A stretch of DNA of 64,000 bases, from the NCBI RefSeq assembly GCF_964340395.1, contig NC_135558.1:17185771-17249770 (forward strand), given 5' to 3'. Each line of letters begins with the position of its first letter. Position 1 is the first letter of the stretch. The stretch comes from Glandiceps talaboti (lineage: Eukaryota > Hemichordata > Enteropneusta > Spengelidae). The translations under genes were made by a program, and so were the position numbers. Below the pieces are notes generated by a model that saw nothing but the letters and a program-made list of their open reading frames with translations, was not told the origin of the DNA and searched no databases. Positions 1-64,000 of this stretch are shown piece after piece.

Positions 1-778
1 CAGTACATGATACACTGCATTACACACTGTAAACTAACAGTGGATATCAACTGCAGCGTCCATTTTGATTTATATGGCTGTCATTACCCAACTCGTCACT
101 GAATAGAGGTTGTAGAAGTAATTGCGGCTAAGCCGCTAGAAATCTTTCAATTTACTCGGTAAATGATTGCTGAGGTTTAATTTGGTTCAAATCATGAGCA
201 AAATATGTCGCTTTCCCCCTTTCAGACCACCAGAATCTTCATGCCCCTCCTTTGAACCCTCAATTTTTCCATAGCCCCCACCCTCCGTAAATTCTGATCC
301 CATCGCGAGGAACGGAGTCAAGTTGTTACGTTATGCAATCACTGTACATTATTATGTAATAACCGCAATGTTAATTATTTACCACATTCCAAACAGAAAA
401 ACTCTAATCGACTCAAAATATGTGTATACAACTTAATGTACGTTTATTTAACGATCATAATAGAACGAATGCAAAAAAGTACACTGTTACACATGTCATT
501 ATTAATTAAGTTGTCTTCACAGCGATACAAAAAAGATCTACAACTATAATCCATGAAGAATTCATGGCGTACGGCTTAAATAACATGTACTTTTTCGCCG
601 GGATATGAAAATGAAAAGTCAAAAGTTAATGACGTCACGGAGGAATGTTCCAAACAAATCGAGCGACTGAAAAGACAAACAAACAACACTATCTCAGCTA
701 CACGTCGTACACTACATTATACTACCACTAAATAAGGCATGCTGCAATGGGTGATACATGTAATACTTGTCTTCCTAT
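1..778. other. Intergenic, with one dispersed-repeat copy
   Basis: No gene is seen. Positions about 175-300 match, in reverse orientation, sequences at about 44,280-44,460 and 49,860-50,000. The shared parts are a 'tttggttcaaatcatgagca' stretch, a 'ctttcagacc' stretch and a C-rich run. This is therefore a dispersed repeat of unknown class. An AATAAA on the minus strand near 443-448 could serve the FABP gene next door, but it lies over 300 bp past the stop codon. Confidence 0.5.
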
Positions 779-1298
779 TTAGGCCTTCACGAAGAAACGT
801 TTGCAGGAGACATCGCCCACTGACATGGTACACACCAGTTTGTCACCAACTACTTCGTAGACGGATTGTGGTTCCTTGGGATATTGTGCTCCTGGTTTCA
901 CCACCAGTTTGTCGCCTTCCAAATTGGCAATACCTTTTCTTTCTTGTCCGGTGATTGGGTTCTTCAGATCGAAGACCTCACCCAACTGTAAATGACAAAA
1001 TGTAGTACAGTGTATTATTCATCCTCTTCGTATCTGATTTATGGCAGTATTTACCGTCTGCTCTAGCTTGAACTTTATTCTTTAAAGTCGTCACTGTCAC
1101 CTAGTGTCATGAACGTGAACGAAATTCCTCGAAATTGTAGCACAAGTGACATATTAAATATTAAATATTACTCTCTCTCTCTCTCTCTCGTTCGTTCGCT
1201 CTAAAATACAATAATTATATTAGCGATATGCATAACTCTTGGATTTTTTATTTTTACAAGTGGAAAACCCTTTGTATGAAGGACAATGACTAATATAA

Positions 1299-1366
<68 letters not shown>

Positions 1367-1697
1367 TCAAGCGCATGCTTCTTTGTTCTTTCACTGGTGT
1401 TCAATAACTCGAGAATGGTGAATTTATGATAAATCAAAACTTATATGTTAGTCAAGAAAAGTTTCTGCTATGTTAACGCATAGAATGACAACTTACAGTT
1501 AGGCTCTGTTCGAGGGTTCCTCTGGGGCCACTCATTTTCAGATGTAACTTGTTGCCATCAACAGTAACATCAATGTGTGGTTTGGCGTCTAATGCTGCAG
1601 CTTTGGCAGGTGCAGGTACTTCCATTGCATCAAGAAATGCCTCTAAATTGTCATGGGAGTCCAGCTGCCATCCTCCGGCCATTGATGCAAGAGCCAT
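779..1697 (-). CDS. Fatty-acid-binding protein-like gene, copy A (two exons)
   Basis: Intracellular lipid-binding protein of the FABP/CRABP (calycin) family, expected to carry fatty acids or retinoids in the cytosol. Exon 1 is 1697-1497 (67 codons, ATG at 1697) and exon 2 is 985-779 (68 codons plus stop), joined by a GTAAGT donor and a TTTACAG acceptor in phase 0. The product is 135 aa, the usual FABP length, with no signal peptide. The N-terminus carries a GGW motif near residue 8, like the GxW opening of FABPs. The end, VSCKRFFVKA, matches the closing beta strand with the conserved basic residue. A single intron is fewer than the three usual in vertebrate FABP genes. The intron contains a (CT)n tract. 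The paralogue at 26,461-27,337 is about 87% identical in protein and has the same exon structure. The ligand cannot be read from the sequence. Confidence 0.88.
1300..1363. repeat. (CT)n microsatellite in FABP-A intron
   Basis: About 64 bp of uninterrupted CT dinucleotides. A shorter CT run lies at 1171-1188. Both are inside the intron of FABP copy A. Confidence 0.95.
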
Positions 1698-1830
1698 TTT
1701 GTATTACTGAAGTGAATTTGAGAGGACGAGAAAAAAAAAATCAACGACTGTCCTGGTCGATGTTCTGTAGAAAAGTGGTACTATTAATGAAAATCAAGTC
1801 CCCTATATCAAGATTTGTGTGTATCAAGAT
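1698..1830 (-). promoter_or_regulatory. Promoter/5'UTR of FABP copy A
   Basis: The sequence upstream of the ATG aligns with the region upstream of FABP copy B (26,330-26,460) and with the relic at 3,200-3,345. It has a TATA-like GATATAGGGG (minus strand, near 1800-1810), then a shared 'TTCTACAGAACA' block, then a T-run and 'CTCGTCCTC' just before the start codon. Conservation between paralogues is the main support. The transcription start is not determined. Confidence 0.5.
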
Positions 1831-3190
1831 TAGATATACTCAAGGCGTTTCATTATTTTACATAAGAATGTTTAACGATTGTTCCATTGTCGCATGGGGT
1901 GCACTGGTTAGATTTCGACAGCAAAATATTGTTTTCAAACTGTTTGCTCTCTCCAGCCCCTATGAAATGGGTGTATTTAGAAAATAAATCATCGTCTACC
2001 TGGGTAACAAAATCTTACCAACGTTGCCACTTGCTTTATGCCTGGTCTGCAATGATTTCAGCAAATCATCATACATGATTGTAACAATGTAACCTTTTCA
2101 GGTATTGAAGTTGATTAAAATGTAGCAATGTTAGTAAGTTATGTCTAGCCAGACGATAGTGTAGAAATCGTAAATGAATTTTTTGTCAGTGGAAGGCGTC
2201 GATGTGTCGACGTGCAGTCCTATCTGCTCAATGTCCATCATAGCAAGTACACACACTATACCAACATGAATGAAAATTATAATTTTTTTCTAAGAAATAT
2301 CAGGGACAAACCAACTTATACGTAAAAGTGTCTGTCTCTTGTCAGTCTGTATATTCCAATATGATTTCCATGCGTTTATATAACATTTATATATTTTACA
2401 CAAGTTTTCTATAATTAATTGCAAAACATAGATTTCTAACCCAGGTATGTCTTTCGAAGACAAGAACGTGATTTTACAAGACATTAGTTAATACTGTCGT
2501 CAGCATTCGTAATGTCAACTTGATTTCTTAGACAACTGGAGACCCACCGATGAAGAGGAGCTCAGTCTCCTTCGAATATTTGCGTTAGAAATGTATGGTT
2601 TACGATGATATGACAACAATTAATAAAACTTAAGTATTAATAAACTTAAGTCTAGAAGTTATCCCCCCCCCCTCCTCCCCTTTTATATCTGCTGATTTGA
2701 AAATGCATAATCGGTTTCTGCGTTCCATTGATCAGTAACTTTCTTTAAATAAAAATGAGAGAAAAACGAGCGACCCATCACACGAACATTTGGGTACCAC
2801 ACAATATCAAATGGTTTGTTCTTGAACCTCGTTGTTAACGTGCTTTATCTTATTAATCCCCCAAATTACGTCACATTTATTTGCCTGGAATGCCAGGAGT
2901 GGTGTGGGCACAGAGGTTTTATATTAATTAATATTTCATCCAAACAATGTGTTTTATCATGTCATTTCTTGTACATGCATGGCCTTATCTCGATCTTAAA
3001 TACAAACATTAATATACGAATGAACTCTACACAGAGAAGAACATGGCGATGTGTATCCATGACAACACCTTATAACACTCAGTTTGTGTGTCATGGTCTA
3101 CAGAAAATCTGTACACGTAGACATGTATTTTATATTAAGCCTGCATGTCCACAATCTGAAATTCATCCACGCACGAAACGCAGTCAGTTT
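1831..3190. other. No gene recognised
   Basis: AT-rich sequence with only short open frames. A C-run lies near 2662-2671. The motif 'caatgttagtaag' near 2126-2138 also occurs upstream of FABP copy B (about 26,170-26,185), so part of this interval may be shared upstream sequence of the FABP genes. Confidence 0.4.
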
Positions 3191-3195
3191 TTCTA

Positions 3196-3345
3196 TGCAT
3201 CTTTGGCAGGTGCTGATACTTCCATATTAGCATAAAAATACTTCGAAGTGAAATTTAGAAGACCGTCGAGAAAAAATACTCGACTTTTCTGGTCGGTGTT
3301 CTGTAGAATAGTGGTGCGATAAATCAAAATCAAGTCCCCTTATAC
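3196..3345 (-). pseudogene. Truncated FABP exon-1 and promoter relic
   Basis: On the minus strand this matches the 5' region of FABP copies A and B: the 'CAAAATCAAGTCCCC' promoter block, 'TTCTACAGAACACCGACCAG', the T/A-rich run before the start, and then the codons around 'EVSAPAK' (copy A reads EVPAPAK). About 60 bp of exon 1 containing the start codon is missing, and no matching exon 2 is seen nearby. It is a dead third FABP copy in the same orientation as copy A. Confidence 0.65.
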
Positions 3346-6300
3346 CAAGTCACACGAGTTTGAATATCTCGATATGATAATCTCCATTTGCAATGTTTAA
3401 TACTATAGAAGTTTTAAGCTCTAGGTAAACTAAGATAGAAACAAGTTAACATGTTAAATATAAGCTATCAATGATATGTGTCAATCACCTTGACCCCAAA
3501 GAGTCCGTGACGGAATGTGATCGTCAAGAGGACCAAATCATTGGCCGTGAACTACTAGATTGGTCTCGTCGATCAGCGAGCAGCTGTCTTAGTCTAGTTC
3601 ATGTACGGTATCGTTACGATTACACTTCGTGGTTTAGGTTGAGACCACGTTGGCATCCACACTACAGCTGTCTCAGAGTATTTGAAATGAGACCGTTCAT
3701 AGAGAAACTGCACCTCTATATGTTTAAATGATATATGAGGGGGGGGGGGGGCACCCCAGAGTGTAGATGGCAGGCATCGAACATGAATTGGTACGACTTC
3801 AACAAGCCCGAGATCGAGATGGCCATGATACAAAACGAACTTTACAGATGCCGTAGTACATGTGTTGACAGATTGTCTGTGACATTATTAGCTAGTTATA
3901 TTTGCACAAATACCAATGTGTTTTACTGGTTGTCTTATTTTCAGATCATAACACCTCTTTATTTATCTCATTTAAAAGATACTCCGAGTCATGTTATGCG
4001 TTTGTCTGGATAGATAGATATGTCTGTTTGTCTACAACTGTCTGTTTCTGGCTATCCGACAGTCTGTGGACTCGATTATAGCTAAAATTGTTGCACCTTT
4101 TCACTGTCTTATTTTCAAATCTATGACGCTCCTTATTGCTTTCCGTATCACGTGGGTTTAACCGATACTATTTTTTTTTTCAATTTTAGAATTAGCATTT
4201 TTAACTCAATGAGTATGTGTCATAATCAATATTTCTATACATATTCTCATAATTACCCATATTTTTAAAAATGTGAAATAAAGAAAATTTAACTTGATCT
4301 AACAAAAAGCCTAAGTCACACTGAACGATATTTTCAACTTTGAATTCGAAGTTAGCGAAATTTTCGTATTACTGAGCAAAAAACCCAGCGAATTCAGTAC
4401 AAAGTATCAGTGTGTTTTTGTTAAGGCCGGAGAACATATATAGAGGTAAATTGATGGGGAAATATGGTAACAAGATGTGTGTGTGTGTGTGTGTGTGGGG
4501 GGGGGGGGGTATTCTAAAATATTACTATGTGTGTGTGTGTGTGTTTATATTGTGTTTGTGTATGTAATAAATGAGTAATGATAGAACAATTGCAATGATA
4601 CAAAACTATTAGTTATATTTAGTTTTGAGATGAAACATTATAAATGCTGCATTTAATTTTTTTTTTTTAATATTAAAGCTCTTTTATCAAAGATGTAGTA
4701 AGTGGAGACTACCTGATTGTTATATGATATTATTGTGAGAGCGTGTGTTTCATTCATTACATGCAGTTGAAATAACCCAATAAAGAAATTAAAAAATTCA
4801 GGGGGGGGGGGGGTGTCATATAGGGTCTCATCCTAGTACAGCCGAGTTTTATCTAGGCCATTTTACGCAAATTTTACCGTTTCTCGAAAAATACAGCTTT
4901 CATCAAATTAATGGACTACTTGCAAGATCGTTTACATGTAAACACATACCATAACGCTCAATAAAATGTCACTAAAATGAACAAAATGGTACATTCTGAT
5001 TCCTAACTATTGAATTCTAATCGACACGAAAATGATCAAGTATTTTCATATATCTACCCATTGAACTTGCAGAGATCTGATGAAAAAAGGGTTTCACCAG
5101 AGGACAACATGTACACATGACTAATACTAGCATGTCGTCTTAATGTGGGCGAGTGCATTAATTGTTCACGGATGGTTGGGCCGTGACGAAGTCTTGGAAA
5201 GGTCCTTTTTACGTGTACATGGAGTCCAAAATCTATGGTTTTCAAAGTCGTTATGTCTGTGATTTGCTTATTTTACGAAAACATTATGGAAAGAAGATTT
5301 TCCATGACTTCGTCAGTATCGGACGCCAAGTTCCCCTCCTCTAGCTCTTCCCTTTAGTTAATAGTTCAGACGTTGCATGTACAATCGTCACAGTACAATT
5401 GGTGACCTTTCAAAATCTTAAAGAATATGTCTTAGCAAAAAGTTTTGTCGGATAACCGTCGTAGATAACTATCCAAGCTTCATGAAAACTAATATAATGT
5501 AGTTCACGATCGCGTTATTTCATTTTCTTTGAGTTCATTACCATCCATACAGTGACACGAAAAGAAATAGTTTCGTCTTCTTGCCAAAAACCGTTGTGCC
5601 CTATCATCTCCGATTATTTTTGTTTCGGAAAAAAATGCTGAAACATGCTGAAGAGAACTATGGCTAGATATGTCGATTTTTTTTGACGTGGGAGCGTGAC
5701 GTGTTGACTGTATATACTGTGCTGCAGCTATGTCCATATGAACCTGTGCAGTATAATTTCCAGGTAGACACAACAATGGCAACAGAATCGAAGTTGCAAC
5801 ATTCGTGTTGCATCTTTTTACTTGATTTCTACAGGGGTACATGTTATGTACATGTATCAAAATGAAAACAACCGGCTCTCCGAGTACCATGCTGGAAAGC
5901 GAAACATACAATCGGACTATGCATTCTTTATTCCAAAAAAATACCATCATACTGAAGATATTTTACGTCGCTAACTTGCCTACTTTATTTAGTTAAAACA
6001 TCGTTTTCAAAGCATTTTGTGTGTTTTCCGTTGTTTCACTTTGATCATGGCCACACTAGTGGGGAACTCCGGTAAATTGATAGTGGAACCCCGGCTTTAA
6101 AAAACACTGAGTATGAATTCCAAATAGCCAAGGTTTGTCCATCAATATGATTCGTATGTCAGCCATGTAAATGTGCAATGGTGGTGATGACATATTGGGA
6201 CATGGCGATTCCTATATGCTTACTTCTAGTACATTGTCCATCTAATACATATACATGACTGCTAAGTCCTACGAGTCAACAATGGACCACTGCATGCTAG

Positions 6301-7120
6301 GTCAATAGAGGCGACTAAGAATTTTTTTGTTTTTTTGTGTGTGCTGTTTTCATGAAGTGACACTCAATAACCAAACGTTTATTAAATTATCTTTTCCTGG
6401 AGTGATGAAAAGTTACCTTTTTAGGCCGATTTAGCAAATAGACATTTTGTATTTTTCAACTTTATGAATGTGTACCTTTTTACTAGTCTTTTCCTAATAT
6501 CGGGGCATTTTTAACAGTTTTCGTTCAAATAGTGTATTTTGTGTTGTCCTTTATGTTTAAATTTGTTGTACAGCATTTTTTATTAAAAATAATTACATCA
6601 GACAAATACAGACACTGATATTGATTGCGTGCAAGCACATAAAATGATACATTTTATCTCACTGTAAGCACAAATTACTGCGATTGTACCCGTAAAAGTA
6701 TTTTTGGGTAGAAGTTGTCTGTGTTCTTGTAAAATAAAAATTCATCACCCAACAGTGAAACACCGGAAAAGCTCGTTTGCATTTTAGATATATCTCGTAC
6801 TAGCATTCCAATTTAAACAGACCAAAGAGACCGACAGATAGTCGAAATGATTAGAGATAAGGATGATAAGGAGGAGGCTCTAGCTCGAACTGGAACTGGA
6901 TTTTGGCGTCGTCACTCTATGACACCTGATCGCTTTCAATTCCAAACAGGGAGTAGTCAGAACAATTCCTAGTTTTTGTTGTAGGAATTTCAAAATCTCC
7001 TCTGTAAGAGAGGAGCTCAGTCATTCTCATTATAAACATATGGCTGATCTTCTGCCATTACTATATATATGACATCATGAGACAATAATTGATTGTACCA
7101 ACACAGAGCTCTATTGAATT
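3346..7120. other. No gene recognised; repeats
   Basis: Holds G-runs at about 3739-3750, 4498-4510 and 4801-4813, and (GT)n at 4479-4496 and 4529-4543. A dispersed repeat at about 3590-3685 has relatives at about 41,126-41,270 and 47,549-47,925. The longest open frame (minus, 5504-5950) has no recognisable motif and I do not call it. The remainder shows no coding signal I can support. Confidence 0.4.
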
Positions 7121-7122
7121 AA

Positions 7123-7800
7123 GCCCTACTTCGTTGACAAATGTAGTGAAACATTTGCACCTTTGCAAAGGAAGAGTACCATTTGTAAACCTGAACCCCA
7201 GTCATTATAGACAGACTTGGCATGACTACCTTTACATATTAAAGTTATCTTAGCAACCTGCTCACTTGTTTCTGTTATATTTAGACTCTTCAGCATGAGT
7301 TTGGCATCTTCACTCATACGTTCCAGCAAGTTATTACCATTTTAAGGTCAGCCCACTGGAATTTTGTAACCATAGTGATTGGGTAGGCGGGTTGTTGTAT
7401 AACATGTACGCACCACCCATGCCAATACAGAATACTTGTTCGAATTGCTCTTCATTTGCACACGTCTGACAACAGTATTCAGAGTTACTACCTCATTAAA
7501 CTCTTTCCAAATTAATAATCCTCTCAAAGCACCTGGTCTTTAATTTTCATACTGGGGAATCTAAAACTCATGGTACCTGAATATCATCACCAAAGAACAC
7601 AACTACTGGTAGGCCTCCCCATGAGCTATAATCATTGAAGCCACGCCGACATAAATAATATGCCCTGCCTAAAGTTGTTGTCCCTACGAGTGACCTTTCA
7701 CAAAGAGAACTTTTACACCATGACAATTTTCTTGCAAAGCCTCACCTATCAAACCATCTGCCAGTAGTTTCATATAGTTACCTTTGAATATTGTAGGAAT
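7123..7800 (-). pseudogene. PIF1-like helicase fragment (decayed)
   Basis: Read on the minus strand in several frames, this gives a collinear series of segments typical of PIF1/RecD-type helicases found in mobile elements. In order: 'MKLLADGLIGEALQENC', 'RSLVGTTTLGRAYYLC', 'GFNDYSSWGGLP', 'VVVFFGDDIQVP' (the Walker-B-like GDD followed by what is normally LPPV), 'WKEFNEVVTLNTVVR', and finally 'ICKGSHAKSVYNDWGSGL'. Stops and frameshifts separate them, for example a stop just after the GDDIQ motif, so no protein can be made. The ATP-binding P-loop is not present in the recognisable part. It probably comes from a large DNA element such as a Helitron, but no element ends were found. The family match is from memory of the motifs. 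Confidence 0.6.
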
Positions 7801-8269
7801 ATTTATGAAACTGCACAAAGTGACACACGTTTATACTATGACCTGTTGGACAAAGTACTTGAACAGAATTATTTCAAATTGATTCTAAAAATCTATTCTT
7901 TTAATCTGACTGCTTTTACTAAACTGTAAACATTTGATGAGGTGTGATTTTCCTGACAAAGTTGTGTAGTACCAGGAACAATAAGTGTCAATTTTCAAAT
8001 AGTTTCTTCATATCAGATGCCAGTCTGTGGTCGTTATTCATTTGTTCGGTCAATTTTGATCGTTATAATTTTTCGTGATAGTTCTTGTTTTCACTGAGTG
8101 TAATTACATGCTTCTAATGATAACGCGATATGACAACATTAGGTTTATTTGACAAATTATGGGATGTATTTCCATGATGCTGCGATGACGTAATCTCTTT
8201 GACAAAGGTGTAGCTCGATAAGAGTCACTATGCCTTGTGTAAACGGCATTGTCTGTGATGTCAAAGGTC

Positions 8270-8605
8270 AACTCACTGAATAAACACAACCAAACTGATG
8301 TTATCATAATGGACTTCTCAAAAGCATTTGACACTGTACCACACAACCGATGTGAAACAACAAATGCTGCCGGTACAAAACTACCTGTCACCAACTCTAA
8401 GGCAAACTCGGCATACACACTCTCAAAGCTTCATTCAACACCAGGCACGCATAGACTGTCACAAATATTCCCTTTTTCCACGGACCGTCAGAGACTGGAA
8501 CAGTTTACCACAGGTTATAATCAACAGAACAGATTCAGAACAATTCAAACAAGCATTATCAACATTCAACAGAACACAGGACAACAACGTCAAGGACTAA
8601 TAACA
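8270..8605 (+). mobile_element. LINE reverse transcriptase fragment with internal deletion
   Basis: The start reads 'TDVIIMDFSKAFDTVPHNR', the first catalytic-aspartate block of non-LTR reverse transcriptases. The sequence then jumps to a different frame reading 'LFPRTVRDWNSLPQVII', the usual C-terminal end of such proteins. Roughly the last two thirds of the RT domain between these blocks is missing, so this is an internally deleted remnant. The clade is undetermined. Confidence 0.75.
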
Positions 8606-9590
8606 ATCATTGCGCACATCACATCCTACTCGTTTTGTTCCACTAGGGACGTTGAGTAGTATTCTAAAGAAGAAACTACACAGACAAGAGGAATGCTATG
8701 TGTACCATCCAACATTAACACATAAATACTCGGTTAACCCGAAATAATGATATATGTCATTGTAATCGTGCATGAATTTTTTACAGTGGTTTGTGAAGGT
8801 TGGTGACATTTTCATGAGATTTGTGCGCAGTTTTTAGATGGGGGGGGGGGGGGCGTGCCTGGACGAGGGATCCAGACACAAAGACGACAACAAGCACACA
8901 AAACTCAGAGGAGGGCAATTAGATGCTCAGACTTTTCAATAATCCGAGAAATATCGGGGGGGGGGGTAGTCTTGCTGCTAGACGTTCGGGCTTTCTTTCG
9001 ATGCTATAACTATAAGCGAACGAAGTTCGCATGTGAGGGCTTGCCCGAACAGTCTAGCGAATGTCATTTTCAGACCGGACATTCCATTGAGATTACATTG
9101 AGCGGTGGGTTGGGCCATCTATGCATATATATACTTTAATATATTCAATAACCTATGACCTCGGGGAATCTCTGCATGCAAGTGTTGACAAACACATTTA
9201 CGTCATTACTATGGCTTATCGGTTTATGGTAATTGTGAGTTTGATGAGTGTGTAGACGTTGTCATTCACACATTTCAGTTAACGCATTGGTGGTTATTTA
9301 TACAAGCCCCTCCTTAAGATGAATATGCATGAAAATTTAGCTATTGTCCTCTGTTTGTGCTTGTCGCTAATACGGTTCTGTGATTGGCAGTTATTTATAT
9401 CCTGATGACATTCGCTAGACCTCGGATGTTCCATCCTCGATAGCGTTGTTCGGCTGTGTGTCGTATTTTATCGGAAGAACATCCGAGGGCTAGCTGATAG
9501 ACTGGGGGGGGGGGGGGTATAATCTGGGTTCTTCCATTTCGTCACACACAGTTACAATGATATCGGTTCATATTTTTCAACGAGTTGACC
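8606..9590. other. No gene; possible MITE and G-runs
   Basis: G-runs lie at about 8840-8853, 8956-8966 and 9505-9517. The 15-mer TCTAGCGAATGTCAT near 9051-9065 recurs inverted near 9405-9420, which could mark a MITE of about 370 bp. No clear target duplication is seen, so this is weak. Confidence 0.35.
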
Positions 9591-10100
9591 GAAGATTTCT
9601 GTATCATTGTCAGATAAAATATTGCTTTCTTCTTTGTATTCAGTATGATCTATGACGTCAGAGAGTGTCATTCACACATGCGTAGTAAAACCATGAAGTT
9701 AAGCACCTCCCTATAGTAAGGGGCACTACATCCTCTCAACGTACTGTGACTGGGCAGAAAGTCAGATGTCATATAATTATTTTTTAAGTTTTAGTTTTTT
9801 TATTCTTTTCTGAACAATCTTCTCCAAGATTTCTTTTTGTTTTTGTTTTGTCTTTTGTTTATACTCTCGTCGATTTCATCTCGTGCTTCATCAGTTGTTT
9901 CAATGGTCTTTTGCTTTCTACGGGAAAACAACTTCTTGAATTTTTTCATTCCTGGTGTCTTTTTTTTATTACTTACTCTTTTTAACGTGGTACCCTTCTA
10001 CATCTTCTTTGTTTCATCTTAGCGGAAAAAAACAACATAAGTTCTGCGCGAGTGTATTGATACCCGTGTGTGTCTCGTTTTTGATTGTATAAAGCTACAC
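9590..10100 (-). pseudogene. Array gene family: last-exon copy D
   Basis: Closely similar over about 430 bp to 18,687-19,135. On the minus strand an ATG at 9949-9947 opens a 49-codon frame ending at 9800. It starts MKKFKKLFSRRKQK, passes through an acidic stretch (TTDEARDEIDES) and ends with KKKSWRRLFRKE. The sister copy at 18,991-18,824 encodes the same pattern. Two basic 'F/W-RRLF-R' motifs flank an acidic linker. The product is unidentified. It probably represents the 3' exon and 3' flank of a tandem gene unit whose other exons are lost or too diverged to see here. Confidence 0.5.
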
Positions 10101-10319
10101 TGATAATTTCAGCTCTGGTACCTCTCTCTCCATCTCTGACGTTTGAAATTAATGAGACCTTGCAAGAGCATCTGATTTGATTCCACCATTTTTTACATTT
10201 CTTTGTTTCTCCAAACATTTCTTCTACACTAGCCGGAAGATTGTCCTCGTGTTTACCTTTCTTTTCTCTATAATGTGGGTTTAAAGAAATACAATGATAT
10301 GAATATGGACACACCATTC

Positions 10320-10620
10320 CGAGGATTTCTGTATCGTTGTCAGATATAATACACTGCTTTCTGTGACGTCACAGACAATGTCATTCACACATGCGTAGTG
10401 AAAGCCATGAGCTCTCCTTTAAATTCTGTCAATGACACTTTTGTTTTTTGTTGACGCATCCAGAAGTTTCTTCAAGTTCATCTGTAGTCTTGGTTTTGTT
10501 TCATTTCACATTCAAATATTTTCTTTTTTTTTCTTGATTCTTTATATTTTTTTGACCACTTACTTCTGCTTCTTTGGCATCTTCTACGGTGTTTGTTTCA
10601 CCTTGGTGAAAAAAAATAAC
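10320..10620 (-). pseudogene. Array gene family: diverged last-exon copy E
   Basis: The right-hand part shares 'gatttctgtatc.ttgtcagata' and 'gtcattcacacatgcgtagt' with copy D. The minus-strand reading 'KTKTTDELEETSGCVNKKQK' lines up with the acidic segment of copies D and B. 'GETNTVEDAKEAEV' lines up with the last exon of unit A (RQDETNTIAAEV). Stops interrupt the frame, so this is a diverged, broken copy. Confidence 0.4.
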
Positions 10621-11152
10621 ATAATTTCATTTGTACATATTCAACCATGTCCTATGTGGACATATCCAATAATACTGTACTTAAATAAAATTTGCCAAAA
10701 AAAGAGCAATATCCAAGCCCTGGCTTATATTACAAAAAGAATATTAAATTAAATACACAAGATAAATAAATGTCACACTGTCATGTCTCGGTTGTAAATG
10801 AAGTTTTTCCTACGGTTAAAGGCCTCATATACAAAGTCTGAATAGAGTACTAGTATTGTTAAATATCTCTCACAACTTAACATCTCCGGGACTCGAATAT
10901 CAACGTCCCCTTCAGACCTGCACCGTACTGTAAATATATAAACATATGGGGTTTTATAAGCAAAATGTTATTTTCCATTTTTATTTGTGACAGTGTATTG
11001 TTCCTCTAAAAACCTATAATAATGATGCCCAACCTCTCCACTATTTTATAGCTATAACGGTTTTACTTTTCGCAGAAATAAACCAATATTGAATGTAAAT
11101 CTTATCCGTCCATGAACGCGACACGTGTGACAAAACATACTCGTTTACTTAC

Positions 11153-12118
11153 TCAAAATAGTGGCTATTCTGTACAGCCGCCGCCGAGCTTGAGCTGGTG
11201 TTTCATCCGGCTTGTGGTAGTGATTTTTGATTAGAGAAATCAAGTCTTCTGGAATTGGCAAACTGTAGGAGACAATTTCAAGCGAAAAATTGAAGATTTA
11301 CTAGAGTGAAAACTCGCTACGCGCCAAATTTATCATTGTATGTAAACAGAAGTTGTGTAACTTTCTCGTAGCCGACTAAAGTAAACAAACGTTTATAAGA
11401 GCTGGAAAAGAAAGCGTGCTTTCGTATCTCTACTGAAAAATACATACGTCAATGGTTTCCTATATCTAGTTACAGTTCATGGCTGTTGGGACAACGATGT
11501 GATACGTTCAAATGACTTTTATAAAAACAAATGATGTGACAAGATTGTGGAATGGAAATTAGTGAAACGGTGCAACTGCAAATACTTATCAGCACCGGAA
11601 GTGAGTCAGGCATACCGATGGTTTACATGCGGGTCAAGCAAAATACATTAGGAATATTATACCAGCAAACGTAAAAGACAGTTGAAATATTTGTATTAAT
11701 AATATTCATGAAATGATTTCAGAACTCCAATAAAACTTCATGATCACTAAGAACGTGTACACGAAAGTGCGAATTGTGATATTCACAATGCATACTTGAA
11801 GTTGTGACACAAATAAATAAGTACGATTTTAATAATGTCCTATTCCTAGGTCAGATAGAAACAATGTAAAATGACTGTACTTACCTTCTTTGCGTGAAAC
11901 ACGCGCGAAAGTTTTCAATGGCACGATCGAAATCCGCACTTTGGGCTGTTCGGCCATCTTGCTTGATCAAACGCGATGTATGTGAGCAAGAGGAAGGCTC
12001 CTCAGCACAATGACGAATTTCAAACTTATCTGAGTTGTCTATAAATATGATAGCACATGCTTGGAAAATATTCTCCTTTACTTTGAGGAAGAGAGAGGTT
12101 CTAGGTATTACCAAAATT
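11153..12118 (-). CDS. Unidentified gene fragment, two exons in phase
   Basis: Exon X runs from about 12,118 to 11,885 and ends in a GTAAGTAC donor. Exon Y is 11,262-11,153, with a CTCCTACAG acceptor and a GTAAGT donor. Joining them keeps one frame open: '...ADFDRAIENFRACFTQR' then S, then 'LPIPEDLISLIKNHYHKPD' and 'ETPAQARRRLYRIATIL'. Exon Y is 110 nt with no stop in the used frame, and both splice sites are near consensus, which argues for a real gene. The start is not settled: exon X is open to a non-ATG upstream. A well-placed ATG in another frame (CAAGATGGCCG) would run into a stop in exon Y. Further exons below 11,153 were not found. I do not recognise the family. It lies head to head with the transposase relic at 12,291. 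Confidence 0.4.
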
Positions 12119-12290
12119 GTTTTGACTACAAGTTTACTGTAAACTCAGTCTGCTTGTTTCCTAGTATTTCCTAGTATTAGTAGGTCCATGTACTCCATAT
12201 TCATTTTTCATGTCATTAGTGATATCATGATTCCTGATTTTTTTTTATCATTTATGATCTACTAATGTCAAAAATAAATTATATTACAGA

Positions 12291-14426
12291 ATCAACAGGT
12301 CATGAAATATTAAAAGTTGATGACAGATTTTATGTTGGTCAAACTCAGTGTATTGAAAACTTTGTAGACAAATGCAACAGGACAAGTGTCTGTGCCACAG
12401 AAGGTTGCCATGGTAAGTTTTTCATTTTAAAAAAAATATGAAATCATCCAAATGTACATGTTTATGTCTTCAGGAGCTCATATTTTTGTTGATATTCTTC
12501 ACAAGATGTTTATGAAAAAAACATTTGCAATATGAATGTTTTAGTTGACATTACCACAATGTAACTGTTGTACTGTATTTTATTGTAGATCAACCAAAGT
12601 GTATCATTTTATGATAACATGACTTGTTCATCATCATATTTTACAGGACTGGTATGTTGGTACCAATGAAAGTAACATCAATAGGTCTCGGGGGTGGTGT
12701 TAAGATGGAGTACATCTGTAATGGATGCAGAGGACGGCAAATCTAGTTTGATAGCTCTACCTACATTGAAGGATCAAGACGTAGTGTGGTTGCTTTAACA
12801 ATACATGTAGCCCATTTTATATCAGGCAGTCATTATGCTGATTTAACCAGGTGTTTAAATTTAGGTCTTGGGCTGCATGTATTGTCAAAGCGCTCATACT
12901 ATGACTTGATCAAAACCATGTACCCAGTTGTACAATGCATGGTTGAGCAAATGTGTGAGGAAGCGAAAGACAAGATGAAGGAAATCCTAAAAAACACTAT
13001 TGGTTCATTCCACAGGGCCATAACGACATCGGATGGCGCGTGGTTGACAAGGGGCAGTTTTAGTAAGAACTTCACATTCACCATTCGAAACTTTATGAAC
13101 AATGCCTTATTGTATTATTTACATTTATGCCAAAGAGGTGACGATGACCTAGATGAGCCACTCACTATACAACTGGACATCAAAGTCCTGTGAAGGTTTT
13201 GCTGCTGAAGTCTGCTTCAAGCGTGTCCACGAAGAAGGAATGAATGTAGGGGTCAACTGGCAGGACAATGATTCAAGCAGCATTAAATCTTTTGATCAGG
13301 TGTTCACCAATCCAGAGAAAAGCAAAGTAATGTTCTGTGGTGGGCACATCACCAGGGCATATATCAACCAACTGACCAAGTATTCCAACATGAAGACAGC
13401 GACCTCTACATTCATCTCTCGCTATGGGAAAGCTTACCCAAAACTAGCAAAACTGCCATTGTCAGAAAAAACACAGAAACTGTGGATGTCTCTTAGAGAA
13501 CTTCATGCCCGTATAAATCACTCGTGTGCAATAGTTGAGGCACATCACACCAAAGATCTAGACACGTACAGGAACATCATGACTTGGTTAGGGAAGTACC
13601 ATGCAAGAGGTATCCACACTTGGGAAGATGGTCAATGCAGTTTTCACGAACAAAAAGTATGTTCGTGCGTGTGGAAAGTGTGAAAGAAAGAACGACATAG
13701 AGTGTGAAGGGAAACCCTATCAGTCAAAATATTCTCTGACGTGCATTTCATGCCTTGCTCTTTGAAATAGCAACAATGGAAAGAAGGAAGATGGCAGAAG
13801 AGATAATCCACCCGGAACTGGGAAAGGGTCACTCAAATTTACCCGAGTCGTCACATTCGGTGTGGACAAAGTTCAGAGCAAAGAACTCTAACATCCAACG
13901 CTTACATTACATTTTAAGCACCAACCTAGGGTTACTGCAATCAAACATGTCATGGTGTATGGCCGAAAATGGGATTTCATACCATTGGATATTGGACCTG
14001 TACAGTCGCCTTTCACTACCAATACTTCCAAGCATCCAGGAGGCCTGTAGAAAAGCGGATGAAGAGCGTGTGGAGCGTTCAGAGAGGGCAAAGTCAGATA
14101 AATCGAAAGGTATGAGGCTTCATCGGAAACAAGCAAGGGTGTTGGAAAATCAGGAGCGTAAACAGTGGGTAAAAAGCCTAGTTGTCAAACATGGCTATAG
14201 AAGTGACTATGATGATGAAGAAGCAACATCTTTATTGATGAATAGTAACGAGTCAGTATCAAAGAATGACAGTGTTGTTGTAACAAATGCAGGCAGTCGG
14301 ACAAAGAAATATGTTTTTTACCTTAAGCAAAAGAAGTGCAAGTGTGGGTCTACTACACATGTAAGAACAAGTCACTGGGACTGTCAATTAGGAAAGTCAA
14401 AGGGGAGGAAGGAAAAATACTGTTGA
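12291..14426 (+). pseudogene. Multi-exon transposase-like gene, broken
   Basis: Resembles the large family of eukaryotic Mutator-like (MULE-type) transposase proteins. A short exon at about 12,291-12,411 (ATTACAG acceptor, GTAAGT donor) is followed by a long exon from about 12,647. The long exon reads, in order: 'VTSIGLGGGVKMEYICNGC'; 'TTSDGAWLTRGSFSKNF' (first Asp); 'SCEGFAAEVCFKRV'; 'NWQDNDSSSIKSF' (second Asp); 'YHARGIHTWEDGQCSFH'; 'HPELGKGHSNLPESSHS'; 'YHWILDLYSRLSLPIL'; and near the end a zinc-knuckle-like 'KCKCGSTTHVRTSHWDC'. It is interrupted by an in-frame TAG near 12,747 and by frameshifts near 13,160, 13,660-13,680 and 13,755. Flanking inverted repeats were not found. The superfamily assignment is from remembered motif order. 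It could instead be a dead host gene derived from such a transposon. Confidence 0.7.
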
Positions 14427-15960
14427 ACTGTTGTGTACCATGTGCTTACTGTTTATTACCCATACTTGTCAAATGTGACTAATTACAGTTTAATGGTTTA
14501 CGGGAAACCTTGAAAAGAAAGCACACTGTTACAGTACACTACATCATTGAACAACAAAAATAACTTTTTCCATTAGTGTACAGTGTACTGACTGTATCAG
14601 TATTCTTGCTTTAAAGTTTTCACACAAGTGATGCCAAGGGAAACTTGTTCTGGTACCCAACCTAATGTACATTTGCAAAATAACTTATTGTAAGAATACA
14701 TGTCATTCAAATTGCTATTTATCAATCAATCTATCTATCAATTAATTAATCAACTTTATTACCCTTTTTTGGACAAGTTACAACTCAAACTGAAAAATAT
14801 ATTATATATTGGTACTGCAATTTATCTGAAACTTGTCAGCAAAGGTTTTTGCAGTATTGTCAATGTCTGCCAAAGTGGTAGAAGTCAAGTTAGAAATTGC
14901 AGTTCTGCTATGTTTTGCATAAACTGTGAGTATTTGTAAAAAAAAAATTGTAAAATGTTTGGTCGAAACCATAGTTGATATTGTAGAGTAAATAAATATT
15001 AGTAAATTCAATAACACTCGTTCTCTCTCAGTCTTGGAGTAAGCAAGTGAAGGAGTAACTGTGGTGATGGAAATGTATGCTATTGTATTATGTTTGGGTA
15101 TTTATACCACATACAGAGAAATTAAACATCTTATTAATTTGAATGTGAGTGTGTTGGCAGTCTGTGGCATTACCATGAGCAACTACTTGGCTAACTGGAG
15201 AGATGACTGGTTGTATTTTAAATCATTTATTTAATCCACATTAAAAGTTTTCTTATACTTCCCTTACTCATGACAGGAGATCAGTCATTAATTCTATGTA
15301 CAGTATGATATTTTGTCCTGCATTCTCGTTGACCACTTTTGCCATCTCTTCTGGTTTTACTCCATTTACTCTCGGTCCGTTTCATTTTGGCATGACCCTG
15401 TGAAAAAAGACTATATTTTAGGCTACATTGCCATCAATAGTCTAGTGCCCTACACCTCCACGAGTTCGTGTTTAGAGTCAAACTGTTTATGTGCTTTATT
15501 ACTCCAAGTATCATAAATGCTGGGCTGTTGGCCTCTATCTAGCAACTGCATAATAGGTTTTTTTTATGAGTTCTTTGGAAATCAATGGCTTGGTCGAATG
15601 AAAAATGTGCACGAGTTGCACCTGTGTAGGTCAACTTGCTTCTATGTGGTTATGAGCCTATTGACAGATCACAGGTGGTTTATAACTTAGAAACAGATTG
15701 GCGTGTTGTACCATTAAAAAAGAATAAGCAAAAATACACTTTGAATTGGTCCTAAGATCCGTACAAAGGGCGAAGTAGGTGCTCCAATTATTCATAAATC
15801 GATGTCAATAACAAAAATGGATACGATGGAACCTCTAATTGAAACGCAACGTGTACATGCAGTGCATGCTGTGCTGGAGTATTTCTCAAACGTAGATGCC
15901 ACTTGTATCAGAACAAAGAACGTTACAACTTGCATAAGTACGTACGTACGTACCCTGGAA
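14427..15960. other. No gene recognised
   Basis: AT-rich sequence after the transposase relic. Only short open frames without motifs, and no clear repeat structure. Confidence 0.4.
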
Positions 15961-15962
15961 TC

Positions 15963-16052
15963 CATGCGGATTGGATTTTTTATATTTGTCTTTCCAAACA
16001 CGACGAATGTAAAAAAAAAATCCAATCCGCATACGACGACGACGACGACGAC
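15963..16052. repeat. Hairpin (inverted 16-mers) plus (ACG)n
   Basis: TGCGGATTGGATTTTT near 15,966 is repeated inverted near 16,015-16,031, separated by about 35 bp. The hairpin is followed at once by six or so ACG/GAC trinucleotides. It could be a tiny MITE. No target duplication was identified. Confidence 0.5.
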
Positions 16053-16099
16053 AGAATAACACTCAATGATTCAGCAAACACATACGTAACGAAAACCGC

Positions 16100-16680
16100 A
16101 CGGTTTTGACACATGGGACAAAACAATTAAAAACTGAGAAACACATTTAACCAAAGGTTGCGTTTTATATCATTTTACTCACCTTCCGACTGAAGTTTTA
16201 GCTGAAATTTGCAGCAAACGTCAGCAAAATCGAATATATAAATTTACGTTCGATACATGTTCAGCCATCGTGGTAATGCGTGTTACGCAATGTTACTACG
16301 GCAGTCCCACACTACAGCAATCGTCGTAGAGGGCCCACCGAGCTCCCTTGCTAAATTTAAATTTACCAAAGTCGGGGAATTATTGTGAACGTGTTTACTG
16401 CATATGTACGGTATGCCCTTTGCTAGTTCCGACACCAGTGCGTCCAAATAAATATGTAGGAGTGGATTTACATTGTACGTAGTTTTATTGATAAATTCAC
16501 CTGACGTCCTAGCCCACACAACAACTGTTATTTTTCTTTATTTGTTGTTAGATGCAGATACATGTACATTAACGTGGTTTTCTTTTTAAAAAATCATCCA
16601 GGACCTCTTACTTGGTTTTACTGTCTGTACTTTTATGTTGGTGGGGGTCGGAAGCAACCCCTGTAGCCTGATGCTGACTG
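16100..16680. other. No gene firmly called
   Basis: On the minus strand a Kozak-like ACGATGGC near 16,270 is followed about 90 nt later by an AAG|GTGAGT donor near 16,183. The frame from that ATG stops before the donor. A second open frame (16,519-16,283 minus) has no recognised motif. Either could be a decayed exon, but the evidence is too thin to call a gene. Confidence 0.25.
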
Positions 16681-18690
16681 TCAATCGTTCTTTTTCACTC
16701 GTTCATTAAATGGAACCAAAGACATTTTCTTCAATTTCTGAAATCTTTTTTTGCTCGCAGTTGTAACTTCTGCTGCTATGGTGTTTGTTTCATCTTGGCG
16801 AGCTGCAACTGGTCTGGGCTGTAAAATGCGTCGAGTTATGTCATATATTGTATTGGTTGTGAAAGGGGTCGGCCGATACGCGAGAGCGCTCGTAACCTTA
16901 CAGACGACACTGTTGACAGGTCCTGCATTCAACATTGTATATAGCCTAGCTACAGTACCCGAATGGTTTTACAATCGTATCTAAGTAGCTTCTCATATGC
17001 CTATTGGTGCATTTTATTTAGTTATATATTTTGAGTACAACTTTTCATTTTTCTTTCATTTGTGTATGTATGTATGTATGTATGTATGTATGTATGTATG
17101 TATGTATGTATGTATTTATTTATTTATTCATTTATATATTTGTTTGTTTGTTTGTTTGTTTATTTATTTTGTTGTATTTATTTAACATTGTTCCTGGCAG
17201 CCCCTGTATTGTTATACCTCCTCAGCCTTTTACTACGCTTACCCGAGAAAAGTCAGTTGCAATTGCCCCACTTAGTCCAGCTACATATATGAATCTCAAG
17301 GGTGTCTTTTAGAGAACGCAGTAACACATCGTTTTCCATTACCCTTTTTAAAATTTCTTTCAGTTCTTTAAGACTTATAGCAGGCATGGTATTCCCATTC
17401 TGTTTTGCTTCCCCGTTTACGCCTTTTTCACTATGGATTAGATGTAAAAAAAATAAATAAATATTACATTAGCTCTTTTAACTTCTTTGAGTTCACTAAA
17501 TATTATATAACAATGATTTTCCTCTCGCATTTTGCCTTTTTTTTACTATATATTAGATGTAAAAAAAATCCTAAGATTACATTTACTAATGGTAACATAT
17601 GAGAAAATATATACCTCCTTTTAATTACCAGTTTATGCAGGAGAGCGCCACCAATGATCACAGTGAGGCGAACGGATTGTGATGAGTCAAGTAGTCTCGG
17701 TTACTCAGATTTCCTCTGGCTCTGGAGTTAGCGGAAGATATTTTACATAGTTCCTGGCTCCCTCTGCATTGTCTTCGATAATATTTTACTCACTCAGTTT
17801 TTTACTATACTTACCCGTTTCATAAAAGTCAGTCCATTGTTTCTTTGAGAGAATGCAGCAAAGTGTTGTTTTCCTTTACCATTCTTTTTACTTCTTGCAC
17901 TTCATTTAAGATCATGGTCAATTGATTCTCTTCTCCCATTTTGCATTTTTCACTATGGATTAGATATGTTTTAAAAATATAAGAAGAGACCTCCCTTAAG
18001 AGCATGCAGGAGAGCGCCATCAACGGCAAGAGTGGGGCGATTGTGATGATGAGTTAAGTAATTTCGGTTACCCAGACTTCCTCTGGCTCTGGAGTAGAAT
18101 TGTGTAGTTCCAATGGCAAGCCGAGTAGGCAAAAAAGAACACATTTTTCCTGATCATGAAAGGTGTTCAGATCGACTGAATTCTCAACATTTTTGCATAA
18201 AACAATTTTCGCCGAAGCCAAATTGTCCGGGCAAAACAACTCCCACACAAACTTGAATAAATTAAGTGGTTCTTCTGTTTGTGTTTATAAAAGGTACTTT
18301 TTTCACACCTTTAGTATCTTCTGACCCTGTATTTCTTTCATTCCACAAAACATAGTAAAACACATCTAACAAATCAGCGCATTCACCAAAATAATGTTTA
18401 AAACAATTATAATGTCACTAATAATGAAACAGCGCCACCACAACTTTTATTTCATTAGATACAAGAAGTGTTCAAAAAAACCGGTCAATCTTACCTCATC
18501 AGCAATCTGCCACCAGACTGAGATTAATCCACTTCCTTCTTTCTTTACCTTTGCATAAACGCTTTAAATTGCGAAAGTGCTGACGTAAAAGAAGCAGGGG
18601 TAAATGAAAACATTAGAATATTTTCAGCATTCACGTACTGCTATGGGGAAGTATATAAACAAGTTGGAGGGGATGACGAAGAGGATCTAT
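16681..18690 (-). pseudogene. Array gene family: unit A, degenerate tandem copy
   Basis: One unit of a head-to-tail repeated gene. The order on the minus strand is as follows. Promoter with TATA-like TTTATATAC (near 18,655) and exon 1, donor at 18,495. Exon 2 at about 18,274-18,072, reading 'LFKFVWELFCPDNLASAKIV', then 'KNVENSVDLNTFHDQEKCVL', then 'FCLLGLPLELHNSTPEPEEVW'. Exon 3 at 17,952-17,815, a short coiled coil 'ILNEVQEVKRMVKENNTLLH'. Duplicate exon 3 at 17,430-17,243. Last exon at 16,818-16,681 (46 codons) with 'RQDETNTIAAEV' and a basic tail 'KKRFQKLKK'. Exon 1 has an early stop. Exon 3 lacks about 29 bp that copy B keeps and then stops. Exon 1 to exon 2 phases do not close. The product is unidentified. 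A small, perhaps nuclear coiled-coil protein is only a guess. Confidence 0.5.
17064..17181. repeat. (TATG)n/(TATT)n/(TTTG)n compound microsatellite
   Basis: Runs of ATGT, then TTTA, then TTTG tetranucleotides, inside unit A between the last exon and the duplicated exon 3. Confidence 0.9.
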
Positions 18691-20310
18691 GACGTCACAG
18701 ACAGTGTCATTCACACATGCGTAGTGAAACCCATGAAGGCATGCACATCACCTTCGTCAGAGGCACTACATCCTCTCAACGTACTCTGATTGGCCAGAAA
18801 ATCAGATGTCATGTAATTTATTTTTAAGTTTTAGTTTTCTTTTCTTTTCTGAACAATCTTCTCCAAGATTTCTTTTTTTTTTCTTTCTTTTGTCTTTTGT
18901 TTATACTCTCGTTGACTTCATCGAGTTCTTCATCAGATGCTTCAATGTTCTTTTGCTTTCTACGGGAAAACAACTTCTTGAATTTTTTCATTCCTGATGT
19001 CTTTTTTTATATTCGTCTCTCCTTTTTAACCTGGCATCCTTCTCCATCTTGTTTGTGTCATCTTAGCGGGAAAAAACAACATAAATTCATAAGTTCTGTA
19101 TGAGTGTACGTATTGATACCCGTGTGTGTCTCGTTACCTATGTCTGTATCGTTGTATCGTTATCTGTGTGTGTATGTGTATGTGTGTGTGTGTGTGTGTA
19201 TGTGTGTGTTTCTATTTGATCACTTCACTGTCTTTTCCTTTTATTCGGATCGGGCATGTATAGTTAATTTGCTAATAATCGTGTGTTTGTCATAGCTTGA
19301 AGAAGGTGTACTAGACGCACCGAAACATCACTTACTAATATTTTAGTTTTCATTTGGAAGTAATGACGATTTTGCTAAATCAGTTTTTTAATATTCTTAC
19401 CTGTTTCATAAAAGTCAGCTGCTCCGGCTCCGCTTGGTCTATCGTTTTCCATTGCCTCTTTGAGCGCACGTAGTAAAGTGTTGTTTTCCTTTACATTCGC
19501 TTTACTTCTTCCAGTTCTTTTAAGATCATGGTAAATTGATTCCTTTCTCCCATTTTGCATTTTTCACTATGGATTAGACATTTTTTTAAAATCAAAAGAT
19601 TATATTACTAATGATAACATAGAAGGAAAGATCTCCATGAGAAGACTGAGACGATCGTGGTATGATGCGTTAAGTAGTTTCCTGTTACCCAGACTTCCTC
19701 TGGCTCTGGCGTAGAATTGTGTAGTTCCAATGGCAAGCCGAGTAGGCAAAAAAGAACACATTTTATCTGATTATGAAAGGTGTTCATATCGACGGAATTC
19801 TCAACATTTTTATAAAAAAACCAATAATTTTCGCCGAAACCCAATTGTTAAAACAACTCCCACACAAAACTTGAATAAATTAAATGGTTCTAATATATTT
19901 TAATGTTTCTGTTTATAAAAGGTACTTTTTTCACACCTTTAGGTATCTTTTGACCCAGTATTTCTTTAATTCCATAAAAACACATGAAACAAATCAGCGC
20001 CCTCACCAAAATAATGTGTAAAACAATTATAATGTCACTAATAATGAAACAGCGCCACCACAACTTTTATTTCATAAGATACAAGAAGTGTACAGAAAAA
20101 CCTGTCAATCTCACCTCATCAGCAATCTGCCACCAGACTGAGATTTTTCCGAGGCCACTTCCTTATGTCGTAACTTTTCCATTACGAATGCTTTAAATTG
20201 CGAAAGTGCTGACGTACGTAAAAGAAGCAGAGGTAAATAAAAGAAAACATTAGAATATTTTCAGCATTCACGTACTGCTATGGGAAGTATATAAACACAT
20301 TGGAGGGGTT
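18687..20310 (-). pseudogene. Array gene family: unit B, most complete tandem copy
   Basis: Directly abuts unit A head to tail. On the minus strand there is a TATA-like TTTATATAC at about 20,286-20,296 and an ATG at 20,182 opening a 22-codon exon 1 (starts MEKLRHKEVASEK, donor at 20,115). Exon 2 ends at 19,689 with the same 'LGLPLELHNSTPEPEEVW' as unit A, differing there by about one silent base. Exon 3 is 19,566-19,401, with 'ENDRPSGAGAADFYETG' before the donor. The last exon carries a 55-codon frame at 18,991-18,824 starting MKKFKKLFSRRKQK. Exon 3 has lost one base relative to unit A (near 'KRM'), shifting the frame, and the start of exon 2 carries indels. So although better preserved than unit A, it is probably not translated as one protein. 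The function is unknown. Confidence 0.5.
19160..19210. repeat. (GT)n microsatellite
   Basis: TGTG/TATGTG run inside array unit B. Confidence 0.9.
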
Positions 20311-20559
20311 GACGAAGAGGGGGAATAATTGATCATTGGAATTTTATGAGTCACCCTGTTTATATCCAGACGATGGGGGGGGGGGGTAATGTACATCCTC
20401 ATGAGTTAAATATCCTAATTAAGGTTACGAAAAGTCGCGATCGTACTACGAAAAATGATATTTGAATATGAATTACGGTGCCTCGGAAATGTATTGGGCA
20501 GACATATAGCAATAGAAAAAGAGTAAAGAGTGAATGGTTTACGACCGTTACTTATACGA

Positions 20560-20703
20560 CAGATTTTTGCGAGGCCACTTCCTTATTTATGTCGTAACTT
20601 TTCCATTACGAATGCTTTAAATTGCGAAAGTGCTGACGTAAAAGAAGCAGAGGTAAATAAAAGAAAACAGTAGAATATTTTCAGCACTCATCACGTACTG
20701 CTA
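20560..20703 (-). repeat. Array gene family: promoter/exon-1 fragment C
   Basis: Matches the promoter and start of exon 1 of unit B: 'TACGTGA..GCTGAAAATATTC', 'TGCTTCTTTTACGTCAGCAC' and the ATG with its first six codons. A stop then follows, and similarity ends after 'AAAAATCT'. At the other end (near 20,703) it is fused directly to LINE sequence, and the TATA region is missing. Confidence 0.7.
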
Positions 20704-21935
20704 TGAATTCATCTGGAAGAGTTCCATGTTGGAGGGATAGGTTGATAATGGTGGTTATTAAACGGTATTAGTGTATGTTGGGTCTTCTTGAGTAGGTGTG
20801 TAGGGATGGGGTCAAGGCAACACGATTTAGATGGTGCCTTCTTAATAATGTTGTAGACTTCGTCAGTTGTTGTAGGTTGGAAGGATGAGATGGTTGCTGT
20901 AGTGTTATTTGCGGTAACAGTGGATTGCAGGCTAATGTCCGAAGAATGTGCATCTAAGTTACTTCGAATTTTGACAATTTTCTCTGTGAAGTAGTTGCTG
21001 AAGGTTTCAGTGAGTTGATTAACAGTATCATGAGTTGGTAATGATGATTTAGTATTACTTGTAGTTAGACTGCGAAGAAATTTGAATAAAGCTTTCTGAT
21101 CGTTTAGACTTCTCTTCAATAATGTTGGCGTAGTATTTTGTTTTGGCATAACGGATGAGATTGTTGAATTTCCTGCACTGTTCGCAATATATTTGTCTGT
21201 GGATTTCAAGTTTGTCAGAGCGCCATTTCCTTTCAAGAGAGATCGACGTAATCATTTGCCGGCTGCAATTTCAGGAGTGTACCAATTAGATGTGGGATGT
21301 AGACTGATAACGCGAGTTTTGAGTGGTACATATGTTTCAAGTAGCGATCTTAGACATGAATTATATCGGGAAACGGCTGATTCAACGTCGTTTACAGGTT
21401 GATTCAATTGGAGTGATTCAATGTCATGTTGAAAATTTTCTACAGAAATTGCTTTGATATTACGGTACTGAATTTTCTTTTGAACTAGTGGCGGTTTAGA
21501 CAAGGTAAGGTGTACACGAATGGGAAAGTGGTCTGAAATGTAGATACATGTATACTATCAATAGTTAATGAATGGATGACAGAGTCTATATTTGTGAAGG
21601 CAAGGTCGAGGGTATGACCATGAGTAGGTTCGTTGACCCATTGTGTAAGTTGGAACGAATCTGTCAGGTCTTGAAATCTGCGGGTGTTAGAAACCGATGG
21701 CACGGTTGTCCAGTGGAAGTTGAAATCTCCAGTCACAACAAGATCATGTCCTTTTGAGCTGATGACTCAAGAAGTGTTCCAAATTCATTCAGGAATTGGG
21801 AGACAGTTAATCTGTTTCTTGTGTGTGGTGGAGGACGATAGACAACAATAATTGTTAATGTGATACCATGGTAACGGAGTGCAATTTCAACAGCCTCGAA
21901 CGAGGTATACGGTAACATTGGTCAATGGTTTCTAG
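20704..21935 (-). mobile_element. Non-LTR retrotransposon (CR1/L2-like) endonuclease to early RT
   Basis: On the minus strand, in slightly broken frames. An endonuclease tail comes first: 'IALRYHGITLTIIVVYRPP', then 'TGDFNFHW' (the catalytic GDFN), then 'NEPTHGHTLDLAFTN'. A linker follows, and then the first RT block 'IIKKAPSKSCCLDPIPTHLL' and 'SLQHGTLPDEF'. It ends abruptly inside the RT domain at about 20,704, where it meets array fragment C. The 5' untranslated part and everything after the first RT block are absent. Frameshifts near 21,050-21,250, 21,500 and 21,735 make it inactive. Confidence 0.85.
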
Positions 21936-24669
21936 TTGGTGACAGATATGCTGGACTTGTATATAAATGCTAACCCACCAACATTTCACATATAATGATA
22001 TATTTCAAACTATCGAATTAGAATTGCTCCTTCCCCGCATTCATTATGTCTCTCGAAAATGTAATGAAACCAAACCACGATCAGACTCACCTTACTCAAC
22101 GCTGTCGTGGCTACTATTACAGTAGCGTGACTTCTATTTCGAAAATTCACAGGTGAATCCGATACAAAACTTTACCGAAGAACGTATTTCACAATCATCT
22201 TCTACGCTGCTGGCTGGATACTCATGTCGTAGCATGCTGGCAGGAGAGAAGTTTACTTTCATGTACATGTCATTTTACATGGCCATGACATAGCGCATGC
22301 GCATGTCAACTTTGTATACAGAATGTTGCAATATATGTAATAGTGGGAGCTCGAGCTTACTTTGGGTACTGGGGTTTCGCCACACATTCACGCCGATAAC
22401 GCAACATTGTATGGTGTAGATGCGCTTCAAGGTCTCGTATACGTGCATTACGATTTGACACTGAAACCCCCTCCAGCTATATATGTGAATGCTGTCTCTC
22501 TTGCGTGATCATAGAAACGTATTTGTATTAAAGAAAGTCACATAATTTCGGACAAAATATTAATATTTCACGAACGTACGTATGCACACTGGTAATGCTT
22601 TTTTCTTACTCAACTACGTACGTAATGGGGATGGTGAAAATAGTACCAGACATCATCGGGCAGACATCCCCCCGAGTCGTATTCGACGTATCAATAAAAA
22701 AAAATGTGTATTTTGTTGACAAATGGCACGAACGCTACGTGGAACTAATTTAGCGGGCTGTCATTGGTTGAAACACGTACTGCGGAATAAAAAATGTAAA
22801 TAGATGCAATGAGCACTTCCAAAGACGGTTTAGACCGACTACCAGCTATGTGCTGGTTGCTTGAACCTGAAAAGAATACAGAACGAACTTACAAATGATT
22901 AAAATAATTTAAAAATGAATAGTATCGTGATTGGACATTTTTATTTGATGGAATGTCATTTTTACAATGTAAGGAAAAAAATTCGATGGATGGATTACTC
23001 GAACTAGCAATCAGATTATGTATAATTATCAAAAAGAAACAAAGTAGATAAAACTACACAAAAATAATGGTGATTGCACCGTTGCATATTTCCTGACAGT
23101 CCCAAAAGGTTGAAAAAGAAGTGCATTACGTTGCAGAGCGCCGCCACCGGCAGGAAGTGGAAGACTGATATTGATAATACGATGTATACGTACTCGTAGA
23201 TGGTTGATTTATGACATTATTTTAATACATCACATTCGAACATCTCTGTGTAGGGAGGGGGGATTGTACTGGGTAGCATAATGAAAATTCTACAAAAATT
23301 ATCTTTATTGCTGTATTTTGGAAACTTTAAATAAAGCTGACAGTTTCCTTAGCTTCTGACTTTAATTTTCATTTCTATGTCATTCAGTATAGTTACCAAC
23401 ATATAAACATATCCTTACTATAGTTGTTTGTTTGTTTTTTATTTGTAACCGACCTACTGATCGACCCATCATTTTAAGGTGTTACGACGAGAAACACAAA
23501 ATTGAATTTAGTACGGATGTCCTTACACGCCTTAAGCTTAACAGATGATGGTTTCAAACGATAAGCGATATAAAGCTATAAGGTATATAGATGAAACTTG
23601 GACTTTGTTGACGATATTCAGAATTAGACGAGTGCATGCTTCAAAACAGAAGCAGAATATAATATATAAACAATTTGGAATTTTACCGTTAAACATACAA
23701 CTCAATTAAAAAAAGGGATTTACACCAGAGGAGATGGAATTATTGTAGAATTGTTGTAGAAATTGTTAATATTTGATTCTCGCGAGGGAATAGACCACTG
23801 GTTCGTGCAATACAGGCTACTTTGCTGGGGGTCCTATCTCGTTCCCACCACTCATGGATGGCCGGCTGTATACGTAGACACAATGGAGTGTTATGGTCTG
23901 GAAATGAGACAATGCGCAAACATATATATATGTGTAAACATAACCAGCTTACTGTCACAGACAATCTGTCAACACATGTATGTACTAGAGGTCATCTCTA
24001 TCGTGTTGTGTCATGCAATCCAAAGATTGTTGTAGTCGTACAAATTCATGTTCGATCAATGCCTGGCTTCAGCAGTCAGGAGTGACCCATCTGTAAATTT
24101 ATAATATTATGTGTAAGTTTTTTCTATCAACTGTCTCATTTTCCATACACACTGAGACTGCACTGGTCTAGGGTAACTAGTTTTGTTGACTTATCAATGT
24201 GGTCCTCCTCCGATCATTTTCTCAACGGATGGACTCTTTGGGATGACGTCGACGTTGTAGGTCATCGACACCTGGACATATCATTGATAGCTTATAGTAT
24301 CATGTTGCAATGTTGCGTCCATCTTTAATTTTTTGCCGAGAGCTTGATTATTAATTTGTGCAAATGAAGACATTCCAAAACACGTGACTTGATATCGGGG
24401 ATAGCAATATGCGATGTCGGTGTTAATGGTATACCAAATAAAACACTGACAATATTGGGGTTTATTTTTGACAGAGTGTGGGATGTATACATTTCACAGT
24501 ACGCCGATGATGTAATGTCTCTGAGAGAGGTGATATGCTGTCCCCCTTTGCTGCCCCTCAATAAGAGTCACGTACGCGTGCACACACCCATACACACACA
24601 CATACATACATACATACATACATACATACATACATACATACATACATACATACATACATACATACAAAC

Positions 24670-24700
<31 letters not shown>

Positions 24701-26130
24701 CATACATACATACATACATACATACATACATACATACATACATACAGGCATACCCATACACCGTCAAAATAAGGTGATCATACTACGCACCAAATCTTAT
24801 AGCAGTACATGTACATAGACAATAACTTGAATCGGTTTCATAGACAATAACTTGACTCAGTTTCTTGTGTGGATGACTTCAGATTGTCCACACCTTAAAC
24901 CTAATTCTAAATGGATAATACATGTACAGGTTTTACTAGATTATGTTCGTCTCTGTGTTCAGTTTTAATGTGTGTATTTAAGATTTAGATAAGACGACAT
25001 ACAAGAAATGGCACGCAATGTTTGGATGAAATACTGATTAATATAAACCACAGACTATGCCCACGCCACCCCCAGGCCTGATATCCTAATCACTTACATA
25101 TGACGTAATGGGGGGGGGGGGTGTTAAAAAAAAGGCAAAGCACGTTAACAACGATGTGCAAGAACAAATCTTTTTGACCGGGATGTAGTATCCAACTTCC
25201 ATTGTATGATGGATCGCTATTTAATTGTTTTAATGTTGTGTGCCATTTTATCTAAGTCGTAGTACTAATCAATAAAACACAGCAAACGGCGAGTCATGAT
25301 TGACCGGGGGTGGTACTCCCTAAATTTTCAGAATGTGTGCGGCCTTGTTCAGAACATTCACCCATGTAAAACAGAAATCATCCGGTCAATCACCTTTTTA
25401 TTTTAAATTTGATGTTGTGAGTGAAGGTACGTCTAAAACATTCATATATCGTCGACCCCATGATTAGCCTGGAATTTTCAGATTAAATCAAAGTCGACCC
25501 ATGATTAGGGATTTTTCCCCTTGAAAAAGTGACCCCTTAGGCGGCACATACCCATATACCTTTCAATCTGAGTACATTTCCCTTCCGATCGATTATGTAT
25601 CTCTCACTAGAAAATTCAAATGGGTGGGGAAGTAACTACTAGTACCTGTACCTGTATTATATGATTTTAGAAATTTTATACAAACGTATCGAAGTATAAA
25701 CAGACACATTTTCACCCAATATTTGCTTAGAAGTGTTTTTCCATCGTGCATTTCTTAGAAAGAATGTTGATTTTAATTCATGTCCATATGTATACCATGG
25801 AAGTCAGTTGGGTAGACACAAATCGTTCTCTTTCTCGACAAAATCTTACTATTAGATATCAATAGATACATTGTAACTAATTTTTATAGTCTGTCTAGAC
25901 ATATGTTGCTAATATTGCTACATTGTATCTTCTGGCTAGTTATATGTTACTAATTTTGCTACATTTTATCGCCTAGAAAGACAAACAACTGAAATACAAG
26001 CTTATATTTTAATCCACTGAAATACCTGAAAAAAGTCACATTGTTGCAAATGTATGTGAAGTGACGTCTGCTGACGGCAGCTCGTGAAAATGTCGCAATG
26101 TTGGTAAGATTTTGTAACCCCAGATGAAAA
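21936..26130. other. No gene recognised
   Basis: Long stretch with only short open frames and no family motif. It contains a G-run at about 25,111-25,120, a 31 bp tandem duplication of 'catagacaataacttga' at about 24,812-24,862, and the (ACAT)n tract listed separately. Confidence 0.45.
24595..24746. repeat. (ACAT)n microsatellite, about 150 bp
   Basis: About 37 ACAT/CATA units with one interruption near 24,665. The long open frames across it on both strands (YIHT and MYVC repeats) are artefacts of the repeat. Confidence 0.97.
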
Positions 26131-26329
26131 GTAAGGAAGATTTGTGTTGATCCAGACGATAAAATGTAACAATGTTAGTAAGATATTTATCTATATTTAT
26201 TTTACTTTAGGACCGAGGATAAGTAGTAACAAGTTTGAGAACGATATTCCGCCGGCAAACTGACCACCAACACGTGATAATGGATCCGCAACAATCGATT
26301 CTTACGTAAAATGAAAGGCGGTGTCTGTA

Positions 26330-26460
26330 TCTAATCTTGATATAAGGGTACTTTATAAGGGGAATTGATTTTGATTTGTCACACCACTCTTCTACAGAAC
26401 ACCTACCAGGGCAGTCGTGAGTTTTTTTTCTCGTCCTCCCAAATTCACTTCTAATACAAA
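26330..26460 (+). promoter_or_regulatory. Promoter/5'UTR of FABP copy B
   Basis: TATA-like CTTTATAAGGGG near 26,350-26,362, about 100 bp before the ATG, then the 'TTCTACAGAACA' block and T-run shared with FABP copy A. Further upstream (26,090-26,210) lie repeats of 'aatgttrgtaag' also present upstream of copy A. Confidence 0.6.
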
Positions 26461-27337
26461 ATGGCTCTTGCATCAATTGTTGGAGGATGGCAGCTGGACT
26501 CCCATGACAATTTAGAAGCATTTCTTGATGCAATGGAAGTACCTGCACCTGCCAAAGCTGCAGCGTTAGACGCCAAACCACACATTGATGTTACTGTTGA
26601 TGGCAACAACATACATATTAAAATGAGTGGCCCCAGAGGAACCATCGAACAGAGCCTAACTGTGAGTAGTCATACTACGTGTATATGGTCAGAAAACTTT
26701 GTTGAAATTCGATTGATAATCTAAAATATACTAACATTTTCTTTAAATTAAATTCGAATTTTAAGTATAACATTCTTGATTCTTGAGTTGATGGTTACAA
26801 CTGGCAATTTAAGGGATATATGCTTCCAAAATTTAGACAGAAAAAGCAATCTTTAAAATTCTGAGGAAATTATCTTTAATAAAATACTATGTACGTATAC
26901 TGGAATCATAATTGGGCCAGGTGACGCTGACGACATTTCAAGTTTATGATGAGTAGACGGCCTTTTTACCATGAGTCAATCTGATTGTGTCAAGATAACA
27001 TTTGCAAGAATGAATATTCATATTGGCTCTAGGTTGAAATTGTAGACTAATTGTGGGATTCGCTTCATTTGTTTGACTTTGCGAGTAGAAATGTTCATTT
27101 ATAAGAGAAAATGTGTTTTATCGTTTACAGTTGGGTGAAGTCTTTGATATGAAGAATCCAATCACAGGAGAAATGAGAAAGGCTATTGCCACTTTGGAAG
27201 GAAGCAAATTGGTGGTGAAACCAGGTGCAAAATACCCAAAGGAACCACAATCCGTCTATGAAGTGATTGGTGACAAACTGGTGTGTACCATGTCAGTAGA
27301 CAGCGTTTCCTGCAAACGTTTATTCGTGAAGGCCTAA
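26461..27337 (+). CDS. Fatty-acid-binding protein-like gene, copy B (two exons)
   Basis: Same family and design as copy A but on the opposite strand, about 25 kb away. Exon 1 is 26,461-26,661 (67 codons, GTGAGT donor). Exon 2 is 27,131-27,337 (68 codons plus TAA, TTTACAG acceptor), phase 0, giving a 135 aa product. By my count 17 of 135 residues differ from copy A, mostly conservative (I/L, V/I, K/Q), and the C-terminal VSCKRLFVKA is kept. There is no break, so both copies look functional. Exon 2 is more diverged (11 of 68) than exon 1 (6 of 67). A candidate AATAAA lies near 27,887. The predicted role is cytosolic transport of fatty acids or a related hydrophobic ligand. Confidence 0.9.
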
Positions 27338-30300
27338 TGATGAAAACAAGAACTATCGACCGCAGTTTGTCTTAGTGGTAGTAGCACAGTGTAGTGTACG
27401 TGTACGACGTGTAGCTGATATGGTTTTGGTGGTCTTTGGACCGTGTAGTACAATCTGTCCTGAACATTCTTGCGTGACGTCATCATTTAGTCAGATGTTA
27501 GGGAGCATTCTAATTACAAGTGGGGGAGCCAGAGGAAACCAAGGCTGGTCTGTTGTTTAACATGTGACCCTGTTGCACAAACTATGTAGAGGGACAGCAT
27601 CAATGGTAAGGACTGGGTCCCACCGCTGCCACCACATTGATGAATTTAAAAACATTGGGTTTTCTTACTACTACTTCCACTGTTAATATATGTGAAGACA
27701 TTGCATTGACGAATCTCCCGACCCCCTCCCTCTTTGTAATTACTGAAGGCTTCTATAAGTCGTTAGACCATACATCGCGGCGAAAAAATACAGTACTTAA
27801 TGAATTCCCCATGGACTTTATTTGCAATTTTTTTATATCACTCTGTGGACAACTTATTTGGCATATGTGTACCTTTTTGTATATGATCAATAAATACAGT
27901 AAGTTGTATACATATCTTTTGACGAGTTCTGTTGTTACTATATGGTGAATGCATGTATGCCTCACGGTTACGCATTGCGTTCCACGTATGGTCTCCATCT
28001 GATAACAAATCTAGTTTACATTATTTACGTTTATGCCCTTGTGGTATATTTCCATTTAATATGTTTCCTGCAAGATATTTAAAATGCCTACTATCTGAAA
28101 TTATGGGTTTTGTTTATTTTTTTTATCGTTCTGGAAGTGATCGCCTCTGCCTACAACCGTTCTCGCAGACCAGAGCTGTCATTTCTTCCGCCACACACTG
28201 CTCTGGCGCCGGTGCACGTGCGTCTTGGACGGAGCCGTAAAAGAGGCCTTGGTTTACGACGATGGTCTCTTTTACGACGATGGCCTACATAGACAGAGGC
28301 GATCACTGAGAACTGATCATGAGAACGACAATTTATCAAGAGTAAATTAAAATGAGAATATGTCATTGTAGGAAGTCTCTGACCGTGGAAGTTGTCTTTC
28401 AGCATACCATTAAAACACAAATCTAAACACATATTCGATCGCATTTCACAAAACTTTTAAGGAAGACGTACTCAAAACATTTGATGCATTCTGTTAATCT
28501 GTCAGAACTTTAAAAAAACAACAACACTTTTCTCCAAAAACTTCATATATCACCCCCCCCCCCCCTCAGACTAGCGTCCTGTCCCATTCTAACATTGAGG
28601 GTTTTCCAATGGGACTATAGCCCAATCCACCCCCATTTTAAATTGCTACTACCCCTTCATAGTGGGTGTTTTCGGTTAAAATCACTTTTCTGCATTCTGC
28701 ATCTCTTTGGAATATTGAAAGAAATGGGGTGTGATTATCACGAGTGACGTCACAAAACTCATGGTCACTGGGAGATTCATCGTTGTGTTTAGTAGTATCA
28801 TTTGACCTTTGAACCGCTGTCTATGAACCACAGTGTTTATCGGTCTCTTTGATCTATTTGAAATCTGACTACGAGTACGAGGTATATGAACATATCTTGA
28901 GATCTAAAATGCTAACGTGGTTGTACAGAGTTTCATTTTTGGGGCGTGTGCGTTTCTACTCAACCATGGACCGTTCTAACAACTCTTGTGAACAGAAACG
29001 GGTTGAAGTGACCTTCACAGTCGAAATGAAGAACCAGACATGTAATCACATTACTTATCTGTTGCCTGGTCAAAGTAAACAATTAAAGCCGTTAAATTCA
29101 TGCTTTGGCATTTACACATGTTTGCCTCATCATATAATATTATGAAAGAAGATAGTACAGTTAGACTGTGCAGTTAGATCAGCCGTTGAGGGCGCGGTCT
29201 AATCTCCCCTTCCACAAAACACACTCGCATTAGGGCAAGCTGATAAGCCTGGACCGATGACGTCATTGCAGGCGTCATCTTTTGTGATCATTTGAGAAAT
29301 CACGTCGATCCAAAGACATTGAAATACTCGTTGGTAAGGCTTAAAAAAACTGTTTGGTTCATGTTACCCGTCACCACCTAGTTTTTTTATATATTGCCGA
29401 GCCTAAACTACTTTTTACGTGTACATTCGAGAGAGAAAATTGTGAAGTCTAGCAAGAAATAGTGATGCGGAAACTGACATAACTGTTCTTCCAACCTGTA
29501 ATGGCTGTACATCTAGATCTGATGATGGGAAGAAATCAATAACACAGAGATCATATGGAAAACAACGGAAAACATAACTACCTGAAGTAGACACTCACAC
29601 ACACAACCAAAGATACCTTGGCAAGAAAATTTATACGGAAATAGAAAATGATTTGTATCAAATCTACTTCTCTGCAGAACTGTTAGAATGATATACAAAG
29701 AAACAGTTGACATTAATCGTCACTCAAACTTAAGACTTGTTTGAAAACAGTCTAAGGCAGTTAGTTTATATAATCTTTATATGCATGTTTTGTTTATTGT
29801 CCCTATTGGGTATTATTGCAATTGCTTAGTGTATTATTGATTTTATATAATGTCTATCAGTGTAATATTCATTGATCAATATTATTTATACATCTATTTC
29901 ATGTCAAAGAAAATAAATAATGCTACGTTTTTAAAAGATCATAATTCTGATTATCCCATCATATTCATATATATTTGTGGTCTATGTAGGACTAATAATG
30001 AAAGCCTGATGCTTGTTCAACAGTTGAGGCCACAGCTTGTATGTGTTCATCAGTCATTTCATGACTTGCTACCATAAACACTGTCCAACCGTGTGCGATT
30101 GCTTTCATGGCGACAAACTGTATTATGTTCACTAGTGCAGTGTCGGGTATCTCGTAGCGTCAATACAGTCACGTTTCTATTGCCTGCCAATGGTGGCGCT
30201 CTATTGGTTGTGCAGTCCATTGTGGACCGTCAGGAATATGCAACGATACCTCATATATACAGATAGATGTGTGGCTCTAGCCACTTTGCTTCTTGTTAAT

Positions 30301-30660
30301 AATACTGTAATATTCTTCCGCTAAGTTTGAATCGCTGATTGTTCAAGAGATCCATCGGAATCGTTATTTTTTGTCTTTACATTGTATATTCCATCAACTT
30401 TTTCAAGATATATTTTCAAACCCAATATTATTCGAACCCAAGTTATTTTTATGGCGTAACTTTACGAATTTTTATGTTCTTTTTTTGGAGTTAGAAGTTT
30501 CACGTCTAACATGTATGGTTCCCTAGCAACGCCCGGAACTTTCGACTTCTAGAATCGCGACAAACGAACGTACGACACACAGTACTTTCAATGATATCTC
30601 TCTGTGTGAGCAGTATCAGACATCTCATAGTCAATACTGTTCAGTGTTTTACGGCTTATT
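27338..30660. other. No gene firmly recognised; MITE pieces
   Basis: Contains a C-run at about 28,552-28,565 and a possible MITE at about 28,136-28,304, with inverted ends AGTGATCGCCTCTG/CAGAGGCGATCACT. The interior of that MITE ('gtaaaa.aggcc.tggttt.cgacgatg') has a relative at about 57,112-57,145. The rest has only short open frames. Confidence 0.45.
29333..29610. mobile_element. GGCCTAAA-type MITE copy (truncated)
   Basis: Starts 'aggcttaaaaaaactgtttg' and continues through 'gaagtct.gc.agaaatagtg' and 'gcggaaactgacat', shared with the fuller copies at 33,523-33,905 and 41,826-42,183. The far inverted end is not seen. Confidence 0.7.
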
Positions 30661-30672
30661 ACGGATCTCAGA

Positions 30673-31216
30673 ATGGATTTATATCCAGAATACGTGATGG
30701 GTGAGTTAGGCATTTTTATGCGTACGATGACATGGTCTGACTATAATTCGCATCGAAGTACTCCTTCGCTATCTCTTACTATATACATATCCCATCATCT
30801 GAAGGTTCCTCCTGTGTAAGTTAAAGTCACGGTCTAATTAATTTACCTATTCAGTAAAATCGTCAAATAAAAGTATGGCCATGTGCTCCTGCCAATACAG
30901 TGACTGCATTTTGCTGATATTTATGTTTTCCTAATAACAGTATGTTTTACACTTTATTGGGCCAGTTTTAAGCTTTTTTTGTATACGACCTTGATTTTCT
31001 TAAACGGGGATATTAATGCCACTTTATTTTATCATCTCAATCTTACCAATATGCTAAATTACGTTCACAATAGATATCGTTGAAGACACGCTTATACAAG
31101 TTGATATGAATGCAACGTCGTCTCCAGTACTGTCGTAAGTACAATCGCGCATTCTCTTTATCTCAGAGTCTTTCCCCATGTACTGTATTGCTTTCTGTTC
31201 CATGTTTCTATATCAA

Positions 31217-31261
<45 letters not shown>

Positions 31262-31840
31262 GGCTGTTTGTTTGTCTCTCTGTCTCTGTCTCTCTGTCTC
31301 TCTCTCTCTCTGATTCTCTCTCTCTTTAATATGTGTGTATATACAATATAATGTGCGTGTGTGTGTGTGTTTACTAAAATGATGCTTGTGTATAAGGCCT
31401 AAAAAAATTGTTTCGTACCGGTTACTCCATCCTATTAAATTTTACACTGCCGATCCTACACTTTTGTTTACGTATGTGAGAAAAAATATATAAAATCGCG
31501 AAAATTGACGCAGAATGACCAGAGTATATATTCCATATTTTTGGTACAACTTGGCTTGTGCATGGAATAATGACAGTTACATAGTTTGTCATCTTGTTAA
31601 ACCTTCCAACATTTACCATTCTCAACCCTATTAATAATATAGCTATGTTTCCTAAAGGATTTATTTTAATTCGTTTTCAAATAACCAGGGCATAGTCGGA
31701 GGAATTGTTACCAGTGTTGCTGCTGGTGTTATACTAATTCTTTTAGTGGTTCGATATTACTACAGAAGATGCAAGAAGCAAAGCCAGAATAACAGTGCAA
31801 TGTGGACTTGTAAATTTGGCGAAAATATTTACAAATAGGT
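30673..31840 (+). CDS. Possible small single-pass membrane protein gene (three exons)
   Basis: Exon 1: an ATG at 30,673 reading MDLYPEYVM before a GTGAGT donor. Exon 2: about 31,074-31,134, acceptor ACAATAG and donor GTAAGT, joining in phase as 'DIVEDTLIQVDMNATSSPV'. Exon 3: from about 31,689 after ATAACCAG, a clear membrane segment 'GIVGGIVTSVAAGVILILLV' followed by the basic stop-transfer 'RYYYRRCKKQ', then a stop near 31,840. This looks like a short extracellular N-terminus, a membrane helix and a short cytoplasmic tail. The exon 2 to exon 3 junction is off by phase with the best donor, so either the model is wrong or the gene is broken. Family unknown. Confidence 0.35.
31218..31263. repeat. 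(CTGT)n microsatellite
   Basis: About ten TCTG units grading into CTCT/CTGT imperfect repeats up to about 31,325. Confidence 0.9.
31391..31520. mobile_element. GGCCTAAA-type MITE fragment
   Basis: 'aggcctaaaaaaattgtttc' followed by 'actgccgatcc' and 'aaaatcgcgaaaattg', matching the left third of the copy at 41,826. Confidence 0.65.
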
Positions 31841-31846
31841 CAAATG

Positions 31847-32029
31847 CATGCATGCATGCATGCATGCATGCATGCATGGATGGATGGATGGATGGATGGA
31901 TGGATGGATGGAGGGAGGGAGGGCGGGAGGGACGGAGGGAGGGACGGAGGGACGGACGTACGTACGTACGTACGTACGTACGTACGTACGTATGTATGTA
32001 TGTATGTATGTATGTATGTATGTATGTTT
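31847..32029. repeat. Stepwise compound tetranucleotide microsatellite
   Basis: Consecutive blocks (ATGC)n, (ATGG)n, (GAGG/GACG)n, (ACGT)n and (ATGT)n without unique sequence between them. Each block's unit differs from the next by only one or two bases. Confidence 0.95.
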
Positions 32030-33300
32030 CTATATAATGTATGTATATATGGGTATATTGTTCTTGTTTTTATTATTTGATTTCTTAAAAGTGCACTGTA
32101 CTACATCTCAGTGGTCTTTACACAACTTTAATAAGGGTCAAATAAGGAAACATCACATAGTAAAATACTATAAAAATGTATGTATACTACAATGTGTGTG
32201 TGCTTGTGCTGTGTGTGTGTGTGTGTCTATATATATATATATAGTCCCCAAGTATATTTTATTTGTAGATCAAAATAACAAGTATTGAAATTATCATTTA
32301 TCAGTTACAGCATCCTGAAAATCAATCTAAACATACAAAATTCATTTTTTGTATTTTAAAGTCAAACTTTTCAGTCAATTAATTGGAAATGTATAATTTC
32401 ACTGACCATGCACCGACGCAAAGGACTATGGGATTATCTGTGGTTATTGTAATGCCTAACCTGGAGCTACTGATGACATTAACCTCCCATAAGTACCAGC
32501 TGAGAGGAAAGGTTATCAAAACGAATACTAGTATACAATATTAGCTACCCAAGCAATTCCTTACTTTAACTCTTTAACGGGAGGGGGGGGGGAACTTGTG
32601 TCGACAATATAAGTTGGGTGTTTCGCGAGCAGAAGATGATGTTGTTGCTGGTGGTGGTGGTGGTGGTGGTGGTGGTGGTGGTGGTGGTGGTGGTGGTGAT
32701 CATAGTATGTTGAAGTACACAGCTGCAGATCTCTTTGTTACCAGTTACCATTGATGTTCAGTGAAAGATTTTTATATTGTTAGTATAACTATATGAAAGA
32801 CTTCATTTGTAATGAAAAACAATCATGCCGATTTAATGAATGCGTGATGGTTTCTACAACACGAAGTAAGACATTAAACATTTGTTTTGAAATTAAATTA
32901 ATTGTGCGAATTATCATTAAAACTGAAAGCTAGATCAACACGTTCTGCATGTCGTGTGCTATGTTTGAAGTATCCACCAAATTATATTCAATTGAAAGCG
33001 TGCATTCTCAAGATATAGCCTAATTGCTGAAAATGCTTAATTCTGAAAAGGGTTCTTTTAAACTACAAGCTGTATTATCAAACTCTATGACAAATGCTCA
33101 TTGCTGTCATCAATATATGTAGCAAATAATACTAAATTTTAGGTGTGTATCCAGAAGAAAAAGCAGCGTCAGACAAGTATCACTCAGTTTTTACGATAGG
33201 ACATTTGCAAGTGTGTTTAAAACCGCAACATGACTTTCAATCATTCCAAATAGGATTTTTTTTCTTTGCCTTTTTTCCCCGTAATCAACAAAGCTTTTTG
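32030..33300. other. No gene firmly recognised
   Basis: AT-rich. A TTTTAG acceptor near 33,142 followed by 'VYPEEKAASDKYHSVFTIG' in an open frame could be a further exon of the possible membrane-protein gene at 30,673, but nothing links it firmly. Confidence 0.25.
32645..32698. repeat. (GGT)n microsatellite
   Basis: About 17 GGT units, close after a G-run at 32,583-32,592. Confidence 0.95.
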
Positions 33301-33309
33301 GTCCTCTTT

Positions 33310-34594
33310 GGTATTAGCATGTGCACAGTAAAACCCCTAACCTGCACACAGAATATCCATACCCCCTAACCTGCATAAAGTATATCCCTAACCCCTAGCC
33401 CGCGTACAGTAAATCCCCTAACCATTTAGCCTGTGTACAGTAAATCCCTAAGCCCCTAGCCTGTACTATGTACAGTAAATCCCCTACCCTGCACATAATA
33501 CATCCCCTAACCCCCTAACTCACTAAGACCTAAACATAGAATTGTTTGCTTCTGGTTACCCGACCCCACCTACCCTTTTCACTGCCGATGCTGAACTTCC
33601 TTTTTACATATTAGAGAAAAAAATAATAAAATCGCAAAAATTGTGTGTGAAGTCTCGCCAGAAATAGTGGATGCGGAAACTGACATCAACTTAAAAAGGA
33701 CGTCGACACTTTAAAACTATTCTTCCAATTCTGCAATTGTTTCAATCTAGGAAGCAGTAAACAACACATATATGGCACACAAATGAAAAACATGAAGTAG
33801 ACCCTCACAGAAAAAAAATGTAATAATTAAAATAAAACAAAAAATCATGCCACCCCATCTATTGTACAATTAAGCGTAATCAGAACCAAACGATTTTTTT
33901 AGGCCAAACCTGCGTCCAGTACCCACTATACTAACCTGTGTACAGTACACCCCTTAACCAACTAACCTGCATACAATACACCCCTAACCAACCAACTGAC
34001 CTAGGCCTGCGTACAGTACATTCCCTAACCAACCAACCACCCAACTAACCTGCATACAATACATTCCCTAACCAACCAACTAACATGCATACAATACATC
34101 CCTACCCTGCATACAATATATATGTCCCCTAGCCTGCATACAGTACATTCCCTAACCAAGCAACTAACCTGTATACAGTACATCCCCTGACCAACCAACC
34201 AACCAACCAACCAACCAAACAACCAAGCAACTACCCTGCATACAGTACATCCCCTAGCCTGCATACAGTACATCCCCTGACCTACCAACCAAGCAACTAA
34301 CCTGCATACAGTACATCCCCTGACTGACCAACCAACCAACCAACCAACCAACTAACCTGCCTACAGTACATTCCCTAACCTGCATACAGTACATCCCGTA
34401 ACCATCTAACATGCGTACAGTGCATCCCCTAACCAACTAAAACGTGTACTTTAAATACCCTAACCAACTAGTCCGTGTGTAGTCAATACCCTAACCAACT
34501 AGCCTGCGTACAGTAAATCCCCTAACCAACTATAAACCTGCATATAGTAAGTCCCCTAGCCAACTAACCTGCGTACAGTACATCTCCTAACTTG
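33310..34594. repeat. Minisatellite, about 31 bp units (left part)
   Basis: Imperfect tandem copies of a unit built on 'cccctaaccaactaacc' plus 'tgcatacagtacat', with shorter variants lacking 'caactaac'. It is interrupted at about 33,523-33,905 by a GGCCTAAA-type MITE and ends at 34,594 at the solo-LTR candidate. Open frames across it are artefacts. Confidence 0.95.
33523..33905. mobile_element. GGCCTAAA-type MITE inserted in minisatellite
   Basis: Left end 'gacctaaacatagaattgtt', right end 'aaccaaacgatttttttaggcc', imperfectly inverted. The interior matches 29,333, 41,826 and 45,288. Minisatellite units continue on both sides. Confidence 0.75.
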
Positions 34595-35323
34595 TGAAAC
34601 GTTGTTGACCGGCTTACTGTGCAGTTTATCGATATTCTTAATGTTCAAACGGGGAAGTACTCACTCGCACTGCTGTTCCACTCGTCATTCTGTTCCATTT
34701 AAGACTATAACGTTGAATTAGCCAACCACTAGTTTCTTCTCAAACCACCTTTTCCACGAGTACCGACTTGGATTATGTTGAGTAGAACTCACAACGAAAC
34801 ATACGTATCTGGTTCAACGAACGCCAAGCTAACCACTTGGCTGATTTTATTACTAGACCAATGTCCGTCTCCGTTCCTTCCCAGAAGGGCTAAAAACCCA
34901 ACTTAAATACATTTCAAAGTTTACACAAATCTCTACTGTCAGAGTATGACGTATTCTTAAGTCTTATGAAAGACATCATCTGAGATCTAATATCCAATCA
35001 CCTTCTCTAGATTAGTAATACAAGTTCATACAAAATACTTGTGTAATATTATAATTATACTTCTACAAAACAATGAAGTCATATAATGAAGTTCTAAAAT
35101 TAACACATCATGTCATACTAAAACCCGTTGACAATTCAATCGTACCTGGAACAAACAATTCCGAAATACCCAATGTTGAGATGTTGAAGACCTATGTTGT
35201 TACGCAACGGAATGTCACTGTGTGTACAAAGTTCAACTGTTTTTTTACTTAAAATCAGAGTTCATGATGAAAATTTACCAAAATATCCTGAATGGATATA
35301 ATTTAGGTCTGTCGCTTGTAACA
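34595..35323. mobile_element. Probable solo LTR in minisatellite
   Basis: A 729 bp unique block splits a minisatellite unit. It begins TGAAACG and ends GTAACA, so TG...CA, and is flanked by CTTG on both sides (34,591-34,594 and 35,324-35,327). An intact unit elsewhere reads 'cctctaacttgcatacag' (about 35,621), exactly the sequence expected before insertion. No coding sequence lies inside. TG...CA ends with a 4 bp duplication are typical of LTR retrotransposons. A second LTR and internal region are absent, hence solo. Confidence 0.6.
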
Positions 35324-36586
35324 CTTGCATACAGTACATCCCCTAACATGCATACAGTACATCCCATCACCTGCAAAGTGTATATCCCCTAACCAATTAG
35401 CCTGTGTATAGAAAATCCCCTAACCAACTAACCTGCATATGGTACACCCTTAACCAACCATCCTGCGTACAGTAGATCACCTATATTTAATACAGTACAT
35501 CCCCTAACCTGCATACAGTACCTTCCCTAACCAAGTAACATGTATACAGTATGTCCCCTAACCAACTAACCTGCGTACAATAAATCTCCTAACCAACTAA
35601 ACTACATATAGTACAATGTCCTCTAACTTGCATACAGTACATCCCCTAACCTGAAAAGTGTGCATCCACTTACCACATAGCCTGGTGCGTACAGTAAATC
35701 TCCTAAAAGCAACTAGCCTGCATATAGTACATCCCCTAACCAACTAACCTGCATATTGTACATCCCCTAACCAACTAACCTGTATAAGGTACATCCCCTA
35801 ACCAACTAACCTGTGTACAGTACATCCCCTAACCAACTAACCTGTATACAGTACATCCCCTAACCAACTAATCTGTATACAGCACGTCCCCTAACCAACT
35901 GACCTGTATATTGCACATCCCCTAACCAACTAACCTGTGTACAGTACACCCCTAGCCAACTAACCTGTGTACAGTACATCCCCTAACCAACTAACCTGCA
36001 TATAGCACGTCCCCTAACCAACTAACCTGCATACAGCACATCCCCTAAAGAAATAAATAACCTGCATACAGCTCATCCCCTAACCAACTTACCTGAGTAC
36101 AGTAAATCCCCTAACCAACTAGCCAGCGTACAGCCAATCCCCTAACCAACTAAATAACCTGCATACAGCTCATCCCCTAACCAACTAACCTGAGTACAGT
36201 AAATCCACTAACCAACTAGCCAGCGTACAGCCAATCCCCTAACCAACTAGCTATCCTGCATACAGTAAATCCAAAAACAACCGAACATGCATAAAGTACA
36301 ACCCCTACCCAACTAATCTGCGTAGAGTTTATCTCTAACCCTCTAACATGTGTACAGTACATCCCCTAACCCGAATACAGCACATCTCATCTAGATCTCC
36401 CCCTAACCTGTGTGCAGTAAATCACCTAACCCCTTTAACCTGAGTACAGTACATTACATAATCCCCTAACCTGCACACATTATATCTCTAACTCCCTAGC
36501 TTGTGTACAGTACACCACCTAATAAGCCCCTAGCCTGTGTCCAATAAATCCTTTAAGCCCGAGCCTGTGTACTGTAACCCCTAGCC
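35324..36586. repeat. Minisatellite, about 31 bp units (right part)
   Basis: Continues the array after the solo-LTR candidate, with its best-preserved units at about 35,720-36,250 ('cccctaaccaactaacctg' plus 'tgtacagtacat'). The array is cut at 36,587 by the TATATA/CACTAGTAG junction of the 17 kb block and resumes for about 1.5 units at 53,763-53,805 in the same orientation. Confidence 0.95.
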
Positions 36587-36592
36587 TATATA

Positions 36593-36851
36593 CACTAGTA
36601 GAAAAAATAGTACAGTTTACGACACTTTCCGTACTATAGTTCAGATTGAGTTCAATTCTGTACTTTTATGCTGATGAGGTGGACGTTTCTGTACTTTCCC
36701 ATTAGCGCCTGTCTAATCGGATTATACTCGATCTGAAAAATAGTTCAGATTGCGAGTCGGAAGTGATTTGAATACATTTGCATTTAGTTCAGAATATATT
36801 CATGAGTTCACCCCCATAACCGGGCAGTAAACAAATGAATATTCAAATCTA
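36593..36851 (+). repeat. Left 259 bp terminal inverted repeat
   Basis: Identical in reverse complement to 53,498-53,756. Near its outer end it contains a short stem TAGTAC/GTACTA. Similarity to the right arm stops sharply after 'caaatcta'. Confidence 0.95.
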
Positions 36852-39800
36852 TCTCGCCTGCATGTGATTCAAGGCGTGTACACTAATTGTTTGACCCACA
36901 GAAAACTAACAGTAACACTATTTAGTTAGTTAGTTGTCTGTGTTTGACCACATGAAGGCGGAGGGGGAGGGTGCAAAAGAAAAGGGTTACACACATGTAC
37001 AGTGTATGATATGATGAGAGCTACATTTAATGTACATGTACATACGAACTGACATGTATACGTACATGTACAACTACGCTAGCATGTAAACGTTAGCAAA
37101 AACTCTTACTACTACCTCAGACCACTAAAATACTAGAGTGGTCTGAGCTACTACTACTTGCAAAAAGTATTTACAAGCATTTCCATGTAGGTCAATGAAA
37201 TATCACCTATGTGGGTTATACTTCAATAGTCGGTCAAACAGCGTAAAGGTCTACATTCTACAATGACAGACATGATTGTTCAACTCGGTGCGATCTAAGA
37301 TGAATTCACGGTGTATATTTGGTTACGCCGCCTTTGAATTGATGATGACGACTCGTCCGACCTAGACTGTTCTGGTCCAGTTTCAAGTGAAAGTCAGAAT
37401 TATCACGGTGCCATTGATTATACTAACTGTGATGAAACTCGCCCACTCTAGTCTCTATGACTTCATTAGCCCCAAAATGCAAGAACTTAATAATGGTATT
37501 GTAAATCGAAGTTCATGCATGCTCTGACTGTCGCCTGTTTTTTGTTTTCTTACATTTTATACAATTTTGAATTGTTAGCTTTGTATTTCCTGCATTAATG
37601 TTGAAAACTGGTCTTTTTACTGTGCGTCTTCAATGCGCAGGTAAAATAGTGTGTTAATCTAGCATCGTGAGTACGCGCTCGCTTATGGTTTCGCATACCT
37701 TGGACTGCCTGTCATTCAGTATTGTTTTAGCCTATTTATTTCTAAAGAAAAATGGTCTGTAAAGGGACTGCTTTAGTTGTCACAGTGCCTTTGTGGATTT
37801 ATAAATCGATTTATGACAAGTGAGTCTACCTATTTTTTTTCCGACCCACTCAGTCAAGGAGTGCGATACACCAATCACCGTGTATTTAGCTTTGTATACA
37901 GTGTATGGATAATAGCAAGTTTCGGGACTGAAAAATCATAAATTGTTTGTTAGACTTATTTTTTATTCAATGTAATCTGGGTTGATTGGGAATTTTCAGA
38001 TATCAGGATTTAAACCTCGGATTTCAACTCAGAAAGGCTATATTTTTTGCCTCAGTCTGAATTATATTAGTAGAACTCTCACCAACGTTCCCAATGTGAA
38101 GTGATCTGAAAGTTGGTGAGAGGTCCTCACGTTGGATTGCAGCACTGCATGTTCTTGCCGAGAAGATAAAGAGGTGTAGTAATTATGGTTTAAAACTGAC
38201 TTTTACAAACGCCAGTCGTGTAGGGTCTATGATTTTTTATGTTGTGGATGAATGCGGCACTTTGATCTGAACCTCAGACCACTATAATAGGAACAGACTA
38301 GAATCGCTTTTTGTTTTAGGTGTAAATGGGGCTCTAAACCCATCTTCTCTGTCGTGCATGGTTACCCTTCAAACCTGCTTCAAGCCGAACGTTGTGCAAA
38401 ACGATACTTCGTGTCTTTACGGTTTTTTTTTGCAATTGTGTTTTAGTGGCCTGAGTCTGAACAAGTGTTCATACAGTACAGCAAAGTCCCACCAACAAAA
38501 TCCATAGCAATAGATGCAGGAAAACCTCAGTATGGGCGACGGTGAAATCATGGTGTTAATTCTAAAACTTTTGAAAGCAAGAACATATGTTTGTGCAACT
38601 TTTGTATTAAAAGCATACCATTCCAATTCAAGGACAACGATTTTGTTCAGAAATGGTGGTAGGACTATAATCCTTCCTACCTCCTTCCTTCCTACCTCCA
38701 TAGTTCAAAACCGCTGATCGTAACTGCATGGTACAGCGCATCTACATTTATTTCTGAGTTCCGGAGGGCATTATTTGATAAGTACCCCATTCGTCCCTGT
38801 ATTAGATCTTGTATAGTCATAACATTACAAAGATATGTGATTGTTGTGATCATTTCATTTGCTCATTATGTATTCAAGTGTAGTCAAATTTTCTTAGGTG
38901 TATGAGCAACTTTACTTCACCAATAAATTCTACTTTCTCACGAGTATTGTAAAATAACATGGCTATAATATGATACTACACAGCACGTTTTAGACGTATT
39001 TGCATATCAATGTCATCTTCAAATTTTCTTGAAGAATTCTTCATCCAGATACTCTAACATACCTGCACACCAAATGTCAGCCCATTCAATCGATTAGTTT
39101 TGCGGCTGTCATTCATTTTTACTTTGAATTCTTTTATTTACAAAACAAATGACAGTTTTTGACCCCAAAAATGACCAAAAACAGAAAATTGAAAATATCT
39201 TGCTGTCATAAACAAATATGAATAGACTTCTCGATAAAATTCCATTTACTCATTGGGAACATCGAACGTACAATGTCAAAAAGTCGCACTGGCGCAAAGT
39301 ATCATGGGAAAACTTTCTTTGGCACACCTCACTTAGGAAATATAGCCGCAACAAAAAAGTTAATACTGGGATCATGTCTTTTTAAATTTAGCCTTTACCT
39401 TATAGAATAGAAGTATCAAAAGTGTATGCACTAACAAGTATCTGTGGTTTGTGCAAACATGCCAAATCGCTGATGATTGTTAAACAACAAAACTTTGCAT
39501 ACCATTGTCATTAATAATTCTACGTTTTACTTCTGAATCAGTTCTAAACACTTACGATTGAAATGATCGTCAACGATACGCTGATTTGTAGTTGAGGGTA
39601 ATTAAAAATATTTTACAATGACGATTTCGACCATTAGCCGATGGAGGTGACCCCAACCAAACCTGTCACAAGATGTAAACTTGCACACTTTTTGTGTGTC
39701 AATATGTCTGTTCTGGTCAGTCTGTTTTGGGAATTTATGGTACACTCACTGTCGCAGTTTTCAGCCAGGGTCACGTTATTCGACGATTACTATTTGGATA

Positions 39801-41125
39801 AACACTGCAAAAAAGTAACACCCGTCATTGTTGCTTAGACATTTTCCTAGGGTCTTTTTCAACATGATTTATAGTAAGAAGTAACTTTGTTGATGGTGTA
39901 GTCACTGAATTTATAACCCTACATCGATGACTTAGTAATTGAACACGCAAATGAATTATCATGAACACTGATCTACAACCGATCCGACCCTGGGATTCGA
40001 TCACAATTCATGGCGTCGCTTGCCAGTCTATGTCTATGTCTTGGTCACGCAAACGTGAACACTCTGATATCTGAAACACTTCTTTGCTCCAGATACGCAC
40101 CTTTTTTTCATGGAAAATGTCATATAGTTTGAAGTAAGCTGGGAGAAAATATTAATGAGATATTTGTAGATTTAAATAAGAGTGAAATGATAGTCAAGTG
40201 ATTTTGAACCATCTCCGTGTATTTTGCTTTAGCGAAAACACTGACAACTACTAGTATGTGATCGCCCGGTCGTCAAATTGCAAAGAACAATGAAGAACAG
40301 CTGAACACCTTCCTGTGGTCATCTGTTCCTTTCCGTACCGACTCTCAATTGTTTTGCTGCGTTTACTTGTATATCTTTAATAACAATAGTTTTTTAACTA
40401 ACACCAATGTTCTTCCACTTTCTTTGCTTTCAAAATCAGTCACTTACTGTTGTAGCCAGTCAAAGACAGCCATCCTCAACTGGAAACACACCATGACAAC
40501 AAAGATATACCAGAAAGTCATGACGTTTTGAATCATATCATTCGGCCCCCAACCCTGTTTTTGACAATTAAAAAATGCTCTACTACCCATCACAGCCAGT
40601 ATCAATCAGACTTTTTCCATATATTATATTCCACCCTAACTTAACCCATATGACCGCCCCATTTATAACTCGTATGTCCGGACATGAACATGATTGGCTT
40701 TTCGCTGACCAAGGGGTATGAGACCATATGTGGAAGTGGGGGATAAGCTTATCAAATATGACCGTAGTTCCATGTAAATTAAAACTTATAGTTATGCTTA
40801 TAGTCGTTACGTTTTCAGTTTATTGTGGTACCCGCTTGATGCTTTCTCTGAAGATGCCGACGGGATCAGTCTAAAATTCAGTTCTGGTGTATAAACTACA
40901 ATGTATCACACATATCATGACTCTCACTATCCAATCCATCGGCTATACACTGGAGAACACAAGGACTATACTGACTGTTTTCTATCCAGCACGAAATAAA
41001 TTGAGAATACGTGGAACTTATATGTACATGAACAGTAGCTCCGACAACTCTGACAAGTCTCTATATACCCCACCAGGCCTCTTTGCTGGAGTTCGCGGAG
41101 CGTGTGTTGTCAGTGCTAATCTCGT
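36852..41125. other. Interior of 17 kb block: no gene recognised
   Basis: Only short open frames. Contains one micro-hairpin (37,107-37,157, listed separately) and scattered 'cctcagaccact' motifs (37,115 and 38,270; also at 48,600). No transposase motif was seen. Confidence 0.4.
37107..37157. mobile_element. Micro-hairpin insertion with 9 bp direct repeats
   Basis: CTCAGACCACT and AGTGGTCTGAG arms with a 10 bp loop, flanked by TACTACTAC on both sides (37,107-37,115 and 37,149-37,157). The simple-sequence nature of the direct repeat lowers confidence that it is a target duplication. Confidence 0.5.
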
Positions 41126-41189
41126 CTAGTTCCTATCACCGTGTTCCTAAACAGTATCGTTACCATTTACACCTCCACTCACTAAACTT

Positions 41190-41240
41190 GGTTTAGTCAT
41201 AGAAAATAGAGAGGACCCTCTCTATTGTCTATGGTTTAGT
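41190..41240. mobile_element. Micro-hairpin insertion, 8 bp duplication GGTTTAGT
   Basis: An imperfect hairpin CATAGAAAATAGAGAG...CTCTCTATTGTCTATG of 36 bp lies between two copies of GGTTTAGT (41,190-41,197 and 41,233-41,240). The surrounding dispersed repeat exists without the hairpin at about 47,888 ('gtggtttagttagaaacc'), showing the uninterrupted arrangement. Confidence 0.7.
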
Positions 41241-41825
41241 TAGATACCAATTGGCATCTGGACTAGAGCTAATCACGAGTCCATCACAACGTGCATGCAT
41301 CATTTTCTGATGTCCGCATTTGATTTGGACATTGAAGTAAATGATTTTACATTTCTGAGTCTCATTCGGTATTTTTCCACTGTTCTATATGTGGTAGCTA
41401 CTACTTTTGGCACAATAAAAAAAAAGATGTTAGGAAGACGAAAAAAAATATAATCGAGATGCACGATAAACATTTTTGGAAAAAAAGTCACATAAATGAC
41501 TGCAGTATCCATATTTTTAATTGGCATGATTGAAGACTTTAAAAAATGAATGATGATAAAAGTGAGATTTTGCCTCAGTGATGGTTTTTCTATACAAGCG
41601 ATAACATCACGATACCGGGTACTTCACAAACATTATCTCACTGACTTCAAAACCATAGTGACTAAATCGTTTCGTACAATTAGACGGCATGATGTTTTTT
41701 ACGTCTCGCACAAGCATATACAATGGTACACTTTACCAAATTGTAATAGACCATGTAAATATTACATTGACCGATGCAGATCTTGCTCGCGCAGGTTGGG
41801 TAGATTTATATGCTACGTTATGCCT

Positions 41826-42183
41826 TAGGCCTAAAAAATAACTGTTTGGTTTCTGTTACCCGACCCACCTAGTTTTTCACTGCCGACCCTTAACTTTTTT
41901 TTACGTGTTCTTGAAAAACTAACAAAATCGCAACAATTGTGAAGTCTCACGAGACATAGTGGATGCAGAAACTGACATCAACTTAAAAAGACAATATAAA
42001 ACTGTTCCTCCAATCTGTAATGGTTGTACATCTAATGGAAAGAAGCCAATAACACAGAGATCATTTGGAAAAAATGGAAAACCAGAATTAGACACTCGCA
42101 CATGAATAAAAATAAATCTACCTACCCCACCTATTTATTTATTTTGCCTAATCGGAACAACACAATTTTTTTAATAGGCCTAT
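41826..42183. mobile_element. GGCCTAAA-type MITE, fullest copy
   Basis: Begins 'taggcctaaaaaataactg' and ends 'aatttttttaataggccta', with imperfect inverted ends of about 30-40 bp. The interior contains 'gccgaccct', 'gaagtctcacgagacatag' and 'gcagaaactgacatcaac', shared with four other copies in the window. Confidence 0.75.
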
Positions 42184-42287
42184 TTCCTAACTCAAGCTTA
42201 AATTATTGGACCCTTGTGAACCAAAAATGTGCGAAAATACAACGCCAAAATAGTAACGCTTTGCACGGTTTTCACACTGAGCAATAC

Positions 42288-42332
42288 GATTAGATCATAG
42301 ACAGTGAAGTTCTCCAGTGTCTCTGGTTAGAC
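42288..42332. mobile_element. Degenerate micro-hairpin candidate
   Basis: CATAGACAGTG...CAGTGTCTCTGG inverted arms between GATTAGAT and GGTTAGAC (6 of 8 identical). Same end motif as the other micro-hairpins but decayed. Confidence 0.35.
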
Positions 42333-44995
42333 CGACAACAATGAAACCGTTAGCGGGATCTCAGAGTCATACTCATTCACATACAATTTTTTATGGCTGT
42401 TCACGTTGGTTAGCAACATCTCTGTCTTTGAGTTTGAATGAAATCGCTGCCATTCCCTACAGGAAACTGTTCTATGGAATTACATGCCAGGAGCGCTTTC
42501 AATATCATAGAATGTTTTGTTGATCTTTTTTTTTTCTTTTTTTTTTTCTTCTTTTTTTTTTTGGGGGGGGGGGGTCGACAACTTTTACCAAGACAACCAT
42601 TATATTAATCATTATAGTAACTACCTAGCATGGCTAATAGCCATACTGAGGTAGAACTGTAGATTGCTAAAATGTTATGGGTTGCTGGTTGTACACAACC
42701 TCAGCATATGCCACTTGACTTTCAGGCATTAATAGGTGGCAGAAATAGTCCGCACCAGGGCCGCTCTGTAGTCCGCATAAAAGGGTGACTAAGCCCAGAC
42801 AATATTGTCCAGACCAGATTTGGAGGTGTGAACGCATTTAAAGCTGACTCGGTTCTAAATCTTGGTGCATATTCATGAGGTCGACACCTAGAAAATGAAC
42901 CATGTGTACATTTCTTTTGTCTTTTGTTAGTTAATTTATGCGGGTAAACTGTGTCTTCACTAACATTTTCCACTAAAAGTTTCAAAATTGTCTTGTTTTT
43001 TGAAGGACTACTATAATAATATTTCACCGCCCTTGCTTTATTGTCATATCAGGAAAGTCAAGAACTTGACAAAAGCTATTCACAACAAAGTAATCAAAGT
43101 TGTAAAACCAAAATGGTGCCGTGGAGAGTTGTGTCTGGTCATGTTCTGATCATGGAAGTATAACCCACGGTCTGATCTAGTAGCAGTATATCAACGACGA
43201 ATCTACATTACAAACAAACAAACAAACAACACACACACACACACGGTGATATTAAAAAGCACGCAACACAAAGGTTGGTTCACATCCCTCGCATCAGTAC
43301 CGGTACCCATTCTACTGAGTTATAAATATAAATCACATTCTCAGCTACAACATTGAACTTGTATGATACAAAAATCTTCAGAATGTGCGGGCCATATTTT
43401 CACTACCGGCATTGGCAGTCACCATCACTGCCTTTAAAAAAAATTAATACAGATAAATGGAAGCAAAAACAATCCTTTTGACGGTAGTTTAGTAGTCAGT
43501 TATGAATTATGTAACGTTAAATAACGCTATTCAAATATTTCCCTCTATGCCTCCCATATACCGATAGTAAATCTTCAAACATCCATACAGACATGCGGAC
43601 TTTGCTCCCTACTAGATACATCCATGTTTTACGTTACTTTCGTATTGCAAATTTAGCTGATGATGTCATGTCAAAGCCACGTGGTCTAAAAACCTGAATC
43701 TCCGTACATACATTTCGATATGAAATTATTTATCCGTGATGTTTAGAATTTTGGTCGGTCAATATAGTTTCAATGACCAAGTGTGACCCCCACTGATGTC
43801 TAAAGTACTAATATCAGTACCTGACCGGCCATGGCCATGGCCTTGTTTTTGTTTTTGATTTTCTTCAATATTCAAATCTACGTAATGTCTGGTTTGTTAG
43901 GCCATAAATTCCAAGCATATTTACCATGATATCACAAATATAGACCAGTTACAGAAAGTAATAAGTGTCAGCAAAATACTGTAATATCGACACTGTTTCA
44001 CGGATTTTAGGGACGCTGGTGCTTGGATTATTTTACGGTTGACATTACCTAGCCAGTAATATAAGGAGTAGTACATGGGTATTTTATCCCTGGACTCTCT
44101 GTCTGTTTATATCGAAATGGAATAAGCTGAAACAGTTCTTCTTTGAGCAGGAAATATGTTGTGATTATGGATATTATATATATACATGTATATAATTGCC
44201 AACACATCGGCAACGAGAGTAATGACATTGACTATACGTAATATGTAAAGATGTAGTGTAAAATTGGAATACGGTCGTCAGGAACTAGATTAGGGTAGGG
44301 GGAGGCTCAGGAGAAAAATTGTTGTCACGGGAAAAAAACGAATTGGGACGTGCGTGAAAATTCGGATTGTCTGAAAGGGGCCCGGAGTCACGTACAAATA
44401 TTTTGCTCATGAGTTGAACCAAATTTAACTCCAGGAGCAGACGTTTAACAAGCGTATTTTTAAAAGGGTGACTGGCAGAGAATGTGTGTCTCTTGAAGGG
44501 TAGACAATATACTCGCGATAGACTATGGGTTTCAGGCCACTGTGTCAGACGTGGTCTTGGAGGAGTCAGTACAATTCCTCCAAGAGTGGTAAGAGGCCAA
44601 GCCTGAAATAGACGGGTTTGCAAGTAGAAGTTTACATGCCTTGTCTGTGGTTTACATTGTGCACGCAAAACATCCCACAAAACCGGCCATAACTAAAGCG
44701 GCATATCAGTAAATATGAAAAACGTGATCTTGGTAATTTGGATACCAGTTCTGAAAATATTCTCCGGGAAAATAGGTTAAAATGAACATCAAGATAGCTG
44801 CCTATTTCCCATTGTTTATAAATCGTCAAGAGGTTAAGCTATCCACTCAGATGAACCACTCTTTGTCACTTTATAATCTGGCATTATACATGGGATAATT
44901 TCCAAAATGTACATGTTTTATCGTTTCATTTTGGACTTTATAGAAGTTGATGACTAAAATTACCTTACCCTCGATGAAAGTTATGAATGCGACTA

Positions 44996-45034
44996 GGTTT
45001 TACCATAGACAGGGTGGAGGGTCTATGGTTTTAC
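44996..45034. mobile_element. Micro-hairpin insertion, 8 bp duplication GGTTTTAC
   Basis: CATAGAC...GTCTATG hairpin (insert only about 23 bp) between exact GGTTTTAC copies at 44,996-45,003 and 45,027-45,034. Confidence 0.65.
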
Positions 45035-45287
45035 CTACTAGAATTAGTTGCGACAAGATTGTAAATGCACATGGGCGAGTTTTGCCAGATTGCTTTATTT
45101 CAAGTGATTTGAAAATTGTGAATGGCGGACTTGGCCGTGGTCCATCGAATTGTCGAGTACTACCGTGGTGGCACTAGTCGTTCCTCACTGGAACGGCAAG
45201 TGCCACCTTATGGCGATATTTATTGTCTTTGAACCTTTCTCAACAAATAAATCACACATAACTCCCCAAACGCTTCCATTCTAGAAA

Positions 45288-45425
45288 TCCGGTGCCGACC
45301 CTAAACCTTTTTAATAAAGAAGAAAAATCAGTAAAATCGAGAAAATTGTGAGTGAAGTCTTGCCAGAAATGGTCATCAACTTAAAAAAGACAATAAAAAA
45401 ACGCGGTTCTTCCAATCTGGAATGC
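45288..45425. mobile_element. GGCCTAAA-type MITE internal fragment
   Basis: 'ggtgccgaccctaaacctt', 'aaaattgtgagtgaagtctt' and 'catcaacttaaaaaagacaa' match the interiors of the other copies. Both ends are missing. Confidence 0.6.
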
Positions 45426-45439
45426 AGAGCAGATGTCTT

Positions 45440-45905
45440 TGAAATAGAATTATTTAGTTTGGTTTAAAATTTAGTTGAAGTGGGCACAAAACTTGATTTG
45501 GTTCTGACTGTTCTGAATTTAGGGACACGAAATCGTCTCCCTGATGGCAGGAGTTCAAAGTGTTGGGACATAATGTGGCCTTTGTCATTTACCATTTTCC
45601 CAGCTTTGTTTTGTACACGAGATGTAAACACTTCATTCAAATTAGTCTACTTTTCACTCAATACTTTACTAAACACATTTACAATTTTGTTCAAGACACT
45701 CTTGTAGCTAGTCCCTAGACTACCAAACCAGCACAAAAAAGAAAATGTTAAACCGACTCAAAACTCCGATAGAATGTCTGTAATACCTTGGCATTTACAA
45801 AATTTTAGGCCCCTCAATTGTTGTAGACAGTAAACTCTAGATTGACATTTCTTGTTAATGAAATCTGTGTTGGCCTTAACATTTGATTTATTATCCAAGA
45901 CTGTT

Positions 45906-45967
<62 letters not shown>

Positions 45968-46510
45968 TTTAGTCACCTGTTCAACTTTAACATTGTCAAT
46001 AAAAAGGTCGGGCACTACTTTAGGGTTCTTCCTAAAGTCGACCTTTCGTCCAAGTAGTTTTCTTTACACCAAGTAACAAACCTATCAACTTCATCGAAAT
46101 AAGTACGGTCAGAATTTGACAGGTCAACTAATGCAGAGTTATCAGAATATTTGATAAGTGGATTTGTATCGGTACCTGATGAGCAGTCATTTGTGTAAAG
46201 TGTAAATAGTTTGTGTGAGAGTATCGTGCTCTGTGAGGCACCCCTAAATGTTGAATGGAAGGCTGAACTTAATTTTTGGTAGCGAACAAACTGGGAAAGG
46301 TTGACAAGAAAATCCATTATCCAGAGGATGAGTTTGGGGTTAACGTTTAAATAACTAAGTTTATGAGCCATCATGTTTGGTTGACTTCTGTTAACGACTG
46401 ATGAAAAATCAATAACCAATAGTCTTACAAATGAACTTGGTTTTTCAAGATGTGTATACGCATCGTGAAGTAATGTGAGAGTTGCATTATCAGTACCTCT
46501 ATTACTTTAA
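45440..46510 (-). mobile_element. Non-LTR retrotransposon RT domain and 3' end
   Basis: On the minus strand: 'VIDFSSVVN' (first catalytic block), 'KLSYLNVNPKLILWIMDFLV', 'LSHKLFTLYTNDC', then 'LIKYSDNSALVDLSNSD', where the catalytic YxDD reads YSDN, so this copy is inactive. 'WCKENYLDE' follows, then after a frame change 'PDLFIDNVKVEQVTKY', an inserted (AT)n tract, 'TDFINKKCQSRVYCLQQLRG', and a C-terminal stretch in line with 'SEQSEPNQVLCPL' near 45,500. CR1/Rex-like clades use similar wording. The assignment is approximate. Confidence 0.8.
45907..45968. repeat. (AT)n microsatellite inside LINE RT
   Basis: About 60 bp of TA repeats with one G, interrupting the LINE codons between 'VEQVTKY' and 'GTVLDNKSN'. 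A second (AT)n lies at about 47,108-47,131. Confidence 0.95.
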
Positions 46511-46666
46511 TATGTAAATTGGTATGGGTCAAGGTGTGAATGTTTTTGTGGGTTTTGACAAAGTAAAATACGCTCGAAGCATTGCACTGCGCTCATTGTA
46601 TGTCACGGCGTACAAGTATAAACGACGTTCATACTTCCATGACCATAGTTTCTGCGACCTGTCATT

Positions 46667-46713
46667 TGTTTGACCATAGACACTCCACCTTTGTGGAGGG
46701 TCCATGGTTTGAT
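46667..46713. mobile_element. Micro-hairpin insertion, degenerate 8 bp repeat
   Basis: CCATAGACACTCCAC...GTGGAGGGTCCATGG hairpin (46,674-46,707) between TGTTTGAC and GGTTTGAT (6 of 8 identical). Confidence 0.5.
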
Positions 46714-48125
46714 GGGATGCGTTAATTCTGGCAAACTTGTTTGGCAAATCGATCTGACGCAATATAGCTTGTGACCGTGGCATGCATAGCTTGGGTCAAA
46801 ATCTATAACACCATTAAAGTATAAATAATGTTTAAACTTCCACGATAACACATACCTTTGAGAAATTATACTGACAGTATAATTACTCCAAGCACAGACT
46901 ATTCTCGTGTCAAACTCCGACACGAACTTGTTTTTCCTTGAAGAGTATATCTCGTGAGACCTATGGAAATTATCAAAATCTATATTGTAGTTGAAAAGAG
47001 CAAGAATGAAAAGAGGGGAAATTTAAGGGACATCATTTCTATATACACGTGTATTGTGCAAAGAACCCGATATCTTTGACCGCGTTGCCGTCAACCGAGC
47101 AATGGTAATATATATATATATATATATATATAAGAGGTAAGTCATAAACTGAAGGAAAAGTGCTCAATACTGAGAAGTAGAGCTGTATTTACACAAAGTA
47201 CACAAGTTATGGTACGGAGGCCGTTACGATCTTCAGACGACTAAATAACGGAAATTCAAGTGATAGAATTCGATGCGCGTTGTTGAGTGACATGGTGGAA
47301 TGATAGAATGTATTTGTTTTCGTGGACGATTTAGTGGACGATCTAGTGGAATTAATCTCTAAAAAAACCCAACATGAATCATGGTCTGAGTACTTCACAA
47401 ATGTATTCAATGCTCAAGTCCAAAGTGATGAAAGTTTCTCGATTTCCATGATCTTATCAGATCCACCTTGATAGACATAAATTCAGGCATTAATGGTGAG
47501 ATTAATATCCGACTGTAGTCTTTTGGACAAGGTAATTACTTTGATAGTCTAGTTCCTATACTGTATCATTACCATTTATACCTCCACTCAAAGTATAGTC
47601 AGAGTCGTTACTCTAGAAGTCTTGAAATGCATGAGATGCAATTTAAAATTCATTTACAGCCACCCACACAGTCATTAACATCATGTCTTTGTTAATAAAT
47701 CACAAAACTCTAACCAATAACACAGTCCCTCATAAAGTTAGTGTTTATTGGGACAGTAATGTTCAAATGTGGTATATTTGTCAGCCCATGATGCTACTTA
47801 TATACTGTTTACATCACCAAAACATTTAGGTTTCACTGATTGGGTGAACAACTTTTTGTGCTATTTGAGGGGCTTTTGGCTAGACGTGGTTTAGTTAGAA
47901 ACCATATTGGCATCCATACTATTACTTTGAAGGAGATCATTGAAGAACAATAAAAATAAAACTCAAGGTGTGGATATGGGATCAGTGTGGCATTCTACAT
48001 AGACATTCTCCAACAATTCTTGTAGACATGTTATGTAACCATTTTTTCTTCACGAAAGGCATGTTCCCACAGGAATCAATGGGGTAGGGGTTTCTAACAT
48101 TGTCTTTTGAAAGTAAATTACATGT
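46711..48125. other. Interior of 17 kb block: no gene recognised
   Basis: Short open frames only. Contains (AT)n at about 47,108 and a dispersed-repeat copy in two parts: 47,549-47,600, related to 41,126-41,182 and 3,590; and 47,885-47,925, related to 41,233-41,270 and 3,632. Confidence 0.4.
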
Positions 48126-48487
48126 ATGTCAAAACTAAAATTATTGTATTTACTAAGAGATGAAATTCTTAAGAAAATTGAAAAGTGGTTATTGGTGGTC
48201 ATAAACTCGACGTTGTTCGCTTTTTATGAATATCTAGGCGTGATTATGTCAAGCAGTGGTCTATGGTATTTAGCGCTTGCAGCTCAAGCGAGTAAAGCAA
48301 TGATTGCGGTCATGAGTCAACTTGCAAAACTTGGGGACCTCCTAGTCAAAACTAAATTTAAAAGTTTTTGACTGTAAACTATTACCGATATTAAATTATA
48401 CAGTGGAGATTTTGGGTTTTAATAGGTCTACTGAAACTGAACGTGTTCAAAGTAAATTTCAGTGTTATATTTTGAGTCGTATATAAA
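48126..48487 (+). mobile_element. LINE RT C-terminal fragment
   Basis: 'FYEYLGVIMSSSGLWYLAL', 'ASKAMIAVMSQLAKLGDLL', then after a one-base shift near 48,370 'DCKLLPILNYTVEILGFN' and 'VQSKFQCYILSRI'. This is the thumb/C-terminal region typical of jockey-like LINEs. A related element is at 55,440-57,400. Confidence 0.7.
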
Positions 48488-48769
48488 CATATATGTAGTC
48501 TTTGAGTATGGGAGCTACAAAAATGCTTGACAAGTGTTCATTACGGGAAGTAGGCTGAAATGTTTTGAGATTGCTGAACGAGAGCTGCAAAACTTTAACC
48601 TCAGACCACTTCTCCTCAGCCCTGGTTCAAGTTCTTAGGTCATAGTGGTGTAAACTACATCTCAGACCACAATGTAGTGACCTGAGACTACATGTACATG
48701 TAGGCCCTACCTACTGGTATATTATGTAACTGCACTTGACGCCAGTGTGATTTCTAACTAAACTGTGTT

Positions 48770-49900
48770 ATTGAAAGAACCGATGTGACGTCATCTGTTT
48801 TCTTTGTACCTGACACAATCCTAGCTGCTGTATTTTGGGCATGTTCAAGAGGGACAATGTTTTTAGCTGGCAGCCCATACAGAAGGGCCATTCAGTAGTC
48901 AGGTATCGATGATATAAGTGCATGACCAAGGTTCTGACAAACTCCGTTTGTAAGATACTGGCGTATGCGACCATAGACAGTGGAGGGGCCCCCTCCACTG
49001 TCAATGATGCGACCTATTGTTCGGGGGTGAAAAAGAACTGATCTACATGTCAACGAGATGTGCTTCTTGAGGTTATAACGGTCATCAATTGTTACACAAA
49101 TGGTACATGCTGAATCCACTAACTGCACAGAAGACGATCCCATGTTGATGTGGTTCATGAGACGAGGAAGCCTGTTGAACTGAGACGTGATAAGGAGGAC
49201 CTCGGTTTTGCCATCATTAAACTAGCTTATTTTGGGTCATTTAATATCATGTGCAACAGTTTCCATAGACAGTGGAGGGGCCCCCTCCACTGTCAATGAT
49301 GCGACCTATTGTTCGGGGGTGAAAAAGAACTGATCTACATGTCAACGAGATGTGCTTCTTGAGGTTATAACGGTCATCAATTGTTACACAAATGGTACAT
49401 GCTGAATCCACTAACTGCACAGAAGACGATCCCATGTTGATGTGGTTCATGAGACGAGGAAGCCTGTTGAACTGAGACGTGATAAGGAGGACCTCGGTTT
49501 TGCCATCATTAAACTAGCTTATTTTGGGTCGTTTAATATCATGTGCAACAGTTTCCATCTTAGTTACTGTAGTTGACGTATGTGATTGGGGAAATATATT
49601 GGTAAATCTGGTTGTCGTCTGCATGTTGTTGCATATTGAGATTTTGATGTCGGATTAGCTTTCCAAGTGGTGATGTGTATAGACAGCATACGCGTGTAAG
49701 AGTGGACCAAGCACAGGGTTTTGTGACACTCCACACTGCAAATGTTTGGTTTCTGATATGCCTTGTACAGAAATGGACTGTTGTATATCTTTGAGGTATA
49801 AAGACTCTAGTCGAATGCCTGTAATACCGAGCTCGGAATAAACTTGAAATTATGCTGGAGTCAGAATTTACGGGGGGGGCATGAACAAAATTGAGGTTCA
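48770..49900 (-). mobile_element. LINE (CR1/L2-like) RT fragment with internal tandem duplication
   Basis: On the minus strand: 'SPLGKLIRHQNLNMQQHADDNQIYQY' region, where YADD reads HADD (49,620-49,700). Then 'MNHINMGSSSVQLVDSACT', 'RYNLKKHISLTCRSVLFH', 'RIRQYLTNGVCQNLGHAL', and a C-terminal 'YGLPAKNIVPLEH'-like stretch (48,810-48,890). A 291 bp part occurs twice in tandem (48,971-49,261 and 49,262-49,557). A 42 bp in-frame insertion (48,971-49,012) containing a hairpin sits inside the RT frame. Confidence 0.8.
48965..49014. mobile_element. Micro-hairpin insertion, 8 bp duplication ATGCGACC
   Basis: A 34 bp insert centred on a 27-base palindrome (GACAGTGGAGGGG/CCCCTCCACTGTC) between exact ATGCGACC copies (48,965-48,972 and 49,007-49,014). 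It interrupts a LINE RT frame between 'RTIGRI' and 'RQYLTN', so the pre-insertion state is inferable. Most of it is repeated at 49,262-49,300 as part of the tandem duplication. Confidence 0.75.
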
Positions 49901-50028
49901 AAGGGAGGGGGGCATGACAATTGTGATGGTCTGAAAGGGCCCCCGAATATTCTGCTCATGATTTGAACCAAAATTAAACCTCAGGAGCAGTTGTTTACCA
50001 AGTAAATTTACATTTGTATAAGTGTATG

Positions 50029-50133
<105 letters not shown>

Positions 50134-51072
50134 GCCGTATGTCTCCTTCTCTCTTGCTCTATCTCTCTGTGTGGAGACTTTGTTGAACATTCAAACCACA
50201 GGAGCAATCGTTTACCTTGTACTTTGCAAAATTGTTCACTTCATTTACCTACCACACATTTAATTATTAGGCAGCCAATGGCCAAACGAATGTGTGTGTC
50301 TGCCAAAATATCTATGTATTAGTTAAAGCGTAGGTAATACAGTTGTAAAATAATTTAATGAGAGTACAATTTGGGTATTGAAGACAATTTTCAAGTACTT
50401 TATGGCTTCCAATAATGTGTATGGTTTGAAATATTATGCCGCTAAATGGCCTCCTACATGTCCTTATTTTTCAAACAATTGCCTACTGTGGGAGGGGGAC
50501 ACACCCTCCCCACTAGTTATCGAAGGGGGGTGCCGTTTCTGTCAAGACATAGGATTCAAAAAGAAAACTCTGCTGGTTAAGTTTTTCCAAGTACAGGTTA
50601 CAGCCCAATGAGCCCACATCCATTTGTAAAGAAATCTCTATGTCTGATATGTATGGACACTGAAGTTGATTTCCACTGTTAGCTTACAGTGTGTCATATA
50701 GTGTACCATACTGTACTTCTCTGACGTGTATGGGGAGGGGGTAATGTATAATTGCATATTAAAATATGTGCAGCCGGGGGGGGGGGGGTATGGACGTCGC
50801 CATCTTTCAAGCGCTAAATTACCTGTTAATCGAGATTTGTTTCAAAACATTAGCATGGTTGATAATATATGTGAAAGGGGTAAACTAAGAATGGTTTCTG
50901 GGATCGCCTAAGTCAACACGACATATATTGTGGATGGTCTGAGATATTCGATTACGATTCACATCGTCCGATTTCCAATCGTCCCAATATCCATATTAAC
51001 ATTCTTTATCGTTTCAAAATCACAAAAATGCATATGTCGTGGTGGGGTGAGTACCAACTCTAGTTTGGTCTC

Positions 51073-52318
<1,246 letters not shown>

Positions 52319-52490
52319 TGCTCCTTATAGTCTCGCTGCCAGACTCGAGACTATCGTCCCTAATCTGTTTACCGAGCGGCGCAGCCGCGAGAATAGAGGG
52401 GGACTGGTCCCGCTCTTCTCGCGGCTGCGCCGCTCGGTAAACAGATTAGGGACGATAGTCTCGAGTCTGGCAGCGAGACTATGCTCCTTA
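52319..52490. mobile_element. Palindromic MITE (66 bp perfect arms) with 9 bp target duplication
   Basis: Arms 52,328-52,393 and 52,416-52,481 are perfect reverse complements separated by 22 bp. The arms are GC-rich in a moderately AT-rich neighbourhood. TGCTCCTTA flanks both sides exactly (52,319-52,327 and 52,482-52,490). A 9 bp duplication is characteristic of Mutator-like elements. No coding capacity. Confidence 0.85.
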
Positions 52491-53497
52491 CAGCAGTTTG
52501 TTTTTCCCGCATATGCATACATTACCCATAATCCTTTTAAGTATTCTGCAGATATCTGCGCAATGTGCACTCATGACTCATGAAAATCTGGAATGCACTG
52601 ATCGAAGCCAATTGTACAGTTATACTATAAAAACAGGAGTTATGAGTATAATTGAAATAAAACAAGAGAATAAGAGATGAGGGCCCTCAGAATCGTCACG
52701 TAGAGTGATATAACAGTTACATGGATGCCGGGCATGTACCCATAGGTACGGGCCCGGGGGGGGGGGGGTTCTGCATGCCGAACGTCATTAAGTATTTCCT
52801 TTACTTTGGTGCTCATGATCGTAATTTGGATGATGCCCAAGATATTTGAGGCGTGAATACCTGTTGTTCTTCTAAAGGCTTGTTTATTACTGTGAAGATC
52901 ACACCCTAACACTTAATTGTTCTATAAACGACACATGGACAAGAATACTATTCCCATAGAGGTTAGTCTAGTTAATTCCTGATGGACCGTATTTCGTTCA
53001 GCGTTACGTTGTACATAACACGGTCAGTCAGAAACTATAGACGACATGGACGACATGGATGCCATATAATATTCCCAATAGTCACTCAATTTTACTTAGC
53101 TAGAAATAATGTCCACAGACTCAAATCTGTCAGCACGTCTCTACTGTGAGTTTGTTGACGCTATTGGCCGGTCAGGTTTGTTAAGAAGCTCCATACACTA
53201 GCAATATTTGTGGCCCAATTTTAAACTATTATTGGAAACGATTGTCATGTCATCTAAATCTGTATTACTATGCATCAAACGCGTAGAAATGTGAAACACG
53301 TTTAGTGGTGGCGGTATGTAGTGCATAATGAAAAGGCGTACTACGAACATTTATTTCAAAATGAGCCCTGTGATATTACAATCTACGTACGTCCTAACCA
53401 TGTAGTTCATATCATAAGCCTGCTTATATACATACATATGTATCGAATGCACTAGCTACACGTATAGCGTTTATGTACGTATTGATTGCAAGCACGG
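52491..53497. other. Interior of 17 kb block: no gene recognised
   Basis: Contains a G-run at 52,756-52,768. No coding motif seen. Confidence 0.4.
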
Positions 53498-53756
53498 TAG
53501 ATTTGAATATTCATTTGTTTACTGCCCGGTTATGGGGGTGAACTCATGAATATATTCTGAACTAAATGCAAATGTATTCAAATCACTTCCGACTCGCAAT
53601 CTGAACTATTTTTCAGATCGAGTATAATCCGATTAGACAGGCGCTAATGGGAAAGTACAGAAACGTCCACCTCATCAGCATAAAAGTACAGAATTGAACT
53701 CAATCTGAACTATAGTACGGAAAGTGTCGTAAACTGTACTATTTTTTCTACTAGTG
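53498..53756 (-). repeat. Right 259 bp terminal inverted repeat
   Basis: Reverse complement of 36,593-36,851 with no mismatch or gap. Its outer end abuts TATATA and then about 1.5 minisatellite units, after which the HNMT-like pseudogene's last exon begins at 53,857. Confidence 0.95.
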
Positions 53757-53762
53757 TATATA

Positions 53763-53805
53763 ATAAATCTCCTAACCCCTGACCTGTGTAAAGCAAATCC
53801 CCATG
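53763..53805. repeat. Minisatellite remnant beyond the 17 kb block
   Basis: 'aaatctcctaacccctgacc' followed by 'tgtgtaaagcaaatcccc' is about 1.5 units of the 33-36 kb minisatellite, in the same strand orientation. Confidence 0.7.
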
Positions 53806-54685
53806 AACGCCCTCACCTATGACCAATCTTCAGTAGTTTCCAAATAGTCATGATTATTATAATGTTGTAATAATGAAATCGCAGTCGTCACTACGAAAAA
53901 ACATATCATCACCTTCTCTCGTACAGCATTCCATCATGTATTCCAGCAAGAGGTTTACATTTTCTTGTGAGACATTTTTTCGAAAATCGTCTTTCTTAAA
54001 AATGATGTCTAGAATCTTATTCCCTTCTTCTGAATCCTCTTGAAAACACTCGGTAATTTTGACTTGAGCTTTTCTAGCGGGTTTTCTCTCCACTTGAATA
54101 TCAGGGATCTCCTCCAAAGCCGAAAGGACAATTTCTTCAGCATGGGCCCACACGTAATCGTCACGGTCAATCGTGCACACCTCACAATATTTCAGGAAAC
54201 ATTTTGTCCAAGCACCTGAAGAAGAAGAAGAAAAAAAAAACTCTGATAACAACATTGTATGTACAAAATCCAAGTGACAAAGTGGAAAAGCTGGTACACA
54301 AAGTGTCCGCCAAAAGACTATCTGTTATATATGCATTTACGATCAAAGTGGGTCATTTTGAAAGTTTAGGTCATTAGTTTTATTTATACTGCTGGAGACA
54401 ACATGATTATTATTGATGGAAGTTTCAAAATCTGAATGAACATTTAAAAGGAGAATTTACCCTAAATCAAAATCGTGCTGTGTTCAGCAGTAAAACTGCT
54501 CTCATCTAGCGAGTAAAACAGCAACCTAAACGTACGTGCAGATGATCAGAATTGATCATTACATTTATATGTTATATACAGTCTTCTGGTGTACAGTCCG
54601 TTTTATCTGTATCACACAATAGTGGATTCCTGATGAGCATTTTTACAAGTTACCGATGTCACGTACAATGTACACGGCATGATAT

Positions 54686-54732
54686 ACACTTATTTATTTA
54701 TTTATTTGTTTATTTATTTGTTTATTTATTTA
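54686..54732. repeat. (TTTA)n/(TTTG)n microsatellite
   Basis: Alternating TTTA and TTTG units in the last intron of the HNMT-like pseudogene. Confidence 0.9.
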
Positions 54733-55439
54733 ACCATGACAATAATCATGCAGTTCATAAAGGTGAGGAACACCTAATAGATAAACATGGACCCCAAAAC
54801 AAATATAAATAAAATAAAAGACAACCGGCAAAAAGTACAGTTACAATACACAATATTATAGACGGAAACACATTAATGAACACTTTGTACCATGACGAAC
54901 TGACACCCAGGTACTGGGACTTTCATGCATGATCAAACTTGTTTACTTCACGAGTAGCTCATGGTAATTGTCAACTGCTTGACAATTGACAATGAGTTCC
55001 AAATAGGATAAATTCTGTTAAAAGTACAAAATCAAAAATTCTCAGATTTCAAGAAGGAACCATCAATGATCGGATGTCACTGTGCCTAACAGAAATGTAA
55101 TTATCCTCGTTATATTTATTCAGGTCAATTCCCTTCTTTAAGAATTTGGTAGCAGATCCAAGCTTATAGAAGACGTACGCGTCTACTTATAACAAATCCT
55201 AATAGAAAATATGTGTATATCGGAGATGACCTCATACCATGAAGAGGAAGCTTTAGTGTGTGAAATGAAGAAAGATTGACAAGCGAAGGTAGAATTGTTT
55301 GCAAGTTGGCTGAACATGATCGTGAGATAATGCATATCATTGAAAGTCCAGATGACAACAAATGAAGGGAGTAGATCTCTATCTGAAAGCATATAATAGG
55401 CCAGACCCCCAATTACTGTACACAATTATGCAGTTCAGC

Positions 55440-56270
55440 ACGGTCATAGCTATGCTTGTAGTTCTTACTCAAGGTAAAACTCTTCCCCGTTTATTTGCGC
55501 TTTATCTGAATTGTTTTGAATACTCAATCAGTAGAGGGTTATGGCCATTTAGCAAAATACTTCAGTACCATTGTAAATGATGAATATGTTGAAGTTTATA
55601 TGCTCTTCTGTATGCTGATGATACCATTGTTTTTGCGGAAACATAAGAGAAGTCACAAAATGCACTCAATGCAGTTCACACTTACTGTCAAAATTGTCAC
55701 CTAACTGTTAACACAAGTAAAACCAAAGTGATAATTGTTTCTAAAATGTTTACCTTTGGTCATGACAAAATTGAAGTTTGTAGCGATTATGTATATTTGG
55801 GCATGACTTTTAATTCAATGGTAAATTCATAAAAGCTATTAACAAACAAGTAACCCAAGCTAGATTGAAGGCCAAAGCCCAAACACTTAATCTTCCCATG
55901 GACTGTCAGTCTTTTTGATGTGTTTGTTGTGCCCATTCTTTTGTATGGGAGTGAAATATGGGGTTGTCAAAGTTTCAAGTGAGACAGATATGGAAAACCT
56001 TCTAAAGGTAAATAGGAGAAGTGCAAACTATGGTGTACGGTGAACTCGCGATAGGCAGATCAAACTTAGAATGTACTGTAGATAAAAGAATGATCACTTT
56101 CTCGATACACCTTATTAATGCTAAGGAATGTAAGCTTTCAAGCACCATGTTTACATTGCTCAAGTCTAGTCTCTATGATCAAAACATTTCAACGATCAAA
56201 ACATTTCAAAACATTGTCAAAACCAAAAGTATTATTGACAAATGTGGTTTCTGAAATAGTTGGTATGATT
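55440..56270 (+). mobile_element. LINE RT fragment in HNMT-like intron
   Basis: Opposite strand to the host gene. In order, over shifting frames: 'LPRLFALYLNCFEY', 'VEGYGHLAKYFSTIVNDEY', 'LLYADDTIVFAE' (catalytic YADD intact, near 55,605-55,640), 'CHLTVNTSKTKVIIVSK', 'KIEVCSDYVYLGMTFN', 'VVPILLYGSEIWG', 'TMVYGELAIG', 'STMFTLLKSSLYDQN'. Several stops and frameshifts, so inactive. Jockey-like wording. Confidence 0.85.
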
Positions 56271-57235
56271 ACAGAGGTGTGAACACAAAATGATTGAAAC
56301 ACAACCTTGAGATATAAACTTGAGGTCAATACAAACAATTTATGTAAAGATTACATTCTCGCATACCTAAGTTATTATTTCTACCACTACATATTGAAAT
56401 ATACTCTGGCTTCTTACGGTTGTCAAAGAATGTTCTTACGTATACGTAATACATATTCATTAACAATGACGACATGATAATCTGTCCAATCAAAGTCCGT
56501 CTCTTAAATAATGCGTTTCAGATATATTACAAGTGCCTCATGTTATCGCTAATTACTGCAACTGCCGCAAAGTTGTCGGCAACGCAGAAAAACTACAGGA
56601 TACTCGCGCATACAAATTTCCCACGTGGAAGTCATAAAAGTTATAATTGGGGACTTTCACACGGCGAGTTTTGACGAGATTGCGAGCTAGCGTGAACAGC
56701 AAACGTTGTACAGATGCATACACTGAGTGAATGTGAACGAGCGATTCAAATGACCCGAGTAAAAGTTACTAGTCTCATTTAAATATACCCTATAGGATAA
56801 CCAATATTTGACGGGGTTAAAGAGTATAAAGTAAGAACGGGGAAAGATTTGTTGAACATTTACATTAAGGGCTGATAAACGGGTACTGTGGCAGTACAGG
56901 TGATGAATGCAGTCGTCCCGGCGATAATGCGCCCGAAGACACTATGCTAATCAGCTCTTGCCAAGGCATTAGCAGTATATCACGTGGTATGCAAGGGGCA
57001 ATCTGATTGGTTGTAGTGTTTACGTACAAAACGAATAAATTAGCTATGCCATAAATAACGATATATTAGATGAATGCAGCCACAGCCTGTGGGAGGCTCG
57101 TTAAGAACGTTGCCGTAAAACGGGCCGTGGTTTGCGACGATGAAAGAGTATGGCAGTTTCAAAAATGATCACTTGAAAATTATCTCTGTGATAAACCCAA
57201 CCAATAGAATCAATTTAACTTCATGCAAATTTCGA
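56271..57235. other. Sequence between two LINE parts; MITE-like piece
   Basis: No gene. 'gtaaaacgggccgtggtttg' near 57,112 resembles the interior of the possible MITE at 28,136-28,304. This block may be an insertion into the LINE. Confidence 0.4.
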
Positions 57236-57400
57236 TATTGAAACCATAAACTTTCAAAACGAGAACTATGATAACTTATGCAGTATTTGCAACCTTAGCA
57301 ATTTAGGTGATGAATTCCATATTTGTCCTTCTTACAAAGAATATGGGCAAAAGCTTATTAGGAGTTATTAACACAGAAAGCCAAACAAACACATATCTTC
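57236..57400 (+). mobile_element. LINE C-terminal zinc-finger fragment
   Basis: Reads 'NYDNLCSICNLSNLGDEFHI' then 'CPSYKEYGQKLIRSY', the CCHC-like end of jockey-type LINE proteins. It is probably the 3' end of the element at 55,440, with about 0.9 kb of unrelated sequence in between. Confidence 0.7.
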
Positions 57401-58407
57401 CTTGAACCTAACTTCAACTTTTGTTATGTATGTTTATTTGCACTCTTCACCTGTCGTTGTCATTTTTCTTCTCGTTTGTTGAACATTACCTTGTGTAACC
57501 TTACTACGTAGCCTTCTGACAGATCGCGACTGCATAGCGTGTACAAACGGAACCCGTTATACACACAGACATGTCGTATGTAGGAAGGGAAGCAGTGCAT
57601 TTACTTGCATGAAATAAGTTTCAAGCAGATACAATTTATAAAGAAAAGAAGATAACTGACACAAAACAACTGCTTCTAATGTAGGTTGACGGTAAGCTTT
57701 TTGTTTATATCTGCCATGTTCTCAGAATGTGGATTGTTTATTTAAAAAAGTTTAGTACGGCCGCCATGTGTTTGACAAGTCCACGTACGTAGGTGCATGT
57801 GGATGATAGAAATTCTCAATTGAAAAGAATGTTTTGCTCGAAATTGGAGCAGAATGAATTACAAATGTGTTTTGATGAGTGAATGGCCACAAAAGTTGTA
57901 CAATCAAACACTGTTCGCAAAAAAAATTGGAAGTTTGATGATATTTTGTACACTATATTATTAGGATGTATTCGTCACTGAAACCAAATCCTTGTAATGA
58001 AGGTATGAGGATTGTATATTCACATTTTGGCTTACTTATTCAGTGATTCAATGTTTCAGTGCTTCAATGTCTAAAATAAGGACCTCAATTGCAACAGTAC
58101 ATCTCTGTTTAGAAATGAACAAATATTCTGTGATAGACAGACAATCATATCCATAGCAATCACACGTATTTGTTTGAAACCTGCTGTCCTGAAACCAAGT
58201 ACTGGAACCATGTTCTGCAGAAAATGTAATACCTGGATTTTCTTTCACGAAATGATTATGAACCAAAGTCAAGGAGCCGTCGCACTTATTCAACACCTTT
58301 CAAATTGAACGGATTACAACAGCAGTGTTTGCTACTGAACATTCTGTAAGAACTACACATGCAGGAACATAATGAAATATCATCTTGTAGAATTTAGGAA
58401 GGTACGT

Positions 58408-58835
58408 GATTTTGTTACCATGGCAACTGATTTTCATAGAATGGTAACTTTTTTTTTGAACTCAGTATAACAAACTACCCCACACTGGGTGATCACTATG
58501 CAAATAAACCTCATGATATAAATTCATAACATTATTTTGCCAGCAGAAAATATTTTATCAAAACATTTTTTAAACCTCACGGCTTCGATGGAAACAGCTG
58601 TCCTATTTTAAATAATTTGCGTTACGTTGGATAGCAACGACCCATACATGTCAAAAACAAGGACATTTTTTAGATAATTTGTGTCCGTGTTTTATATCAA
58701 AATATGGAATAATAATCCACACATTATGGCGATTTTGGTGACCATGGCAACGGATGTTCATAAAAATGACACCCCCTCCCCCCTTTGAACTCATCATAAC
58801 AAACTACCATACTTCGGTTGCTTAATATTCAAATA
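58408..58835. repeat. Diverged direct repeat pair (about 105 bp)
   Basis: 58,408-58,520 and 58,733-58,835 share 'gattttg.t.accatggcaac.gat.ttcata' and 'tttgaactca..ataacaaactacc'. They lie in intron E3-E4 of the HNMT-like pseudogene. Confidence 0.55.
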
Positions 58836-60276
58836 ATCTTGATTATTATTAAAATCATTATTATTATACTACTATATCATTTAATTATTACAAAGACTAT
58901 TATGCAATAAACAAGTGCATTTGGTTTTCAGATATACATTTGCTGCATAACAGCCGCCACGGTAATAGACGTCTGCTAGTGTAAATAAGGTAAAGGCGTT
59001 TTTATCACAACATTTACTCGGGCACATGTTCTTTATATAGTCATAGCAAATCCCCCAAAAGACTTCCGTGTAACAGGATTATTGCCAAATATTGAAAATA
59101 GTGCCCCATTCTATGAAAATCACTAGCCCATAGCACGTGACACGATCTAAGCCAAACACTGAAGCCTTTATGAAAAAGGTATGATATAAAACGTTATAAT
59201 GCATGGCGAAACTGTGTTATTGAACTTAGTATCTTATACACTTTAATAGTATTGACTATTTGTTCGGATTGTGTGTCTCATATGAATATAAACTGATATG
59301 ATGACAAGTAAAACAACGTGAAAGCCTCTCTGAGTTTGTTCATCAGAGAAATGTGCCCAATATCTGAAATCGTTAATTTGGGTGGCTAGTACTGTAACCT
59401 AGAATCCAGTTATGTGGGAATTTTGCTCTCTCATTTTTTAAACTTCCACACCTAGCATTTGGCTATAACATGCATATTCAAACCTGAAATTAGATTATGA
59501 TTTTATGAAATTATGATTTCGTACAGTAATGCTGAATATGGCAAGCATATGCAGATCTTACAGATCTCTCAGTTGGTTCTAATCACATGGTGAAGCTATC
59601 GACGTCATCTCACACCATGAACAATTAAAAACTTCAAGTTTTCTGGCCACTGTTTCATTATTAATAGATCATTAGCAAAATGCCATGGGAGGTATGAGAA
59701 AACCGACAGTAAAATCCCCGCACACCTAGATTCTAGACTTATATTAATTTGCATATTTACCTTCACCAAATCGTAAAAGGATCAATCCATCCTTTTGCAT
59801 CCAATCACACAAAGTTCGAATAATTGCACCTGGATCTTTAAAGTAATATAAACTGTGAAGCGCGTAGATTACATCATACTTTATACATTGGTCTGCTTTC
59901 TCTCTCTCCCTGTCAGCGATGAACTCTTCCATAGTCTGACAATGTGGAATGAATGTGACTCCTTTCCATTCCTTGCTGTTTAAATCAATTAGAGCTTTAA
60001 AATCATCCAGATATCCGTCAGCAGGTTCCACTAGATCATAAACTATCTTTGAGTATCGACGAACAAGGGCATTGATGATAGGAACATCATTGGTCCCTGT
60101 GCAAAGAAGAAGAAAAAATTAAACTTTAGAGTACTAAGAAGTTTCCTAGATATACATTTCCTTTTAATATCCTGCATACAGCTTAGGTAATCCGGCAAGT
60201 GGCGGTAACACGTGACTAGGAGAATTTCACAACTTAAAATTAAGCGTACACAGACTTTGACTCTTTAATACTGAAA

Positions 60277-60477
60277 ATGAATAATGTGGAATTTGAAAGT
60301 TCTTCAGACAGGGAAGACCTTGCAGAGTTCGTTAGATTATTGGATGATTTAACTGAACTTCCTGTGACTATTCAAACATATATATCTGGTGAATTAAGTA
60401 AGTGCAAACCATTGCGGGGTTCTTACGCTGTATCAATTTTTGGCGGGATTGTACGCAAATCTGCATCATCGAGCTAG
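60277..60477 (+). CDS. Small open frame, probably transposon-derived
   Basis: A 66-codon frame starting MNNVEFESSSDREDLAEFV, acidic and leucine-rich, in an HNMT-like intron on the opposite strand. It runs directly into the DIRS-like region (the overlapping frame 'LRCINFWRDC' resembles the segment preceding DIRS RT). I therefore suspect it is the end of an upstream DIRS open frame rather than a host gene. Not recognised with certainty. Confidence 0.3.
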   Translation: MNNVEFESSSDREDLAEFVRLLDDLTELPVTIQTYISGELSKCKPLRGSYAVSIFGGIVRKSASSS

Positions 60478-60950
60478 TTGAATGTCTTTGATTTCTATGC
60501 CTATTCCTCTTTCTACGTTTAATAATCCATGAACCTTAGCATAGTTGACCTCCACAGACGAGTTGCTAGAGACAATGGCAATAGCTAAAGTTATGTAAAA
60601 GCCTAAAATTGTAATCCCTTATCAGTCTCTAAGAACGAGTAAGATAAGAACACGTTAGTTCTTAACCTACGAAAGGTCAACTTGTTGTACAAAAAAAGTT
60701 TATGTGCGAAGACCTGAGGGTCGCAAAGGAACTAATAAACCTAGGGATTTTCTCGGTAAGTTTGACTTGAAATCAGAGTACCATCATGTGGAGATTTTCT
60801 CAGACCGTTGTAAATTTCTTGGTTTTTCATGTTCATTTCCCGAAGGTAGGGATTAGTTTTATTTTTGCGTACTTCTGTGTGGGTTATTATATGGTCCAGA
60901 TTTACCAAATTGCCACTCCGTTATTGCAAAGTGCAGCAGTGAAAGTTATT
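60400..60950 (+). mobile_element. DIRS-type retrotransposon RT fragment
   Basis: In shifting frames: 'PIPLSTFNNP', 'LVLNLRKVN' (family pattern RLILDLRxVN), 'MCEDLRVAKELINLGIFS', 'FDLKSEYHHVEIFSD' (catalytic block), 'KFLGFSCSFPEG', 'FYFCVLLCGLLYGP' (family LPFGLSSAP). The FDLKSxYHH and FLGFSW-like order distinguishes DIRS/Ngaro RTs from LINE RTs. Many stops; inactive. Confidence 0.8.
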
Positions 60951-61123
60951 AGGCAACAGTTATATTTAGTGCGACACTTTAGGTGCAGGACACTGTTGCA
61001 GCAACATCTCAAATTTCCAAAGAAGTAGTATAAAGTCAGATCTGAAAGTAAAGCACTCCGAGTACATTTTAATATGCAGATCAAACTATACCAAAACAAC
61101 ATATACACTCAGCTTGTGCCCTT

Positions 61124-61477
61124 TTAAAGTGGCCATATGGATGAGAATTTGGTATTTATTTTAAATATTTATTTGATAAAACAGCTTCACCATGTTTTTC
61201 TACTTGAAAAAATAATGCAAAAGAACATATACCAAGTCTATGTTCATAACTCAATACATTGCAAAAAGATGCACAAAGTGTAAGAAGTTTATTATTGTAC
61301 GTAAAATAACAATCATTTTACACATTGTTTAATGTTTTGGCGTTTATTGAGATGTGAACATGGACTTGGCATATGTTATTTCACATTATTTTTTCAAGTA
61401 GAAAAACATAGTGAGGCTGTTTTATCAAATAAAAATCCAAAATAAATACCAAATTCTCATCCATGTGGCCACTTTAA
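61124..61477. mobile_element. MITE of 354 bp with TTAA ends
   Basis: Starts TTAAAGTGGCCATATGGAT and ends ATCCATGTGGCCACTTTAA. Imperfect inverted arms of about 135-145 bp extend inward ('gagaatttggtatttatttt', 'aagaacatataccaagtcta' and their complements). TTAA on both sides is compatible with a piggyBac-like target duplication. It sits in the intron between HNMT-like exons E2 and E3. Confidence 0.8.
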
Positions 61478-62643
61478 GTATTGAGCGCCCTTATTAGTTT
61501 CTGCATGGATGTATCAGAAAGAACCTATACACGGTCATTTGCAACGGGTTGTAATAATATACTTACCATCTCCACATCCAATGGACAGAACATGTAGTTA
61601 TTTCTGTGTGTCAACAGACAGACTACCAAACACCTCATTCATAGCGTCCTTACTTGTTTCTTTAGCTTCCCCCAGACCATTTTCCAAAACAACGTTAAAT
61701 TTTGAGCGAAACGTCTGGTTACATAATGCTGAGTTTTCTCCCTGGTTGATTGCATCTGCCATCCTTGAAGCCTCTCTAATTGTAACTGAAGTATTAATGT
61801 TCAAGATAACAATACACTCTGCGAAAAAAATGTTAAATTACCAATAATTAGATTTTATACATATTGAATTAGAGGTTGGTTGTATTCATATAAATCACAC
61901 AGCAAAAAATGGAAATCGTGACCGTATAGGGGGGAAAGTGGGGTTAGGGGAGAGATTTGGGGTGCAGACCAAAACAAAAATGTAATTTGATTGGCTTCAT
62001 TTACTATGTTATGTGTACAGCTGCTCAACTGCATGTTTTACTCGGTCAGAAATAACGAGCATATTCTAATCGGTTCTAAACTTTTCTCGCCGTGTCCTGA
62101 CGGAATGCTCCATTAGCTATATAGGAACAGATTTTCAGTGGGACACTACAAACCGTTCATACAACACCCCTCCCAACTTCATTGAAAAGGGGCTGCGCCC
62201 CGAAGTTAGAAAGTAGGGGTGATATAGCCCAAGAGTGCCAACCGGGGAGTGCTACTTAGGGAGCGAAGAACTACACAATCACGATGACTGAAGCAACTTC
62301 CTATTACCTTGTAAAAGGTACAAGTGACTGTATTAAACTAGCTATATTGAGACAACTATTGAATTATTTACCTCACCTTTCATGAGGTATTATTAACTAT
62401 AAACTAACTAGCCATTTAGTCAGTAGCACAACGGCTAGCTACCTTGATGTCTTTACCGCCCGTGCCCGCCCTTGGAATATTCATGAGATTATCACTACTG
62501 TGTTGTCGGGGGCGAAGTCATTTAGTTGAACACAAGGTGTCCATGGGGATAACAAAATTGTCACTGACGGGCAAACGTCTGGCATTGCGGGCTAAACTGT
62601 GTTTACCTTTGGATAGCATCTCCTCCAAATCTTTACAAGTCAT

Positions 62644-64000
62644 GATTAGTAAAAATCACGAAACAAAGTGGCACTATATGAATGTCGAAATATCCCCTTG
62701 CCCAGTGCGCAAATCTCTTACCGCAATGTAGCAAGGCCACATTCAAAACCCTTTATCTTCAGCTAGAAAATTACGTTGTTCAAAATCGTGTGAAACGTAA
62801 ACGCTACTGGTCCTACTAATTGCGAGTCCTAGTAATTACTACCCAGGAGTTTACGGATGATACGATCAAATATATCATTTTTATATCCGTCCTATGTTTG
62901 ACAGAAATGTCACTTTTAAATTCACATCGATGATTTCTACTGCATACATCGTAAACTAAACTAAATAACGCAATCGTGGATATCACATTTCATGGAGAGT
63001 TCACGACCTGAGCAGCATGTGTTACTGCGTCTAATTCAAAATAACTTTTTTCCAAATTCATAAATGTGTGTGAATACTCTGATCACTAGTGTTGCTTGAC
63101 CAAAGTTCAATATATTTATTGTTATTGTTCATGTACATGGTGCATGCCTTTCTCGAAGTACGGATGTTGACATGGACAGATTAATAAACAGTATCATGAA
63201 CGACACAAAAAAAACCCGACTAGATTTTGTATAAGATGAAACACCTTGTCCAATCACTGTTATACCCCTCTGCAAACCAAATTACTTTCATTTGTTTCAA
63301 ACAGAACGGCATACCTATGGTCATATTACCGCATTTGCCTAGTTTAAGTTGAAATTAAAATATCTTTTATCTAAATCCATCCAGGATTTAATGGTTTCTA
63401 TTGTCTTTAACCCAACACTTTAACAAAACCAACTTCACAAGTTTAGATACAAAGGGCAGCGTTCCAAATTGATACAATAAAACGTGAATAACAAAAGGCA
63501 AGTGATCAAACAATGGAGAAAACTATTATTAGTGGGAGAATAATTTGCTAGTACATGTAAAGTATTTTTATGTATTTCTTAAGAATAACATTAACAGTAA
63601 TGAGTAGCGTCGATAGGCGGATATGATAATCTGAATATCACGCCATTATATTGTATTTTAGTTTATGTCGGGTCAAACCATCGTCAAACAGTTCAATGAA
63701 TATACATCCGATATCGTTGCATGGTAGGTAACCAAATTCTTTGATCCGTTCCTTGAACATCGAACATTCATTTTCCCCTTAGAAATGTCAAATGAACGTG
63801 AAATGTTGTGTATGATCGGGTCGTTACACAGTGTGTATTGTATGTACAGTAAGTGTTAAGATATTGTTATTCAAGGTATGCTGAAATAGAAAAGTCATAC
63901 AAATCATTATAAACTATTTCGACATGTATTTTTGCACATCATTTGCGACTTGATGGGTAGATGTGCCAAAATACACAAGCGGCATCGATTATTCAACCAC
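62644..64000. other. Upstream of HNMT-like gene; nothing recognised
   Basis: The first few hundred bases should hold the promoter of the HNMT-like gene (minus strand), but no clear TATA box or conserved block was identified. The remainder has no coding or repeat signal I can support. Confidence 0.35.

Follow-up and report, generated by a model that had tools for sequence, protein, structure and literature searches.

The locus raises the question of whether a long block bounded by perfect inverted arms, lying inside a minisatellite, is a single transposed unit, and if so of what class and moved by what enzyme. It lies in a window of 64,000 nucleotides of Glandiceps talaboti DNA, which is the whole stretch analysed here. 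A first-pass annotation had read the block as one transposition unit with CACTA-type ends, exact 259-bp arms and no visible transposase, and had proposed that its arms would recur in the genome as pairs 5–30 kb apart rather than as single copies. We consider it likely that the block belongs to a young, giant, apparently non-autonomous family of cut-and-paste DNA transposons of the CACTA/EnSpm-like type.

Ends, arms and insertion site of the window copy

The element proper occupies positions 36593–53756 (17,164 bp; unstranded; G000:C11:17222363-17239526) and is one of at least 49 convergent pairs of arms in the genome. Its left terminal inverted repeat (36593–36851, plus strand, 259 bp), which begins CACTAGTAG, and its right one (53498–53756, minus strand, 259 bp) are exact reverse complements, as had been claimed, and their similarity ends at the inner arm borders. 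Outside both arms lie six further palindromic bases, TATATA, giving outer limits of 36587–53762; these limits had been taken as the extent of the block, and the arms and flanking bases are indeed there, but the element itself is the shorter interval. Allowing up to three mismatches, the window contains two occurrences of the arm's outer 18 bp, where chance predicts 0.08. With the low-complexity filter on, the second-longest exact inverted pair of the window measures 67 bp and forms part of a 156-bp hairpin within the element (52327–52482, unstranded). The loop of this hairpin, marked by a block of 12 changes, is inverted in some copies, including the window copy, and at 6 of 30 right ends.

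The termini read CACTAG..CTAGTG and thus agree with the CACTA..TAGTG ends of CACTA/EnSpm elements, confirming the ends as CACTA-type while leaving EnSpm membership a candidate assignment. Repeated subterminal motifs, a further feature of CACTA/EnSpm elements, are also present. Each arm carries two copies of TAGTTCAGATTG (36637–36648, plus strand, and 36741–36752 in the left arm), a partial third copy, TAGTTCAGA, from 36785, and two copies of TTCTGTACTTT (36656–36666, plus strand, and 36687–36697). The TAGTTCAGATTG and TAGTTCAGA repeats are putative transposase-binding sites.

The host minisatellite (left part 33332–36592, plus strand) is cut mid-unit by the element and resumes in the same orientation on the far side (53757–53806, plus strand, extent judged by eye), just as the first reading had it. 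The 3-bp target duplication usual in this family is absent at the window copy (ATA versus TAT). Removing 4 bp regains the commonest minisatellite unit spacing of 16 and gives a gap-free alignment to the unit, and on this spacing TATA, 4 bp, is the preferred reading of the target duplication, with its left copy at 36589–36592 and its right copy at 53757–53760 (both unstranded). Mean whole-site alignment scores of 14.1, 14.5, 15.5 and 15.7 for 0, 2, 4 and 6 bp do not separate 4 from 6 bp. The TATATA bases noted earlier are therefore all present, and as a target duplication the 4-bp TATA is preferred over all six. The empty site of the window copy was reconstructed from the minisatellite unit and is to that extent presumptive.

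A dispersed family of giant copies

The outer 42 bp of the arm has 163 exact matches in the 590-Mb genome (81 forward, 82 reverse), and its reversed control has none. Among the 100 arm ends listed of these 163, at least 49 convergent pairs and two unpaired ends were found, so that the arms do occur as pairs and seldom alone. The spacing was 16.7–18.0 kb in 40 of the 49 listed pairs, and only one listed pair was short (3.3 kb). Forty scored genomic matches were 100% identical to window positions 36594–36852. For 34 of 40 left ends at 100% identity we sought the far end, and in 28 it lay within the first stretch read. In four of the other six the far arm lay at 19.8–36.9 kb (L028, L029, L031, L034), in one at 3.3 kb (L035), and the last (L072) had no far arm among the ends listed, part of the stretch where it was expected being unreadable. 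At C1:19237274 only the far end was read (L079). Overall, the genome holds roughly 80 closely similar dispersed copies with a prevailing size of about 17.7 kb.

The departures from this size include internal deletions and nesting. L035 is an internal-deletion derivative of 3,275 bp that keeps both ends and has a TCA duplication, and a second derivative, outside the listed pairs, joins element base ~128 to base 11741 (L085). On C12 an outer 35.3-kb pair encloses an inner 17.8-kb pair, and nested copies also occur at L034/L063. Two copies, the window copy and one other, were read from end to end; they are colinear except for indels and 98.0–99.7% identical in the main aligned pieces.

The copies sit at different sites. 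Both flanks were read for 29 non-window copies. A 3-bp target duplication fits 28 of them, in keeping with the ~3 bp of CACTA/EnSpm elements, and a 4-bp duplication the remaining one; one of the 28 (L078) lies in a TA run that makes its duplication length ambiguous. The 4-bp duplications were TAAA or TATA. By eye, the 30 bases outside CACTAG vary from copy to copy (29 readable of 30 loci). The paired ends and the 3–4 bp duplications at different sites establish the block as one transposition unit.

The family is very young by its sequence and has recently moved, because across 30 copies the left 1.75 kb departs from the majority by a mean of 0.065% substitutions (L035, with its internal deletion, was excluded from this alignment). 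Two of 30 right arms do differ (L040, L054), in a comparison biased on both sides, as left arms were preselected at 100% identity and right arms were admitted on a match to the outer 18 bp. The zero divergence of the arms had been ascribed to recent activity or gene conversion; recent activity holds, and gene conversion as sole cause is unneeded, the left 1.75 kb being mostly non-arm sequence and equally young.

Passenger DNA, probable helper transposase and competing explanations

A six-frame Pfam scan of the window copy found no transposase, polymerase or integrase domain. Its sole signals were Atrophin-1 at E 7.6e-6, which falls short of that family's cut-off, and Trypan_PARP at E 0.12; by position, the two coincide with a CT microsatellite. 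The longest frame, 163 aa in both full copies (the second was compared by reading frames), lies in a decayed reverse-transcriptase fragment of a LINE-type retrotransposon, an old passenger (46015–46506, minus strand). The fragment itself has no Pfam match; 11 of its 15 homologues are annotated PF00078, and its frame has a counterpart of equal length and start in the other full copy. The interior also contains a 292-bp tandem duplication of passenger DNA (48971–49558, unstranded), and a 19,271-bp copy (L012/L041) seems to have extra repeats of this unit at its far end. Matches were absent from Rfam at the gathering score and from viral contigs, and prokaryotic contigs gave nine matches to an 18-mer, about chance level by our estimate. 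As read from its sequence, the interior is debris that includes a decayed retrotransposon, with no gene recognised. The absence of a visible transposase was thus upheld for the window copy, with no longer frame in the other full copy, and the element is apparently non-autonomous.

How such an interior came to lie between perfect arms admits a Pack-type origin, in which two ends captured ~16.6 kb of host DNA as filler and were then amplified, the arms having been perfected by end-copying at capture. We regard this as a real possibility, though short of an even chance. The old debris, decayed retrotransposon included, is common to the other full copy and yet the arms are perfect, and Pack-TIRs are documented in animals, where most are attributed to gap filling in the survey of PMC8277862. 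However, an autonomous element that was once larger and took up stepwise insertions, as described for Ectocarpus (PMC12477816), would look identical. The Pack-type reading is compatible with the CACTA/EnSpm-like assignment and is concerned with origin only.

The superfamily itself is uncertain because Chapaev-type elements share these hallmarks: 5'-CAC..GTG-3' ends and, generally, duplications of 3–4 bp, as described in PMC4079192. The same element could then belong to the Chapaev lineage of the CMC group instead of EnSpm and be moved by a Chapaev transposase, and TWA, the Chapaev3 duplication, accounts for 11 of the 27 three-bp duplications. We hold this to be unlikely. The other 16 of 27 are not TWA, and whereas Chapaev3 is described as inserting between A and T (PMC4079192), the bases adjoining the duplication here are most often C (13/27) and G (15/27). 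The presence of tnp2-type transposases in the genome was also counted against it.

These transposases, on the CACTA/EnSpm-like assignment, are the candidate helpers. The genome has ten tnp2 (PF02992) matches, seven of them without stops, three of which lie in open frames of 774–998 aa, with the longest frames at C7:6060244 and C4:14127411; none of 14 control genomes has a match. Genome-wide, no end shared the first 20 bp and differed at base 21, and only two ends shared 15 bp and differed at base 16, both family members with an extra A. In this negated-pattern search at bases 16 and 21, no autonomous copy with near-identical ends was visible. The 36.9-kb interval C4:20597974-20634832 was tested as a larger version of the element. 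It follows the element to base ~10,540 and then continues into unmatched DNA (L082), and 5 kb of it (L058) have no match to the element and only repeat-rich frames. An autonomous copy with a CMC-type transposase had been suggested as something to look for, and the outcome is divided: tnp2 frames exist elsewhere in the genome, and the negated-pattern search at bases 16 and 21 showed no autonomous copy with near-identical ends. Since the element has no recognisable movement enzyme, the family has probably been moved in trans by a transposase made elsewhere.

It is improbable that the element is itself autonomous, now or until recently, with a spliced or unrecognised transposase within its 17 kb. 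That length is ample for a spliced transposase, and Pfam coverage of animal CMC transposases may be poor; against this stand the six-frame scan of the window copy and the 163-aa retrotransposon fragment as longest frame in both full copies.

A giant virus-like element, whether Polinton/Maverick or another, suggested by the size, the long inverted arms and six palindromic flanking bases reminiscent of a 6-bp duplication, is very improbable indeed, as the duplications are of 3 bp (28/29) or 4 bp (1/29), not 6, and polymerase B, integrase and capsid domains are absent from the six-frame Pfam scan of the window copy. The perfect arms are the sole point in favour of an inverted segmental duplication or an assembly artefact, which is equally implausible: at least 49 pairs share these ends and, wherever read, occupy different sites and have target duplications, and the minisatellite keeps its orientation. 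Other copies have 3–4 bp, and taking out 4 bp brings back the commonest spacing; on these grounds a 6-bp, Polinton-like duplication and a TA-target Tc1/mariner type were both rejected. The piggyBac target duplication is TTAA, and piggyBac was rejected on duplications that here are 3 bp, TAAA or TATA. One piggyBac family with CACTAGA ends is described in PMC4298943.

Proposed mechanism and comparison with known elements

We propose that a CACTA-type (tnp2) transposase encoded elsewhere in the genome would bind the terminal CACTA and the repeated arm motifs, cut out the whole ~17.7 kb and reinsert it by a staggered cut of 3 bp, occasionally 4 bp, with a preferred target that may often be C-TWA-G. 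Copy number would grow if the sister copy serves as template for repairing the vacated site, or if elements jump out of replicated DNA into DNA still to be replicated. The interior would be old, non-coding, host-like DNA carried as passenger, and the arms would be identical because they were so in the founder and have had too little time to diverge. The near identity of the copies suggests that the family's activity is very recent or continuing, and the helper enzyme may therefore still exist and be open to test.

Non-autonomous DNA elements are usually small. We tentatively suggest, at rather less than even confidence, a burst of ~80 copies of a gene-less ~17.7-kb transposon in an animal, its cargo intact and uniform, with little sign of a penalty for size and with 259-bp arms that arose by end-copying. 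Transposition efficiency is stated in PMC6431247 to fall as the distance between the ends grows. If the suggestion is true, a CMC-type enzyme can move ~18 kb of passenger DNA efficiently in animals. The family could serve as a large-cargo gene-transfer tool, and offers a natural case for the question of what sets transposon size.

The element shares with CACTA/EnSpm (CMC) elements the CACTA..TAGTG ends, the 3-bp target duplications and the repeated motifs near the ends. Classical CACTA/EnSpm terminal inverted repeats are short (10–30 bp); unlike these elements, the family here has perfect 259-bp arms, a size of ~17.7 kb and no recognised transposase. In a limited literature search we found no report of an animal CMC family that is both giant and non-autonomous. 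The animal Pack-TIRs described in PMC8277862 likewise have terminal inverted repeats around non-transposon DNA and are sometimes multicopy, but 323 of 370 in that survey are hAT or TcMariner, unlike the CACTA-ended family here. The red-algal En/Spm elements of Chondrus crispus (16–20 kb) are alike in size and superfamily, and are described as having 4–5 open reading frames (PMC6431247). Similar families are already known from brown algae: the giant EnSpm families of Ectocarpus, as described in PMC12477816, likewise reach giant size (up to 15.2 kb), have nested foreign insertions that are generally fixed among copies, and include several families that are without a transposase and presumed non-autonomous. 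The Ectocarpus families carry other genes, whereas none is recognised in the Glandiceps talaboti element, which also differs from them, as they are described there, in its perfect 259-bp arms.

Terminal arms and copies across the genome

The element (36593–53756, 17,164 bp) ends in arms at 36593–36851 and 53498–53756 that, in an inverted-repeat comparison of the window, match over 259 bp with 0 mismatches, so the exact reverse complementarity described in the first-pass annotation is confirmed. TATATA lies outside both arms, as was also described, and being palindromic it lengthens the inverted repeat to 265 bp (outer limits 36587–53762). Inverted similarity stops at the inner arm boundary, and the runner-up exact inverted pair in the window, after low-complexity filtering, is 67 bp. 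The termini are CACTAGTAG..CTACTAGTG, and the arm holds two copies and a partial third of TAGTTCAGATTG together with two copies of TTCTGTACTTT. Repeated motifs of this kind are bound by CACTA transposases or their partner proteins, as is known for En/Spm, and both repeats are putative sites of that type here.

In the 590 Mb, 47-contig genome assembly (G000; window at G000:C11:17185771-17249770), the outer 42 bp of the arm gave 81 forward and 82 reverse matches, and the reversed control gave 0. When convergent pairing was allowed up to 40 kb, the 100 ends listed (of 163) formed 49 convergent pairs and left 2 ends unpaired. Other spaced pairs, a prospect raised from the window alone, thus exist, and the arms are not mostly single. 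The spans of the 49 listed pairs are 16.7–18.0 kb in 40 cases, 3.3 kb in 1 and 19.3–36.9 kb in 8. If the 63 ends outside this list behave alike, the family would comprise ~80 elements, or 1.4 Mb and 0.24% of the genome. Some elements are nested, with pairs within pairs on contig C12, and, on our reading, locus L034 contains a plus-strand copy.

The 40 candidates scored in the arm search, of 304, were all identical over 259 bp. Reading inward from the arm, 29 of 30 loci match the element for at least 1.75 kb at 98.9–99.9% identity, the sole exception being an internal deletion (L035), and the flanks beyond CACTAG, compared by eye, all differ among the 29 readable loci of these 30. A second internal-deletion derivative (L085, G000:C19:17268777) joins element base ~128 to 11741 and has one extra A in a terminal A-run. 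At G000:C4:20597974-20634832, an arm pair 36.9 kb apart encloses a copy broken after element base ~10,540; the interrupting DNA is unlike the element and, in the 5 kb read, contains only repeat-rich frames.

Target site and target duplications

The left flank of the window copy is a minisatellite of 23–31 bp units, which starts again at 53757 in unchanged orientation, as had been reported. Among the 78 spacings from conserved CCTG to conserved CCCCTAA between 8 and 24 within the minisatellite unit, 16 is the commonest (44 of 78), and 14, 18 and 20 occur two, zero and two times. Rejoining the flanks gives spacings of 20, 18, 16 and 14 for duplications of 0, 2, 4 and 6 bases, respectively. The 4-bp rejoined site aligns to the unit without gaps and with 5 substitutions, whereas the 6-bp version needs 3 substitutions and 2 deletions; the whole-site alignment score does not distinguish the two. 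Because 4 bp (TATA) restores the spacing of 16 and a gapless alignment, it is our best reading, short of proof, of the window copy's duplication.

The far end was fetched at the expected place for 34 of 40 left ends, and the arm was present in 28. In 27 of these 28 the duplication matches at 3 bp, including L078, which lies in a run of TA that also allows longer matches; L032/L061 has a 4-bp duplication, TAAA. The short derivative L035 has 3 bp (TCA), so that the non-window copies overall show 3 bp in 28 of 29 and 4 bp in 1 of 29. As raw counts out of 27, the letters favoured at successive target positions are T (19), A or T (20) and A (21) within the duplication, flanked by C (13) before it and G (15) after it. 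With 4 bp, the window copy is therefore an unusual but not unique family member; possibly, its 4 bp represent a 3-bp duplication plus a later 1-bp change.

Interior, age and neighbouring sequence

Six-frame Pfam scans of the window copy, run on each half in either strand with stops written as X, found no transposase, polymerase or integrase, bearing out the earlier impression of a block without visible transposase. The weak matches, Atrophin-1 (below its cut-off) and Trypan_PARP, both fall on a CT microsatellite. The longest stop-to-stop frame in the element (46015–46506, minus strand) is a decayed reverse transcriptase, a LINE remnant; itself without a Pfam match, it has 15 homologues, 11 of which carry PF00078. 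One relative, P0003 (118 aa, from a 4,255-base ENA contig), covers 72% of this fragment at 98% identity and perhaps belongs to the same family, present in a different assembly or in a related species. The element further contains microsatellites, a 292-bp tandem duplication and a 156-bp hairpin (52327–52482), and some of its repeats are common to the left flank.

In the leftmost 1,755 bp, each of 30 copies (the window copy among them, L035 excluded) has 0–3 substitutions, with a mean of 0.065% from the majority and few shared variants, which supports the recent activity first suggested by the zero divergence of the arms. In the 1.9 kb at the right end, 0–3 changes are present in 24 of 30 copies and 12–15 in the other six, because these six have in common a block of 12 changes. 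The block equals an inversion of the hairpin loop and so is probably a single event, not 12. The inverted copies, judged by this block, are the window copy, L045, L052, L055, L068 and L075, the letters being seen directly for all except L068; a further variant is common to four of the six and absent from two. Their sequences point to hairpin-mediated flipping.

Two copies were read end to end, the window copy and C9:9393346-9410623 (17,278 bp). Because the latter is colinear with the window copy save for indels (98.0–99.7% identity in the main pieces) and retains the same reverse-transcriptase fragment, the internal debris is older than the burst and was carried along when the element moved. 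The second copy contains no frame longer than that of this fragment.

Elsewhere in the window, a gene-like region occurs twice in opposite orientation (~413–3954 and ~23888–27922); the copies have diverged and match in short blocks of ~68–91% identity (best, 87% over 394 bp). One block, at 780–1000 on the minus strand, is a fatty-acid-binding-protein-like exon (Lipocalin_7, E 2.3e-4, below the curated cut-off), and the minus strand also holds a methyltransferase exon (59744–60118; Methyltransf_23, E 2.1e-7). Together with the LINE remnants, these exons suggest that the host is probably an animal. Three adjacent plus-strand frames at 12747–14426 give the impression of a broken DDE-type transposase; they have no Pfam match above cut-off, and the middle one has two short relatives, the proteins P0001 and P0002. 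An imperfect palindrome at 61124–61477 (354 bp, 84% self-complementary) is perhaps a foldback or MITE.

Mobilization and place among known elements

The family has precise ends, paired arms and short target duplications, is dispersed and recent, and carries no recognised gene. Its members probably moved by cut-and-paste, with the enzyme supplied in trans. The genome has 10 PF02992 (tnp2) matches, 7 of them without a stop, in frames of up to 998 aa, and these could in principle be the helper source. A genome-wide pattern search found no end that is identical through base 20 and divergent at base 21; just two ends are identical through base 15 and divergent at base 16, and both are family members. 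Because non-family ends departing at base 21 or 16 were absent from this search, a helper that is an EnSpm element in the assembly would have only a short or altered terminal motif in common with the element. Possibly, the helper is unassembled or lost.

In the literature, EnSpm, Chapaev, Transib and their kin have mostly CA..TG ends and 2–5 bp duplications (PMC12730594), and Chapaev has CAC..GTG ends with generally 3–4 bp duplications (PMC4079192); the flank preference of our family differs from that of Chapaev3 as described there. Other papers report giant EnSpm elements in Ectocarpus, including giant transposase-less families with fixed nested insertions (PMC12477816), 16–20 kb EnSpm elements with 4–5 frames in a red alga (PMC6431247), and animal Pack-TIRs, mostly hAT and TcMariner (PMC8277862). 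Against this background, the family described here is therefore larger, long-armed and uniform, with no recognised gene.
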